Source: Endozoicomonas sp. GU-1 (GTDB lineage: Bacteria > Pseudomonadota > Gammaproteobacteria > Pseudomonadales > Endozoicomonadaceae). From it: DNA of 64,000 nt. The stretch is from NCBI RefSeq assembly GCF_027366395.1, contig NZ_CP114771.1, positions 3,286,001 through 3,350,000 on the forward strand. The letters are read 5' to 3'. Below the pieces are notes generated by a model that was given only the letters and a program-made list of their open reading frames with translations, did no database searches and was not told the DNA's origin. The translations under genes and the position numbers were made by a program. Shown here in pieces: positions 1 to 64,000 of this stretch (positions within the stretch are counted from its first letter, which is position 1; each line of letters opens with the position of its first letter).

Positions 1-8726: not shown

Positions 8727-9200
8727 ATGAATCAGATTACCCCGGAAGCACTGGAACAGATCATCCGTAAAGTGGTGGCTGAGCAGCTGACCAAACAGGC
8801 CACCGCCGCTGAATTTGACAAACACAGCGACCCTTCCGGTGTTGCCGTGATCAAGGCACCCACCGTCAAGTGCAAACCCTTTGATACCGGCAACCCCGGT
8901 GACAAGGTGTTTATCACCGACATCCTTGATCTGGATGAAAGCCCCCGCCTGGGCTGCGGCATGATGGAAATCCACCAGACCACATTTGACTGGACGCTGG
9001 AATACGACGAAGTGGATTACATCGTAGAAGGCACGTTGAAAATCATTATCGATGGCCGTGAGGTGGTTGGCCATGCCGGTGATGTGATGTTTATTCCCAA
9101 GGGCACAACGATTCAGTTCAGCGCCCCGGACTTCGCCCGCTTCATGTTTGTCGCTTACCCGGCCAACTGGGAAGAGATTGCACGTCAAAAGCAGCAGTAA
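8727..9200 (+). CDS. eutQ: Ethanolamine utilization cupin protein EutQ
   Basis: A 157-residue protein with an N-terminal amphipathic helix (ITPEALEQIIRKVVAEQL, an encapsulation-peptide type) and a C-terminal cupin barrel: DEVDYIVEGTLKIIIDGR, then GDVMFIPKGTTIQFSAP. EutQ of Salmonella has been reported to have acetate kinase activity. Here the usual EutQ N-terminal domain is encoded by the preceding gene, and this protein is correspondingly shorter than enteric EutQ (about 230 residues). The start ATG 8727 lies 34 bp after the previous stop. Confidence 0.9.
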   Translation: MNQITPEALEQIIRKVVAEQLTKQATAAEFDKHSDPSGVAVIKAPTVKCKPFDTGNPGDKVFITDILDLDESPRLGCGMMEIHQTTFDWTLEYDEVDYIVEGTLKIIIDGREVVGHAGDVMFIPKGTTIQFSAPDFARFMFVAYPANWEEIARQKQQ

Positions 9201-9262
9201 TGAAACATCCATGGCTGATGTTCCGTCAGCCATATCAATACAAGACAAGAGTCGTAAAAATC

Positions 9263-9642
9263 ATGAGTGGCAACTTTCAGGAGCACCGGGATAACGGGCT
9301 CGACAAAAAGAGCGCATCATTCAGGAATATGTACCCGGTAAACAGGTGACACTGGCGCACCTGATTGCCCATCCACAGGAAGACCTGGTGATCAAGCTGG
9401 GCCTTGATGCGGAAACCATCAGTGCCATCGGCATTATGACCATCACTCCCAGCGAAGCCTCCATGATTGCCGCCGACGTGGCAACCAAAGCGGCCGGTGT
9501 GGAAATCGGTTTTCTGGATCGTTTCTCCGGCTGCCTGGTAATTACCGGCGATGTAGGCAGTGTTGAAGCCGGCCTGAATGCCGCCATGGATATGCTCAGG
9601 GATAACCTGAAGTTCTCCCCTGCCCGGGTGACCAGATCTTGA
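9263..9642 (+). pseudogene. eutS: Shell protein EutS (BMC-H), frameshifted
   Basis: From about 9304 onward the frame encodes a nearly complete Eut[27 protein letters not shown], then [34 protein letters not shown]. However, that frame has a stop at 9292 and no ordinary start before a GTG at 9346, which would remove about 18 conserved residues. A good ATG at 9263 opens [16 protein letters not shown] in another frame and meets the EutS frame at CAAAAAG (9304-9310). One missing A in that run, or a -1 ribosomal shift or transcript slippage there, would join the two. EutS forms the bent hexamer of the shell. It lies between eutQ and eutP. Sequencing error, true inactivation and programmed slippage cannot be separated from one read. 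Confidence 0.75.
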
Positions 9643-9649
9643 TGAAAAG

Positions 9650-10078
9650 ATGATGAAAAAGATGATGTTGGTGGGCTCAACCACCGCAGGCAAAACCACG
9701 TTAACTCAGGCTCTCTATGGGCAGGAGCTGAAATACAAAAAAACCCAGGCCATGGAGTACAGTGATTACATACTCGATACGCCGGGTGAGTTTATCGAAA
9801 ACCGCCGTTTTTATGCCGCACTGATGTCATCTTCTGTGGATTATCAGGTCATCGCCGTAGTGCACGATTGTTCAAGAAAACTGAATCAGATCCCTCCGGG
9901 CTTTGCCAGTATGTTCAATCGGGAAGTGATTGGTATCATCACCAAGATCGACAGCGAAAAAGCCGATCCTGAGTTTTCACGAAAAGTACTTAAGGCGGCT
10001 GGCATCAAAACGATATTCGAAATCAGCGCTTACTCAGGCAGCGGCCTGGAGTCACTGAAAACCTGGCTTGAGCATTGA
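9650..10078 (+). CDS. eutP: EutP, Ras-like P-loop NTPase
   Basis: A 142-residue EutP/PduV-family protein. The Walker A motif is GSTTAGKTT, the switch region includes DTPGEF, and the base-recognition motif TKID is present. EutP of Salmonella has been reported as an ATP-dependent acetate kinase, while PduV is implicated in microcompartment positioning. It starts at ATG 9650, 7 bp after the eutS stop, and is the last gene of the cluster. No clear terminator follows before the HiPIP gene 104 bp downstream. Confidence 0.93.
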   Translation: MMKKMMLVGSTTAGKTTLTQALYGQELKYKKTQAMEYSDYILDTPGEFIENRRFYAALMSSSVDYQVIAVVHDCSRKLNQIPPGFASMFNREVIGIITKIDSEKADPEFSRKVLKAAGIKTIFEISAYSGSGLESLKTWLEH

Positions 10079-10182
10079 TTTCCCCCATGATCCGTGAGAT
10101 ATACCTACTCGTATAAATAGAAAAGTTTTAAACTTTGATACTATCAGGTTTAAAAAACATAAAAGTACGATGAGGTACTCCC

Positions 10183-10521
10183 ATGTCTGAAAAACCATTC
10201 GATTCTGAAAAGCGTGGCCCCACCCGGCGTCGGTTTCTACAACTGGCCGCAGCTTCCGCGCTTATTCCCCTTCTTAATATTCCCAGCCGCCAGGCCCGGG
10301 CTGCTGCGCTCCCCGCACTTGATGAGTCCAACCCTACCGCAATAGGGCTTTCCTATAAGAAGACACAGGCAGACGCTAAATCCATAGATGGCTACCAGGA
10401 AGGACGAAAATGTGAGAATTGCGCGCTCTATACCCCGGATAACCAGGGTTGCAGGCTTTTTCCAGCAAACTCCGTAGAACCGGAAGGATGGTGTAAAGCC
10501 TGGGTGCCAAAACCTGCCTGA
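10183..10521 (+). CDS. High-potential iron-sulfur protein (HiPIP), Tat-exported
   Basis: A 112-residue precursor with a twin-arginine signal (PTRRRFLQ at 13-20, followed by an Ala/Leu-rich stretch ending around ARA at 40). The four [4Fe-4S] ligands are Cys77, Cys80, Cys90 and Cys104, in the family pattern CxxC...C...GWC. HiPIPs are soluble periplasmic electron carriers. The start ATG has a GAGGT ribosome site. The gene stands alone between eutP and a coiled-coil gene and ends in a hairpin. Confidence 0.93.
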   Translation: MSEKPFDSEKRGPTRRRFLQLAAASALIPLLNIPSRQARAAALPALDESNPTAIGLSYKKTQADAKSIDGYQEGRKCENCALYTPDNQGCRLFPANSVEPEGWCKAWVPKPA

Positions 10522-10554
10522 TGGGTTAGTAAAGAACACCATTAATACTCACAC

Positions 10555-10586
10555 CCTCGTTCCCTCAAAGAAACCCGGGAACGAGG
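10555..10586 (+). terminator. Hairpin after the HiPIP gene
   Basis: CCTCGTTCCC and GGGAACGAGG form a perfect 10-bp stem around a 12-base loop, followed by CATTTCTCTG, a weak T-rich tail. Probable terminator of the HiPIP transcript. Confidence 0.65.
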
Positions 10587-10635
10587 CATTTCTCTGCTAT
10601 TCTCAACGCATCAAAAATAATCAGAAGTTGTCCTT

Positions 10636-10908
10636 ATGAACCACGATAAAGACAGTGATGCGCTCTGGAATGCTATTCATCAAATAGAGATCAGCGTTAA
10701 AAACTCACAGAATGATATAAAAAAACTGTTCCTGCACAGCGTGCGCCATGAAATAGCAATTGAGACACTGAACAAAAAGGTGGATGCCCACCAGCAGGAA
10801 AACCGTGAACGCTTCAACAGGATTGAAAATCGGCTTGATAACATTGATAACCGGTTTGACAAAGTTGAAGAGACACTTGCCATTATTGTGAACCACCTCA
10901 AGCCATGA
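10636..10908 (+). CDS. Small coiled-coil protein
   Basis: A 90-residue, highly charged protein that is almost entirely helical. From residue 45 it shows heptad-like repeats (RFNRIENRLDNIDNRFDKVEE), predicting a coiled coil. No membrane segment or signal. The family is not recognised; small proteins of this type often oligomerise or act as scaffolds. ATG 10636 is preceded by a weak ribosome site. Independent of its neighbours. Confidence 0.6.
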   Translation: MNHDKDSDALWNAIHQIEISVKNSQNDIKKLFLHSVRHEIAIETLNKKVDAHQQENRERFNRIENRLDNIDNRFDKVEETLAIIVNHLKP

Positions 10909-11020
10909 TCCGTTGTAACCAGGATCTCGCTCCCACGCTTTTGGGTCCTTCACTCCATTGCCCAACAATACCCTACCGATAAGCCTCCCTCAGCGGCGGC
11001 TCTATCGGGCTATCAAATGT

Positions 11021-12583
11021 TTACAGCGCGTTCAGATGATTAATACACCACCGGGCCCGCTTCAGGATGGCATTCCTGTCCGCTGAACCCTTTTTGTCCC
11101 ACCCTTTATAAACCAGGGCAGTCCGGGGATTGTTCTGCAACATCTCCCGGTGTTTCTCCATAAAATGCCAGTAAAGACTGTTTAAAGGGCAGGCGCTTTC
11201 TGTCTCTTTTTCCTTCACCTGGTAAACACAGCCCGGGCAATAGTCACTCATTTTCTGCACATAATTACCACTGCCTGCATAGGGTTTTGATGCCACCATG
11301 CCTCCGTCGGCATACTGCGACATGCCCCGGGTATTGGGCAGCTCTACCCACTGAATCGCATCGATATAAATGCCCAGATACCACTGGTCGACCTGATCAG
11401 GATCAATACCCGCCAGCAAGCAGAAGTTGCCGGTAATCATCAACCGCTGAATATGATGCGCATAGGCATACTGCAATGACTGAGTAATGGCATGGCGCAT
11501 ACAGTTCATGTGTGTCTGACCGGTCCAGAACCAATCAGGCAGATCGCTGGTCGCTTTCAGGTAGTTCATGGACTCGTAGTCCGGCATATTGCTCCAGTAA
11601 ACACCCCGGATATATTCACGCCACCCCAGGATCTGACGGACAAAGCCTTCTATTTGCGCCAGTGAAATCGCTTCAGGGTTTTCCCGCCAGGCGCTGATCG
11701 CCTTATCAATCACCTGTTTCGGGTGGAGCATTTTGGTATTCAGGGCAAAGGAGAGCCGGGAATGGTAAAGACTCCACTGATGGTCACTGTTCGCAGTCAT
11801 GGCATCCTGAAACTGACCAAAATGTGGCAAACAATGGGTGCAGAAATAATTGAGTAATGTTAATGACTGCTGACGGGTAATCGGCCAGAGCAGATGAGTG
11901 CCAATATCACCGAAGCTCTGTACCTTATGGCGTTTCAGCCGTTCCAGTACGGACGCGGTTGAACTGGCAAACATTAAGGGTTCCGGGATCGCGTCAAGAT
12001 CAGCAGCTTTGAGCTTACAGCGATTATCTGCATCATAATTCCACTGTCCGCCTTCCGGCTGGCCATCACACATCAGAACATCATGCTGCTGGCGCATCTT
12101 TCGGTAGAACGTTTCCATTCTGCCGGGTTTACCGGGCTTGAACCGTTTGCCAAGCGCCTCAAACGGAACCAGAAAATGTTCGGTATCCCACTCTTTTTTA
12201 AAGAGGGCTTTATCGGGTTCAAAATCTCTTAACTGTGCCAGCAAACGGTATTCATCGGGCCTCTGGTATTCAAAACGGGTCACTGCATATTGCTGGCACA
12301 GGTGAAGAATCAATGATGGCAGGTCGGCAAAGTCTTTGGTTTCATCCAGCGTCAAATGCAGAACCTGATGCCCCGCTTTCTGCAATGCCGTGGCAAATTG
12401 TTCCATGGCGAGAAAGAAGCCACAGATTTTTTGTACATGGTGCTTAACGTAACCGGTTTCCTGAAGCAGTTCGGCAATTACATAAATACAGTCGTCGTCC
12501 TGCTTGCTGAACCAGCTGTGGCGGGCGTTGAGCTGGTCTCCAAGAATCAGCCTGAGGGTAGAGTAGCGTTTATTGTTTTTCAT
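11021..12583 (-). CDS. Cryptochrome/photolyase-related protein (PhrB/CryB type)
   Basis: A 520-residue member of the deoxyribodipyrimidine photolyase-related family with the N-terminal [10 protein letters not shown]. The FAD-binding C-terminal half contains [11 protein letters not shown], then [28 protein letters not shown] and [12 protein letters not shown]. Cysteines around YCPGC and the later [10 protein letters not shown] fit the [4Fe-4S] cluster of bacterial (6-4) photolyases. The likely role is light-driven repair of (6-4) photoproducts; a signalling role is the alternative. Its start overlaps the upstream DUF2256 gene by 14 bp. A second, DASH-type gene lies 3 kb away. Confidence 0.9.
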
Positions 12584-12755
12584 CCATCACCCGGTTTCGT
12601 TGAGATCGGCAGCGCCTTGAACAGTAACGAACCTCCTCCCAACAGCGTTCCCATTTTTTTCGCCAGGAAAAAGGACGATGGCAGACGGGGCATTGCTTTT
12701 GTGCGGTTCGATCAATCTTGTTGTCAGCAGTTCTTGCTCTTTGAGAGTGCTTCAT
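12570..12755 (-). CDS. DUF2256 zinc-ribbon-like protein
   Basis: A 61-residue protein with CPVC and a later YCSRRC, and the invariant RPFSWRKKW between them, typical of DUF2256. The two Cys pairs suggest a small metal-binding fold. Genes of this family often adjoin cryptochrome/photolyase genes, as here, where its end overlaps the photolyase-like start by 14 bp. Biochemical role unknown. Confidence 0.85.
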
Positions 12756-12757
12756 GC

Positions 12758-13012
12758 CTACTTTACGTTAAATTGACCGGTCCGGCTCAGAACAACCTCA
12801 TCGCTACGGACCAAAGAGTATTCAAGACAACTCAACACCGGGTATTCAGTAAAAGTCAGGGCATTGTTATACCACAGAAACATCATATTCACCGGCAGAG
12901 GCATTGACAGATCAGGATTCATAAACTTGACTGGACAATTCGTGATCTGCCCAAGGTGGTTGCCTGGCCAGTCATTCTCAATCTCTTTTAATAAATCAAA
13001 AATTGAGGACAA
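12758..13012 (-). CDS. Possible small ORF upstream of DUF2256
   Basis: An 84-codon frame from TTG 13012 ends 2 bp before the DUF2256 start, the spacing of an operon. The product is aromatic-rich ([16 protein letters not shown]) with no recognised domain. Its start is divergent from, and abuts, the ribosome site of the propeller-like gene at 13016. It may be real because of the tight spacing, but there is no family support. Confidence 0.3.
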
Positions 13013-13015
13013 TTG

Positions 13016-14230
13016 ATGTCTAATCCTCTGAGTCCCAACTTTTGTCGTCATACCCTGAACAATACTCAGCCGATACCTGACGCGGCAGCAAATTCCTGCT
13101 CTGCGGGATTTGGTCCCCACCGTATCACCAGCACTGACGACGGGACAACCGGATGGCTTGATTCCGGACATGAACTACCTGAGGGTGGTGGTGCCAGCAA
13201 AATGCTGGGAGACTCTCGGATTACGACAGTGTCCGAGGCTGACTGCAGACAACAACTCAACCCGTCACATTCATTGCCCCTGCCCACCTCCGAATTCCTG
13301 AGTGTGCCTGCTAATGCTGCTTCAGTAACGTGCTGTGAAGGTGACAACCTACCTCTGCAACCCGCCCCGGCAGCAGCAGAAAATATTCGTGGGACCGGTT
13401 CAGAGGCTACGGCCTCAGTCCTTGAGTCAGAGGCAACCGGACTGGATCATAAAGGCTGCGACCTCAGGCACACCGACGCATGCTGGAATGATACCCGATG
13501 GATCGAACTGAACCAGAAAAGGTTTGATGAAGCCGATCAAAGGGCGTGCTCCCGGTTGTATTCATACTTACCCTTGGCAACGGTAAAGCGGCTGGATAAG
13601 AAATATCAACTGGCGTCAGGTTTTTACCTTCCGGTCATAAGAGATGATCGGGAGGAAACAAGCCACAGCCGCATCAAAATAACACGGTGCAGTGACGGTC
13701 AGGTCCTGGTGGATCTCATTCGGCATGGCTTGAACCCAGTACACAATTTCTTTCAGTGCAAGAACCAGGACTGGGTTTTGACGGGTAAGTCAGTATATTC
13801 GACGCTTCTGGTCAATCTATCCACTGGAATACATTACCCACAACGGGGCGATCATTTCAATTTGCTTAATTTTTGCTGGGGCCAGGCCATTCCCAGTCCC
13901 GATGGGAATACGCTGGCCGTCAATGGACAGTTTCCGCGTTACAGTAGTAGTGTAGCGCTGCAGTTTTTTGATTTCTCCAATCCTGAAGAAGGCTTCAGAA
14001 TGCTGAAATCAGAACGCTACTTTTATCCACTCCTTGCGGAGTACACCGTGCCAACCTGGGACTTCAGCCGTGACAATGAAACAGTCATTACCTTTAATGC
14101 GGAGGAAGAGGAATACGTTGACACGGACGATTTGAGAAAAAGAAGAGCCTTCACCGTCTACTCGGTCACTTTACGCCGGGCAGGTGACCGGATGGTCGAA
14201 GAACGGAGAGAACAGATCAAGAAAAGTTGA
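13016..14230 (+). CDS. Propeller-like hypothetical protein
   Basis: A 404-residue protein. The first about 160 residues are low-complexity, Pro/Ser/Ala-rich and rich in Cys, with no signal peptide. From about residue 190 it has WD40-like blade features: repeated segments of the type IPSPDGNTLAVNG and WDFSRDNETVITF. The ATG at 13016 is preceded by TTGAGGA. It resembles in style, but is not obviously homologous to, the two larger beta-propeller proteins at 21.4-27.1 kb. Such proteins usually mediate protein contacts and, in host-associated bacteria, some are secreted effectors; that role is inference only. Confidence 0.6.
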   Translation: MSNPLSPNFCRHTLNNTQPIPDAAANSCSAGFGPHRITSTDDGTTGWLDSGHELPEGGGASKMLGDSRITTVSEADCRQQLNPSHSLPLPTSEFLSVPANAASVTCCEGDNLPLQPAPAAAENIRGTGSEATASVLESEATGLDHKGCDLRHTDACWNDTRWIELNQKRFDEADQRACSRLYSYLPLATVKRLDKKYQLASGFYLPVIRDDREETSHSRIKITRCSDGQVLVDLIRHGLNPVHNFFQCKNQDWVLTGKSVYSTLLVNLSTGIHYPQRGDHFNLLNFCWGQAIPSPDGNTLAVNGQFPRYSSSVALQFFDFSNPEEGFRMLKSERYFYPLLAEYTVPTWDFSRDNETVITFNAEEEEYVDTDDLRKRRAFTVYSVTLRRAGDRMVEERREQIKKS

Positions 14231-14498
14231 CTGTAGAATTGGCTACTGACTGAAAGTGATTATATTTGATCTCGTGATCGTTGACAGGCTCTACCCCGTT
14301 TGAATTTTTCATTAACAAGCTGGTCAGAGTCGCTAACTAAAACTAATCTCTTCATTTAACCGTTTCTATTTCAAATACTTACATTGCGAAAACTGCTATC
14401 CCAATGGATATATCGCCGTATGCCGGTTATCCCCGAAACCTGTTAGATTCCCCCTGAAAAAGGCACGACTTCCACCTGACCCAGGGCTTTCAGATCCC

Positions 14499-15323
14499 AT
14501 GCTGAGCTATCAACACCACTACCACGCGGGTAATCATGCCGATGTACTCAAACACTGGCTGTTGCTGGCCTGCGTGCGGCACATGCAGAAAAAAGACACG
14601 CCTTTTGACTATATCGACACCCATGCCGGTGCCGGTCTCTACCGATTGGACTCAGCCATGGCCCGCAAGACAGCAGAAAGCGATGAGGGTGTCCTGAAGC
14701 TGGACTGGCAAAAGCTGCGAGGTCTCAATGACTACCACGGCCAGATTGCCGACGATATCCGTGCCAAACGTTACCCGGGCTCACCATTGCTGGTAAAGCG
14801 GCTGTTGCGGCCCGGTGACAAAGCCTGGCTGTATGAAATGCATCCACAAACCATCGCTGAATTACGTCAGAATTGTGAACATCGTCGTCTTTGTCATGTT
14901 CGCCAGGAAGACGGTTTTAAAGGCCTGCCAGCTCTTCTGCCCACAGCCAGCCGTCGTGCATTGGTATTGATGGATCCCTCTTATGAGATCAAGTCGGACT
15001 ATCAGACAGTGGTTAAGGTGATGGAAGCCGCCCATGTAAAAATGCCACAGGCCATGCTGTTGCTTTGGTATCCCGTGGTGGACAGGCAGCAGATTCGACA
15101 GATGGAAAAGGGCTTTGCCAAAAGCAAGATATGCAATACCCACCTGTTTGAAATGGGCGTTGCCGACCCCGGCCAACCCGGTATGACCGCGTCAGGCATG
15201 GTGGTTGTGAATCCCCCCTGGACCCTGGCGGATGACTTCATCCGAATCATGCCACAGGTATCGGCCCACCTGGCGAAAGACCACAAGGCCCGCTGGCGGC
15301 ATCAGCTGTTAGCCGCCGAATGA
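14499..15323 (+). CDS. rlmJ: 23S rRNA (adenine-2030-N6)-methyltransferase RlmJ
   Basis: A 274-residue protein matching E. coli RlmJ (280) over its length: the opening MLSYQHHYHAGNHADVLKHW, the SAM-binding DTHAGAGLY and the C-terminal GMVVVNPPW. The catalytic motif reads DPSY (159-162), where E. coli has DPPY; the Asp and Tyr are retained. RlmJ methylates A2030 of 23S rRNA during ribosome assembly. It converges with the DASH cryptochrome gene, the two stops being adjacent. The 268 bp before it hold no gene I can identify. Confidence 0.95.
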   Translation: MLSYQHHYHAGNHADVLKHWLLLACVRHMQKKDTPFDYIDTHAGAGLYRLDSAMARKTAESDEGVLKLDWQKLRGLNDYHGQIADDIRAKRYPGSPLLVKRLLRPGDKAWLYEMHPQTIAELRQNCEHRRLCHVRQEDGFKGLPALLPTASRRALVLMDPSYEIKSDYQTVVKVMEAAHVKMPQAMLLLWYPVVDRQQIRQMEKGFAKSKICNTHLFEMGVADPGQPGMTASGMVVVNPPWTLADDFIRIMPQVSAHLAKDHKARWRHQLLAAE

Positions 15324-16634
15324 TTACGGCATGATAGGCCAGTCAGCCGCATCAACACTGTCGAGAGGGTAGGTTTTATGCCCTCCCCAACGGTTGATAT
15401 AGTGGCCATCAGGATCGAACTGCTGAGCCTGTTTATCCAGATTAAAATGGCGACTCCCTCTTGGGTCAGCACCCACGCCCGCCAGATACTGCCAGTTGCC
15501 CCAGTTGCTGCCCACGTCATAATCCACCAGCTGCTGCTCAAACCAGGCGGCTCCGTAGCGCCAGTCCATCCCCAGTTCATGAATAAAGCAGCTGGCCACT
15601 ATCTGCCGCCCACGGTTGGACAGGTAACCGGTGGCCTGCAGCTCTTTCATACAGGCGTTCACAATGGGCCAGGGGGTATTACCGGCGCACCATTTCTGAA
15701 ACCGTTCCGGGTAAAAGCAGGACAACCGACACTTATCCCGGATGCCTCTGGATGAAAACAGCCGAACACCATGCTTCAGGGCGTACCATTGGAAATATTC
15801 ACGCCACAGCAATTCAAATTGAATCCAGTAGGTGGATTCATTGGCCATAATCAATGACTCATAATGCCGGAGTGCCTGAAAAATCTGCCGGGCGGAGAGA
15901 CAGCCATGGGCCAGCCAGGGTGAAAATTTGGTTGAGGTCTCCCAACCCTGCAAGGCGTTTCGCGTCTCTTTATAGGTGGTTGGCTGCAGCGCTGAAAAAT
16001 AGTGCTTCAGATGCTCTGCCCCTGCCGTTTCACCACCGGTAAACGGGCTGTTGGTTTTGGCCTTTGCCGGTAACCTGTCGGAATGGTAATTCAAACCGGG
16101 CATGGGCCCTGGCATGATATCCGGTGCGGTAGCGGCTTCGGTAATGGGCAGATGTTCGACATGCTTTCGGAACTGAGTAAATGTTTCCGGCAGCTCGTCC
16201 AGGGCAAATGGCAGATCGTTCTGGTGAAAGAGCGTAAATGTTTCAACTTCATTGAAGGTGACTGCCGGGAAGTTCTGTTTGAGACTTTGCCAATAGGCAC
16301 TCTCCTGAAAACCCGTATTACGGCTGCGATAGACCGCATCGATTTTATGGGCTTTCAGCATTTGTTCGATTGCTTGATACGGACTTTGCAAACGCACCAA
16401 CAGTTTTTGCCGTCGCTGTTCAAGCTGTGATTCAAGCTGTTGAATACTCTCCCACAGGAAACGCCAGCGATGCTCACCCATCACCCTTGACTGGTAACGG
16501 CCTGGCTTAAACCAGGCAGGGTCAACACAATAGACACACACCAGATGTTTACAGCTGGCAGCGGCCTGCATCAAGGCCCGGTTATCACTCAGCCTCAAAT
16601 CGTTGGTAAACAGAAACAGCGTTATTCCCTGCAA
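15324..16634 (-). CDS. DASH-type cryptochrome
   Basis: A 436-residue photolyase/cryptochrome with DASH-family landmarks: FTNDLRLSDNRAL at the N-terminus, FSPWLAHGCLS, FELLWREYFQWYALKHG, GYLSNRGRQIVAS and NWGNWQYLAGVGADPRG. It binds FAD and an antenna chromophore; DASH proteins repair cyclobutane dimers mainly in single-stranded DNA. The start is TTG 16634, supported by GGAGGG 9 bases upstream; no nearer ATG preserves the conserved N-terminus. It ends one base after the convergent rlmJ. The 220 bp upstream separate it from eut cluster 2. Confidence 0.93.
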   Translation of the reverse strand: MQGITLFLFTNDLRLSDNRALMQAAASCKHLVCVYCVDPAWFKPGRYQSRVMGEHRWRFLWESIQQLESQLEQRRQKLLVRLQSPYQAIEQMLKAHKIDAVYRSRNTGFQESAYWQSLKQNFPAVTFNEVETFTLFHQNDLPFALDELPETFTQFRKHVEHLPITEAATAPDIMPGPMPGLNYHSDRLPAKAKTNSPFTGGETAGAEHLKHYFSALQPTTYKETRNALQGWETSTKFSPWLAHGCLSARQIFQALRHYESLIMANESTYWIQFELLWREYFQWYALKHGVRLFSSRGIRDKCRLSCFYPERFQKWCAGNTPWPIVNACMKELQATGYLSNRGRQIVASCFIHELGMDWRYGAAWFEQQLVDYDVGSNWGNWQYLAGVGADPRGSRHFNLDKQAQQFDPDGHYINRWGGHKTYPLDSVDAADWPIMP

Positions 16635-16854
16635 GAGCGATACCCTCCAAACCTTCTAGCACTAATACCTGTTTGTACGTTAATTTTCCCAAACCACGGC
16701 AAACAGCCAGCAACGGCCGGTAACTCCATGTAATTTATAAACATTTAATGTTTTATCAGTAAACACATCAAATCTGTTTTGGTTTTATGTCCTCTCAGGT
16801 AAAGTAGCCTGTGCTGCAAAATGATTGTTGTATTCCTCCCAGCCATAGACCGAA

Positions 16855-18294
16855 ATGTTCAGACACTTTACCGGTAATCAGTCTGTAATGATGATTGGCC
16901 TCGACTTTGGTTCTACCACCAGCCGTGCCATGATTGCCTCTGCATACCTTGAACGCAATCCGATAACCGAGCGGATGGAGCTGGGCAAACCAGAACTGAT
17001 CTATCGCTCCGACGCCATACTGACACCCTTTGAAGAGGGTGAACTCTGCACGGAGGCCATTAATAACTGTCTTGAACAATGGTTAGCAGAAAGTGGCATT
17101 GATTGTGATCAGCTCTTTTCCGGTGGCGTCATTATCACCGGCCTGGCGGCTGAAAAGCAAAATGCCCGGGCCATTGCCTGCTCCGTGCGGGAGAAAGTGA
17201 ACCAGGCCATTGTTGCCACGGCGGACGATCCTTGTATGGAGTCCTGGCTTGCCTTTATGGGCAACAGCCTTGAGCTTTCCCGGGCAACGCCAGAAGTGCC
17301 CTTTATCAATCTGGACATTGGTGGAGGAACCACCAACCCGGCACTGGGGATAGACGGCAATGTTATAGAATCAGGATGTTACTATATCGGAGCCCGCCAC
17401 TTTCAGTTTGCACCGGGGACCTACCGGTTGCTGGAAGTATCCAACCATGGTCAACAACTTCTGGAACAACTGAACCTGCAGTTATCCATCGGTGACGAGT
17501 GCAGCCAAAACAATATCGACCAGATCGTCCGCTATTATATCCGGGCACTGGAAGCCATGGTCACCGGCGATCATCACTGGTTCGACCAGGGCGATGGGCA
17601 GCAGCTCTGCCAGGTAGCCTTTCAACCGGATGCCCATGCTTTGCGACGGGCTGCGATTACCTTTTCCGGCGGTGTCGGCGAACTCCTTTACCAATACGCA
17701 GCGACGGGTCAACTGCCCGACATTACGGCCTTTGGTGATTTGGGCGTGGACCTGTGCAAAGCCATTGCCGACTCGGAAATCCTATGCCGCAACATTGCCC
17801 ACTACATTCCCGAGTATCAGGGACGGGCAACAGTCTATGGCCTGGCACTGCACAGCGCCGAACTCTCCGGTAACACGCTGTTTATGCCAAAGCCGGAGCA
17901 GCTGCCGGTTAATGACCTGCCCATTGTCGCCCGTCTGAACCTTGATGCCGATGAGAATCGCATCCGGCGGGCCATCGAACTGGCCAGAAAGACCCACAAT
18001 GGCGGCTGTATACGTATTACGCTTAAAGATGATAATTATCCCAGCTTTAAAGAGCTGAAAGGCTTTGGTGAAAAGTTGGCCGAAATGCTGTCCGGCTTTC
18101 CACAGGAACTCCCTCTGCTGTTGCTGGTCCCCAAAGACTTTGGCAAGGTGATCGGTAACTATGCCAGCCACTGGGGGAAGCTGCCCGTGAATCTGATGGC
18201 AGTGGATGAAGTGCCGGATCGCAAAGCCGGGTTTGTCAGCCTCGGTAAAGTGAAAAACTTTGTCATACCCGTTTACTTCTATGGGATGCATTAA
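16855..18294 (+). CDS. EutA paralogue (lyase-reactivating factor), cluster 2
   Basis: A 479-residue actin/Hsp70-fold ATPase related to EutA, which releases damaged cobalamin from ethanolamine ammonia-lyase. Phosphate loop 1 is LDFGSTTS and phosphate loop 2 is [20 protein letters not shown] and FSGGVGELLY also match EutA. It is clearly diverged from the canonical EutA at 28644. It lies upstream of the EutB-EutC fusion, with a lipocalin gene between, so it is probably the dedicated reactivase of that fusion (inference). Start is either ATG 16855 or ATG 16888; neither has a strong ribosome site. Confidence 0.85.
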   Translation: MFRHFTGNQSVMMIGLDFGSTTSRAMIASAYLERNPITERMELGKPELIYRSDAILTPFEEGELCTEAINNCLEQWLAESGIDCDQLFSGGVIITGLAAEKQNARAIACSVREKVNQAIVATADDPCMESWLAFMGNSLELSRATPEVPFINLDIGGGTTNPALGIDGNVIESGCYYIGARHFQFAPGTYRLLEVSNHGQQLLEQLNLQLSIGDECSQNNIDQIVRYYIRALEAMVTGDHHWFDQGDGQQLCQVAFQPDAHALRRAAITFSGGVGELLYQYAATGQLPDITAFGDLGVDLCKAIADSEILCRNIAHYIPEYQGRATVYGLALHSAELSGNTLFMPKPEQLPVNDLPIVARLNLDADENRIRRAIELARKTHNGGCIRITLKDDNYPSFKELKGFGEKLAEMLSGFPQELPLLLLVPKDFGKVIGNYASHWGKLPVNLMAVDEVPDRKAGFVSLGKVKNFVIPVYFYGMH

Positions 18295-18311
18295 AAGAAG
18301 GATGCAACGCT

Positions 18312-18836
18312 TTGAGAACGATTAAAATTCTGTCCCTGATCGCACTGCTTACTGGCTGCACAGGAATCCCGGAAGGCGTTACCCCGGTAAAGCCATTTGA
18401 GGTCAATCGCTATGTGGGCAAGTGGTATGAGATAGCCCGGCTGGATCACCGCTTTGAACGGGGCCTCTCCCACATCACTGCAGAATACTCAGGCAACCCT
18501 GATGGCAGCCTTCGGGTCATCAACTCTGGTTACTCGGTTGAGGCAGGTGAGCGCAAACAGGCACAAGGCACGGCAAAGTTTGTCCGAGAACCGGACGAGG
18601 GGTATCTGAAAGTCTCTTTTTTTGGTCCTTTCTATGGCTCCTACATTATTTTTGAGCTTGATCAGAAGGGCTATGAATACGCCTTTATCTCCGGGAATAA
18701 CAAAGACTATCTCTGGCTGCTGGCCAGAACACCCACCGTCAGTGATCAGGTTAAATCGGACTTTATCAACAAAGCCAAAGCACTTGGGTTTGCTACTGAA
18801 CAATTGATCTTTGTTGACCAGAGCAGTCCTCAATAG
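18312..18836 (+). CDS. blc: Outer-membrane lipocalin Blc
   Basis: A 174-residue lipoprotein with a short signal and lipobox LTGC near residue 16, followed by the lipocalin signature GKWYEIARLDHRFERGL and a barrel with the conserved YLWLLARTP. Blc proteins of E. coli bind lysophospholipids and long-chain fatty acids at the inner face of the outer membrane. The start is TTG 18312 with AAGGA upstream, only 17 bp after the EutA paralogue stop, suggesting one transcript. Its position between an EutA and an EutBC gene is unusual and may link membrane phospholipid turnover to amino-alcohol use (inference). Confidence 0.9.
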   Translation: MRTIKILSLIALLTGCTGIPEGVTPVKPFEVNRYVGKWYEIARLDHRFERGLSHITAEYSGNPDGSLRVINSGYSVEAGERKQAQGTAKFVREPDEGYLKVSFFGPFYGSYIIFELDQKGYEYAFISGNNKDYLWLLARTPTVSDQVKSDFINKAKALGFATEQLIFVDQSSPQ

Positions 18837-18844
18837 CCCGCCAC

Positions 18845-18879
18845 CATTCCGTAAGTAAAGAGTGTATATTTACGGAATG
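18845..18879. promoter_or_regulatory. Inverted repeat between blc and the EutBC fusion
   Basis: CATTCCGTAA and TTACGGAATG form a perfect 10-bp inverted repeat with a 15-base spacer, followed by a C9 run. With no T-run on either side it could be an operator or an RNA hairpin rather than a terminator. Confidence 0.4.
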
Positions 18880-19013
18880 TAATCCCCCCCCCATTTGTAG
18901 TCTTATAGCCTTGCCTGACGTTTTTTGACACAGACGATCACTTAGGTGAATCAATCCCCCGGCAAACAACATTATTTACCATGCCGGATTCGATACCCGC
19001 TGGAGTGTGAGCG

Positions 19014-21437
19014 ATGCCCAAACCAACGATGACCCCACTGGACCAGATTCTGGTGCCGACAGCAAAAACGGATGAAGTTTACCGTTCAAGGGTCATTGGG
19101 CAGAGTTTCAGTTTTACCGGGCTCAAGGCTCTGCTGGGGGCTGCCGGTTTTCATACCAGTGGTGATCAGGTTGCCGGGCTGGGGGCCGAGGATGAAGTCA
19201 GCCGGGAGGCCGCAAGGGCGATACTGTCCGACCTGACGCTGCAGCATATCTACGATCACCCCCTGACCAATGATCGTGGTGAGATTGATGACATCATGCG
19301 GGTCAACTACGACATTGACCTGAGCATTTTCAATGACATGGCCATGATGACCTTGGGGGAGCTCAAGGACTGGATGCAAAAAGCCTCCGGCCCTCAGATC
19401 AAGCGCGCAGGCAGAGGGCTGACAGGAGTGATGGTCGCTGCTGTCACCAAGCTGATGAGCGTACACGACATGGTGTACAACACCCGCAAGATCGAATGCC
19501 CGACACAGGCTCGTACCCACCTTGGTCTCGCGGGTTCTCTATCGACCCGCATTCAACCCAATCACCCGACCGATGACCTGAATGCCATCACTGCGCTGAC
19601 CTGGATGGGTCTGTCCATGGGTAACGGTGATTTGTTGATTGGCCTCAATCCGGCGGATGACACCGTTGATAATATCGGTGCCTGCCTGATCCATCTGGAT
19701 AAAATACGACGGCAGACCGGTGCTCCAACCCAGGTCTGTGTGCTTTCCCATATCCGTACCCAGCTGGCCTGTCTGGAAGCCGGTGCGCCCCTGGACATAC
19801 TCTTCCAGTCCCTGGCGGGGACCGATGCTACGCTGCGGGAAGCTTTTGATGTCAGCGTCGCTTATCTCGACCAGGCCTGGCAGACCATGAAAGAGAAAGG
19901 CGTACTGAACCAGCACCAGTTTATGTACTTTGAAACCGGTCAGGGCAGTGAGGTCAGTTACGGCAAACATGGTGGTATCGATATGTCTACCACAGAGGCC
20001 CTGACTTACGGCTTGTGTCGTCGATATAATCCCTGCATGGTCAACAGTGTCACGGGCTTTATTGGCCCGGAAACCCACAAAGATAGCCTGCAGATTATCT
20101 ATGCCAATTTGCAGGACCTGTTCATGGGCAAAGTGATGGGGCTGCCCATGGGGGTTTCCCCCTGCTTTACCCTGCACGCCGACGCTTCCAGTGAGGGTCA
20201 GGAGATTGCGGTAGAGCTGCTGGCGGTGGCGGGTGCCAACTACTTTATGGACATCTATCTGGGTGTGGACCGCATGCTGGCCTATGCCGACACCAGTGGC
20301 CATGATGACCAGACCATTCGTGAGATCCATAACCTGAAGCCATCCCCCGAGTTCTACCACTGGGCACTGGAAAAAGGGATTTTCAAAGAGTCCCGGGATG
20401 GGCAGATTACCCGTGGGCCCAACTGGGGAAATCCGGCCATGTTTGCGGACTCCCGGCAGGCCTGGAATGATCTGATCAGCCGGATACCCATGTGCTATGG
20501 CACCAGTAATGCCGGCCCGAGAATGGCCAACCATGTCAATCGCAAACTGAAGCAAAACATTGCCGTTGCCAGAATGGCGGCAAAAAGTAAGCTCCGTTTT
20601 GATGCGCTGGAAGAGATCGATTTTCGCCTGATTCGTTCCCGGGCCAATAATATTGAACGACACCATGCTGATTCTGATGCAGGGGCTCATCTTTGCGAAA
20701 AAACCCGCAGTCACCTGCAGCCTGAACATCGTGATGTTCAGATCCTGATTACGGATGGCCTGAGTGCCGAAGCAGTGCACCAGAACATCAATGAACTGCT
20801 GCCGGTATTGGAAGACGGATTACAAAGCCATGGTTACTCACTGGGCCAAACCATGGTGGCACCTCATGGCCGTGTCAGGCTGGCGGAAGATATCGCCAGA
20901 ACGGTGCATGCCAGGCTGGTTATTGTTCTGCTGGGAGAACGTCCCGGTGCGGATGGCAAATCGTCCAAAAGTCTTTCCGGTTATTTGATCTATCGCCTGG
21001 AGGATGAACCAACGCAGAAACTGGCCGCCGAATTCAGCAGCATTGCAGACATCGAATTTGAAAATACCGTAGTGCCTAATATTTATTACGGTGGTATTCC
21101 CCCTATGGAAGCCGGCTCCCTGCTGGCAGAGCGCGCCATGCAGATTCTGGATAACAAGGCAGCAGGTAACCGACTGAATGCGATTCTTGGCAGCCGGATG
21201 GGGCTTTCAGACATCATTCGTGACAGTAAAGTTGAGCCACAAAAAACCGCCAGCACCATCCGGGTTCACGACTTCCTGGGGCAGAAGTCGATCTCTGAAG
21301 CGGATGTAATGGTGTTGATTCACTGGGGTGTTAAAGAGATCCTGCTCAGTCAGAGAACCATTATCTCACCGCTGGCTGGGGATCTGCTGAAACAGGAAGG
21401 CATTAAGCTGCGGTATAATGATAATTTGGCAAAATAA
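19014..21437 (+). CDS. Fused ethanolamine ammonia-lyase-like EutB-EutC
   Basis: An 807-residue single chain. Residues about 20-480 are EutB-like: STRIQPNH (Arg179, Gln181), IGLNPADD (Asn212), REAF (Phe278), FETGQGSE (Glu307), VNSVTGFIGPE (Val346). These match EutB Arg160, Gln162, Asn193, Phe258, Glu287 and Val326. The position of EutB Asp362 is Ser382 (GVSPCFTLH), a substrate-amine contact lost. Residues about 570-735 are EutC-like, with ILITDGLSAEAV, LLGERPG and the PPMEAGS motif. The EutC N-terminal encapsulation helix is missing. Residues about 745-807 carry an extra module (RTIISPLAGDLLKQEGIKL) shared with EutG, an 87-residue protein and the TIGR02536 protein here. It is probably a B12-dependent amino-alcohol lyase with changed specificity. 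The EutA paralogue and blc lie upstream on the same strand. Confidence 0.9.
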   Translation: MPKPTMTPLDQILVPTAKTDEVYRSRVIGQSFSFTGLKALLGAAGFHTSGDQVAGLGAEDEVSREAARAILSDLTLQHIYDHPLTNDRGEIDDIMRVNYDIDLSIFNDMAMMTLGELKDWMQKASGPQIKRAGRGLTGVMVAAVTKLMSVHDMVYNTRKIECPTQARTHLGLAGSLSTRIQPNHPTDDLNAITALTWMGLSMGNGDLLIGLNPADDTVDNIGACLIHLDKIRRQTGAPTQVCVLSHIRTQLACLEAGAPLDILFQSLAGTDATLREAFDVSVAYLDQAWQTMKEKGVLNQHQFMYFETGQGSEVSYGKHGGIDMSTTEALTYGLCRRYNPCMVNSVTGFIGPETHKDSLQIIYANLQDLFMGKVMGLPMGVSPCFTLHADASSEGQEIAVELLAVAGANYFMDIYLGVDRMLAYADTSGHDDQTIREIHNLKPSPEFYHWALEKGIFKESRDGQITRGPNWGNPAMFADSRQAWNDLISRIPMCYGTSNAGPRMANHVNRKLKQNIAVARMAAKSKLRFDALEEIDFRLIRSRANNIERHHADSDAGAHLCEKTRSHLQPEHRDVQILITDGLSAEAVHQNINELLPVLEDGLQSHGYSLGQTMVAPHGRVRLAEDIARTVHARLVIVLLGERPGADGKSSKSLSGYLIYRLEDEPTQKLAAEFSSIADIEFENTVVPNIYYGGIPPMEAGSLLAERAMQILDNKAAGNRLNAILGSRMGLSDIIRDSKVEPQKTASTIRVHDFLGQKSISEADVMVLIHWGVKEILLSQRTIISPLAGDLLKQEGIKLRYNDNLAK

Positions 21438-21447
21438 GGCGCAATTC

Positions 21448-23667
21448 TTAACCACCCGGTACGTTGGCAGGAATTTTCCAGAGTAACGCAATGCCAGCTT
21501 CTGAATGGAAAGGCTCTTGCCGAACATCGTTGCAATAAATCACTAAATGTTCACTATCAGGGCTAAATTTGGCATGTTGAATGAGATAATCCACTATTAT
21601 CTCCTCTTTTTGTTTCCATTTGCCATCATCACCGATGCCCCAGAGTTGCACACGGCCAGACTGGTCTGTGTCTTTCCGGTTTATTTTGTTGCCATAGGTC
21701 AGAAAATGGTTTTCCAGTGCATTGAAATGGGCACCATGGATACCATAGGCACCAGGTTTTGTCACGGCCAGTGTCGTCCACTTGCCATTGTCATCGCACC
21801 CCAGGATGGCAGCAGTGGTGTCCTGGCTAAAGGTATAGGCGAAGCGCCCTGAAGTAGAAAACCGGGCTTCACGAATTTCCAGCAGATGTTTAAACGCCAA
21901 AAGCTCCTGCCATTTGCCCTGGCTGTTGAGACCATGAATTTTTACGGTCCAATCACAACCGCGGGTCAGCACACTGTCCTCCCGAGCGTTGAAGGCAGCA
22001 TAGTCAATCCCCGCCAAGTGGTACACCCTGGCTTTCTCAACCAGGTTACCTTCCTCGTCATCCCCCCAAATGCAGGCGAAATTCGATTTATAGCCATAGC
22101 TCAGAAGAAGATTCTCTGAGGGGCTGAATAGCGCTTCAAGACTGGCGTGATGGACAAAGGTCTGACCTTGATCCAGGCGATCATCAGGACTTTTGCAGTC
22201 CAGGAGTTTAAAAGAGCCACCGCTGTCAAAACGGGCCAGTATTTTACCTCCGGATGGGCTGAATCTGGCATCTGAACAACAACGAATTTCTGCTTTTCCT
22301 TCCCAGACACCATAAGCATTGTAGCCAGAAACTATAACTGTGTTGTCTATATCTTTGGTCAGCGCGTAGTGCCCGGTGGCGTTGAACAAGGCTCTGCAAA
22401 CCAGGTTGGTAATATGTTGGTTGTCGTCGGTTATGATCGTCGCAGGATGACAGATTTGCCCGATCTGTGACCAGTTCCCATCGACATCACAACCCAGAAA
22501 GATGGTCTGGTTACCCCAGGTGAAGATCACAGCGTGTTGCTCATCATCACTCAGCTGGGCACTGGCAATGTTCCCACCGCACTCAAAGACCTTTTTCTCC
22601 TCCAGGCAGTTGCTTTCATCATTACAGGCCCAGATGGTTACTTTCGAGCCCTGGTAAGTCAGGAAATAATCGTTTGTGGCCTTAAGAGGTGGTTGCTGTG
22701 GCCCGGTTTCCTTGTAGTGAAGGATCTCTTTAGGCTGGGTTAGCGGGATCCACCGACCGTTACTGTCCTGGCGCAATACGTTGATTTTGCCGTTCTGTGG
22801 GTCGTAGGACATAATTTTTTTCTGCCCGGGGCTGAAGCCTGCCTCCATCCGTGGATAGTCTTCATCATAGGGGGTAAGCGCAAGCACCACCGCCTCCTCC
22901 CAACGGCCATCGCTGTTCAGCGTACTTACCTTGACATTGCCATCGTAGCTGCTGCTCAGAAGCGTATTTTCAGACCTGTTGAGCTCGTAGCGATAGATAG
23001 AAGCAGAGTCTTCAACATCCCCTTTTTGCAACCAGTTGCCATCCGCACCCTGTTGCCAGATCTTCAGCCTGAAATCGCCCCCATCGTTGCAACCACGTAT
23101 AAGCAGGTTCTTACTCATTGGGCTGAAGCTGGCTTCGATAATATGGTGATCGAAACAGGCCGCCAGTTGAAATTCCAGATAATTTTCCTGGCATTGGAAA
23201 ATGTCAGCCTTCGCTGGATCAATATTGCCCGCATGCGTGTTATTCAGAGCAATATCCTGTAACTGCCCATCATTAACGGCTGCGATGCTAATGAGCTGTT
23301 CATGCTGATGTGATGCATCTCCCGGAACAGCGTCTGAGGATGGCATCATGGAAATCTTGAGCCCGATAATTTCCAGCTTACGCTGACCGATAGCAGTGAT
23401 GATCGACAACTCGGGAGGTGCATTCCGTTTCAACCGTTCCAGGGATTTGAGCTGCTCCGGTTCAGAGACTTTTGCAGCATATTTGTTATAGGCAGCCACT
23501 GATTCAAAAAGGGGTTTCAGGTTATTAAATAACTGCCATTCACCGGTTTCGATTTTGCTTGCGGCTGCCCTGCTCAGCACACGACCAAAAGCAATCACCT
23601 TTGTTTGTGCTTGCGGACTTTTCCAGGCTTGGCAGGTGTTCAGACATTTTTGCGCTATTGGTCCCAT
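21448..23667 (-). CDS. Large WD40-like beta-propeller protein
   Basis: About 739 residues from ATG 23667, chosen because GACCGGAG lies six bases upstream and the same arrangement precedes the paralogue at 27063; an ATG 15 bases earlier is less well placed. After a helical N-terminal 150 residues, the rest is a series of about 40-50-residue blades, recognisable by phrases such as AVIFTWGNQTIFLGCDVDGNWSQ-type and ARFSPSGGK-type segments. No signal peptide or catalytic motif is visible. Such repeats normally bind proteins. The paralogue lies 1 kb away on the same strand, so this is a tandem duplication. A secreted or intracellular host-interaction role is possible but unproven. Confidence 0.75.
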   Translation of the reverse strand: MGPIAQKCLNTCQAWKSPQAQTKVIAFGRVLSRAAASKIETGEWQLFNNLKPLFESVAAYNKYAAKVSEPEQLKSLERLKRNAPPELSIITAIGQRKLEIIGLKISMMPSSDAVPGDASHQHEQLISIAAVNDGQLQDIALNNTHAGNIDPAKADIFQCQENYLEFQLAACFDHHIIEASFSPMSKNLLIRGCNDGGDFRLKIWQQGADGNWLQKGDVEDSASIYRYELNRSENTLLSSSYDGNVKVSTLNSDGRWEEAVVLALTPYDEDYPRMEAGFSPGQKKIMSYDPQNGKINVLRQDSNGRWIPLTQPKEILHYKETGPQQPPLKATNDYFLTYQGSKVTIWACNDESNCLEEKKVFECGGNIASAQLSDDEQHAVIFTWGNQTIFLGCDVDGNWSQIGQICHPATIITDDNQHITNLVCRALFNATGHYALTKDIDNTVIVSGYNAYGVWEGKAEIRCCSDARFSPSGGKILARFDSGGSFKLLDCKSPDDRLDQGQTFVHHASLEALFSPSENLLLSYGYKSNFACIWGDDEEGNLVEKARVYHLAGIDYAAFNAREDSVLTRGCDWTVKIHGLNSQGKWQELLAFKHLLEIREARFSTSGRFAYTFSQDTTAAILGCDDNGKWTTLAVTKPGAYGIHGAHFNALENHFLTYGNKINRKDTDQSGRVQLWGIGDDGKWKQKEEIIVDYLIQHAKFSPDSEHLVIYCNDVRQEPFHSEAGIALLWKIPANVPGG

Positions 23668-23926
23668 GATAACTCCGGTCATATTGGCACAGGGATTAAA
23701 TTTACACCGCCATGAACCGGTAGCATCCTGTGATTGGGTAAATTGTCCACCATTGCTGGTCGGAATATTCAGTATCTGATCAATAGATCAGTCAATTTGG
23801 CAAAAGTTCCTCCCACTGAAAAAATAACGACCAGCTCCTGACATTTTTGGGACTTGCAGTCCGAACCTGAAACAAGGAAATTTTACAATCCGCCAACTTG
23901 TTTTTTTATATTGTTATCTTGTTTGT

Positions 23927-24060
23927 TTTAGTTTCGCCAAAAGGGTACCCCAGCGAAACTAAAGGGGGGTATTTGTCTTGCATACCCCCCGTTTTGGTCT
24001 ATCTTTTCCACGCAAGAAAAAACCCGGCTCAAGCGGAGTATGCAGCTCCTCACCGGGTTT
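23927..24060. repeat. Array of three perfect inverted repeats
   Basis: Three hairpins lie in 134 bp. (1) TTTAGTTTCGC (23927-23937) with GCGAAACTAAA (23953-23963), with the palindrome GGGTACCC in the loop. (2) GGGGGGTAT (23964-23972) with ATACCCCCC (23982-23990). (3) AAACCCGG (24020-24027) with CCGGGTTT (24053-24060), with GGAG/CTCC pairing inside. The array lies directly before a helix-turn-helix gene. It is unlike ordinary terminators and resembles protein-bound or replication-associated DNA structures. Confidence 0.7.
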
Positions 24061-24120
24061 CCCTATTCATACAGCGAACCATTACTCCGTGTGAGTGATA
24101 GCTCAGGGATCAGTATAGAC

Positions 24121-24525
24121 ATGATTTCGTTTGCGTACACAATCGGGATAGGTATCTTGATACGGGTCAAAATTAATACCAGTGGTATGGATAAGCTGAA
24201 CATGACACAGAAGTTTCTGCTGGTCGTTCTGGCGACGTTCGCTAACTCTGAAGGGGAGTGTTGGCCGAGTCAGGGGTTACTGGCTGAGCTTCTTGGCGTG
24301 ACCACTGGCACAATCTGCACAAGCCTGAAAAAACTGGAAGAAGAAAAGTTTATTGAGAGCTTCCAGCGCAAGACAAAACACGGTGGCACTAACACCAAGC
24401 TATATCGGATGCTGTTTGAGCCGTTTGTGTTCAAGCAGGTCAAAGAGCAACATTACAACTGCTTTGGCCAACGGGTCGACGATCCCCGTATGAGTGATAC
24501 GACATGGGCAGATGGGCTGGATTGA
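24121..24525 (+). CDS. Helix-turn-helix protein
   Basis: About 134 residues. The segment from KFLLVVLATFANSEGECWPSQ through LAELLGVTTGTICTSLKKLEEEKFI is a winged helix-turn-helix of the HTH_36 type, found in transcription regulators and in replication proteins of plasmids and phages. The start is uncertain: ATG 24121 has AGGGA 11 bases upstream, ATG 24187 is also possible, and an ATG at 24040 lies inside a hairpin. It sits alone between the two beta-propeller genes, just after the hairpin array, which suggests a small mobile or replicon-derived insertion. Confidence 0.6.
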   Translation: MISFAYTIGIGILIRVKINTSGMDKLNMTQKFLLVVLATFANSEGECWPSQGLLAELLGVTTGTICTSLKKLEEEKFIESFQRKTKHGGTNTKLYRMLFEPFVFKQVKEQHYNCFGQRVDDPRMSDTTWADGLD

Positions 24526-24630
24526 CAACAGAGATCAGCATGGACGATTTGAATAACAACACGATAAAAATTTATTTGCCGTTACCTCTTTGCAAAAAAG
24601 GAAAATATTCAGCCCTCATTCCCAGGGTCT

Positions 24631-24668
24631 GTTGACGTTTCGTTGCGTGCTCGCAACGAAACGTCAAC
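24631..24668. repeat. Perfect 17-bp inverted repeat, 4-base loop
   Basis: GTTGACGTTTCGTTGCG and its exact complement CGCAACGAAACGTCAAC surround TGCT. It lies 12 bp past the stop of the minus-strand propeller pseudogene. There is no T-run on either side. It may act as a transcript-end hairpin or be a relic of an insertion. Confidence 0.75.
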
Positions 24669-24680
24669 TTCAGTAACACC

Positions 24681-27063
24681 TCAAGTGTCAGCTGTTTCCG
24701 CCAGGCTGCCAGGAATTTTCCAGAGTAACACCGTACCGTTTTTTGAACGAAAATATCCCCGTCGATCATCGTTACACTTGATCAGTAAATGATCGCTATC
24801 AGGGCTGAATTTGGCCTTTTTCACGGGGTAATCCAGTTTTAACTGCTCTTTTAATGCCCATTTTCCATCATTATTTACGCCCCATAGTTGCACAAGGCCA
24901 GGCTGGTGTTTGTCTTTTATGTTTATTTTTTTGCCATAGATCAGAAAATGGTCATCCAACCCATTAAACTGGGCACCTTCAATGGAGTAGCCATCAACCA
25001 GGTTTGTCATCGCCTGTTTCATCCATTGGCCATCGTTGTCGCGTCCCAGGATACACGCGGTTCCGTCCAGGCTAATGGTATAGGCAAGATGCCCTGAATC
25101 GGAAAAACAGCATTCGTGAACCTGTCTTTGATGTTTAACCACCAACTGTTCCTGCCATTTGCCCTGGCTGTCCAGGCCCTGAATTTTTACCTCTTGGCCA
25201 ATACCCCTGGTCAGCACACTGTCCTCCTGAGCGTTGAAGGCCGCATAGTAGACCCCCCCCTCGGTGAAATGCCTTTGCTTTCTCAACCAGGTTACCTTCC
25301 TCGTCATACCCCCAAATACGGGCAAAATTCGATTCAACACCGTAGCTCAGAAGAAAATTCTCTGCCGGGCTGAAGATGACTGTTTTACTGCCTCTGTGCT
25401 CACAGGTTTGAACTTTACCCAGCCGACCACCTTTACTGCTGCAGTCCCAGAGTTTAAAGCTTTTATAGGTCCGTCTTATTTGGCCGTCGCAACAATTGTC
25501 GCTGTGCTCATCAGGGGTCTCACCTTGATCCAGCGAGTCATCAGTCTTGTTGCAAGGCAGAGGTTTGTAGAGTTGGGCCAGTAATTTGCGCCCGCAGGCA
25601 CTGAATCGGGCATCTGAACAATCCTGAATTTCAGTTTTTACTTCCCATGAACCGTTTTCGTCATAACCAGAGATAATCGCGATATGATTTGAATCAATAC
25701 TCAGTGCATATTGTCTGGAGGCATTGAAGGCTGCTTTGTGAATAAAGCCTATGATCGGTTCGTTACTGGCCTTTGAATGACTTTTAGGATGACAAACCTC
25801 CCCGATTTGCGACCATTCGCCATCGCCATCACACCCCAGAAAGATGGCCTGGTCCGCACCGAAGATCACAGCATACTGCTCATCATCAGTCATTTGGGCA
25901 CTCCAAATATGCCGACTGCACTCAATGACCTTTTGCACCTCCATGCAGTTGCTGTCGTCATTGAATGCCCAGATGGTCGCTGTTGCACCCCGGTAAGTCA
26001 GTAAATTATGGTCCGTGGCTTTGAAAGACCGCTGCTGTGGCCCACATTGCCGACGGTGACGGATCTCTTGAGTCTGGGTTAGCGGAGTCCACTGACCGTT
26101 GCTATCCGCCGGCAGTACACGGATTTTGCCGGCCCGAAAATTGTAAGTCATAATCTTGTCCTGTCGGGGGCTAAAGCCTGAGATCACCGGCTCATAGTTT
26201 TCGCCTCTACCGCAGGGGCCGTGCTCAAGTACCACCTCTTCCTGCCAAAAGCCATTGCTGTTCAGCTTACTCACCGTGACTATGCCTTCGGAGCTGGTAC
26301 GCAGTAATGTATTTTCCGACCGGTTGAATTCGAAATGAAAGTTATGCTCGCTGAACCTCCCGTGCCGGGACCAGTTGCCATCCGCAGTTTGTTGCCAGAT
26401 GCCCAGAATACGATCGTCCTGACTGTCTGAAGCATCGATAACCAGATGCTTACTCGAAGGGCTAAACCTGGCTGCACTGACATAATGACCGAAGCTGATC
26501 ACCTTTTTGAGTTCCAGATAATTGGTCTGACATTGGAAAATGTCAGCCTTCTTTGTGTCCATTTCCCCCGATTGACTGTTAAGAAGGGCCGCGCCCTGTG
26601 ACTTATTAAAAGGTACTATCGAGTCGCTATTTGCAGTAGTGCCGGAAACCCGTGCTGTCGATGCTTTTTGGGAGGCGGATTCGGTGTCTGAATCGTCCGT
26701 CGATGATTCGGTGTCTGAATAATCCGATGATGATTCAGTGTCTGAGACGTTCGTTGATGGCCTGTTGAGTGAGGCAAATGCATTAACACGCTCTGCTGGA
26801 ACAGCACCTGCTGGCTGTGCCATCGTGGCAATATTCAGCTCAATGCTGCGCTCGTCAATGGCGGTGGTTAGCGTTGCGTCGGGTGGTGAATCCAGTTTCA
26901 GCTGCCCCAGGGACTCGACCAGCTCCAGTTCCGGGATTTCTGAGATTTGTTTATTGTAGGCAGCCACCAATTTATGCTGTGGTGGCTTCAGATCATCAGA
27001 TAACTGCCGTTCATCGGTTTCTATTCTGCCTGCGGCTGCACTGCCTGACGCTATTGGTTGCAT
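24681..27063 (-). pseudogene. Second beta-propeller gene, frameshifted at a G8 tract
   Basis: Paralogue of the gene at 21448-23667. The frame from ATG 27063 (GGAGTTACT before it, as in the paralogue) runs to about 25260, then enters a run of eight G on the coding strand (C at 25253-25260). With eight G the frame passes to a short junk tail ending at 25135. With seven G it would read HRGGVYYAAF and join the intact C-terminal 200 residues, which match the paralogue (GIDYAAFNAREDSVLTRG). The N-terminal part has a Ser/Asp/Glu-rich tract with repeated DTESS units near residues 120-145. The gene may be inactivated, phase-variable through the G tract, or a read error. Confidence 0.75.
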
Positions 27064-27248
27064 AGTAACTCCGGTCATATCGACACAAGGATTGAATGTA
27101 TGCGGCAATGGATTAGTAGTAATCTATGTTGGTTTATGGTGGTTTAGTCGTCCTCTATGAATTGTCTGACCATCCAGTATCTGGGTTATAGATCAGTTAC
27201 TTCGACAAAAGTTCCTGCCCTGAGGGATTTTTATACCGCTCAATTTTA

Positions 27249-27262
27249 TTGATTAACGTCAA
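27249..27262 (+). promoter_or_regulatory. FNR-type palindrome upstream of eutH
   Basis: TTGATTAACGTCAA fits the FNR/ANR consensus TTGAT-N4-ATCAA with one difference in the right half (GTCAA). It lies 155 bp before the eutH start. Sites of the same form precede eutN, eutB and pduS. Confidence 0.55.
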
Positions 27263-27416
27263 TGAATTGAGTGAGACTGACTTGCGTCAGGTCATAAGTA
27301 TGCCGTCCCGCCACTGATAGCCTTCGCACACTGATACGCCGCCTGGAAATAACCTGCTTTCTCTAACTTCCGGGAGCTATTTCAGAATCAAAAGCAATCG
27401 CAGTTGCGAGGAAGTC

Positions 27417-28526
27417 ATGAGTATTAACGACATTATTCTCTACATAATGGTGGGGTTCATGGTGCTGGGCGCCGTGGATAAAATTCTCGGAAATCGCTGG
27501 GGCTACGGCGAAAAATTCGAGGAAGGCTTTATGGCCATGGGTGCCCTGGCACTGGCCATGATCGGTGTCATCTGTCTGGCTCCGGTACTGAACACAGTGC
27601 TGACACCGGTTCTGACACCCATCTATAACGCCCTGGGTGCCGATCCGGCCATGTTTGCCGGCACACTGCTGGCAAACGACATGGGTGGCTACCCACTGGC
27701 CAAAGAGATGACCACCAATCCGGATATCGCCAACTTCTCCGGCCTTATTCTTGGTGCCATGATGGGCCCGACCATCGTATTCACCATTCCCGTGGCACTG
27801 GGCATTATCGCTAAAGAAGACACCCAGTATCTGGCCCGTGGCGTGCTGATCGGTTTGACCACAGTCCCTGTTGGTGCGCTGGTCGGCGGCCTGATCGCCG
27901 GTCTGGGTATCGGTACCATTGTCGTTAACCTGATTCCGGTTATTATTGTTGCCGCTGCTATCGCCCTTGGCCTGAAGCTGGCACCACAAAAAATGATCGG
28001 CGGTTTTGAAGTCTTCGGTAAGGGTGTGGTTATGCTGATCACTGCCGCCCTGGCTGCCGCAGTGATTGAAGCCCTGACCGGTTTTGTCGTTATTCCGGGT
28101 ATGGCACCATTCTCTGATGGTGTTGCCACCGTTGGTCACATTGCCATGGTTCTGGCAGGTGCCTTCCCTCTGGTGCACTTTATTACCACCCGGTTCAACA
28201 AACCGCTGATGGCCGTTGGCCGTTCCATGGGCATGGGCGAAACCGCGGCTGCTGGTCTGGTAGCGACCCTGGCGAACAGTATCGCCATGTTCAACATCAT
28301 GAAAGATATGGACAACCGCGGTAAAATCATTAACGTTGCCTTCGCCGTCAGCGCCTCTTTCACCCTGGGTGATCACCTGGGTTACACCGCGGCCGTGAAC
28401 AGCGAAATGATCTCTGCCATGATCGTTGGCAAGCTGGTTGGTGGTGTTACTGCGGTGATCATCGCCATTCTGGTGACCAAAAACATGGCTGAGCCACAGG
28501 CTAGCCTGAAAGCGAAACACGCTTAA
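27417..28526 (+). CDS. eutH: Ethanolamine permease EutH
   Basis: A 369-residue inner-membrane protein with about 10 hydrophobic segments, matching EutH over its length: ILYIMVGFMVLGAVDKILGN at the start, GTLLANDMGGYPLA and FTLGDHLGYTAA. EutH lets ethanolamine enter, mainly when the external concentration or pH is low. ATG 27417 has GAGGAAG seven bases upstream. It opens a four-gene cluster with eutA, an adenosyltransferase gene and eutG, which ends in a terminator at 32122. Confidence 0.96.
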   Translation: MSINDIILYIMVGFMVLGAVDKILGNRWGYGEKFEEGFMAMGALALAMIGVICLAPVLNTVLTPVLTPIYNALGADPAMFAGTLLANDMGGYPLAKEMTTNPDIANFSGLILGAMMGPTIVFTIPVALGIIAKEDTQYLARGVLIGLTTVPVGALVGGLIAGLGIGTIVVNLIPVIIVAAAIALGLKLAPQKMIGGFEVFGKGVVMLITAALAAAVIEALTGFVVIPGMAPFSDGVATVGHIAMVLAGAFPLVHFITTRFNKPLMAVGRSMGMGETAAAGLVATLANSIAMFNIMKDMDNRGKIINVAFAVSASFTLGDHLGYTAAVNSEMISAMIVGKLVGGVTAVIIAILVTKNMAEPQASLKAKHA

Positions 28527-28643
28527 TCACTGATGCAGGTCGGCTTCTGCATAAGCCTGCCTGCCCCATCAAGCTTTGCAGTCTCTGCGGGCGGCTTTCT
28601 TCGGAAACCGGCCTGCGCATAATGCCTCTGAACCGGAACAGCC

Positions 28644-30098
28644 ATGCGCGAAGAAATTCTCAGTGCCGGCATTGATATTGGCACCTCAACCACCCAGCTG
28701 GTCTTTACCCGGATGTTCCTGGAGAACATCTCTCCGGGTGCCATGATCCCAAAAGTGGAAATCGTTGACCGTCAGGTCATTTACCGCAGCCAGGTTCACT
28801 TCACCCCGCTGCTGTCACCCACCATGATCGATGCCGATAAGGTTCGCCAGCTGATGGAGCAGGAATTCATCAATGCTGGCGTTAATCCGGCGGATATTGA
28901 TACCGGTGCTGTCATCATCACTGGCGAGACAGCCCGCAAGGAAAATGCACGACAGGTTGCTGATGCGTTAAGTCTTCTGGCCGGTGACTTTGTGGTTGCC
29001 ACGGCCGGTCCGGATCTGGAAAGTATCATCTCCGGTAAAGGTGCCGGGGCCGCAAAACAGTCCTTTGAGCAGAACAGTATTGTGGCCAATCTCGATATTG
29101 GCGGTGGCACCACCAATATCGCCACCTACGAGGTGGGTGAAGTGATTGATACCACCTGTCTGGACGTCGGTGGCCGACTGATTAAATTCGAGAAAGGCGG
29201 CACAGAAGTCACTTATATTTCTGAAAAATGGCAGGAAATGACCCGTCGCATGGGCATGCCGGTGAAGGTGGGCGACCAGCTGAATCGACAGCAGATTGAC
29301 CTTATCGTCGATCGAATGGTTGCGATTCTCCAGGAGGTCATGGGCCTCAAACCGGCCACCGATGACCTGGCCTTTCTGATCGGCCGGGGCACCCGTGACC
29401 TGCACCGTAACTACCGCCTGGATCAGATCTGCTTCTCCGGTGGCGTTGCCGTGCATATCTATGATCAGGAGCCTTCCGCCACCGATTATCAATACGGCGA
29501 TTTAGGCGTTCTGCTGGGCAAAGCCATCCGTCGTTCATCCCTGTTCCAGCAGCTTTCTGTTTTTGCTGCGGTGGAGACCATTCGGGCAACGGTGATTGGT
29601 GCCGGCTCCCATGCCACTGATATCAGCGGCAGCACCATCAACTTTTCCCGTGATGTCTTTCCCATTAAAAACGTCCCGGCATTAAGACTGTCACTGAAGG
29701 ATGAGGCCCTGCCCGGGGCGGAACTGGCAAAAACCATTCGGGAAAAGCTGTCATGGTTTGACCTTGAAACCGGTGCGCAACACGTTGCCCTGGCACTGAA
29801 AGGGCATAGAAACCCGGATTTCCAGTACGTTCAGGCGCTGGCTGACATCATCATCCAGGGCATGGACGTGATGATTAAACTACCCCAGCCGCTGATTGTG
29901 ATTGTCGAAGAAGACTTTGGCAAAGTGCTGGGGCAGAGCATTGAGGCAAAGCTGAAACGCACGCTTGAAGACAAGAAGGACGTCATTTGTATCGACAGTA
30001 TCAGTGTCAAAGACGGTGACTATATCGATATTGGCAAACCCCTGGCGGACGGCAAAGTTCTGCCGGTTATCGTGAAAACACTGGTATTTGGTTATTAA
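28644..30098 (+). CDS. eutA: Ethanolamine ammonia-lyase reactivating factor EutA
   Basis: A 484-residue actin-fold ATPase. Phosphate loop 1 is [10 protein letters not shown], phosphate loop 2 is [13 protein letters not shown], and [14 protein letters not shown] is a typical EutA stretch. EutA exchanges inactivated cobalamin in EutBC for fresh adenosylcobalamin using ATP. This copy is the canonical one and serves the EutBC of the main operon; a diverged paralogue lies at 16855. It is 117 bp from eutH, and the adenosyltransferase start follows 10 bp after its stop. Confidence 0.95.
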
Positions 30099-30108
30099 GG
30101 TTCATCCC

Positions 30109-30693
30109 ATGTCTGAGCACCATCGGCTATCCAGAATATATACCCGCACCGGAGACAAAGGCACGACCGGGCTGGGTGACCAGAGACGGGTATCAAAAAC
30201 CCATGAGCGCATTGAAGCCATCGGCGCGGTTGACGAACTGAACACCTGGATGGGGCTGCTGATCAGCGAGCTGAAAGAAGTGCAGCTGATGCGTCACCGA
30301 CTTCAGAAGCCATTGGAAAATATTCAGCACCGTCTGTTCGACCTGGGTGGTGAGCTGGCCATGCCCGGTTACCAGTTAATTCAGGCATCCTTTGTGGCCG
30401 ACCTGGAAAAAACACTGGATGAATTTAACGACAACCTGCCTGCCCTGGAAAATTTCATCCTGCCCGGCGGATCCCGGCTGACGTGTTACTGCCACATGGT
30501 CAGAACCATTTCCCGCCGGGCTGAACGTCGGGTGATTGCCGCTCAAGAAGCCGGTGAAGCGATCAATCCGCCACTGATGCAGTATCTGAACCGACTGTCT
30601 GACCTGATGTTTGTACTGGCCAGAGTCGTGGCCAGACAGTCCGGTGGCGAGGTGCTCTGGCAGCAGTCCGAGAAGCAAAAAATTGAGCAATAG
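30109..30693 (+). CDS. PduO-type cob(I)alamin adenosyltransferase
   Basis: A 194-residue enzyme making adenosylcobalamin from cob(I)alamin and ATP. The N-terminal motif YTRTGDKGTTGLGDQRRVSK and the later MVRTISRRAERRV belong to the PduO/MMAB family, not to the unrelated enteric EutT. The C-terminal haem-binding domain of full PduO is absent. ATG 30109 has TAAGG upstream and fits the family start better than the earlier GTG. The gene product supplies the cofactor for both EutBC enzymes in this window (inference). The 3' end nearly abuts eutG. Confidence 0.93.
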   Translation: MSEHHRLSRIYTRTGDKGTTGLGDQRRVSKTHERIEAIGAVDELNTWMGLLISELKEVQLMRHRLQKPLENIQHRLFDLGGELAMPGYQLIQASFVADLEKTLDEFNDNLPALENFILPGGSRLTCYCHMVRTISRRAERRVIAAQEAGEAINPPLMQYLNRLSDLMFVLARVVARQSGGEVLWQQSEKQKIEQ

Positions 30694-30709
30694 ATTTGAA
30701 GGACATACT

Positions 30710-32077
30710 GTGAAAAAGCAGTTAATCAGAGAGTCAAACCTGCGGTCATTCTGCCAGGGAGACCGGCTCTATTTGCAGCCCGGCTATATTCTGACGCCAG
30801 GTGCCCTGGATAAGGCGCGGGATCTGGGCATAACCATCCTCCGTGGTAACGCGGATGGCAATAATGATGAAGCCGACAGCCAAAGCCCGCAGGCAACAGC
30901 TGCAGAAGCGCCGTCGTCACCATCACCTGCCGGACACGAATTCATTATGCCCCGCCAGAGCCTGCTGGGTTTTGGCTGTCTGAACCAGGGCATCGAACGG
31001 CTCAAGGCGCTTAATTGTAAAAAGGTGCTGGTTGTTACCGATGCGGTGCTGAACAAAACGGGGTTGGTCAGCTCGGTGACTGACCGCTTTATTGCCCGGG
31101 GCATCGAGGCGGTAATCTATGACGGTACTCTGCCTAACCCGACCACCGCCAATGTCAACGAAGGGCTGGCCATGCTTAACAGCCATCAGTGTGACACTGT
31201 CGTATCACTCGGTGGCGGCTCACCCCATGACTGCGCCAAAGCCATTGCCCTGCTGGCCACGAATGGCGGGGAGATTGAAGATTACCAGGGTGTGGATAAG
31301 TCCACCAACCCCTGTTTGCCCCTGGTTGCTATCAACACTACAGCGGGTACTGCTTCGGAAATGACCCGGTTCTGCATCATCACTAATGAGCAGACTCATA
31401 TCAAAATGGCCATCGTTGATCAGAACGTGACCCCTGCCATTGCCATTAATGATCCGGAACTGATGCTGGGCATGCCTGCCGGTTTAACGGCCGCAACCGG
31501 CATGGATGCCCTGACCCACGCCATTGAAGCCTTCCTGTCCACCAATGCCAGCCCTGTTACCGATGCCGTAGCCAGTAAGGCGATCAAGCTGGTTGCCCAA
31601 TATCTGCCCCGTGCGGTCCACGATGGCTCTGACCGGGAAGCCAGAGAGCAGATGGCCTATGCCCAGTATATGGCGGGTATGGCATTTAACAGCAGCGGTC
31701 TGGGTTATGTTCATGCCATGGCGCACCAGCTGGGAGGCCGCTATGGCCTGCCCCACGGAATATGCAATGCCATTCTGCTTCCCCATGTTATGACCTATAA
31801 CCTGCCGGCATCTGCTGAGAAGCTCTCGGATATTGCCCGCTATCTTGGCTGTGAGGTGTATGGACTTGGCGCTCAGGAAGCCGCCATACTCGGGATTAAA
31901 GAAGTTTGTCGCCTGCTACTGGCTGTTGGCGTTCCAGCCAGCCTGACTGAGCAGGGCGTCAAGGCAGAAGATATACCGGAGATGGCCATTAACGCCCTGA
32001 AAGATACCTGTGCTGCAACCAACCCCAGGCAGGGAACTCAGGCAGACGTTGAACAGATCTTTAAAAATGCCCTTTGA
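30710..32077 (+). CDS. eutG: Iron-containing alcohol dehydrogenase EutG with extra N-terminal module
   Basis: A 455-residue enzyme reducing acetaldehyde to ethanol and regenerating NAD+ within the compartment. From about residue 80 it is a type III Fe-dependent dehydrogenase: GGGSPHDCAKAIA binds NAD, and metal ligands lie in GMDALTHAIEAF and HAMAHQLGGRYGLPHG. The first about 45 residues (LIRESNLRSF, YILTPGALDKARDLGITIL) form the same module as the 87-residue protein of cluster 1 and the C-terminus of the EutB-EutC fusion. A Ser/Pro/Ala linker follows. The start is GTG 30710 with AAGGA upstream. A terminator follows at 32098. Confidence 0.93.
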   Translation: MKKQLIRESNLRSFCQGDRLYLQPGYILTPGALDKARDLGITILRGNADGNNDEADSQSPQATAAEAPSSPSPAGHEFIMPRQSLLGFGCLNQGIERLKALNCKKVLVVTDAVLNKTGLVSSVTDRFIARGIEAVIYDGTLPNPTTANVNEGLAMLNSHQCDTVVSLGGGSPHDCAKAIALLATNGGEIEDYQGVDKSTNPCLPLVAINTTAGTASEMTRFCIITNEQTHIKMAIVDQNVTPAIAINDPELMLGMPAGLTAATGMDALTHAIEAFLSTNASPVTDAVASKAIKLVAQYLPRAVHDGSDREAREQMAYAQYMAGMAFNSSGLGYVHAMAHQLGGRYGLPHGICNAILLPHVMTYNLPASAEKLSDIARYLGCEVYGLGAQEAAILGIKEVCRLLLAVGVPASLTEQGVKAEDIPEMAINALKDTCAATNPRQGTQADVEQIFKNAL

Positions 32078-32097
32078 TGTGACATTTATTGATCAAT

Positions 32098-32122
32098 AAC
32101 AGGGTCTCCATGAGGCCCTGTT
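32098..32122 (+). terminator. Terminator of the eutH-eutA-eutG operon
   Basis: AACAGGGTCTC and GAGGCCCTGTT form an 11-bp stem with one mismatch around a 3-base loop, followed by TCATTTT. It lies 21 bp after the eutG stop. Confidence 0.8.
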
Positions 32123-32196
32123 CATTTTCCAGTCAAATTTACTAACCAGCACAATGCTATAATTTTCAGATCATTTAAGGATCACGGAAGATTATT

Positions 32197-33702
32197 ATGA
32201 GCAACGGATTAGGTTCGCTTACCCCATCACAAATCAATCAAATCAATCAATTAGCATCCATTGAAAATTCTGAAGAATATGTATTGGTGGCCCAAAGCAA
32301 TGGTAAGGAAGTTAACTTTACTTCTATAAAACCAAGGGTCAACTCTGAAGCCAATAAGGAAAAACCTGTGGAAGGTTCTGATTTAGCGGTAAAAACCCTG
32401 GGTTTAAAGGATCGAGAAGTCTCACCAGCATTAGCAAAAAGGCTCATAGAGGCCCATAAAAAAGTATCACCGCCTGATGTAATCTTCGTTGACCGGAAAG
32501 ATGTTCGCCTCCTTATGGATCACGTCGATGATAGCGTTAGTACTCAGCCGCCGGGTGAGGATGCAACATCCAGTCTTGATAGCGTTAGAGATCGAAGAAG
32601 TTCTGCCAATTCACTGCATTCTGGCTGGGGGTCAACCACCAGTCTCGACAGTGGCTACAACAGTGTTTATGGCAGTACGGAATCCCTGTACGATGATGTA
32701 GCTTTGCCCCAGGATCAAACAACTTCGCCTTTATCAGAAAAAGTTACTGAATTAATTAACAAGGAAAACTATACAGGCGCACATTTGCAAATGCGTGATG
32801 AAAGTTTGGCGGCCATAAAAGGTAAACATATTACCAATGGACGCTGGAGTAGATTTGGCTTTAGCGATAAGTCAGCAGCACATGTACCTTTGCCGAAAAA
32901 AACAGCCTTAACAATTGATGGCAATCATATTCCCGCCAATAAAATCAAGTTGACCAATGCCAAGTATGTCGCCATTCAGGCACCTCGAGCTGAAGCACAA
33001 ATGTCTGGAGGTGATATCTGGCGAGCAGTCCTTGACTCGGAGTGCAGTGTAATTTGCGATCTGACCAGAGAAAAAGAAAAGTTCCAGTTAAACAAAGGAG
33101 GACCTATTGCTTCTTATTACCCAACCGGAGAAAAACTCAATGACAACGGCAAAGTCAATGGCAAGGTCGATGGCAAAGTCGGCAACAAAGTCGACCGTGA
33201 AATCGTCTTTGATAATGGGATTAAAGTGAGATACCAGTCAAAACAACAAAAAGCTGGGTATTCAAAAATAAGATATGAGGTGACTGATCCCCTTAGTGGC
33301 GAAACCCGCCTTATACGAAGATATCATTATACTGGCTGGCCGGATCACGGAGTTCCCAATGAAACAAACGGTCAAGACTCTCTGCTCAAGTTTGTAGAAG
33401 CACTGCGCACTCATCAGACCGGGAAAGACTATTCAGGCAAAACAATGGTGCATTGCATGGCAGGCGTTGGCAGAACCGGAACGCTGATTGTGTTAAATGA
33501 AATCTACCGGGACATACTCTCCGGAAAATATCAAAATAAAAAGGAACTGGATCAGGCAGTATTCAAGACTATTCAACAAGGCAGAAAAGACCGGGGACCC
33601 GCCTTTGTTCAAGCAGTGGATCAGATCAAATTAATCATGAATACCGTTCATACATGGTGGGATAAGCGAGACGGGGGAGAGAACATTATTCCCGTGATCT
33701 AG
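32197..33702 (+). CDS. Eukaryote-like protein tyrosine phosphatase
   Basis: A 501-residue protein. The C-terminal catalytic domain (about 180-490) has the PTP signature HCMAGVGRTG with nucleophile Cys420 and Arg426, the WPD loop WPDHG with general acid Asp383, and a Q-loop-like region ending VQAVDQIK. A YopH/SptP-type tyrosine phosphatase is the best match in kind. The N-terminal 175 residues lack a signal peptide and contain a Ser/Gly/Tyr-rich stretch with the repeated unit GSTxSL (about 145-165). This architecture suits a translocated effector acting on host phosphotyrosine proteins (inference). Base composition is more AT-rich than the eut genes on either side. The 3' end overlaps the convergent BtuF-like gene by 17 bp. 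Confidence 0.9.
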   Translation: MSNGLGSLTPSQINQINQLASIENSEEYVLVAQSNGKEVNFTSIKPRVNSEANKEKPVEGSDLAVKTLGLKDREVSPALAKRLIEAHKKVSPPDVIFVDRKDVRLLMDHVDDSVSTQPPGEDATSSLDSVRDRRSSANSLHSGWGSTTSLDSGYNSVYGSTESLYDDVALPQDQTTSPLSEKVTELINKENYTGAHLQMRDESLAAIKGKHITNGRWSRFGFSDKSAAHVPLPKKTALTIDGNHIPANKIKLTNAKYVAIQAPRAEAQMSGGDIWRAVLDSECSVICDLTREKEKFQLNKGGPIASYYPTGEKLNDNGKVNGKVDGKVGNKVDREIVFDNGIKVRYQSKQQKAGYSKIRYEVTDPLSGETRLIRRYHYTGWPDHGVPNETNGQDSLLKFVEALRTHQTGKDYSGKTMVHCMAGVGRTGTLIVLNEIYRDILSGKYQNKKELDQAVFKTIQQGRKDRGPAFVQAVDQIKLIMNTVHTWWDKRDGGENIIPVI

Positions 33703-34486
33703 CACTAATCTCTTCGTTCAGGCCCATGAAGTAATCAGCAGCCAGGCGCAAATGGCTGCCGGTCCAGCAGAACATCTCACCATCCACCAGCCGGGTACTG
33801 GCAGTCACACCCAGCTCGGCAAATTCCTGACAATGCCGGTCTTTAAACGGAAAGGGCTCTGAAGACAAGAGCAGCAAATCTGGCCCGGCTGTTTTTAGCT
33901 GTTCGATGGTGATCTCCGGGTAACGCTCCAGATCAGCAAAGACGTTTTCCATCCCGCAAAGCTTCAGCATCTCATTGATAAACGTATTACCGGCAGCAAC
34001 GCGATAGGGCTTCCTCCAGATAAAATAAGCCACACGCAGCGTCTTTCCCGAAGCCAGTCGTGCCATTTTGCACCTGATGTCGTTGACGATTTCGTCGGCA
34101 TGGTGTTCTTTGTTGGTCAACTGACCAACGGAGGTGATCATGGCCAGGGCATCATCCAGGTTGTGAATATCACAGACCCAGGTTGGGTATTGCTGTTGCA
34201 GCCGCTCAATGCCCTCCCGGTAGTTCTCCTCCTTGTTACCGAGGATCAAATCCGGCTGCAAGGCATCTATCGCCGCAAAATCAAATGTCTTGGGACCACC
34301 GACAATCGTTTTTTCCTTGCGTGCGTGCCCGGGATGAACACAGTAGCGGGTTACTCCAATAATCCGGTCTTCCAGGCCGAGATCAAACAACAGCTCTGTC
34401 AGCGACGGCACCAGAGAGATAATTCTCACTGGTTTGTCACTGACGTCTACTGAATACTGCATCTGATCAATAAAATGGCGGGACAT
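33686..34486 (-). CDS. BtuF/TroA-type metal or cobalamin-binding protein
   Basis: A 266-residue helical-backbone receptor fold with RIISLVPSLTELLFDLGL and DALQPDLILG, as in BtuF, the periplasmic vitamin B12-binding protein. No signal peptide or lipobox is present: the chain starts MSRHFIDQMQYSVDV, so the protein appears cytoplasmic. It follows the terminator of the main eut operon on the same strand and is thus probably transcribed separately. Cytoplasmic relatives exist, often near corrinoid or haem genes. A role in handling cobalamin for the lyase is an attractive but unproven guess. Confidence 0.8.
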   Translation of the reverse strand: MSRHFIDQMQYSVDVSDKPVRIISLVPSLTELLFDLGLEDRIIGVTRYCVHPGHARKEKTIVGGPKTFDFAAIDALQPDLILGNKEENYREGIERLQQQYPTWVCDIHNLDDALAMITSVGQLTNKEHHADEIVNDIRCKMARLASGKTLRVAYFIWRKPYRVAAGNTFINEMLKLCGMENVFADLERYPEITIEQLKTAGPDLLLLSSEPFPFKDRHCQEFAELGVTASTRLVDGEMFCWTGSHLRLAADYFMGLNEEISARSRE

Positions 34487-34515
34487 TTTTGAGGCCTCAA
34501 TGGTTTCAAGATAGT

Positions 34516-34545
34516 AAAAAGCCCACTTACCAGAGGCAAATGGGC
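34516..34545 (-). terminator. Terminator of the main eut operon
   Basis: On the minus strand GCCCATTTGCC pairs with GGTAAGTGGGC (two G-T pairs) around a 3-base loop, followed by TTTTT. It lies 34 bp past the pduT stop and before the BtuF-like gene. Confidence 0.85.
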
Positions 34546-34578
34546 CTTGCTCTTGATTAAAACTGTATCAAGCGCGTT

Positions 34579-35127
34579 TTAAAGCAGCTTCTGGAAAAAC
34601 TCTTTGGTAGGTGACGGTATCACGGTCTTGCCAATCAGCATACCGGCATCCCTGGCAGCCATCACGCCAGCATCAACTGCCGCATTCACCGCAGAAAGTT
34701 CACCGGTCATCACGATAAATGATTTACCGCCAATGGCCATGGCCAGACGTACTTCAATCATTTTAACGTCCGCTGCCTTGGCCGCAGCATCGGCAGCGAT
34801 CACCGCAGAGGCAACACTGAAGAACTCAATAACACCCACGGAATTGACCTGACCGATGTCGTTCGAGCCACTCAGTCCTGCCAGCAGTTCGTCATGGATA
34901 TTGGCAATCAGCAGCCGATCAACAATCGTCTGGCGACCCACCTCTTCACCGGCTTCAACGGCAGCCCGGACGGCCGCCACATCACCGGAAACAATGATCA
35001 GATACTTGCCGGGACAAATGGTTTTGGCTTCTTCCAGGCGGACATCTGCGGCTTTGGTCATGGCATCCGCGGCGGCCATACCCTTTGCAATGCTGGTAAA
35101 CTCCAGCAGACCTAATGCTTTACTCAT
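34579..35127 (-). CDS. pduT: Shell protein PduT (tandem BMC, BMC-T)
   Basis: A 182-residue protein with two BMC domains (about 1-90 and 95-180), each starting with a GLLEF or GVIEF strand. Cys38 lies in KTICPGKY; in PduT the Cys at this position from three subunits holds a [4Fe-4S] cluster at the trimer pore, thought to pass electrons across the shell. The next gene upstream encodes PduS, its known partner. PduT is typical of propanediol rather than ethanolamine compartments, so this operon is a hybrid. Last gene before the terminator. Confidence 0.93.
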   Translation of the reverse strand: MSKALGLLEFTSIAKGMAAADAMTKAADVRLEEAKTICPGKYLIIVSGDVAAVRAAVEAGEEVGRQTIVDRLLIANIHDELLAGLSGSNDIGQVNSVGVIEFFSVASAVIAADAAAKAADVKMIEVRLAMAIGGKSFIVMTGELSAVNAAVDAGVMAARDAGMLIGKTVIPSPTKEFFQKLL

Positions 35128-35150
35128 GTTGTTTATCCTTTTTATCCCTC

Positions 35151-36479
35151 TTATCCCCGGACAATAACCACCTGTCGTTCATTCACTTCAACAACCTGTC
35201 CATCCATGCTGGCATGAATCATCGAGCCTAACTGCCCTTCAGGTGTTGCACCGATTAACTGCCCTTTAACCACCCGGTCACCGACACTCACCACCGGCTG
35301 GCTGCTGGCACCAATATGTTGACGCAGCGACACGCTGACTTTATCCATCTCCACGTCACGAAAATCATGCAGTGTCTGATGGTCATAGTCGTTCAGGTCC
35401 AGACGGGAAATCAGCCTGGCAGGGGGTACTTTTCTGAACTCACGACCATCGCGGGCAATGATATCGCTGCCGTCATGCTGATAACGGATGCCCTGCTCAC
35501 GCAGTTTCCCGGCAATGTAGAAGTTCACCTTGCGGGGGGAGATACCCATCGGGCAGGAGTACATTTCACAGACCCCACAGCCACAGCAGAGCAGCGCTTC
35601 CTGATGGCTTTCATTGATTTCCTCGGCATACTTCACCGCTTTCATCATCTTGTGCGGGTGGAGCGGGTGGCCGATCAGGTAACGTGGACACTGCTCGGTA
35701 CAGAAACCGCACTGGATGCAGGCTCTGGCACGGTTCAGAATCTGGGTTTCTGTTTCCGTGGCCCGGGTCACCAGATAATGGTCTGCCGGGATCACAATCA
35801 ATGCACCATCGGTTTTGGTAATGGTCATCCCCGGCAGCTGATCTTTATTGATCATGCCGCCCATCATCGGACCACCACGGATAATGCAGTAATCACTGAT
35901 GGTGGTACCACCGGCCGCGGCAATACAGTCTTCAAAAGGGGTGCCCAGCGGTACCCTGATCAGCCGGGGTTCTTTGACTTCGCCCAGCACAGAAACGTAT
36001 TTATCCGTTACCGGCTGTCCCTGGCTAGCTTCAAACACATTGATCATGGTCATGACATTGGAGACCACACAACCAACGTTCAGGGGAATGCCACCCGGCG
36101 GAACCGAACGACCAGTGACTTCAAAAACGGTCATCTGCTCATCACCCGCCGGATAGAAATTCTGCAGGTCGTGAATGTCAACGTCTGCTTCCAGACGGGC
36201 AATGGTTTCCTTCAGGCAGGCTACTTCACGGGCATATTTGCCCTTAACCGCGATCACCGCTTTACGTGCCTTGACCTGAGCTTTCGCCAGCAGGATACCG
36301 CCGATCAGTTCAGCGGTTCTTTCCCGCATCAGGAACTGGTCGGTCTGCAGCAAAGGTTCGCACTCTGCAGCGTTGATAATCAGGTATTCAGCTTCAGCGT
36401 TTAATTTGACGTGGGTAGGAAAACCGGCACCACCGGCACCGACCACTCCGGCCTGTCGGACAAGTTCAACTAGATCCAT
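35151..36479 (-). CDS. pduS: PduS-like cobalamin reductase (RnfC/SLBB)
   Basis: A 442-residue Fe-S flavoprotein. The N-terminus GVVGAGGAGFPTHVKL and the AAECEPLLQTD stretch belong to the RnfC/PduS nucleotide-binding domain; an SLBB-like region follows. Two ferredoxin-like clusters are indicated by CIQCGFCTEQCP and CCGCGVCEMYSCP. The C-terminal part has a biotinyl/lipoyl-like beta domain. PduS reduces cob(II)alamin for adenosylation and binds PduT. It lies 23 bp upstream of pduT. A hairpin with T-run and an FNR-type site in the preceding 166 bp suggest separate control of pduST. Confidence 0.92.
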   Translation of the reverse strand: MDLVELVRQAGVVGAGGAGFPTHVKLNAEAEYLIINAAECEPLLQTDQFLMRERTAELIGGILLAKAQVKARKAVIAVKGKYAREVACLKETIARLEADVDIHDLQNFYPAGDEQMTVFEVTGRSVPPGGIPLNVGCVVSNVMTMINVFEASQGQPVTDKYVSVLGEVKEPRLIRVPLGTPFEDCIAAAGGTTISDYCIIRGGPMMGGMINKDQLPGMTITKTDGALIVIPADHYLVTRATETETQILNRARACIQCGFCTEQCPRYLIGHPLHPHKMMKAVKYAEEINESHQEALLCCGCGVCEMYSCPMGISPRKVNFYIAGKLREQGIRYQHDGSDIIARDGREFRKVPPARLISRLDLNDYDHQTLHDFRDVEMDKVSVSLRQHIGASSQPVVSVGDRVVKGQLIGATPEGQLGSMIHASMDGQVVEVNERQVVIVRG

Positions 36480-36502
36480 GGAATTTCCGGAATAGTAATA
36501 AA

Positions 36503-36535
36503 AAGAAGGTGAGGCCGAAGAACACGAACCTCACC
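36503..36535 (-). terminator. Leader terminator or attenuator before pduS
   Basis: On the minus strand GGTGAGG and CCTCACC form a 7-bp stem with a 14-base loop, followed by TTCTTTTT. It lies after the TIGR02536 gene and 24 bp before the pduS start. A further small hairpin (GGTGC/GCACC) lies upstream near 36574-36591. It could end the upstream transcript or attenuate a pduS leader RNA. Confidence 0.7.
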
Positions 36536-36623
36536 AAACAGGGTTAACAAAATTTGTACAGATACTATCATTGGTGCGCCAGAGAGCACCTGTGTCAGAT
36601 CAATATCAGGCCAGCGTCCATGA

Positions 36624-36637
36624 TTGACCTGCATCAA
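36624..36637 (-). promoter_or_regulatory. FNR-type palindrome upstream of pduS
   Basis: TTGACCTGCATCAA (plus-strand reading) fits TTGAY-N4-ATCAA. It lies just after the stop of the TIGR02536 gene and about 145 bp before the pduS start, consistent with an internal promoter for pduS-pduT. Confidence 0.5.
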
Positions 36638-36646
36638 TAGCCAGGA

Positions 36647-37393
36647 TTACAGCAATTCCAACTCATCCTTCATGCGCAAAAAGTCTTTTGCCAGCGGGGT
36701 AATCAGGGCTCTTTCCGGCAGCCTGATTTTCCGATACCCCTGCTCATAACAGGCCCGCAGATCTTTCTCGCCAACCACCCGTCGCTCAAGGTTAAAAACC
36801 TCTGTATCGACGGTCTTTGGTCCGGCTACTGCTTTGCGTTCAGGAGCATTGACCCGGTATACCACTTCATTAACCGAAGTGGCCTCTGGCTTCTCTGATG
36901 AGGCACCGCCAGTCAGGGCAGCAGGCAGATTATCCAGTGTCACGACATTCATGCCAAAAGAACACAGGGTCGCTTCCTTATCCTGGAAAACCTGATAAAA
37001 GGCCGGGTTGGCCGTATCACGAAAACGACGGTAGGCAATACCCTCTGCCAGAATGTGAACCGTTTTACCCAGTAACAGGCTCTCAACAATCACACAGCCT
37101 TCGCTGCCTCGCTCCAGCCCGATCGCCAGGGCTGACAACAGGCTGTTGGACAGGCTGGCGAGAATAATGTGGTCGTACTTGGCTGGTTCCGGACGCTCAT
37201 CATTCTGTAGATCGACAGTAAACGACAATGCGTAGTCATTACCCAGGGCCTGCTCCAGCTGTTGCCGGTTATGGCAGTCCCCGACCACCAGCACCGACGG
37301 ATTCGGTTTCCCGGTTTCTGCTTCTCCCTGCAGAGCCAGCAGCTGTTCCAGCACCCGTCTGGCAATCAATTCAACCAGTGCATCGGTATTCAT
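36647..37393 (-). CDS. TIGR02536-type ethanolamine utilization protein
   Basis: A 248-residue protein. Residues 3-22 form an amphipathic helix (LVELIARRVLEQLL) of the encapsulation type. The central part (LVVGDCHNRQQLEQAL, DHIILASLSNSLLSALAIGL, KTVHILAEGIAYRRF) has a flavoprotein-like alpha/beta character, as in the small eut protein of Firmicutes operons. The last 50 residues (LRACYEQGYRKIRL, ERALITPLAKDFL) match the module shared with EutG, the 87-residue protein and the EutB-EutC fusion. Reaction unknown. It follows eutJ by 16 bp. Confidence 0.75.
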   Translation of the reverse strand: MNTDALVELIARRVLEQLLALQGEAETGKPNPSVLVVGDCHNRQQLEQALGNDYALSFTVDLQNDERPEPAKYDHIILASLSNSLLSALAIGLERGSEGCVIVESLLLGKTVHILAEGIAYRRFRDTANPAFYQVFQDKEATLCSFGMNVVTLDNLPAALTGGASSEKPEATSVNEVVYRVNAPERKAVAGPKTVDTEVFNLERRVVGEKDLRACYEQGYRKIRLPERALITPLAKDFLRMKDELELL

Positions 37394-37409
37394 TACGGTT
37401 TTCCTTGCT

Positions 37410-38258
37410 TTATGCCAAACGTTGTTCTGCTTCTAATGCGCTGATGGCAATACCCAGTGGCGTCACCAGAAACGGATTGTCCGGCTTCCAGGTGGTCACG
37501 CCCGTCTGTTTTTCCACAATCTGCTCAAACTCCGGCAAACAGGTTGTCCCGCCCACCAGATAGATATCCTTGACGTCGTATCCCTGGATATGCTGACGGA
37601 CAATGGAGCCCATCTTTTCGATCACCGGACGGACAATGGCCACCACCTCACGATGGTTGGCAGCCTCTTTCTTCCATTCTTCCGCCGCCTCAAAGCTGGT
37701 TTTATGATGTCCCGCCAGCACCAGCGACAGATGGGTACCACCGGTGGCTTCGTCAGCGGTGTAAATCACTTCACCGTCTTTAAAAATGGACAGCCCGGTG
37801 GTGCCACCGCCAATATCCACCACGGCACCGTTGTGGATACCAAGCACGCGGTTGGCGGCGGTGGGCTCATCCAGCATATTCACCACCTCCATGCCTGCGC
37901 CTTCCACCACATAGCGGTGGGTTTTGCACACCGATTCCGGGGTATTGGAAGGCATGGCAATGGCGGCTTTTTCCAGGGATACCTGCAGACGTGCCTCCAG
38001 CTTTTCCCTGAGCTGACGGACAATAGTCAGCGCACCGATGTAATCAACCACCAGCCCATCCTTCAACACCTGGGCAAACTGCATTTCCGTGGCAACCGGC
38101 TCGCCCTGATGGTTCAGCACCACCAGCACGATGTAAGCAGTACCAAGGTCGACCCCCACCACCAGCTTGTCAGCATCGGTAACCTGTGCGGTGTGGGTCA
38201 GACTGTTTTCCACTTGCCGGATCAGTTGGCTGACGCGCTCAGGATTGAATTCAGACAT
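37410..38258 (-). CDS. eutJ: EutJ, Hsp70-like chaperone of the Eut compartment
   Basis: A 282-residue actin/Hsp70-fold protein with VVGVDLGTAYIVLVVLN (phosphate loop 1), VVDIGGGTTGLSIF (loop 2) and VYLVGGTT-like GGTTCLPEFEQI (adenosine region). Length agrees with EutJ. Its exact role is unsettled; a chaperone for compartment proteins is assumed from the fold. The N-terminal segment (PERVSQLIRQVENSL) resembles an encapsulation helix. The 100 bp before it, after pduL, contain GC-rich repeats of GCTGCCCG, possibly a hairpin that tunes expression. Confidence 0.93.
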   Translation of the reverse strand: MSEFNPERVSQLIRQVENSLTHTAQVTDADKLVVGVDLGTAYIVLVVLNHQGEPVATEMQFAQVLKDGLVVDYIGALTIVRQLREKLEARLQVSLEKAAIAMPSNTPESVCKTHRYVVEGAGMEVVNMLDEPTAANRVLGIHNGAVVDIGGGTTGLSIFKDGEVIYTADEATGGTHLSLVLAGHHKTSFEAAEEWKKEAANHREVVAIVRPVIEKMGSIVRQHIQGYDVKDIYLVGGTTCLPEFEQIVEKQTGVTTWKPDNPFLVTPLGIAISALEAEQRLA

Positions 38259-38358
38259 CGTCGTAAATCACGTTGGAACGCTGCCGTTTGCCGCTTCCCG
38301 CACCGCGCCTGGCTTTTTCGGGCAGCGGGCAACGGGAGGCGGGCAGCGCTTGTTAAAA

Positions 38359-39045
38359 TTAACCGGCGATCAGTTCGCCTTTCGCATTGGCCGACAGGCC
38401 AACCGCATTGGCTTCATCAAAATCAATATGCATTGCCAGGGAAAAACTGTCGTTTACCCGGACCAGAACCCGATGGAAGGTCATCGGACGATCGGTTTCG
38501 ACCCGAACATCCACTTCCTGCTTGTCCTTCACCCCCAGTCGCAGGGCATCGGCAGTGGTCATATGGATATGGTTACGGGCAATAATGACACCCTTGTGGA
38601 GCTGAACCATACCCTGCTTATTGTCAGCAGAGGAATAAAGGAAAATACCGGGGCTGCCAGCAATATCACCGGACTCTTTCAGCGGTGCATTGACACCCAG
38701 TTGACGGGCATCCGTACGGGAGATTTCTACCTGACTTTCTGGTCGCGCCGGGCCCAGTACCGCCACTTTCTCAAAAGTGCCTTTGGGGCCAATCACTGTT
38801 ACCCGCTCTTCACACAGGAACTGGCCTGGCTGGGAAAGTTCACGCACCGGTGTCAACTGATGTCCGGCTCCGAAAAGGGCCTCAACATCCTTCTGGCAAA
38901 GGTGTACGTGGCGGGCAGACGCCTCAATGGGGATCTCTTTCTTGCCGCACTCAGCCTCGGCAGAGGACAGGGTTTGCGCAGCGCATTCAACAATCACCTG
39001 ATCAACAATTTGCTTCAGGAGTTCTTCATTTACGAGGGTATTCAC
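38359..39045 (-). CDS. pduL: Phosphotransacylase PduL (EutD functional equivalent)
   Basis: A 228-residue PduL, unrelated in sequence to EutD/Pta. It converts acetyl-CoA and phosphate to acetyl phosphate and recycles CoA inside the shell. The N-terminal helix EELLKQIVDQVIVEC is an encapsulation peptide. Zinc ligands lie in ARHVHL, ARNHIHM and AMHIDFDEAN, as expected for the two-domain barrel. The start is GTG 39045. It follows eutM by 114 bp with no gene between. Confidence 0.94.
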   Translation of the reverse strand: MNTLVNEELLKQIVDQVIVECAAQTLSSAEAECGKKEIPIEASARHVHLCQKDVEALFGAGHQLTPVRELSQPGQFLCEERVTVIGPKGTFEKVAVLGPARPESQVEISRTDARQLGVNAPLKESGDIAGSPGIFLYSSADNKQGMVQLHKGVIIARNHIHMTTADALRLGVKDKQEVDVRVETDRPMTFHRVLVRVNDSFSLAMHIDFDEANAVGLSANAKGELIAG

Positions 39046-39159
39046 AGCGGAGTCTCACAATCGGCATTGGCCGGATTAAGCTGAAGTGCAGAAGCACAAA
39101 GATCACAAGCCCATGGACTTGCAACACACCTTTATGCTTCTACAACGAGTAATGAAAAA

Positions 39160-39447
39160 TTACTCAGCCTTAGCTTGAGGCAGGATCACTTCAACTTCGC
39201 TGTGTGGACGTGGGATAACATGGACGGAAACCAGTTCACCAACACGCTCAGCCGCTGCAGCACCGGCGTCAGTAGCGGCTTTAACAGCACCAACGTCACC
39301 ACGAACCATGATGGTTACCAGGCCGCTGCCGATGTTTTCTTTACCAACCAGAGTGACGTTAGCGGCTTTAACCATGGCGTCAGCCGCTTCGATAGCGCCA
39401 ACCAGACCTTTAGTTTCAACCATGCCCAGAGCGTTAGAGATAGCCAT
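39160..39447 (-). CDS. eutM: Major shell hexamer EutM (BMC-H)
   Basis: A 95-residue BMC-H protein, the main flat hexameric tile of the shell. The landmark strands [21 protein letters not shown] and [21 protein letters not shown] are complete, and the protein ends shortly after HVIPRPH. ATG 39447 has AGGAG eight bases upstream, the strongest ribosome site in the operon, consistent with high demand for this protein. It lies 70 bp after eutE. Confidence 0.97.
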
Positions 39448-39517
39448 TGTTTCTTACTCCTGATGGTCCCCTGTAAGGGGACGTTTTTAATGGGTTAAAA
39501 AGTTATGTTGCAAGCAC

Positions 39518-40972
39518 TTACAGCGCTTTCAGTCGTTCAATCACCATGCGGGTGATTGCTTCAATATCCAGTTCGGACACTGCCGCGGTAGCCACAGCCA
39601 CCGGAGCCTGTGGCTCACAGATGCCATAGGCGACATAACGCTTGTTAAACAGATGCAGCGGTGTCACGTTGTCAGACGTGGCAGAACCACCCACGCTGCC
39701 ACAACCCAGGGTAAATGCCGGTGGCAGACCTGTGGTGGCACCGACGGCACCGTGAGTGGATGGGGTATTCACCACCAGTCGGGATACCGGCTTCTTCAGG
39801 GCAAACTCACGAACCAGTTCCTGATTCTGGGTGTGAATCGCCAGAGAGTGACCGGCACCTTCGTAATTCAGTAACTCAAGGCAGAGTTCACAGGCGTCGT
39901 GAGCATCTGTCGTGCGATAGAAGCCCAACAGCGGTGACAGCTTTTCCCAGGAGAACGGGTGCTGTCGGCCAACACATTCACGGCCCTGTTCGGCCACCAG
40001 AACGCGGGTCGCTGCCGGAATTTCCAGACCGGCCATACGGGCAATTTCCACCGCCGGCTTACCGACGATCCGGGCATTCAGGCCACCTTTTGGCCCCATA
40101 ATGACCTTTTCCACTTTGCCGGTTTCAACTTCATTCAGGAAGTAGCAGCCCTGGGCGATCATTTCCGCCTTCACCTGGTCAGCAATGACGTGTTCGGTCA
40201 CTACATGCTGCTCAGAGGCACAAACCGTTCCGTTATCGAAGGTCTTGCTCATCAGGATGTACGACACAGCCTTTTTAATATCCGCAGTACGCTCGATAAA
40301 GGCCGGTACGTTACCAGGACCAACACCCAAAGCCGGATTACCGGAGCTGTAGGCCGCCTTGACCATGGCCGAGCCACCGGTCGCCAGGATAATGCCAGTA
40401 CCTTCGTTCTTCATCAGTTCACTGGTACCTTCCAGTGTTGGCTGACTCATCACCCCGATCAGGTCTGCAGGAGCGCCCAAGCTCTGCAGGGCCTCTCTGA
40501 GCAGGCGAACCGTTTCAGTAATACATTTCAGCGCCGAAGGGTGCGGGCTGATGATAACGGCATTACCGGCCTTGATGGAGATAATGGACTTGTAAATAGC
40601 CGTTGATGTCGGGTTAGTAGACGGCACCAGACCTGCAACTACGCCATAAGGCACGGCTACTTCCTGCATTTTTTTCGCAGGATCTTCGGCAATAATGCCA
40701 ATGGTTTTCATGGCACGAACAGAGTCAGCCAGATGCTTACTGGCGATCATGTTCTTGGTAATTTTGTCCTGAACCTTACCAAAGCCGGTTTCTTCCACCG
40801 CCATTTCAGCCAGACGGCTGGCATTGGCTTCAGCGGTACGGGCCATCGCTTCGACCAGTGCATCCACCTGGGCCTGGCTGTAGTCAGCCAGTACTTTCTG
40901 GGCTTCTTTGGCCCGGCGGATCAGATTTCTTACTTCCTGGATGGAAGCGAGGTCTTTATCAAGCAGTTCCAA
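39518..40972 (-). CDS. eutE: Acetaldehyde dehydrogenase (acylating) EutE
   Basis: A 484-residue CoA-acylating aldehyde dehydrogenase making acetyl-CoA and NADH from acetaldehyde. The catalytic Cys lies in [10 protein letters not shown], and the NAD/CoA region shows [12 protein letters not shown] and [12 protein letters not shown]. The C-terminal helix [14 protein letters not shown] is a probable encapsulation peptide; in many homologues such a helix is at the N-terminus. The start is TTG 40972, with AGAAGG upstream formed partly by the end of the eutK gene, whose stop is 6 bp before. Confidence 0.95.
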
Positions 40973-40978
40973 CTTACG

Positions 40979-41512
40979 TTACCTTCTGTGATATTCGATC
41001 ATGGCCTGAATCAGCGCGTCTTTCTTGGCAAACTTGATGTCCTGTTTGCTCATTGGGAAATCCGGCAGCTGTCGTGCCATGTTTCTTAACTCTACTGTTC
41101 TGTGAGCCTTCAGTTCATCCAGCGTCATTTGCCCATTAAGAGCCGCAATGGATGAAGACTCAGGATCTGTCGCTACCGCTTCTGCTGGCACCACAGCCTC
41201 CGGCCGGGCTGCCGCAGCGGGAGCAGGTTCTCTGATCGTGCTGCTGAGCAGCACATCCAGCTCCATGGCCGGTCTGGCAATCACATGGGTGGATACCACT
41301 GTGCCAAGGCGATCGGCAGCCATGGTTCCTGCTTCTACCGCTGCTTTCACGGCACCAACGTCACCACGGATGATGACGGTCACCAGACCACCACCGGAGT
41401 TGTGTTTTGCAACCAGGCTGACATTGGCGGTTTTCAGACAGACATCTGCCGCCTCTACCGCCGGGAGGAAGCCAACGGTTTCAATAAAGCCTGCCGCCTC
41501 TTGTGTTCTCAT
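40979..41512 (-). CDS. eutK: EutK/PduK-type shell protein with C-terminal nucleic-acid-binding-like domain
   Basis: A 177-residue protein. Residues 5-90 are a BMC domain ([40 protein letters not shown]). A Pro/Ala linker (95-125) leads to a basic C-terminal segment (LDELKAHRTVELRNMARQLP ... KKDALIQAMIEYHRR), which resembles SAP or Rho-N folds rather than the winged helix of E. coli EutK. It may bind nucleic acid near the shell or be a cytosolic-side adaptor (inference). It follows eutL by 21 bp. Confidence 0.85.
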   Translation of the reverse strand: MRTQEAAGFIETVGFLPAVEAADVCLKTANVSLVAKHNSGGGLVTVIIRGDVGAVKAAVEAGTMAADRLGTVVSTHVIARPAMELDVLLSSTIREPAPAAAARPEAVVPAEAVATDPESSSIAALNGQMTLDELKAHRTVELRNMARQLPDFPMSKQDIKFAKKDALIQAMIEYHRR

Positions 41513-41533
41513 CGCCAGCCCCTCTCAGGCTAA

Positions 41534-42187
41534 TCAGAAATGCTTGGGATTCTCTGCAACAAACCGTACGGCGTCAGCAAAGGCGTCACACGCCGCTTTA
41601 CAGGCAGACTGACTGCCAGTGAGCAGGGCACCGCCAAAGTTGGTTTCTGAAGGAGGCTCAAACAGCTGACACAGGGTCACGTCTGCCGCTTTCATGGCAG
41701 CGTCCAGACCGTACATGGCTTCCAGTGGTGGCGCGATCAGGTAGGCCAGGGGCTCACCTTCACGAATACCCGCCTGACCGGACAGGAAAGAACCGGTTCG
41801 GGAAATGCACTGGGCAAAGTAAGCGATACTGTCGTCTTCGTTGGCACTGTAAAAAGAGAACTCATTCTCAATGAAGTCGATAGCCACGTTCAGACCGCTG
41901 CGCACTTCCGCCGGGCTTGGACCCGCCAGCATGCCGATCACTTCGCCGGCCAGTCTGGAGTTGGCATTGGCCGCGCCGCCGTAGAAGCTCTTGCCCATCA
42001 CCACAGAGACTTCCGCGTTCTTGCACGCTTCGTCCAGTGCGCAGTAGGTCACGTCATCCGCATCAGCTGTCAGGATGCCCAGGCTCTTCCAGCCCTTTGG
42101 CATGCCCAGCTTTTCTGCCATTTTGGCATCCACATTAGGGATCATTTTCACCGCCAGTACGCTGGCACCCAGACGATCACCTTTCAT
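41534..42187 (-). CDS. eutL: Shell protein EutL (BMC-T, circularly permuted)
   Basis: A 217-residue EutL, which forms trimeric tiles with a gated central pore. Conserved stretches include DDVTYCALDEACKNAEVSVVMGKSFYGGA and the paired FEPPSETNFGGALLTGSQSAC region (split here over two BMC units). Length matches E. coli EutL (219). It lies 25 bp downstream of eutC, in the usual B-C-L order. Confidence 0.97.
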   Translation of the reverse strand: MKGDRLGASVLAVKMIPNVDAKMAEKLGMPKGWKSLGILTADADDVTYCALDEACKNAEVSVVMGKSFYGGAANANSRLAGEVIGMLAGPSPAEVRSGLNVAIDFIENEFSFYSANEDDSIAYFAQCISRTGSFLSGQAGIREGEPLAYLIAPPLEAMYGLDAAMKAADVTLCQLFEPPSETNFGGALLTGSQSACKAACDAFADAVRFVAENPKHF

Positions 42188-42212
42188 TGCTCTACTCCTC
42201 TATTCCCAAAGA

Positions 42213-43121
42213 TCAGAAACGGAAACCAACACCGCTGCACTGCTGCTCAAACATCTTCTTCACGATGTTGGCAATGTGTGCTCCCGCTTCTGCAGCCGGG
42301 GTCCCGCGACGATGGATATTGGAGATAACAGTACGGCCGGCTTCGGCCATGCCAACCTTGCCTTCATAGGTGATATAGGCACCCATGGACTCACCGGTAG
42401 CCAACCCTGGTCGTTCACCCACCAGCATCACCGTCACTTTGCTGTTGACCAGATCAGTCAGGTGATCCATGGCACTGACACGGCCAAACTTAATGAAGAC
42501 AGTGTCGCCTACGCTCAGGCCATAACCTTCCAGACCCTGTTGCAACGCAGGCAGGATGTTTTTCAGGTTGGCGGTAATCGCGCTGGAAGACAGACCATCA
42601 GCAATGACGATCTGAACGTCCGCACCTTTGCGGCACTCAGACTGAATTTTGGCAACGCCTTCATCACTGATCATGCGGCCAAGGTCAGGACGGGTAACGT
42701 ACATGTCCTTGTCATCGCACTTGGAAGAGACAGCGATCAGACCGGTTTCAGTAATGAACTCTTCAGCCACTTCGTTGAAGACCGAGTCGATGGCCACCGC
42801 ATGGTCAGCACGGAAACGCAGCATGGTTTCCGTCTTGTAACGGGGGCCTGCCTTGCCAATCCCCAGACGTGCGGGTGTTTTGGCTTTCAGCTTCATGTAC
42901 TCGGCCTGATTCTCTGCGTTTTCCACGGCAAAGAAGTCAGACATTTCGACGGCAGTAATATCTTTCAGTTCGCTGTCGTCTACCTGGGCGACAGCGGCCT
43001 CCGCCTGAGGGGCCTCGGAGCGGGCAGCCTGCCCGGTTCTGGCAAGAGCGACAGCATCAGACAGCTCGATCTCCTGCAGGACTTTGCCAATCAGGTCTTT
43101 CAGATCATTTTCAGAAATCAT
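42213..43121 (-). CDS. eutC: Ethanolamine ammonia-lyase small subunit EutC
   Basis: A 302-residue small subunit that completes the cobalamin site of the lyase. The N-terminal helix SENDLKDLIGKVLQEIEL corresponds to the EutC encapsulation signal; a Glu/Ala-rich linker follows. GIGKAGPRYKTETMLRFRADHA, VIADGLSS and LVGERPG are family motifs. It starts 12 bp after eutB, fitting the tight stoichiometric pair. Contrast the fused protein at 19014, where this helix is absent. Confidence 0.97.
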   Translation of the reverse strand: MISENDLKDLIGKVLQEIELSDAVALARTGQAARSEAPQAEAAVAQVDDSELKDITAVEMSDFFAVENAENQAEYMKLKAKTPARLGIGKAGPRYKTETMLRFRADHAVAIDSVFNEVAEEFITETGLIAVSSKCDDKDMYVTRPDLGRMISDEGVAKIQSECRKGADVQIVIADGLSSSAITANLKNILPALQQGLEGYGLSVGDTVFIKFGRVSAMDHLTDLVNSKVTVMLVGERPGLATGESMGAYITYEGKVGMAEAGRTVISNIHRRGTPAAEAGAHIANIVKKMFEQQCSGVGFRF

Positions 43122-43133
43122 GGTGAGCCCTCA

Positions 43134-44498
43134 TTACTTCAGGAAGATGGATGCGTCGCCCGCTTTCGCAGTCAGACGGCCATTTTCCATAATGCCCATA
43201 CGCTCACACCAGGCTTCAAATTCCGGGATCGGGCGCTTGTTGAATAGCTCACGCATGGTGGCCACATCGTGAAAACCGCTGGTCTGATACATCAGCATGA
43301 TGTCGTCACCGGCAGGGATACCCATGAAATAGGTACAGCCAGCGGCGGTCAGCAGGGTCATCAGGGATTCGTTATCGTTCTGGTCCGTCTTCATGTGGTT
43401 GGTGTAACAGACGTCCACACCCATTGGCAGACCGTGCAGCTTACCCATGAAGTGATCTTCCAGACCGGCACGGATTACCTGCTTGCCGTCGTACAGATAC
43501 TCAGGGCCGATAAAGCCGACAACGGTATTGACCAGAAATGGATTGTAACGACGGGCAAAACCGTAGCAGCGCGCTTCCATGGTTACCTGATCGGCACCGT
43601 AGTGAGCATCGGAAGACAGTTCAGAACCCTGGCCGGTTTCAAAGTACATGACGTTAGGACCAGTACAGGTACCCTGCTTGAGCATCATATCCTGTGCTTC
43701 TGCCAGATTGCCGGCATTGAAACCGAAGGCTTCGTTGCCTTTCTGGGATCCGGCGATGGACTGGAAAATCATGTCTGCAGGCGCACCACGCTCCACCGCT
43801 TCCATCTGGGACAGTACATGTGCCAGTACACAGTTCTGGGTTGGGATCTCAAACTTCTGCTTGATTTCTTCAAACTGGTGCAGACAGCGGTAGATACTGT
43901 CGGTGGTGTCATCCACCGGATTCAGACCGATAACCGCGTCACCCATACCGTAGGACAGACCTTCCAGGGTAGAGATACGGATACCGTCGACGTTGTCCGT
44001 GGTGTGGTTTGGCTGGAGACGGGCTGCCAGTGTGCCATGACGACCGATGGTGGTATTACAGGTGGCCAGAACTTCGATCTTGCTGGCCGCATAAATCAGA
44101 TCGACGTTGGTCATCAACTTGGCAACCGCAGCGATCATTTCAGACGTCAGACCACGACTGATACGACGGATCTCAGTACTCTGGGCTTGATGGGACAGCA
44201 GCCATTCGCGCAGTTCACCAACGGTCCAGTTCTTGATTTCGCTGTAGATGCGCTCGTTAACATCGTCCTGAATAATCCGGGTGACTTCATCAACCTCATA
44301 AGGTACGACCGGATTATTACGGAGATCAGACAGCAGCATACGGGACAGAACATCCTTAGCCGCCACCATTTCAGTGATTGATTCGGCGGCTATGCCCGCC
44401 AGTACGTCGCCAGAACGTTTTTCGTTGGCCTTGGCGAGTACTTCTTTAATGCTGGAAAAGCTGTAGACCTTTCCAAACAGTCTGGTTTTAAGAAGCAT
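43134..44498 (-). CDS. eutB: Ethanolamine ammonia-lyase large subunit EutB
   Basis: A 454-residue TIM-barrel catalytic subunit converting ethanolamine to acetaldehyde and ammonia by adenosylcobalamin radical chemistry. Numbering aligns with E. coli without gaps at the active site: Arg160 and Gln162 (AARLQPNH), Asn193 (GLNPVDD), Phe258, Glu287 (YFETGQGS), Val326 and Asp362 (GVDVCYTNH) are all present. It heads the main minus-strand operon. Three FNR-type palindromes lie in the 230 bp upstream. Confidence 0.98.
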   Translation of the reverse strand: MLLKTRLFGKVYSFSSIKEVLAKANEKRSGDVLAGIAAESITEMVAAKDVLSRMLLSDLRNNPVVPYEVDEVTRIIQDDVNERIYSEIKNWTVGELREWLLSHQAQSTEIRRISRGLTSEMIAAVAKLMTNVDLIYAASKIEVLATCNTTIGRHGTLAARLQPNHTTDNVDGIRISTLEGLSYGMGDAVIGLNPVDDTTDSIYRCLHQFEEIKQKFEIPTQNCVLAHVLSQMEAVERGAPADMIFQSIAGSQKGNEAFGFNAGNLAEAQDMMLKQGTCTGPNVMYFETGQGSELSSDAHYGADQVTMEARCYGFARRYNPFLVNTVVGFIGPEYLYDGKQVIRAGLEDHFMGKLHGLPMGVDVCYTNHMKTDQNDNESLMTLLTAAGCTYFMGIPAGDDIMLMYQTSGFHDVATMRELFNKRPIPEFEAWCERMGIMENGRLTAKAGDASIFLK

Positions 44499-44600
44499 GA
44501 GGAGCCTGTGCCTCGGTTTGAATGAGTTAGCGCAACAAGGCTACCCAAACGAGCACGAGACCGGCTTGATATGCGTCAGCGAGCACCCATCATTAAAAAG

Positions 44601-44726
44601 TGACGTACATCAATAAAATCAGGGTGCGGATGGCTGTTTTTTGCGGGCAGGGAAGATAAATGACCAGGATCAAATTCCGATGGGGAAAATAGCCTTAATA
44701 AACGACAAAAACATGATCCAGATCAA
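44601..44726 (-). promoter_or_regulatory. Three FNR-type sites in the eutB promoter region
   Basis: TGACGTACATCAA (44601-44613), TGACCAGGATCAA (44661-44673) and TGATCCAGATCAA (44714-44726) all share TGAY-N4-ATCAA, the FNR-type core. Their starts are 60 and 53 bp apart. All lie between the eutB start and the Host_attach gene. This spacing suggests cooperative anaerobic regulation of the main operon (inference). Confidence 0.5.
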
Positions 44727-44769
44727 ATAATGGAAGGAAAAACGCTGAATGTGCTGCTGATGTCCGATT

Positions 44770-45204
44770 TTAATGAAGCTCAGTAAGGCGCTCAAGTAAC
44801 TGCTCCGGGCTCTCGTGCACCAGATCTTTATTGATATGATCTCCCAACGGCACATGTTTATCGACCACAGGCAGTATTTCACCCAGTAGTTTTGGGGGAG
44901 CACAAATACGCAGGGTCTCAAACTGGTGCTGATCATGGGCATGATTGATCGACCTGGCCAGCATATGGGCAAAGTTAACCGACTCATGCTCTTTGGGCGA
45001 GTTATCCGTACCCAGACTACGGACACTACCGCCAGTGGATGAAGTGACTGAATGGCCGGGACCTGCCGTCACGAACTCATGCCGTTTCCATCTGCCTTCT
45101 TCATGATCAATATGATCAACCAGATCAAGCTCTTTCTTGTGTCGGTCAAAACGATAGACCTTGGCTTGGCTGTTATCAGCAACCAGTACCCAGGATGATG
45201 CCAT
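44770..45204 (-). CDS. Host_attach (baeRF-like) family protein
   Basis: A 144-residue protein of the family first annotated as host attachment protein, with an eRF1-like fold. It begins WVLVADNSQAKVYRFD, has an HEEGRWKRHEFVTAGPG stretch and ends in a helical LRICAPPKLLGEI region. The function of these proteins is not firmly known. ATG 45204 has GAGGTG eight bases upstream and gives the family N-terminus, so I prefer it to an upstream ATG. It is transcribed toward the eut operon but far from its promoter. Confidence 0.8.
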   Translation of the reverse strand: MASSWVLVADNSQAKVYRFDRHKKELDLVDHIDHEEGRWKRHEFVTAGPGHSVTSSTGGSVRSLGTDNSPKEHESVNFAHMLARSINHAHDQHQFETLRICAPPKLLGEILPVVDKHVPLGDHINKDLVHESPEQLLERLTELH

Positions 45205-45706
45205 GATATGCACCTCTATATGGCTCGCTAAACTGTTCAAAGATAGTTCAATGGTTCAGGAATTGCCTGTTTTTACCGTTGAGAAGTCTTTATCTGGGAT
45301 TTTGCTTTCCAGCCTGCATATAGGCAATTTTAACTGCCATGAATTGAGTAACTTTGGAAAACTCTGTTAAGGAAGGATCTGCTATTGTTAGCAATTTCAA
45401 AATGCCTTGGTGCATTCTTATTATTTTCCAGTATCACTATCATCCACCAGAACATCACCGAGCATTGTTTTCAAAACGACCTTATATGAATCTATTTTCA
45501 ATCAATTGTAATAAAACGGATACTCTATGATCAATAATCAACCAGCAGGCTATCAGAGTCCAGCATAAAACTAATCAGCAATAGGAACCCTTTTCTCCTC
45601 AGGACAGCCAAAAAGACTTTTAATATGAAATAGATAGTAAAAAAGATAGAATACCCGAAAAATCAAATTAACTGAGCAAAACAATAAAAATAGTTTGGAG
45701 TCTTCC
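45205..45706. other. Intergenic, no gene seen
   Basis: About 500 bp between divergent genes, AT-rich (notably 45500-45690). No reading frame with a family match, no RNA gene and no convincing inverted repeat were found. It holds the promoters of both flanking genes. Confidence 0.6.
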
Positions 45707-46111
45707 ATGAGTGCCAGACATGAAAATCTCGACAGCGTCCCTACTCCTCAAGGGGAGATGACCTTGAAAGTTCTGGCGGATCACCGTTCCGTCAATAGCA
45801 GTGGTGATGTATTTGCTGGCTGGGTAGCCATGCACCTGGACCAGGCTGGGGAAGTCTGTGCCCGCAAGGCCTCCAACGGTGCCAGGGTGGTCACGGTCAG
45901 TATTGGCAGTATGAGCTTTCTCAGGCCAGTTCAGGCCGGTGACCTGATCGGGTTCTTTACCCGGGTAACAGAAATCGGCAAAACCTCGATTAAGGTGGTG
46001 GTTGAAGGCTGGATAGAAAACCACCATGGCTGGGAGAAACTGACAGAAACAACCATGGTGTTTGTTGCCATTGATCGGGGTGGACGAACCCAGCGGGTCA
46101 GGAACTTCTAG
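45707..46111 (+). CDS. Acyl-CoA thioesterase, YciA-like hotdog fold
   Basis: A 134-residue single hotdog domain hydrolysing acyl-CoA. GDVFAGWVAMHLDQAG is the family's central helix region and VTVSIGSMSFLRPVQAGDLI the following beta segment. ATG 45707 has TTGGAG six bases before it. The C-terminus ends in a basic tail. Substrate range is unknown; YciA-type enzymes act on a wide range of chain lengths. A hairpin follows the stop. Confidence 0.88.
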   Translation: MSARHENLDSVPTPQGEMTLKVLADHRSVNSSGDVFAGWVAMHLDQAGEVCARKASNGARVVTVSIGSMSFLRPVQAGDLIGFFTRVTEIGKTSIKVVVEGWIENHHGWEKLTETTMVFVAIDRGGRTQRVRNF

Positions 46112-46120
46112 AATATTGAA

Positions 46121-46144
46121 GAGGATCAGGAGCCTCTGATCCTC
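46121..46144. terminator. Hairpin between thioesterase and FAH genes
   Basis: GAGGATCAG and CTGATCCTC form a perfect 9-bp stem with a 6-base loop. No T-run follows on the plus strand. Possible bidirectional terminator of two convergent genes. Confidence 0.5.
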
Positions 46145-46184
46145 TCAGCCTACTCTAAGAGTGAATGGCTCGTAACACGTGTCT

Positions 46185-46847
46185 TCAGAGACACCGCGTC
46201 CGGGTCGAAAAAATCCCATTCATGGACAGTTCTACATCATCCCCCGGTTGCAGAGGCCCAACACCTTCCGGCGTTCCGGTCAGCACGATATCTCCGGGGA
46301 GTAAGGTGAAATGCCTGCTGATATAGCTCAACAGCCCGGGAATGGAGGTCAACATATGCGCCGTTGTCCCCTTCTGCCTTGGCTCTCCATTAACCGACAG
46401 AGAAAACCCGAGATTGGCAGGATCTTTAATATGCTCGACAGCAACAAACCCGGATAAGGGGCAGCTGTTATCAAAGGCTTTGGCAACCTCCCAGGGCAGC
46501 CCTTTTGACTTTTGCCGTTCCTGCAGATCTCGCAGTGTCAAATCCAGTCCCAGACCAATAGCCATGATCGCCTGGTTAGCCTCATGCTCACTGGCATCGG
46601 TCAGAGGTGCCCTGATCAGCAGGCTCACTTCTGTCTCGTGATGGACCGCCCCACGATTACGGGGTAATTTCACGGGCTGCTCAAGGTTAACCATGGCCGT
46701 ACGGGGTTTAATAAACAGGACCGGATCATCCGGCAGGGGATTATTCAGTTCCTGAACATGTGCCGCATAATTCCGTCCTACACAAACCACCTTCCCAACA
46801 GGAAGATCAATACGGTCGCCACTGATCCAGCGGTGCCTGTACTTCAT
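46185..46847 (-). CDS. Fumarylacetoacetate hydrolase-family protein
   Basis: A 220-residue FAH-fold enzyme. The conserved VGKVVCVGRNYAAHVQEL, HHETEVSLLI (metal-binding Glu residues) and LTGTPEGVGPLQPGD segments are complete. Such proteins act as acylpyruvate hydrolases or oxaloacetate decarboxylases. ATG 46847 has AAGGGATG upstream and gives the family start MKYRHRW; a longer frame upstream adds unrelated residues. Monocistronic, convergent with the thioesterase. Confidence 0.9.
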   Translation of the reverse strand: MKYRHRWISGDRIDLPVGKVVCVGRNYAAHVQELNNPLPDDPVLFIKPRTAMVNLEQPVKLPRNRGAVHHETEVSLLIRAPLTDASEHEANQAIMAIGLGLDLTLRDLQERQKSKGLPWEVAKAFDNSCPLSGFVAVEHIKDPANLGFSLSVNGEPRQKGTTAHMLTSIPGLLSYISRHFTLLPGDIVLTGTPEGVGPLQPGDDVELSMNGIFSTRTRCL

Positions 46848-47083
46848 AGCGCATCCCTTATTAACGCCGGTGATGAAAAATGGAACGCACAATACGCGCC
46901 AACATCATACGGATATTTATTATTCCACTGAGCCAGAAGCTTTGTCGGGGTAGCAGGCAATGTTTGCCTGTCATTCCCCGGGGGGCTATTGTCCCACGGC
47001 TGAGGTCACAGTTAAAGCATCTCACTTTCACACACACTGTAGTAGTATCATAAAGACTGGCCGCACAGTGGAAGGAGCATAGT

Positions 47084-47344
47084 ATGTCAGAAGAGCTGCA
47101 ACTCAATATCCAGAGCCTTCATGATATTCTTGAAAACTCACCCGTCGATGAATGCACAGCAGGAGCCTTAAAACAGATAACCGAAGAGATTAACATTGCC
47201 GTTGCCCAGGCAGAAGGAGAGATTCCCATTCAGGGCTACAACGATCAGCTGGAGCAGGAGGCCATTCGCTTCAGTGAAGACCACCCCGCCCTGACGCAGG
47301 CGATCCGGCAATTAATGTTTACCCTCTCCAGCATGGGTATTTAA
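47084..47344 (+). CDS. DUF4404 family protein
   Basis: An 86-residue, acidic, helical protein of the DUF4404 family, beginning LQLNIQSLHDIL and ending ALTQAIRQLMFTLSSMGI. No membrane segment. Function unknown. ATG 47084 is preceded by GGAAGGAG. A large palindrome starts 12 bp after its stop. Confidence 0.85.
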   Translation: MSEELQLNIQSLHDILENSPVDECTAGALKQITEEINIAVAQAEGEIPIQGYNDQLEQEAIRFSEDHPALTQAIRQLMFTLSSMGI

Positions 47345-47355
47345 ATACGGTCGCC

Positions 47356-47519
47356 AGGAGACTGACCGAGAATAGCGCCCGTAGCGAGGATGGCAGAAAA
47401 TTGAGGATAAAAATCCGCTTTTGTGAGGCGAATAGCGGGGCTATTTGCCGAACAAAAGCGGATTTTTAGACCAATTTACTGCCACCGCAGTAGGGCAGTC
47501 TATTCTCGGTCAGCCTCCT
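47356..47519. repeat. 164-bp imperfect palindrome (MITE- or ERIC-like)
   Basis: The ends AGGAGACTGACCGAGAATAG (47356-47375) and CTATTCTCGGTCAGCCTCCT (47500-47519) match in 19 of 20 positions as inverted repeats. The arms continue with TGGCAG and AAATTG blocks and the 16-base AAAAATCCGCTTTTGT/ACAAAAGCGGATTTTT pair (47409-47424 and 47452-47467) around a short centre. No target duplication is obvious. It is non-coding and would fold into a long hairpin on either strand. Confidence 0.8.
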
Positions 47520-47756
47520 AGACACAGCTTACCACCAGATCGGTGTCACTGATGTGAGGCCGATCTCCCTGCAGTAACGACCCGCCGCCTTTTAGTAGGT
47601 ACTATCCCGCACAGCCTATGCTATGATGTGCCGCCTGATGCAGCCGGGCGCAACCGGTAATGCGCCATGAAAACGATGAGTGGATCAATAACAGCCATAA
47701 ATTGGCAGCACTACTACTGTTGTCCGCCTGCACAATAAAAACAGTGCTTCTGTGTA

Positions 47757-47803
47757 AAACAGCCTTGAGCCCGAAACAGCCTTGAGCCAAACAGCCTTGA
47801 GCC
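47757..47803 (+). repeat. Three tandem 15-bp repeats in the serA leader
   Basis: AAACAGCCTTGAGCC occurs at 47757-47771, 47774-47788 and 47789-47803, the first two separated by 2 bases. It lies 34-80 bp before the serA ATG, within the probable 5' leader. Copy number could vary by slippage. Confidence 0.85.
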
Positions 47804-47837
47804 AGTCCGCCATGAGCTAACCGATAAAGAGACTGAT

Positions 47838-49067
47838 ATGCCCGAAATATCGCTGGATAAGAGCAAGATTCGCTTTCTCCTGTTGGAAGGTGTCCACCCG
47901 TCTGCTGTCGAGATTCTTAAAGCATCGGGCTATACCAATATCGACTATGTCACTACCTCCCTGCCTCCGGAGGAACTTAAGGAACGTATCGCTGATGCCC
48001 GCTTTGTCGGCATCCGGTCCCGGACCCAGCTGACCGATGAAATTTTTGCAGCGGCAAAAAAACTCTGTGCCGTTGGCTGTTTCTGTATTGGCACCAACCA
48101 GGTAGAACTGCCCGCAGCTACACGACGGGGGATACCTGTTTTCAACGCACCTTATTCCAACACCCGCTCAGTGGCTGAGCTGGTGCTGGCTGAAGCCATC
48201 CTGCTACTGCGTGGAATCCCGGAAAAGAATGCCATGGCACACCAGGGAGGCTGGCAGAAAACAGCGGCGAATTCCCATGAAATCCGCGGCAAAAAGCTGG
48301 GTATTATCGGCTACGGAAATATCGGCAGCCAGCTCAGCATCATGGCAGAGTCTCTGGGCATGGAAGTCTATTTCTATGATGTGGTGACCCGGCTTTCCAT
48401 GGGCAATGCAACCCAGATCAGTGATCTGAACACCCTGCTTGGCATGTGCGACATTGTCAGTCTGCATGTTCCCGAAACCCGGGATACCCAGTGGATGTTT
48501 GGTGAAGCACAGTTTGCTGCCATGAAGGACAACAGCATTCTGATCAATGCCTCCCGTGGTTCTGTGGTGGTTATTGAAGCGCTGGCCGAGTACCTGAAGA
48601 ACGGTAAGCTGCTGGGTGCCGCCATTGACGTATTCCCGGAAGAGCCACGGGGTAACGATGATGAATTCATCAGCCCCCTGCGTGGCATGAAGAATGTTAT
48701 CCTGACCCCCCATATTGGCGGCAGTACCCAGGAAGCACAGGAAAACATTGGCCGGGAGGTTGCCGAGAAGTTCGTGATGTACAGCGATATTGGTACGACA
48801 TTGTCGTCGGTCAACTTCCCGGAAGTCGCCCTGCCTGCCCACCCCGGCAAACACCGCCTGCTGCATATCCACCAGAATATTCCCGGTATCCTGGGTCAGA
48901 TTAACCAGATACTGTCTGAAAACCGTATCAACATCAGCGGTCAGTACCTGCAGACCAATGAGTCCGTTGGTTACGTTGTTATCGATGTTGATGCTGAACA
49001 CAGCGATATGGCCATGCAGAAGATAAAAAAGATTGAAGGCACCATCCGCTGCCGCGTTCTTTACTGA
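47838..49067 (+). CDS. serA: D-3-phosphoglycerate dehydrogenase SerA
   Basis: A 409-residue enzyme for the first step of serine synthesis, oxidising 3-phosphoglycerate. NAD binding is shown by LGIIGYGNIGSQL, catalysis by GIRSRTQLTDE, the conserved TPHIGGSTQEAQENIG and the catalytic His in the latter. The C-terminal ACT domain (LHIHQNIPGILGQINQ) mediates serine feedback. Length equals E. coli SerA (410). ATG 47838. A weak hairpin lies after the stop. Confidence 0.97.
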   Translation: MPEISLDKSKIRFLLLEGVHPSAVEILKASGYTNIDYVTTSLPPEELKERIADARFVGIRSRTQLTDEIFAAAKKLCAVGCFCIGTNQVELPAATRRGIPVFNAPYSNTRSVAELVLAEAILLLRGIPEKNAMAHQGGWQKTAANSHEIRGKKLGIIGYGNIGSQLSIMAESLGMEVYFYDVVTRLSMGNATQISDLNTLLGMCDIVSLHVPETRDTQWMFGEAQFAAMKDNSILINASRGSVVVIEALAEYLKNGKLLGAAIDVFPEEPRGNDDEFISPLRGMKNVILTPHIGGSTQEAQENIGREVAEKFVMYSDIGTTLSSVNFPEVALPAHPGKHRLLHIHQNIPGILGQINQILSENRINISGQYLQTNESVGYVVIDVDAEHSDMAMQKIKKIEGTIRCRVLY

Positions 49068-49082
49068 CTGGCATCAGCCAAT

Positions 49083-49107
49083 GCTCAGCCTGTTACCCGG
49101 GCTGAGC
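49083..49107 (+). terminator. Hairpin after serA
   Basis: GCTCAGCC and GGCTGAGC form a perfect 8-bp stem with a 9-base loop, 15 bp after the serA stop. The T-tract is weak. Confidence 0.55.
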
Positions 49108-49130
49108 CCGCTATTTAACGGTTCAAAAAC

Positions 49131-49610
49131 ATGCGTGCGTTAACCTCTGCCCTGTTAATAACAACTCTTCTGCTCACCGGCTGCTCAGACAATGAGGTAG
49201 GCAATGTCAGCCTGGGTTTGTTCACCACTAAAGATATCAAGATCAACACCTTTACCGACCCGGTGGTCAGCGGTGTCACCTGTCATATCTCACACGTAAA
49301 AGGCAATCTTGACCTGTCAGACCCTTCCGATATGGGCATCTCCTGCCGACAGACAGGGCCGATTACTCTGGATATGGTCAACAACATCAATATGTCCAAA
49401 AGTGGCGAAGTGGTGTTTAAAACCTCGAAAAGCATCCTCTGGAAGCATCTGAAAATACGACGTATCTGGGATGAGAAAAACAAAACCCTGATCTATCTCA
49501 GCTACTCCACCAAAGAAACGGTCGGCAGTGCCAAACACTCCATGACCACCGTGCCCCTGTGGGGAAACCCCGTCTGGGATCAATTAAACCAACCTGATTC
49601 AGCTCAATAG
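49131..49610 (+). CDS. creA: CreA-family lipoprotein
   Basis: A 159-residue exported protein with a lipobox LTGC (Cys18) after a short hydrophobic signal. The remainder matches CreA: VGNVSLGLFTTKDIKINTF and the ISCRQTGPI region with two Cys. CreA is a periplasmic or outer-membrane protein of unknown role. It follows serA by 63 bp but probably has its own promoter. Confidence 0.85.
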   Translation: MRALTSALLITTLLLTGCSDNEVGNVSLGLFTTKDIKINTFTDPVVSGVTCHISHVKGNLDLSDPSDMGISCRQTGPITLDMVNNINMSKSGEVVFKTSKSILWKHLKIRRIWDEKNKTLIYLSYSTKETVGSAKHSMTTVPLWGNPVWDQLNQPDSAQ

Positions 49611-49843
49611 CTGACCGCAGTTTTCCAGTCCACTCAGTTGATGTGATATTAATCTGAGCACTCTGAGCAATTCCCGGACGATCCAGCTATCCTTTGCCAG
49701 GCAGCACTGTCGCAAGAAGAGTGAAACAAGAAATCCGCTGCCAGATCATTGGCTACAGTTTGGTTCTGGTGTAGCTTCACTTTTTACTTTTTCACCAGGG
49801 TGATGTTCACGCCACCCCCTGACTGCCCGACACTTAAGACACC

Positions 49844-51133
49844 ATGCGTATTCTTCACACTTCAGACTGGCACCTTGGCCAGCACTTTATGGGCAAAAGC
49901 CGGGAGGCAGAACACCAGGCCTTTCTGGACTGGCTGATCGAGCTGGTACAAGAGCAGCGCATCGATGCCCTGATTATTGCCGGTGATATCTTTGATACCG
50001 GCACCCCGCCCAGCTATGCCAGGGGACTGTATAGCCGCTTTATTGTCAGCCTGCAGAATACCCACTGTCGACAGCTTATCGTGATTGGTGGCAACCATGA
50101 CTCGGTGGCCACACTGAATGAATCAAAAGAATTGCTGGCCTGCCTGAATACCTTTGTGGTGGGTGGCGTCAGCCAAGACTCCCGGGAACAGGTTCTGGTG
50201 CTGAACAACGCTCAGGGCAAACCCGGCGCGGTGATCTGTGCCATTCCGTTTGTCCGTCCACGGGATGTTCTGGAAAGTCAGGCGGGAGAGACCGGTGAGG
50301 ATAAACAGCAGGCACTGCAACAGGCGATTGCTGCCCACTATCAGACCATTTATACAGAAGCTGAAAAGCTGGCAGGGGAACGGCTGCCCATTATTGCAAC
50401 CGGTCATTTAACGACAGTTGGCGGACAACTGAGCGAATCCGTGCGTGAGATTTATATCGGAACCCTGTCGGCATTTCCGGTAGCCGCATTTCCCAAGGCT
50501 CACTACATTGCCCTCGGCCACCTGCACCGGCCACAGGTCGTGGCGAAGCAGGAACATATCCGCTATTCAGGTTCACCGATCCCGCTGAGTTTTGATGAAG
50601 CCGGATCCGATAAGCAAGTCATTATTGTGGACTTCAGGGAAAACGAGCTGAATAACATTGAGTCCGTTATTGTTCCTGTTTTCAGGCCTCTGATCAGCCT
50701 CAAGGGCTCTCTGGACAGTATTGACCAGCAGCTGGCCACTCTTGCCAGTGAGCGGGCCAATGAAAATGAGCAACCGCAGGCTGAACTCAATCCATGGCTG
50801 GAGATTGAAATCACCACCGAAGCCTACCTTCACGACCTGCAAAGCCGGGTCGAACAAATGGTGCTGGCCAAAGAGGAGCTGTCCTCATTTGAACTGCTGA
50901 GGGTAAGAAGAAAACGGGAAAAAGCCGCCGCGTCCCTAACCGTTGCTGACCAGGAGAGTCTGGCCGAGTTGAACGTTGAGGATGTTTTTCAGCAACGGCT
51001 TAAGCAGGAAGAGCTGACCGATGAACAATTACAACAGCTGACCGGCGCGTTTCAGGAAATACTCGAAGACGTGTTTGCAGCAGACAAAGAGCATCCCATG
51101 CTGGCGCAGCATGGCCAGAAGGACAACGCCTGA
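49844..51133 (+). CDS. sbcD: Nuclease subunit SbcD
   Basis: A 429-residue Mre11-type calcineurin-like phosphoesterase. Metal ligands lie in [26 protein letters not shown] and GHLHRPQ. With SbcC it cleaves hairpins and protein-blocked DNA ends. Its TGA overlaps the ATG of sbcC by one base (ATGA arrangement), which couples translation. The upstream 230 bp hold no gene. Confidence 0.96.
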
Positions 51134-54100
51134 TGAAAATTCTCAGCCTGCGCCTGAAAAATATTAACTCCCTCAGGGGCGAGTGGAAAATAGACTTCCA
51201 GAGTGAACCGTTTACCAACACGGGTCTTTTTGCCATTACCGGCCCAACCGGTGCTGGCAAAACCACGCTACTGGATGCCATCTGCCTTGCCCTGTACCAC
51301 CAGACTCCCCGCCTGACCACAATCTCCGCCTCCGATAACGAGCTGATGACCCGGCATACCGCTGAGTCGCTTGCCGAAGTTGAATTTGAAGTCAAAGGTC
51401 AAGCGTATCGGGCCTTCTGGTCACAACGCCGGGCCAGGGGCAAAGCAGACGGCAAGTTGCAGGCACCCCAGGTCGAGCTGGCCGACAGTGATGGTACGAT
51501 TATTACCACCCGTATCAGCGATAAATTGAAAAAGGTCAGTGAGCTGACCGGGCTGGATTTCGGACGTTTTACCAAATCCATGATGCTGGCTCAGGGCGGT
51601 TTTGCCGCTTTTCTGGAGGCCAGTGCCAATGACCGGGCTGAGCTGCTGGAAGAACTGACCGGCACCGAGATCTACGGAGAAATCTCCCGCCGTGCCTTTG
51701 AGCGCATGCGCACCTCAGAGCAGCAACTCGACCTGTTAAAGGCCAGAGCGGGCGGTATTGCTCTACTGAACGACGATCGACTGACAGAACTGAGAGAAGA
51801 ACAGAGTCAGCTTGCCGGGCAACAGGAGGAAACCGGCAACGAACGCCTCTCCCTGAACCAGCAGAAGCGTTGGCTGGAAGAGCTGGCCAGCAGACAACGT
51901 GAACAGGAACAAGCCCGAGAGTCATTGGACAATGCTCTTCAACACAAATCAGCACACAGCGAGCAGATAAACCGTCTGGAGCAGGCCCTGCCCGCCATGG
52001 AGCTGCTGCCGGACTGGGATCGGTTGAGCGAACTGACACAAAAGCATCAACGGATACAAAAGACACTGGCCGATCATCAACAGGAAAAACAGGTCACCAC
52101 CGAACAGGCGGAAAGCGTTCAGAAACAGTGTCAGATTCAGTTAAATGCCTGGGAAAACTATCAGCAGGAACAGGAGCAAACCGAATCCCTGTTGGTAGAA
52201 CAGGTCATCCCTCTGGATGCTGATATACAGAGGCTGACCAATGAACAACAGGCCATCAAAGGCAAATTGCAGGCCGCTGAACATGAGCAGGGCACACTGA
52301 ACAGCAGCATTGCCGATGACCAGCAGTCCCGGGAACAACTCACTGGACAACTTCAGGTAGCCAACCGTTACCTGGAGCAGAATGCACACCAGCAAACGCT
52401 GGGCGAACAGCTGCCGGTATTACAAACCCTGTTTGAGCAGCGGGAAACCGCCAGCCAGGGTGAACAACAGTTTGTTCAAGCCATTCATCAGTTAGAGCAG
52501 GAACGCCAGAACCTGGTCGCACAACATCAGACACTGGAAGAGTATATTCAGTCGCTGGCCAAAACACGGGAACAACGCGCCAGCCAGAATAAAACACTGC
52601 TAGAGAACAAAACAGCCCTGTTAAATGGTCAGGCAGAAGAGCAGCTGCTGACCGATCAGCAGCAGTGGCACGATCAATACCCGATATGGCTGCATCTGAA
52701 TAACCTCAGCCAGCAATTTACCAACTGCACCGCTGACTTACAGAAAGAGCAAACCCAGCATGGCAACCTGCAGCAATCGGTAACACAGTACACCGACAGT
52801 ATTGAAAAATGCAGGACAGAGTACCGGAATGTCAGGCAACACTGTCATGACCTGGAGCAGCTGTTAGCCCGGGAGCGGCAGATCACCAGCCTTAAGGACT
52901 ATCGCAACCAACTGCAGGCCGGAGCAGCCTGCCCCCTTTGCGGTGCTACAGAACACCCGGCCATTGAACACTATCAGCAGCTGAATATTTCCGATACCGA
53001 ACAACGTTTAACCGCCAGACAGCGGGAACTGGAGCAGCTGCAACTTCAGGGCGAGAAGCTGAACAAAGAGGCTGCCCGTTTACAGGTACAACTGGAATCC
53101 TCAGAACAGGCCATTAGCAAGCTGCAAAATCAGATTGCGCTGGTCACATCAGACTGGTCCGCCACCAGCAATGCCCAGTCTCTTTCCCTATCGATCAATA
53201 ACACTGAGGAATATCAGAGCTACTTCAAACAGTTTTCCGAGACCGGGGAGATCCGAAAAAAGCAGCTTGAACAACTGAGCCAGCTTAATCGCCGCATTCA
53301 ACTTGAACAGCAGCAGCTGGACCAGCTGAATAACGACATGACCCACCACACCCATCAACGGGAGGTTAACCAGCAACAGCAAAGGCAGATTGACCAGCAG
53401 CTGTCTGAAAAGCGTCAACAGCTTGAGCAAAGCCAACACGCCAACCGGGCGCTGGAAGAGAAGATCAGGCAGAGAATCCAAACAGCGCTGCATCTGGAGA
53501 TTCCAATCCTGTCAGAGCAATCAACCTGGCTGAGTCAGCAGGAAAAAAACTGGCAACAATGGCAGCACATCACCGCTGAACAACAAGCGCTGAATGAGAA
53601 AATCCAGGCTATTACCCAGCAGCTGAATCACAAGCATCAAAACCGGCAAAAAGCGGACGAACTTATCCGTGACATCCAGCAAACGCTGGATCACACCAAC
53701 GCTCAGAGACAACAGCAACAGCAGCAACGACAGGATCTGTTTGGTCAGAAAATCGTGAGTGAGGAGCGACAGCGACTCAAGTCACTGGTGGTCGAAGCAA
53801 AAGCACACCATCAACAAAGCCAGAGCCAGTTGAAAGCCATTGATGACAAGCTGGCTCAGCTGACTGGAATCGTTCGCCAGCAGACCATGGAACAGGAAAC
53901 ATTGAGCGAAGCACTGACAGTCGCCGGAACAACCTGGCAGACATTGTTAAACGACAGTCCATTCCGGGATAGCGAACATTTCCAACAGGCACTGCTGGAC
54001 AGAGAAGAACGAAAGACACTGACAGAACTGAAACAGACCATTGAACAACAGCTGCATGAGGCCAAAGGCAAGCTTGCCTCGGCGGAAGCCAACCTGAAAG

Positions 54101-54807
54101 CACATATTGAACAGCCAGCGACTAAACTAACTCTGGAAGAAGTGACTGACAGACTGACCGAATTGGACAACCGCATTCGTTTAATCAATCAACGACAGGG
54201 TGAGATTACCCAGGCGCTGAAAGACGATGACGAAAAACGTCTTGGCCAGGCCAGCCTGTTCAGGGATATCGCAACGCAAGAGCATCAATATCAGGTTTGG
54301 GCGCAACTCAGTGGCCTGATCGGTTCCAGCAAAGGCGACAAGTTCCGTAAGTTTGCCCAGGGCCTGACGCTGGATCATCTGATTCTTCTGGCCAACCGAC
54401 AGCTGGAACAGCTCCATGCCCGCTATCTGCTCAACCGCAAGAGCAACGATGAACTCAGCCTTGAAGTGCTGGATACCTGGCAGGGTGACTCCGCCCGGGA
54501 TATCAAAACCCTGTCCGGTGGTGAAAGCTTTCTGGTCAGCCTGGCGCTGGCGCTGGGGTTATCTGACCTGGTCAGTCATAAAAACCGTATCGACTCGCTG
54601 TTTCTGGATGAAGGGTTTGGTACACTGGATCAGGAAACACTGGAAACCGCACTCAGCGCCTTGGATAGCCTGAATGCCAGTGGGAAGATGGTCGGTATCA
54701 TCTCCCATATTGAGTCCCTGAAAGAACGGATTCCCACCCGGATAGAAGTGATAAAAGAAACCGGACTGGGCTACAGCAAACTGGGTAGACGCTTTGCCTG
54801 TATCTGA
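51133..54807 (+). CDS. sbcC: Nuclease subunit SbcC (Rad50-type ATPase)
   Basis: A 1224-residue SMC-like ATPase. The Walker A motif is GPTGAGKTT (37-45). Long coiled coils rich in Gln and Glu flank a zinc hook CPLCG near residue 599. The signature [20 protein letters not shown] and Walker [12 protein letters not shown] are near the C-terminus. The sequence around the hook is repetitive in Gln, as often in this family. The protein pairs with SbcD. A large hairpin-forming palindrome (47356-47519) is a substrate type this complex can attack. Confidence 0.96.
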
Positions 54808-54828
54808 TCACTTTTATTTTGAGGGTTT

Positions 54829-56055
54829 ATGAATCAACTACTGACGGTTGGCGCGCTTGAGTCATTTCTCATCGCCATTTTTGTGCTATTTCTGGGGCAT
54901 TTCATCAATGCCCGAATTCCTCTATTAAAGCAGTTCAATATTCCTGAGCCTATTGTTGGCGGACTGATCATTGCTGGTGTTATTGCCTGGCTGCACTTCA
55001 ATGGTGTCGAGATTGACTTCCACCTGCCCCTGCAAAACACCTTTATGCTGATGTTCTTTGCCACGGTTGGTCTGGCCGCCAGCTATACCCAGCTGATTAA
55101 AGGTGGGGTCAAGGTGTTTGTTTTCCTGGCCGTGGCGTCTTTCTATATCGTGCTGCAAAATGGCCTGGGAATGTCACTGGCCACCCTGCTGGGGCTTGAC
55201 CCGCTGATGGGGTTAATTGCCGGGTCAATCACTCTTTCCGGTGGTCACGGCACCGGTGCAGCCTGGTCTCAAACCTTCCAGCAAGTATACGGCATGCACA
55301 ATGTACTTGAGATAGCCATGGCTTCAGCCACCTTCGGCCTGATCATGGGCGGCATTATTGGCAGTCCGGTGGCGCAGCGACTGGTGGATAAATATGGCCT
55401 GAAATCCAGATACGGCAACACCAACAGAACCCATGAACAGTTTCCTGAGCTGGTGACCTACAACGAAAATGAGGAAGACAATGTCACCTCAAAAAAGATG
55501 ATTGAATCACTGTTTATGATTCTGATCTGTGTGACTGGTTCCAAGTACCTTGAAATCTGGGTTAACAACTTTGAGATCAAATGGCTGATGATTCCCGATT
55601 TTGTCTATGCCCTGTTTATCGGCGTTATCATCACCAACACGCTGGAAGTCACCCGGGTGAAAAAGCTGGATATTGAAACCATTGATATTCTCGGCACGGT
55701 GTCACTGGCCCTGTTTCTGGCCATGGCCCTGATGAGCTTAAAACTCTGGAATATTCTCGATCTGGCCATCCCGATCCTGGTCATCTTGCTGGCACAGTCC
55801 GTTATGCTGGCAATATTTACTTATGTGGTGACCTTCCGGGTGATGGGCAAAGACTACGATGCGGCCGTTATTGCCAGCGGTCACTGTGGGTTTGGTCTTG
55901 GCGCAACCCCCACAGCGGTCATGAACATGGGTTCCGTCGTTAACCGCTTTGGTCCGTCACCCCAGGGGTTTATGGTTGTGCCTATTGTTGGTGCCTTCTT
56001 TATTGATATTGTTAACCTGATCATTTTGCAGGCGGCATTGTCGATTTTTGGTTAA
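54829..56055 (+). CDS. gltS: Sodium/glutamate symporter GltS
   Basis: A 408-residue inner-membrane transporter with about 10 hydrophobic segments. GGHGTGAAWS and GHCGFGLGATPTA are the two reentrant-loop motifs of the family. It takes up glutamate with sodium. ATG 54829 has GAGGG upstream, 21 bp after the sbcC stop. The product suits a marine or osmotically variable setting. No terminator was recognised. Confidence 0.95.
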   Translation: MNQLLTVGALESFLIAIFVLFLGHFINARIPLLKQFNIPEPIVGGLIIAGVIAWLHFNGVEIDFHLPLQNTFMLMFFATVGLAASYTQLIKGGVKVFVFLAVASFYIVLQNGLGMSLATLLGLDPLMGLIAGSITLSGGHGTGAAWSQTFQQVYGMHNVLEIAMASATFGLIMGGIIGSPVAQRLVDKYGLKSRYGNTNRTHEQFPELVTYNENEEDNVTSKKMIESLFMILICVTGSKYLEIWVNNFEIKWLMIPDFVYALFIGVIITNTLEVTRVKKLDIETIDILGTVSLALFLAMALMSLKLWNILDLAIPILVILLAQSVMLAIFTYVVTFRVMGKDYDAAVIASGHCGFGLGATPTAVMNMGSVVNRFGPSPQGFMVVPIVGAFFIDIVNLIILQAALSIFG

Positions 56056-56475
56056 TCAATTATCCGCCCATACATCATTTCAAAGAGTTTGACGTGTACA
56101 ATCTCCGTTCACTAAACAGAGTCGAAGGGTGATTGGCACAGTCTTTATTCTGAGTATGGGGTTTGGACGTCAATGATAGAAGTCCCCGATCAATTGCATT
56201 GAAGCTGGATGCAGGAACTCCTCATAGGGCGGTCTATTCCAGGACATTCCTGGTAAGGTACTGCGGACTCAGCCGTATATTAGGCCATACCAATGCTGGT
56301 TGAGAAAGAGTGGCTCTTTTGAGCCCTTCTGAATAACAGGCCATTGATCACTCACTGGCCGCCCCTTGTTTAGGGGTCTAAATTCAGGTACGGCACCAAC
56401 TATCCTGCTACAGTGTAGCTCTGATGTATAAATGGATTGAGAGTTTTTCAGTTCGACTATTTAAGAATTCTTCAG
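56056..56475. other. Intergenic, degraded sequence
   Basis: About 420 bp with no reading frame of recognisable family. Contains a short hairpin (GCCCCTTGTTTAGGGG near 56371). It ends at the start of a MITE. It probably holds decayed insertion DNA. Confidence 0.5.
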
Positions 56476-56668
56476 GGCTATGTTGTGCTTAAAGGTTGAA
56501 GATAATATGGTACCAATTAGCTGTTGGTTCTGGTCATTAAAAACAACACTATTAGGCTGTTAAGAGTCTAAAATGCTCATTTTCATGCCCTTCTTGCACT
56601 CCAGTAAGCTATTTAATTCATACGATTATCCCAATAAATCGCTTTCAACCCTTAAGCACAACATAGCC
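56476..56668. mobile_element. 193-bp MITE with 9-bp target duplication
   Basis: Terminal inverted repeats of 25 bp begin GGCTATGTTGTGCTTAA (56476-56500 and 56644-56668, one mismatch). They are flanked on both sides by the direct repeat ATTCTTCAG (56467-56475 and 56669-56677). The interior is non-coding. The GGCT-TGTTG end and the 9-bp duplication are reminiscent of the IS5 family, IS903 subgroup; the trans-acting transposase is not in the window. Confidence 0.85.
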
Positions 56669-56821
56669 ATTCTTCAGCTTCATGAACGTAGCTTTTTTGT
56701 CATAACAAAATCTCTAAATATGTTTTGCTAATGATGATACTGAATGAAAACCTGACGATAAATTCAGCAGCATGGCAATAGCCATGTTCAATGGAATTTT
56801 TCGTCAGTTGTACAATGGCTC

Positions 56822-57352
56822 CTATTTGGAAAAATTTATATCTTTTTCAAAAAACTCCCATTGTTCTTGAGTTATCCAATTACTCTGCATAGCCTCTTCT
56901 CTTAACATTTTCATTCTTTTATCTATTTTTTGAACCATCTCTTCCTTCGATTTTATTTTATCCACACTTGAGTCAACCCAACATAAATCACCAGAAGAAT
57001 TTATCATTACATTATTAAAATGAAAGTCTGAAAAATAAATTCCATTATTGACCAGCAACAAAAAATCTTTCGCAACATTGAAAAGAATCTCTTTACCATC
57101 ATCATGATTAATTTGTGAAAGTATTTCTTTTACTGTGCAATACTCAGACAGCCTCTTGTAAATTATTAGTTCGTTATGCTTTTTAGAAAACAATGAAAAA
57201 CCGTGGTACTTTATCTCTGGAACAGTTAACCCATACTCAGAAAGAATTCTATTTCCTGATACTTCACCAGTTCCTCTAGAACTCCCTAAACAAACCCTTA
57301 AATTACTCCTTATAAACCTCCTTGTTTTGATCAATTTATAAAAATTATTCAT
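56822..57352 (-). CDS. Kinase-like protein (LPS-core kinase type), N-terminus uncertain
   Basis: A 176-residue AT-rich frame. GIYFSDFHFNNVMI (Asp and Asn of a kinase-like catalytic loop) and LCWVDSSVDKI (DxS metal-binding-like) resemble the WaaP/InaA lipopolysaccharide kinase family. The frame is open upstream of the ATG at 57352 for about 28 more codons. A better start, TTG 57474 with AGGG upstream, reaches it only through a T8 run (57439-57446) that shifts the frame. The gene may be longer but frameshifted. It lies in the mobile region, with composition unlike the flanking chromosome. Confidence 0.5.
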   Translation of the reverse strand: MNNFYKLIKTRRFIRSNLRVCLGSSRGTGEVSGNRILSEYGLTVPEIKYHGFSLFSKKHNELIIYKRLSEYCTVKEILSQINHDDGKEILFNVAKDFLLLVNNGIYFSDFHFNNVMINSSGDLCWVDSSVDKIKSKEEMVQKIDKRMKMLREEAMQSNWITQEQWEFFEKDINFSK

Positions 57353-57479
57353 ATCAACATATATTGAAGATCGTTTAGTTTCACACCATTTCTCATTGAT
57401 TTTTACTTCGGTTCTGCCAAAACCCCATTCTTTCTGAGAAAAAAAATCTGGTTATTAAAATAGAATCTTTTCAAATTTT

Positions 57480-57950
57480 ACACCCTAAATACTATTAATT
57501 AGTAGTTGTTATATGAAGTACAAACATATACAGTTAACGCCAATTAAAGCCTCACGGTAGGCGTCAGTTTAATTTTTTTGGTACGCCCGGCCGGACATGA
57601 AATGACGGGATGAAAGCCCCCTATGTGGAGAACCCACATTTGACTGGTGGTAAACACGCCTGCTGATCAACCTCAAGCTTAGTGCGCATTGTGTTTAGAG
57701 CCCAATCGCCGATTCGCACGAACCACCTTTACCATTATGTCATTTGTCTTGGCTGTCCAGATATAAGGCTTGGGCTGACAATTGTGTTTCTTAAACCACT
57801 CTTCATGTGTGTGACGTTGTTGGCACTGACCAATAACCTGCCCATTAAGAACATTAAGTGCTGAAAATAAGGTAACTCGACTTTAGAGTTCCCAAAGCAC
57901 AATAGTTCAGCAAAAATTCAATTAACTGTTAATAGCAACCATCCCCAACG
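57480..57950. other. Intergenic, no gene seen
   Basis: About 470 bp in the mobile region. I see no frame with family support and no RNA gene I can name. It precedes a degraded transposase. Confidence 0.45.
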
Positions 57951-58766
57951 ATGAAATTTAAGATGGTTGCCATGCTCACATCAGATCATCGAGTAATCCT
58001 TCAGGAGCTCGCTTTATATACAACCTTTCTTGCCGGAGCGCTATCGCCAACCGCAGTACCAACGTTCAGCGAACTACTGTTCGGCTGTATGCTTTCAACC
58101 GATGGCTTTGTTACACAGGCACTTTTATCCATTGATTTCCATTGTGTGTGGAGCAGTTACCACCAAGGGTAAATGGCGATGGAAGCACCTGGCGTGTCGC
58201 TTGATCCGACTGGTCTGTTCAAAGGCACCGCCAGATGAGCCGATTACTCTTGCTCTTGATGACTGGGTGATAGAACGGTTTTCTGACAATACCCCTGCTT
58301 GTCGTACCCACCATCAACACAGCCAAAAGACTAATCGACCTCAGTACATTTGGGGGCAATGCTGGGTTTCACTGGCCGTCATATTCGGGTAGCGGACGAG
58401 GTTTTCACCGGCATCCCTATTATTTCATTTCCGGCCCCTGCTTCAGGTAATGCCAGCAAACTCAAAATCGCTGTTGCCATGCTTAAGGTTGTACGCAAGG
58501 AAGTACAGGATCCGGCACTACGGCTGGTAATGGACTGATGGTACATGAATCGGACGCTGATGCAGCCAGCACTGGAAATGGATATAGAAGTCATTGCGGA
58601 AGGCCGCCCTGGTCAAATACCATCGAACCGGGCCCTTTATGCATTACCGACATTACCCGCAGTCAAAAAACCGGGACGTCCCAGAAAATACGGCACCAGG
58701 ATGACAGCTGAGAATTTCGATAAACTGTCCGGCCAGTTGAAGACAGATAAAGCAGAGGTTGCATAA
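57951..58766 (+). pseudogene. Degraded transposase
   Basis: Several frames together resemble one DDE transposase: FSELLFGCMLSTDGFVTQA, then LRLVCSKAPPDEPITLALDDWVIERF (the LALDDW Asp fits the first acidic residue), then THHQHSQKTNRPQYIWGQCW, then a C-terminal VKKPGRPRKYGTRM. At least two frame changes and a stop interrupt it. The closest family in style is IS701/IS4-like; I cannot name it surely. Confidence 0.65.
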
Positions 58767-58953
58767 ATACAGCCATTTAGAGAAAAACCGGCAATAAAAG
58801 CAAACCTGAAAAAACTGTTCGCTGATGTCAGCTTGTTATTTTATCGAAATCTGGCCATTCTTTCGTGTCATGCAAAGTCTAAAGTCGATTTTATTTTAAA
58901 ATCTAATTTAAAATCCAGTTTTAAGAAATTGTTGATAGCCCTAGAGACCTATA

Positions 58954-59598
58954 ATGCAAACATCGATATCCGTAAACTCAGCTCTGACCACAACTGCTCA
59001 AAAAAGACCAACAAACTCTACATGCAATCCTCTAAATCCCAATAAAACCGCTAAAATGACGACAGAAACTGAGGTTTTACCAGTTAAAAATGAGAAGTTA
59101 CGATTAAACAGCAAATTTATCGAATCACCAGAAAACAAGACGGGTGTATTTTCATTACATTTAGCCAGAAAATTTGATTTCAGGTTTTCATATTTTCCAA
59201 AGAGCAAAGGGTTTTATAAAACAACTTGTATAACCATCAACTCAACACCTATTAAAGATAGATTTGTTTTTACTTTTTATACTGATGAAAATTACCCTAA
59301 TCTCTGGGGAAAATCTGATAATGTAAAATTACTTTGCGAAAAAGATATAAAGTGTCATTTGCCTAGATTACATAAAAAAGAAAAGCCTAAAGATGACCAT
59401 TATCATGCTTTACTTTTAAAAGATGTTGACCCTGATTCTTTTTTAAAAACCACACTAAACGAAATAGGATTGGCGGATCATGATGAAAAGAATATTTTGC
59501 AATCAGCAAAATATTTTATCAAAAACCCCACTCAGGATTGTATTAATTTTACTGAAGGGGCATTATCTCAAAATGGTACATCTGAATCCCTGGAGTAG
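58954..59598 (+). CDS. AT-rich hypothetical protein
   Basis: A 214-residue, Lys/Asn/Thr-rich protein. The first 55 residues are low-complexity and lack a signal peptide; the remainder is a mixed fold with HLARKFDFRFSYF and KDRFVFTFYTDENYPNLWGK. No family is recognised. Low GC content against the neighbouring chromosome suggests recent transfer. Start at ATG 58954 is plausible, and ATG 59056 is an alternative. It could be an effector or element cargo; there is no direct support for either. Confidence 0.5.
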   Translation: MQTSISVNSALTTTAQKRPTNSTCNPLNPNKTAKMTTETEVLPVKNEKLRLNSKFIESPENKTGVFSLHLARKFDFRFSYFPKSKGFYKTTCITINSTPIKDRFVFTFYTDENYPNLWGKSDNVKLLCEKDIKCHLPRLHKKEKPKDDHYHALLLKDVDPDSFLKTTLNEIGLADHDEKNILQSAKYFIKNPTQDCINFTEGALSQNGTSESLE

Positions 59599-59692
59599 AT
59601 GATGATTTAAGTAACCGCTGTTGTATTCCATAGTGAGCTAACATATCACCAGAAATTCAATGTAAATTCATCCTGATTCGTTACAAGCATGT

Positions 59693-60100
59693 TTAGCTAT
59701 TATTAGTTGTCGAGAGTTCATGCAGTGCTTTCAAAGCATCTTCTGCCTTATCTGACTGAACAAATATATGGTCATGGAAGAAAGCTGCAATGACATTGGC
59801 ACTAATATTGTTTGAGGCAAGTTTGGTTGAAATTGCTGCTGTTAGACCAACGGCTTCCAAGCTTGAGTGTACAGTCAGGGTTATTTGCCTGTAAGTATGT
59901 TCAAACTTAATATTCGCACTTTCAGCGTTATCTTTTGATAGCACTAAAGATAAGCCTTCTGATTCAATAAAGCTTGAAAGTGGATTTAAATGAGCATAAT
60001 CGGAGAGGTTTCCGGGTAAAGTACAGAAAATAAACTCACCCTCTACAAGCTTCGGGTTGATGCTGCTGAGAAGTTTTTCTAATTCAACAATACCAGTCAT
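59693..60100 (-). CDS. ACT domain-containing protein
   Basis: A 135-residue protein of two ACT-like halves: an N-terminal part beginning IVELEKLLSSINPKLVEGEF and a C-terminal one with TLTVHSSLEAVGLTAAISTKLASNNISANVIAAFFHDHIFV-type segments. Such proteins bind small ligands, often amino acids. No linked enzyme. The role cannot be stated. Start ATG 60100. Seems intact despite lying in the mobile region. Confidence 0.8.
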   Translation of the reverse strand: MTGIVELEKLLSSINPKLVEGEFIFCTLPGNLSDYAHLNPLSSFIESEGLSLVLSKDNAESANIKFEHTYRQITLTVHSSLEAVGLTAAISTKLASNNISANVIAAFFHDHIFVQSDKAEDALKALHELSTTNNS

Positions 60101-60225
60101 TTTTTTATCCGGATGTAAAACTCAGTCTCTATCAAGGCTCTGAAGTATTCAATGTAATCAGCAACTCCCGCTCAATTGATTATGGTCAATAATACCGAGC
60201 CCTACAGACACATTGAAATATTCGG

Positions 60226-60468
60226 TTATCGCACTGCCCTTTGCAGATCCGACAGTTTGGGAGGCCTGCCACCCAATGGCCTGGTCTTTAATGCCTCAAA
60301 CCCACCTTCTTTATAACGGTTGATCCAGTCATATACGCAGGTGTGATCTGTACTGTATATCTCTGAAATTTCTTTGACAGAAGCACCGTCCAACCACTTT
60401 TGAATAGCCTCCATGCGAATAGACTCGCGAACTGTATGGCTTAGCTTGCGTCCATCAATTCTACTCAT
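60226..60468 (-). pseudogene. IS630-type transposase N-terminal fragment
   Basis: The frame from ATG 60468 (MSRIDGRKLSHTVRESIR) encodes the N-terminal helix-turn-helix of an IS630-family transposase: KWLDGASVKEISEIYSTDHTCVYDWINRYKEGG, then RPPKLS. It stops at 60226 after 80 codons, and no DDE domain follows. A truncated remnant. Confidence 0.8.
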
Positions 60469-60737
60469 AAACTGCCGCCCTCCTGAAACAGGCGACAGTC
60501 TACTCAACTTTGTTGTGGGAGGCTTTGGCACATGTCAATACGCTACCGCCCCTCTTTTCCATTTTTTAGAGTATTAAGGCAGCTCTGTGTTACACGACAA
60601 TTTCTATATAGTTGCATAAGCGTAAAATAGTACCATTGAACTGATCATTAACACTCATGTTTTACTGCAGCTCCCGTTTATCACCGGATCTGTCTGGATT
60701 GATTGAATGGTATTGGGAGAGGCTGAAGAATAACTGG

Positions 60738-60934
60738 TCAATATTTAACCAGTTATTCACACCCCGCCTGTCTAAAAGGCTGCCTTTATCCCCTAACCGT
60801 TTATCCACAATCTTTTCCACACAAACTCCGGATAACTGAAAAAGGGGATAATAGCCCCACAATCATGTACCGCAACAGGTTTTAACAAGCTACTGACAGC
60901 ATAAACACAACCTTTCAACAACTTATCCACTGAC
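60738..60934. repeat. Direct repeat A, rich in DnaA-box-like sequence
   Basis: About 197 bp, roughly 80 percent identical by eye to 63563-63760. It contains TTATCCACA (60801-60809), TTTTCCACA (60813-60821), TTATCCACT (60923-60931) and TTATTCACA (60754-60762), all close to the DnaA-box consensus TTATCCACA. A 38-base core is identical in both copies. Confidence 0.8.
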
Positions 60935-60965
60935 TGCTGAATAATAGTGACCGGGAATCCGCAAG

Positions 60966-61670
60966 CTGAAAGGACTTATCAAAGCTTTCGAGAAAGAGTA
61001 TTTGTCTTTTTCCGAGCTCTGGGCCTTCCAGCATCAGGTCGGCCTGATTGGTGGTGGCCGTTGTAAGCCGGGACATCCATTGCACTCGACTCTAAAGCTT
61101 TTGCCTGACCATTAAGTTAACCGTTCCTGTTGACTTCAGGTTCTACATGCCCGACCCGAAGATGGCCGAATGGCGGAAAACAAGAGACTTGTTAAAAAAA
61201 CAGGGGAGTCCTCCAAAGGATCGGCCCCCCAAGCCAAAACCCATCAGTGAGTACCCAACAAAACAGCTGCTGGCACTGGATATGATCCAGGCTTACCAGC
61301 GACACTTTCCCAATATAAACGTCACTGGCATTCTGGCGGATGCTCTTTATGGGGATGCCAATTTTATGGATAGAGCTTCTTCGGTCTTCTCGGGAATACA
61401 GGTGGTTAGCCAGTTACGCTGGAACCAGTTGGTGATCTACAAAAACAAAGAAGTGAAGCTGAAGGCCTATTTTGACAGTTACCTTGGGCCTGGTGTCAAA
61501 AAAACCTGGTTATACGAGGTGGAAAAGAACAAAAGCTGACGGAGTCTCTCGAAGACTATCGCCCGTTGAGAATATCCAGCAAGCATATGGCAGGCAGGGA
61601 GCTGGGAAGAATGCTGCCAACTGCCTCACTCAAGTACCGTTTGCCGGAATATCAAACACTCGTGCATTAA
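60966..61670 (+). pseudogene. Degraded transposase
   Basis: Pieces in different frames reconstruct one DDE-type transposase: LKGLIKAFEKEYLSF (from 60966), then the 61147-61539 frame with VTGILADALYGDANFMDR and VVSQLRWNQLVIYKNK, then RPLRISSKHMAGRELG in a third frame to a stop at 61670. Two frame breaks are evident. It lies between the two DnaA-box repeats. Confidence 0.7.
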
Positions 61671-61738
61671 AAACTTGAGAGTCGAGTATTACTTACAAAT
61701 CGCCGGCATAAACCTGCCCAAAGATGAACGCTATTCAG

Positions 61739-61897
61739 GCAGTCTGGCAGGGACAGGCTTACCGACGGGCCATGGCTCAGCTGCAATTTCGGGCCAGGAC
61801 ATATGAAGAGGGCGATGCCACCTTTACCGCCCTGGTGAAAGATTACCCGAACTCTGCCACTGTGACAGAGGCCCGGGCAATACCAGAAGTGCGCTAA
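61739..61897 (+). pseudogene. Possible TPR-protein fragment
   Basis: A 52-codon piece (AMAQLQFRARTYEEGDATF, then YPNSATVTEAR) resembles one tetratricopeptide unit of a CpoB-like protein. No start or neighbours support a whole gene. Confidence 0.3.
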
Positions 61898-61920
61898 AGA
61901 TGGTGGTAATATTGGCCTGA

Positions 61921-62514
61921 TCACAAGGGCACTTCATAAAAAGCATCCGTTCTCAGCAAAGGAATGTATTGGCTGGCCAGTGCGTTCAAATTACCCGAGC
62001 CTTTCAGGGATATCCAGTCCTCAATGCTGCCCAGAAAACAGAAGCGCTGAGCATGAAACTGACGCTTCGTATCATCAACCAATTCAAAACGCAGAACCGG
62101 CATAAAGCGGCTCTGCCTGACCATCTTCTCCATGTAATCTGGCTTCAGGTTCCCGAGCCATCCGGCTTCCTTCATCTCCCTTGCCGTATTTCCTGCAGAG
62201 GATTCAAAAACGGTCACATACTGCTGCTGGCAATCCATCCGGTAACGGAAAGACTCTTTCAGGGCTTCCAGTGCAGAAGCTATGTACTGCTGCTCAGATT
62301 CCTTGATTAACCGGGGCACCGCCTTGCGCAGGAAGACCTGGCCATTTTCGGGCCGTTCATAAATTTCAAACCCCTCAGGAATCGTACTGATTTGCTCTGC
62401 CTCAGCCTTCTTTTGACCTGAAAAATAGTAGCGGGGCTTGCCGGTACGGGTGACACCCTGATAAAGGAAATACGTTTTCCCTGTCCGGTTGGTATATGGC
62501 AGCGACACGATCAT
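61921..62514 (-). CDS. Hypothetical protein
   Basis: A 197-residue protein beginning VSLPYTNRTGKTYFLYQGV, with YYFSGQ and IPEGFEIYERPENGQVFLRKAVP. That last stretch recurs in uncharacterised proteins of plasmids and genomic islands, in my recollection often beside pRiA4b ORF-3-like genes, one of which lies 0.7 kb away. The C-terminal half is helical with several aromatic residues. ATG 62514 has GGAGAAAA upstream. No known activity. Confidence 0.65.
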   Translation of the reverse strand: MIVSLPYTNRTGKTYFLYQGVTRTGKPRYYFSGQKKAEAEQISTIPEGFEIYERPENGQVFLRKAVPRLIKESEQQYIASALEALKESFRYRMDCQQQYVTVFESSAGNTAREMKEAGWLGNLKPDYMEKMVRQSRFMPVLRFELVDDTKRQFHAQRFCFLGSIEDWISLKGSGNLNALASQYIPLLRTDAFYEVPL

Positions 62515-63178
62515 TTTCTCCTGTCAGTGGGTGATGATTGGTTCCAACGGGTATCCGTAGGTATAGCATCACCAGCTACCGACCATTTGACCAGGAACTT
62601 TAATCGTCCACCAATTCCGTGGATAACCCGGTGAACAACCCGTGGGATAGTCAGGAAAACAGGGGGAAATACTGGCCAAAAACAGAGCGGTTATTTTTTA
62701 ACCACCAGTGAATAACTGAGTAAAACAAAAACCCCGCATAAAGCGAGGACCGTAGAGAACGAACAGTGTCGTTGGGGTTTCCTGTGCGTCCTGCCTGGTT
62801 GTTCGAGGCTTCCATTGGTTCACATCATTGTGATACCTGAACACCTCTTCCTTGATTCAGTGCTTCACTCAACTCAAGGCTCTGGCCTGTTGGTTGAGGC
62901 TATTATTTTACGGACAGTGACGTATCATCCTACCCTCCTGAAGACGGGATACACTGCTGACTCTCCCGTAGGCAACAGTAAACAACCTCACCAAAAGCAA
63001 GGCTGCAAGTGCTGATCCATCAGCCGTAAGCCGTTTTTATTATTATTTGGGTGGTATTTATTCTTAGGCAGAGAGTGAGTATTTGGTGTTCTTATTACCA
63101 GGCCCCAAACAATCGTTACCGACTTCGGCAATCACTCAATGAATGAGCACATATTACGTATTTATCGCAACTAAATAA
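62515..63178. other. Intergenic with hairpin and DnaA-box-like sites
   Basis: About 660 bp with no gene seen. CCCCGC and GCGAGG (about 62731-62746) form a stem with a T-run on the minus strand. GTGGATAAC near 62619 is a DnaA-box-like sequence in inverted orientation. Confidence 0.45.
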
Positions 63179-63214
63179 TTGATCTACGTCAACAAAACTG
63201 AGTTAGCAATAAGA

Positions 63215-63562
63215 ATGAAGCCAATGTTATTTGAAGCAAAAACGGCAGAAGCCATCCTTGACGCCTTTGATTTTGATTGTGACCACCTTTATCACTTTCA
63301 GTATCTGAGCTCATTTGGTGCCGACCGGATGATTGGTCATCCTGCAGTAGATTTCTGCGATGCCTGTGTGACTGAAACCCGGCTGCGTCAACTTGAGCCG
63401 GTACCCGGAATGAAGATCACCTTTGTCTTTGATTATGGTGATAACTGGGAGTTTGACATCGTGGTCATGCACGGCAGTGAGGAGAGTACGTCTGATATCC
63501 AGGTGATCGAACGTAAAGGTGAAGCGCCGGAGCAGTATCCGGAATATGAGGATTTTTATTGA
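63215..63562 (+). CDS. pRiA4b ORF-3-like protein, short form
   Basis: The core KITFVFDYGDNWEFDIVVMHG and the ending EQYPEYEDFY match the plasmid pRiA4b ORF-3 family, first seen in plasmids and IS1096-type elements. About 115 residues, shorter than full members, lacking the N-terminal LHxxI segment. I prefer ATG 63215 to TTG 63179, since the latter lies inside an FNR-like palindrome. Function unknown. Repeat B follows directly. Confidence 0.65.
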   Translation: MKPMLFEAKTAEAILDAFDFDCDHLYHFQYLSSFGADRMIGHPAVDFCDACVTETRLRQLEPVPGMKITFVFDYGDNWEFDIVVMHGSEESTSDIQVIERKGEAPEQYPEYEDFY

Positions 63563-63760
63563 TCAATATTTAACCAATTATTCTTACCCCGCCTGTCTGA
63601 AAGGCTGCCTTTATCCCCTAACCGTTTATCCACAATCTTTTCCACATAAATTCCGGATAACTGAAACAGGGAATAATAATTCGACAGGCAGGTACTGCAA
63701 TGGGTTATAACGAACTACTGACAATATAAACACAACCTGCCAACAACTTATCCACAGACT
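63563..63760. repeat. Direct repeat B, rich in DnaA-box-like sequence
   Basis: Second copy of the 60738-60934 repeat in the same orientation. It has TTATCCACA at 63625-63633 and 63748-63756 and TTTTCCACA at 63637-63645. The spacing matches copy A. The two copies bracket 2.6 kb of mobile and hypothetical genes. Confidence 0.8.
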
Positions 63761-63831
63761 TATTCTGGAAAAAGTGAGGGCGTCTCTTACATTTGATTCT
63801 GGTGTCGGCGAACAATGATCGGGAGGCGATA

Positions 63832-64000
63832 GTGAAAATCCCCCAGGCTATAAAGAACAATGTTGCGAATATTATTGACAGGTTCAACAAGGAGAATGGT
63901 TGTCAGTATCAGGAAAGATACCGGGGGGAATATCTGTATCTCGATAAAATTGACACCTATGGACCGGGACAGGTTTGCCGGTTGAAGTTCAACGGCGGAG
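63832..64000 (+). CDS. Hypothetical protein, cut by the window edge
   Basis: A frame from GTG 63832, with GGGAGG six bases upstream, stays open for 56 codons to the window end. It begins with an amphipathic helix (IPQAIKNNVANIIDRFN) followed by beta-rich YRGEYLYLDKIDTYG. No family recognised. Confidence 0.6.
   Translation, partial: MKIPQAIKNNVANIIDRFNKENGCQYQERYRGEYLYLDKIDTYGPGQVCRLKFNGG

Follow-up and report, generated by a model that had tools for sequence, protein, structure and literature searches.

The window analysed here, a stretch of 64,000 nt of Endozoicomonas sp. GU-1 whose internal positions serve as coordinates throughout, encodes a canonical EutB and EutC and, within the same Eut microcompartment island, a second gene in which both subunits are joined in one chain and an acidic residue of the amine site is replaced (Table 1). 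What this second lyase would act on is the question that the locus raises. A preliminary description had read the region as a dedicated EutA–lipocalin–lyase system for a different amino-alcohol or a differently localised reaction; its observation of the altered site is confirmed here, and its interpretation is partly supported.

Table 1. Positions of the fusion and of other Eut-island features in the window
Feature	Position	Strand	Basis
EutQ-like, upstream part of island	8574-9200	+	translation, named by eye
EutP-like, upstream part of island	9650-10078	+	translation, named by eye
EutA2, 479 aa, presumed dedicated reactivating factor	16855-18294	+	Pfam EutA E 2e-66
Blc-type lipocalin lipoprotein	18312-18836	+	Pfam Lipocalin_2 E 3.7e-38; PDB Blc E 6.6e-48
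EutB-EutC fusion (AP-type, 807 aa), ending in a tail domain	19014..21437	+	Pfam, alignment, AF2 model
Tail domain of the fusion, about residues 748-804	21255..21425	+	TIGR02536 match, hhalign
EutH permease	27417..28526	+	Pfam EutH E 4.6e-146
EutA1 of canonical enzyme	28644-30098	+	Pfam EutA E 7.9e-187
TIGR02536 (PduM-like) protein, C-terminus resembles fusion tail	36647..37393	-	NCBIfam, hhalign
EutE-type aldehyde dehydrogenase and two BMC shell proteins	39518..42187	-	Pfam Aldedh, BMC
Canonical EutC	42213-43121	-	translation; named by position and matching EutC partners in other loci
Canonical EutB (D-type), used for comparison	43134-44498	-	alignment; NCBIfam 692 bits

The fused lyase and its amine site

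The fusion ORF is intact, and those of EutA2, the lipocalin and the fusion were confirmed at the coordinates of Table 1. Pfam assigns residues 32-460 of the fusion to EutB (E 8.6e-138) and residues 482-721 to EutC (E 3.2e-38). In a Foldseek search, the AF2 model (pLDDT 87, pTM 0.85) matched the large TIM-barrel subunit EutB (3abo_A, TM 0.94 for the EutB half) and the small subunit EutC (3abo_B, TM 0.77), with both scores normalised to the target; sequence identity to solved EutB chains is 36-38%. A third domain, at the C-terminus (about 748-803), had been missed in the preliminary description. The fusion remains below the NCBIfam cut-offs for EutB (PRK15067, 449 of 554 bits) and EutC (PRK05465, 116 of 230 bits), the former of which is exceeded by the window's canonical EutB.

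When aligned to the 3ABO chain, Ser382 of the fusion occupies the position of E. coli EutB Asp362 (MGVSPC versus MGCDCC), and no acid is restored there. Asp362 is reported to contact the substrate amine. In contrast, R160, Q162, N193, F258, E287, F329, M392 and L402 of E. coli EutB are all retained, among them the four substrate residues R160, Q162, N193 and E287. The fusion therefore has the EutB and EutC folds, the EutA partner and all checked substrate residues but one in common with the EutBC enzymes of E. coli (3ABO) and Listeria (2QEZ), and differs from these in its single chain, the D362 to S/A replacement, P363, T334 and a dedicated EutA2. It is present in nine Endozoicomonadaceae genomes and is under strong purifying selection (dN/dS ~0.05 over about 806 codons), which, together with the linked Pro363, argues against a chance alteration of the site.

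The AP-type signature

Tracing of homologues revealed that the altered site is family-wide and belongs to a whole subfamily of EutB. Among 205 distinct EutB sequences, position 362 is D in 138, A or S in 66 and G in one. Sequences with Ala or Ser362, termed AP-type here, nearly always combine it with Pro363 (53/53 AP sequences) and Thr334 (52/53), neither of which occurs in any of 127 D-type (Asp362) sequences; one AP-type member found later (L346) is an exception, with Gln at 363. R160, Q162, N193, E287, F329 and L402 are invariant across both types. Judged by sequence, the AP-type is a separate subfamily of the ethanolamine ammonia-lyase fold, in which the acid of the amine site is replaced by Ala or Ser. 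On a tree of the 205 sequences, calculated with the signature columns removed, parsimony places two changes of the AP/D state, and the basal node of the main D group is poorly supported (0.07). Strict monophyly of the AP-type was not found. An earlier, smaller EutB tree gave a cleaner AP/D split.

Fused AP genes occur in at least five phyla, Pseudomonadota among them, whereas most of the unfused genes belong to Bacillota. We rejected the idea that the altered site results from the fusion. Other fused EutBC lineages, of about 703 aa with a ‘GADAC’ motif (L059, L215-L217) or of 680-900 aa with ‘GLDxCST’ (L161, L226-L238, L240), retain Asp362, and fusion and loss of Asp362 are therefore separate matters; the joining of EutB and EutC in these lineages was judged by ORF length and position.

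In three samples of genomes, which include the centres, any EutB match was found in 28/385, 26/297 and 36/398. A non-AP EutB accompanies the AP-type in 48 of the 59 AP genomes found, which makes non-redundancy with the canonical EutBC, as originally proposed, the likelier case. No D-type was found in the other 11, G1029 among them.

EutA2, the lipocalin and the tail domain

EutA2 matches the EutA profile and is linked to the lyase, although it scores below the NCBIfam equivalog cut-offs. In 10/11 family loci and 10/13 loci elsewhere it precedes the fusion at a short distance, and from this gene order it is presumed to be the dedicated partner of the fusion, in line with the original proposal. 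The lipocalin, in contrast, had to be abandoned as a part of the system. It is located between EutA2 and the fusion in 3/11 family loci (the window, L032 and L033) and in 0/13 elsewhere, and L042 retains it beside a decayed fusion.

The tail alone matches TIGR02536 with an E-value of 2.9e-5, under the curated cut-off, and hhalign against small sets of PduM/EutQ/EutT-related domains, chosen by eye, yielded probabilities of 97.7 and 96.7. The related segment is C-terminal in TIGR02536/PduM-like proteins and N-terminal in EutT/EutQ-like proteins, whereas in the fusion the domain forms the C-terminal end of a lyase. The island's own TIGR02536 protein matches that family with E 2.3e-22 and 79.7 bits, short of the curated cut-off of 152.6. 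The tail is a small alpha/beta unit in the AF2 model; its fold match to DUF1893 is weak (E 0.004), and a PDB sequence search with the tail returned no convincing relative (best E 0.71). Among the fusions aligned, it was seen only in those of Endozoicomonadaceae. The EutQ N-terminus was required for binding to EutM in vitro (PMC4827028). The fusion has no free EutC N-terminus for a signal, and the relationship of its tail to PduM, EutQ and EutT domains suggests that it may be attached to the Eut microcompartment. Given this resemblance and the position of the gene inside the Eut island, the differently localised reaction envisaged before is not supported.

Gene neighbourhoods and the proposed substrate

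In many anaerobes, AP genes form their own microcompartment operon with genes for MttB-family methylamine methyltransferases nearby. An MttB-family gene lies within 10 kb of 13/52 AP loci and 0/77 D loci (13/49 and 0/74 once duplicate-fetched loci are removed), and near 6/13 AP and 1/11 other loci in a second sample. The operon of the Desulfosporosinus relatives reads EutQ-EutB(AP)-EutC-EutA-PocR-like-MtgC-like-kinase-MttB-MtgC-like-MtgA-like, and no MttB was present at the D loci fetched from this lineage. The linkage covers few independent lineages, and single adjacencies are weak evidence, since MttB matches can be numerous, with 22 in one genome of the Desulfosporosinus lineage. MttB-family genes are absent from 7/10 of the unfused-AP genomes first found (G068-G070, G072, G074, G076, G077) and from G000 and 17 other Endozoicomonadaceae tested; no fused locus of at least 8 kb has MttB, MtgC, MtgA, PylB or PylC within 10 kb. 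GmaS (TIGR03105), taken as a methylamine marker, was above cut-off in 0/56 relatives and gave no information.

The neighbours of the unfused enzymes point to N-methylated ethanolamines rather than to 2-aminopropanol or serinol, and the most likely interpretation is that the substrate is another amino-alcohol, as had been suggested. We tentatively propose, at somewhat less than even confidence, that the fusion is an AdoCbl-dependent AP-type lyase that splits N-methylated ethanolamines into acetaldehyde and a methylated amine. For the fused branch we infer this substrate from the shared AP signature only, and its activity, use of EutA2 and microcompartment attachment are likewise predictions. 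N,N-dimethyl- or N-methylethanolamine would be the first candidates and choline the second, with the smaller residue at 362 leaving space for N-methyl groups. Since R160, Q162, N193 and E287 are retained, the radical chemistry would be that of EutBC. EutA2 would exchange damaged cobalamin of the fusion, and the C-terminal domain would dock it to the Eut microcompartment, so that its acetaldehyde could join the EutE/PduL/Fe-ADH pathway of ethanolamine.

A serious but unlikely alternative regards the AP-type as an ordinary ethanolamine ammonia-lyase that binds the amine in another way, the second copy serving a different regulation, affinity or microcompartment. Several AP operons indeed resemble those for simple ethanolamine use and weaken the case for an N-methylated substrate: L057/L058 adjoin a histidine kinase and a response regulator, taken for EutW/EutV, and L340-L342 have EutW-EutV-EutH-like genes and no MttB. 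The AP genomes in which no D-type was found, the otherwise complete set of substrate residues and the shared Eut island of the window would also agree with it. The clean two-state signature, the frequent coexistence with a D-type enzyme, the MttB linkage and the reported amine contact of Asp362 argue against it.

It is rather improbable that fused and unfused AP enzymes differ in substrate, the fused ones acting on some other amino-alcohol or on a charged analogue. Private changes mark 19 positions of the fused AP enzymes, among them V327T beside V326, Asn367 is replaced by Leu or Met, and the tested methylamine genes are absent near their loci; these traits also count against the main proposal. 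Their sole recurring functional neighbour (2/13 loci outside the family, L054/L055) is a TRAP transporter, a class usually devoted to organic anions. However, the 334/362/363 signature is common to both branches, and the Endozoicomonadaceae fusion is located in an acetaldehyde-handling Eut island, for which an acetaldehyde-yielding substrate is simplest.

A true choline trimethylamine-lyase, the B12-dependent counterpart of CutC, is very unlikely. MttB genes split by an in-frame TAG, as in the pyrrolysine-type trimethylamine methyltransferase, lie near AP operons in L163, L247, L336, L337, L343 and L346, and choline-kinase-family genes in L337 and L343, the latter with a choline/ethanolamine kinase gene (PF01633, E 6e-26), MttB, HAD and AP-EutBCA. 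On chemical grounds, though, a quaternary amine would offer no lone pair for the migration proposed for this fold. CutC converts choline to acetaldehyde and an amine inside a microcompartment as a glycyl radical enzyme, without cobalamin; its sequence is presumably unrelated to the fusion, which has the EutBC and not the glycyl radical fold. CutC is also found in 19/48 AP genomes, compared with 10/62 control genomes picked by hand from earlier searches, so that a simple replacement of CutC by the AP-type is not supported; the presence of this known choline lyase also speaks against the main proposal. Finally, a catalytically dead or decaying copy can practically be dismissed: Asp362 is lost, the sister species G009 has remnants only and a stop codon interrupts one copy in G023, but the purifying selection, the otherwise invariant substrate residues and the conserved EutA2 pairing contradict it.

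With more reserve, we extend the proposal to the AP-type EutBC as a whole, possibly a cobalamin-dependent lyase that acts on N-methylated ethanolamines and may also accept choline. Choline-family compounds would then have a second route to methylated amines, one that tolerates oxygen and extends to lineages of marine symbionts and methylotrophs. It would have escaped notice since its enzymes are taken for ethanolamine ammonia-lyase; a Methylocystis member is annotated as such. In literature outside most subscription journals, we found neither ethanolamine ammonia-lyase together with Asp362, Endozoicomonas or dimethylethanolamine, nor N-methylethanolamine combined with ammonia-lyase and cobalamin. 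On this proposal, the fusion would be a case of a lyase joined to a microcompartment-type domain, and AP-type enzymes would offer a natural test of the role of Asp362 in ethanolamine ammonia-lyase. If the proposal is true, a textbook B12 enzyme family would consist of two functional classes, merged by annotation and separated by two or three residues, and through the AP class cobalamin chemistry would also lead from choline-derived compounds to methylated amines, which are precursors of methane and trimethylamine.

Position 362 and the AP signature

In the alignment with E. coli EutB, the fusion (a single-chain EutB-EutC) has Ser382 in place of Asp362, a residue which we take, from the structural literature, to contact the substrate amine, and it retains R160, Q162, N193, F258, E287, F329, M392 and L402. 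The altered site noted in the preliminary description is therefore real, and it extends across a subfamily. The motif G-[MIV]-[AS]-P occupies positions 360-363 in every fusion aligned, and the same signature (AP-type; Ala or Ser at 362) is found in unfused EutB proteins (loci L057, L058, L066, L071-L074, L081, L103, L120), mostly from Bacillota, with one from Desulfoluna and one from Propionibacteriaceae. Among 180 distinct sequences, Pro363 occurred in 53/53 AP-type versus 0/127 D-type (Asp362) proteins, and Thr334 in 52/53 versus 0/127. Addition of 25 sequences gave a set of 205 (66 AP, 138 D, 1 Gly), in which one AP protein (L346) has Gln363 and all 13 added AP proteins have Thr334. A tree built without the signature columns requires two AP/D changes by parsimony. 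The altered-site fusion is confirmed and belongs to a subfamily of its own within the ethanolamine ammonia-lyase fold.

Asp362 is kept in other fused EutBC lineages, and fusion and substitution are therefore separate matters. Such lineages were seen at L059 and L215-L217, and at L161, L226-L238 and L240; one of them is very divergent (680-900 residues, motif GLDxCST, about 30-34% identity to E. coli EutB) and accounts for roughly half the EutB matches of the Desulfobacterota sample. A third state, Gly at 362 (GMGCVYT), occurs at L338 (genome G933), in one gene cluster with a D-type EutB and EutA.

The fusion, its tail and its surroundings

The EutA-like, lipocalin and fusion genes lie where they had previously been placed (see table). 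The genome is a single contig of 6.09 Mb with one fusion and one canonical EutB, the latter 96% identical to EutB of L088 (Uncultured Endozoicomonas). With Eut names partly assigned by eye, the window is a loose Eut microcompartment island with unrelated genes interspersed.

Features of the Eut island and of other loci discussed (window positions unless a locus or genome is named)
Feature	Position	Strand	Remark
EutQ/EutP-like genes	8.6-10.1 kb		names assigned by eye
EutA2-lipocalin-fusion cluster	16.9-21.4 kb		EutA2 16855-18294; lipocalin 18312-18836; fusion 19014-21437 +
Large repeat proteins between fusion and EutH	21448-27108	-	first: weak WD40 matches, paralogues in L042; second: apparently split, overlapping frames 24681-25340 and 25135-27108
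EutH-EutA1-adenosyltransferase-Fe-ADH	27.4-32.1 kb		
Protein tyrosine phosphatase domain protein	32197-33702	+	Pfam E 3.6e-29 (residues 242-484); the long N-terminal part before it has no Pfam match
Shell, PduS-like, EutJ-like, PduL, EutE, EutC, EutB genes	34.6-44.5 kb		
Decayed cluster, L042	about 4.2-10.6 kb		
MttB gene, L163	5907-7433	-	in-frame TAG, codon 332
Gly362 EutB, L338	10776-12155		
EutB/CutC region, Desulfoluna G075, contig C4	284-355 kb		

A search of 56 relatives found the fusion in 9 genomes, all Endozoicomonadaceae (G000, the window's own, and G003, G007, G008, G011, G018, G022, G023, G024). G023 and G024 each hold two copies; one G023 copy has an internal stop and one lies at a contig end. 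In 10 of the 11 family loci (window, L032-L035, L037-L041) EutA2 is found a short way upstream of the fusion, and L036 has a remnant; the lipocalin lies between the two in three (window, L032, L033). Comparison of the fusion with two relatives gives dN/dS values of 0.046 and 0.051. In the sister species G009 (L042), the EutA2 match is gone and the fusion has decayed to pieces, with the lipocalin ORF still intact.

Beyond the family, tblastn of plasmids returned a Methylocystis fused gene (L044). A scan of genome contigs, which covered the best 80 of at least 596 loci and is not a census, returned at least 12 more at 51-57% identity (L045-L056), from Hyphomicrobium, Planctomycetota, Acetobacter, Pseudomonas, Rhodocyclaceae, Polyangium, Aquabacter, Xanthobacter, Bdellovibrionales, Desulfosediminicola, Vibrio and Oceanobacter; among the matches listed, identity falls to 36-39% just after these. 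EutA2 precedes the fusion in 10/13 of these loci (exceptions L044, L045, L051). The fusion is rare, because the genome of L052 is the sole AP-type one found among 385 of its class, where the other EutB genes read have Asp362.

In the predicted structure, residues 748-803 fold into a small alpha/beta unit (pLDDT 61 for 751-760, 78-89 for 761-800; mean 80 when modelled alone), preceded by a low-confidence linker (733-746). This tail has a match to the C-terminal part of TIGR02536 (E 2.9e-5, 23.8 bits, below the cut-off of 152.6), and profile comparisons with TIGR02536 C-termini and EutT/EutQ-like N-termini, using small sets chosen by eye for a common motif, gave probabilities of 97.7 and 96.7. 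In the 13 fusions from outside the family, the protein stops short of this tail. Tail-mediated attachment to the Eut microcompartment is plausible, since the tail resembles these domains and since, in Salmonella pull-downs described in PMC4827028, EutQ without residues 1-100 no longer binds the shell protein EutM.

Coexistence with D-type EutB and candidate substrates

The AP-type is not a replacement for D-type EutB. A non-AP EutB is also present in 48/59 AP genomes (42/48 in the first samples, 6/11 in a later one); of the 48 second copies, 44 were read as having Asp at 362, and those of G099, G103, G109 and G122 were classed by their 62-63% identity to the AP query. The second copy in G061 belongs to the divergent fused D group. 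No second, non-AP EutB was found in G057, G060, G064, G091, G117, G123, G998, G905, G1029, G895 and G1123, some of these being draft assemblies or assembled from metagenomes; the count leaves out G113, whose only AP sequence is a 66-residue piece at a contig end. Any EutB match occurred in 28/385, 26/297 and 36/398 sampled genomes. The earlier proposal of a non-redundant enzyme with another amino-alcohol substrate gains from this coexistence and loses from ethanolamine-like AP operons. Most likely the AP subfamily has a substrate other than ethanolamine, and N-methylated ethanolamines are the best-supported guess.

Methylamine-type neighbours of unfused AP genes point to the latter. At L073 (Desulfosporosinus sp. 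HMP52), the genes next downstream of the AP genes encode a PocR-like regulator, MtgC-like corrinoid proteins, an APH-family kinase, an MttB-family methyltransferase (closest PDB entry, glycine betaine methyltransferase) and a methyl-THF:corrinoid methyltransferase; these are family-level names, because most score below NCBIfam equivalog cut-offs. This block recurs in 10/14 other AP loci fetched from the same class (L245, L246, L248-L255); L247 instead has PylB/PylC-like and MttB genes, L264 is incomplete, and the MtgA-like gene is all that L256 and L257 have of the block. No MttB was found in D loci of the Desulfosporosinus lineage (L162, L258-L262), which have EutW/EutV-like genes, so labelled because they resemble two L057 proteins whose names were assigned by eye. 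The AP operon of L163 (Sporomusa malonica) diverges from an MttB gene that has an in-frame TAG at codon 332 and adjoins PylB-, PylC- and PylD-like genes (named by eye); the same TAG splits MttB genes in L247, L336, L337, L343 and L346. MttB lay within 10 kb of 13/52 AP versus 0/77 D loci (13/49 versus 0/74 with double-fetched loci removed), and slightly past 10 kb in L242. The Desulfosporosinus set is phylogenetically strongly dependent, and the arrangements that we regard as independent are few. In a second sample, drawn later, it was 6/13 AP versus 1/11 others, the single exception being a cluster with both EutB types. In L335, L337 and L343 of that sample, MttB lies on the upstream side of the AP genes; the L343 block, which L337 resembles, holds a choline/ethanolamine-kinase-family gene (PF01633, E 6e-26), an APH kinase, an EamA transporter and a HAD hydrolase. 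An SSF symporter occurs in L336.

Other observations argue against an N-methylated substrate. EutW/EutV-like genes flank the AP genes of Lysinibacillus, and the AP operons of L340-L342 have EutW-EutV-EutH-like genes, with an amino-acid permease adjoining in L340 and no D-type found in G1029, one of these genomes. No MttB-family gene was found in 7/10 unfused-AP genomes first found (G068-G070, G072, G074, G076, G077) or in any of 18 Endozoicomonadaceae genomes tested, and only 2/12 fused-AP genomes outside the family have one (G057, and weakly G065). None of five methylamine genes tested lay within 10 kb of any fused locus of at least 8 kb, two fused loci have a TRAP transporter, and the fused AP branch has 19 private positions.

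CutC, the choline lyase, exceeded the cut-off in 19/48 AP genomes versus 10/62 hand-picked controls. In Bacillota the counts were 14/19 (AP genomes from the Sporomusa and Desulfosporosinus groups) versus 8/25, and in Endozoicomonadaceae 3/9 with versus 0/23 without the fusion, G009, G014 and G019 being left out. In Desulfoluna, two AP-type EutB, two CutC and one D-type EutB lie within 71 kb. We infer a division of labour in one niche, in which ethanolamine would be used by the D-type enzyme, choline by CutC and partly methylated ethanolamines by the AP-type.
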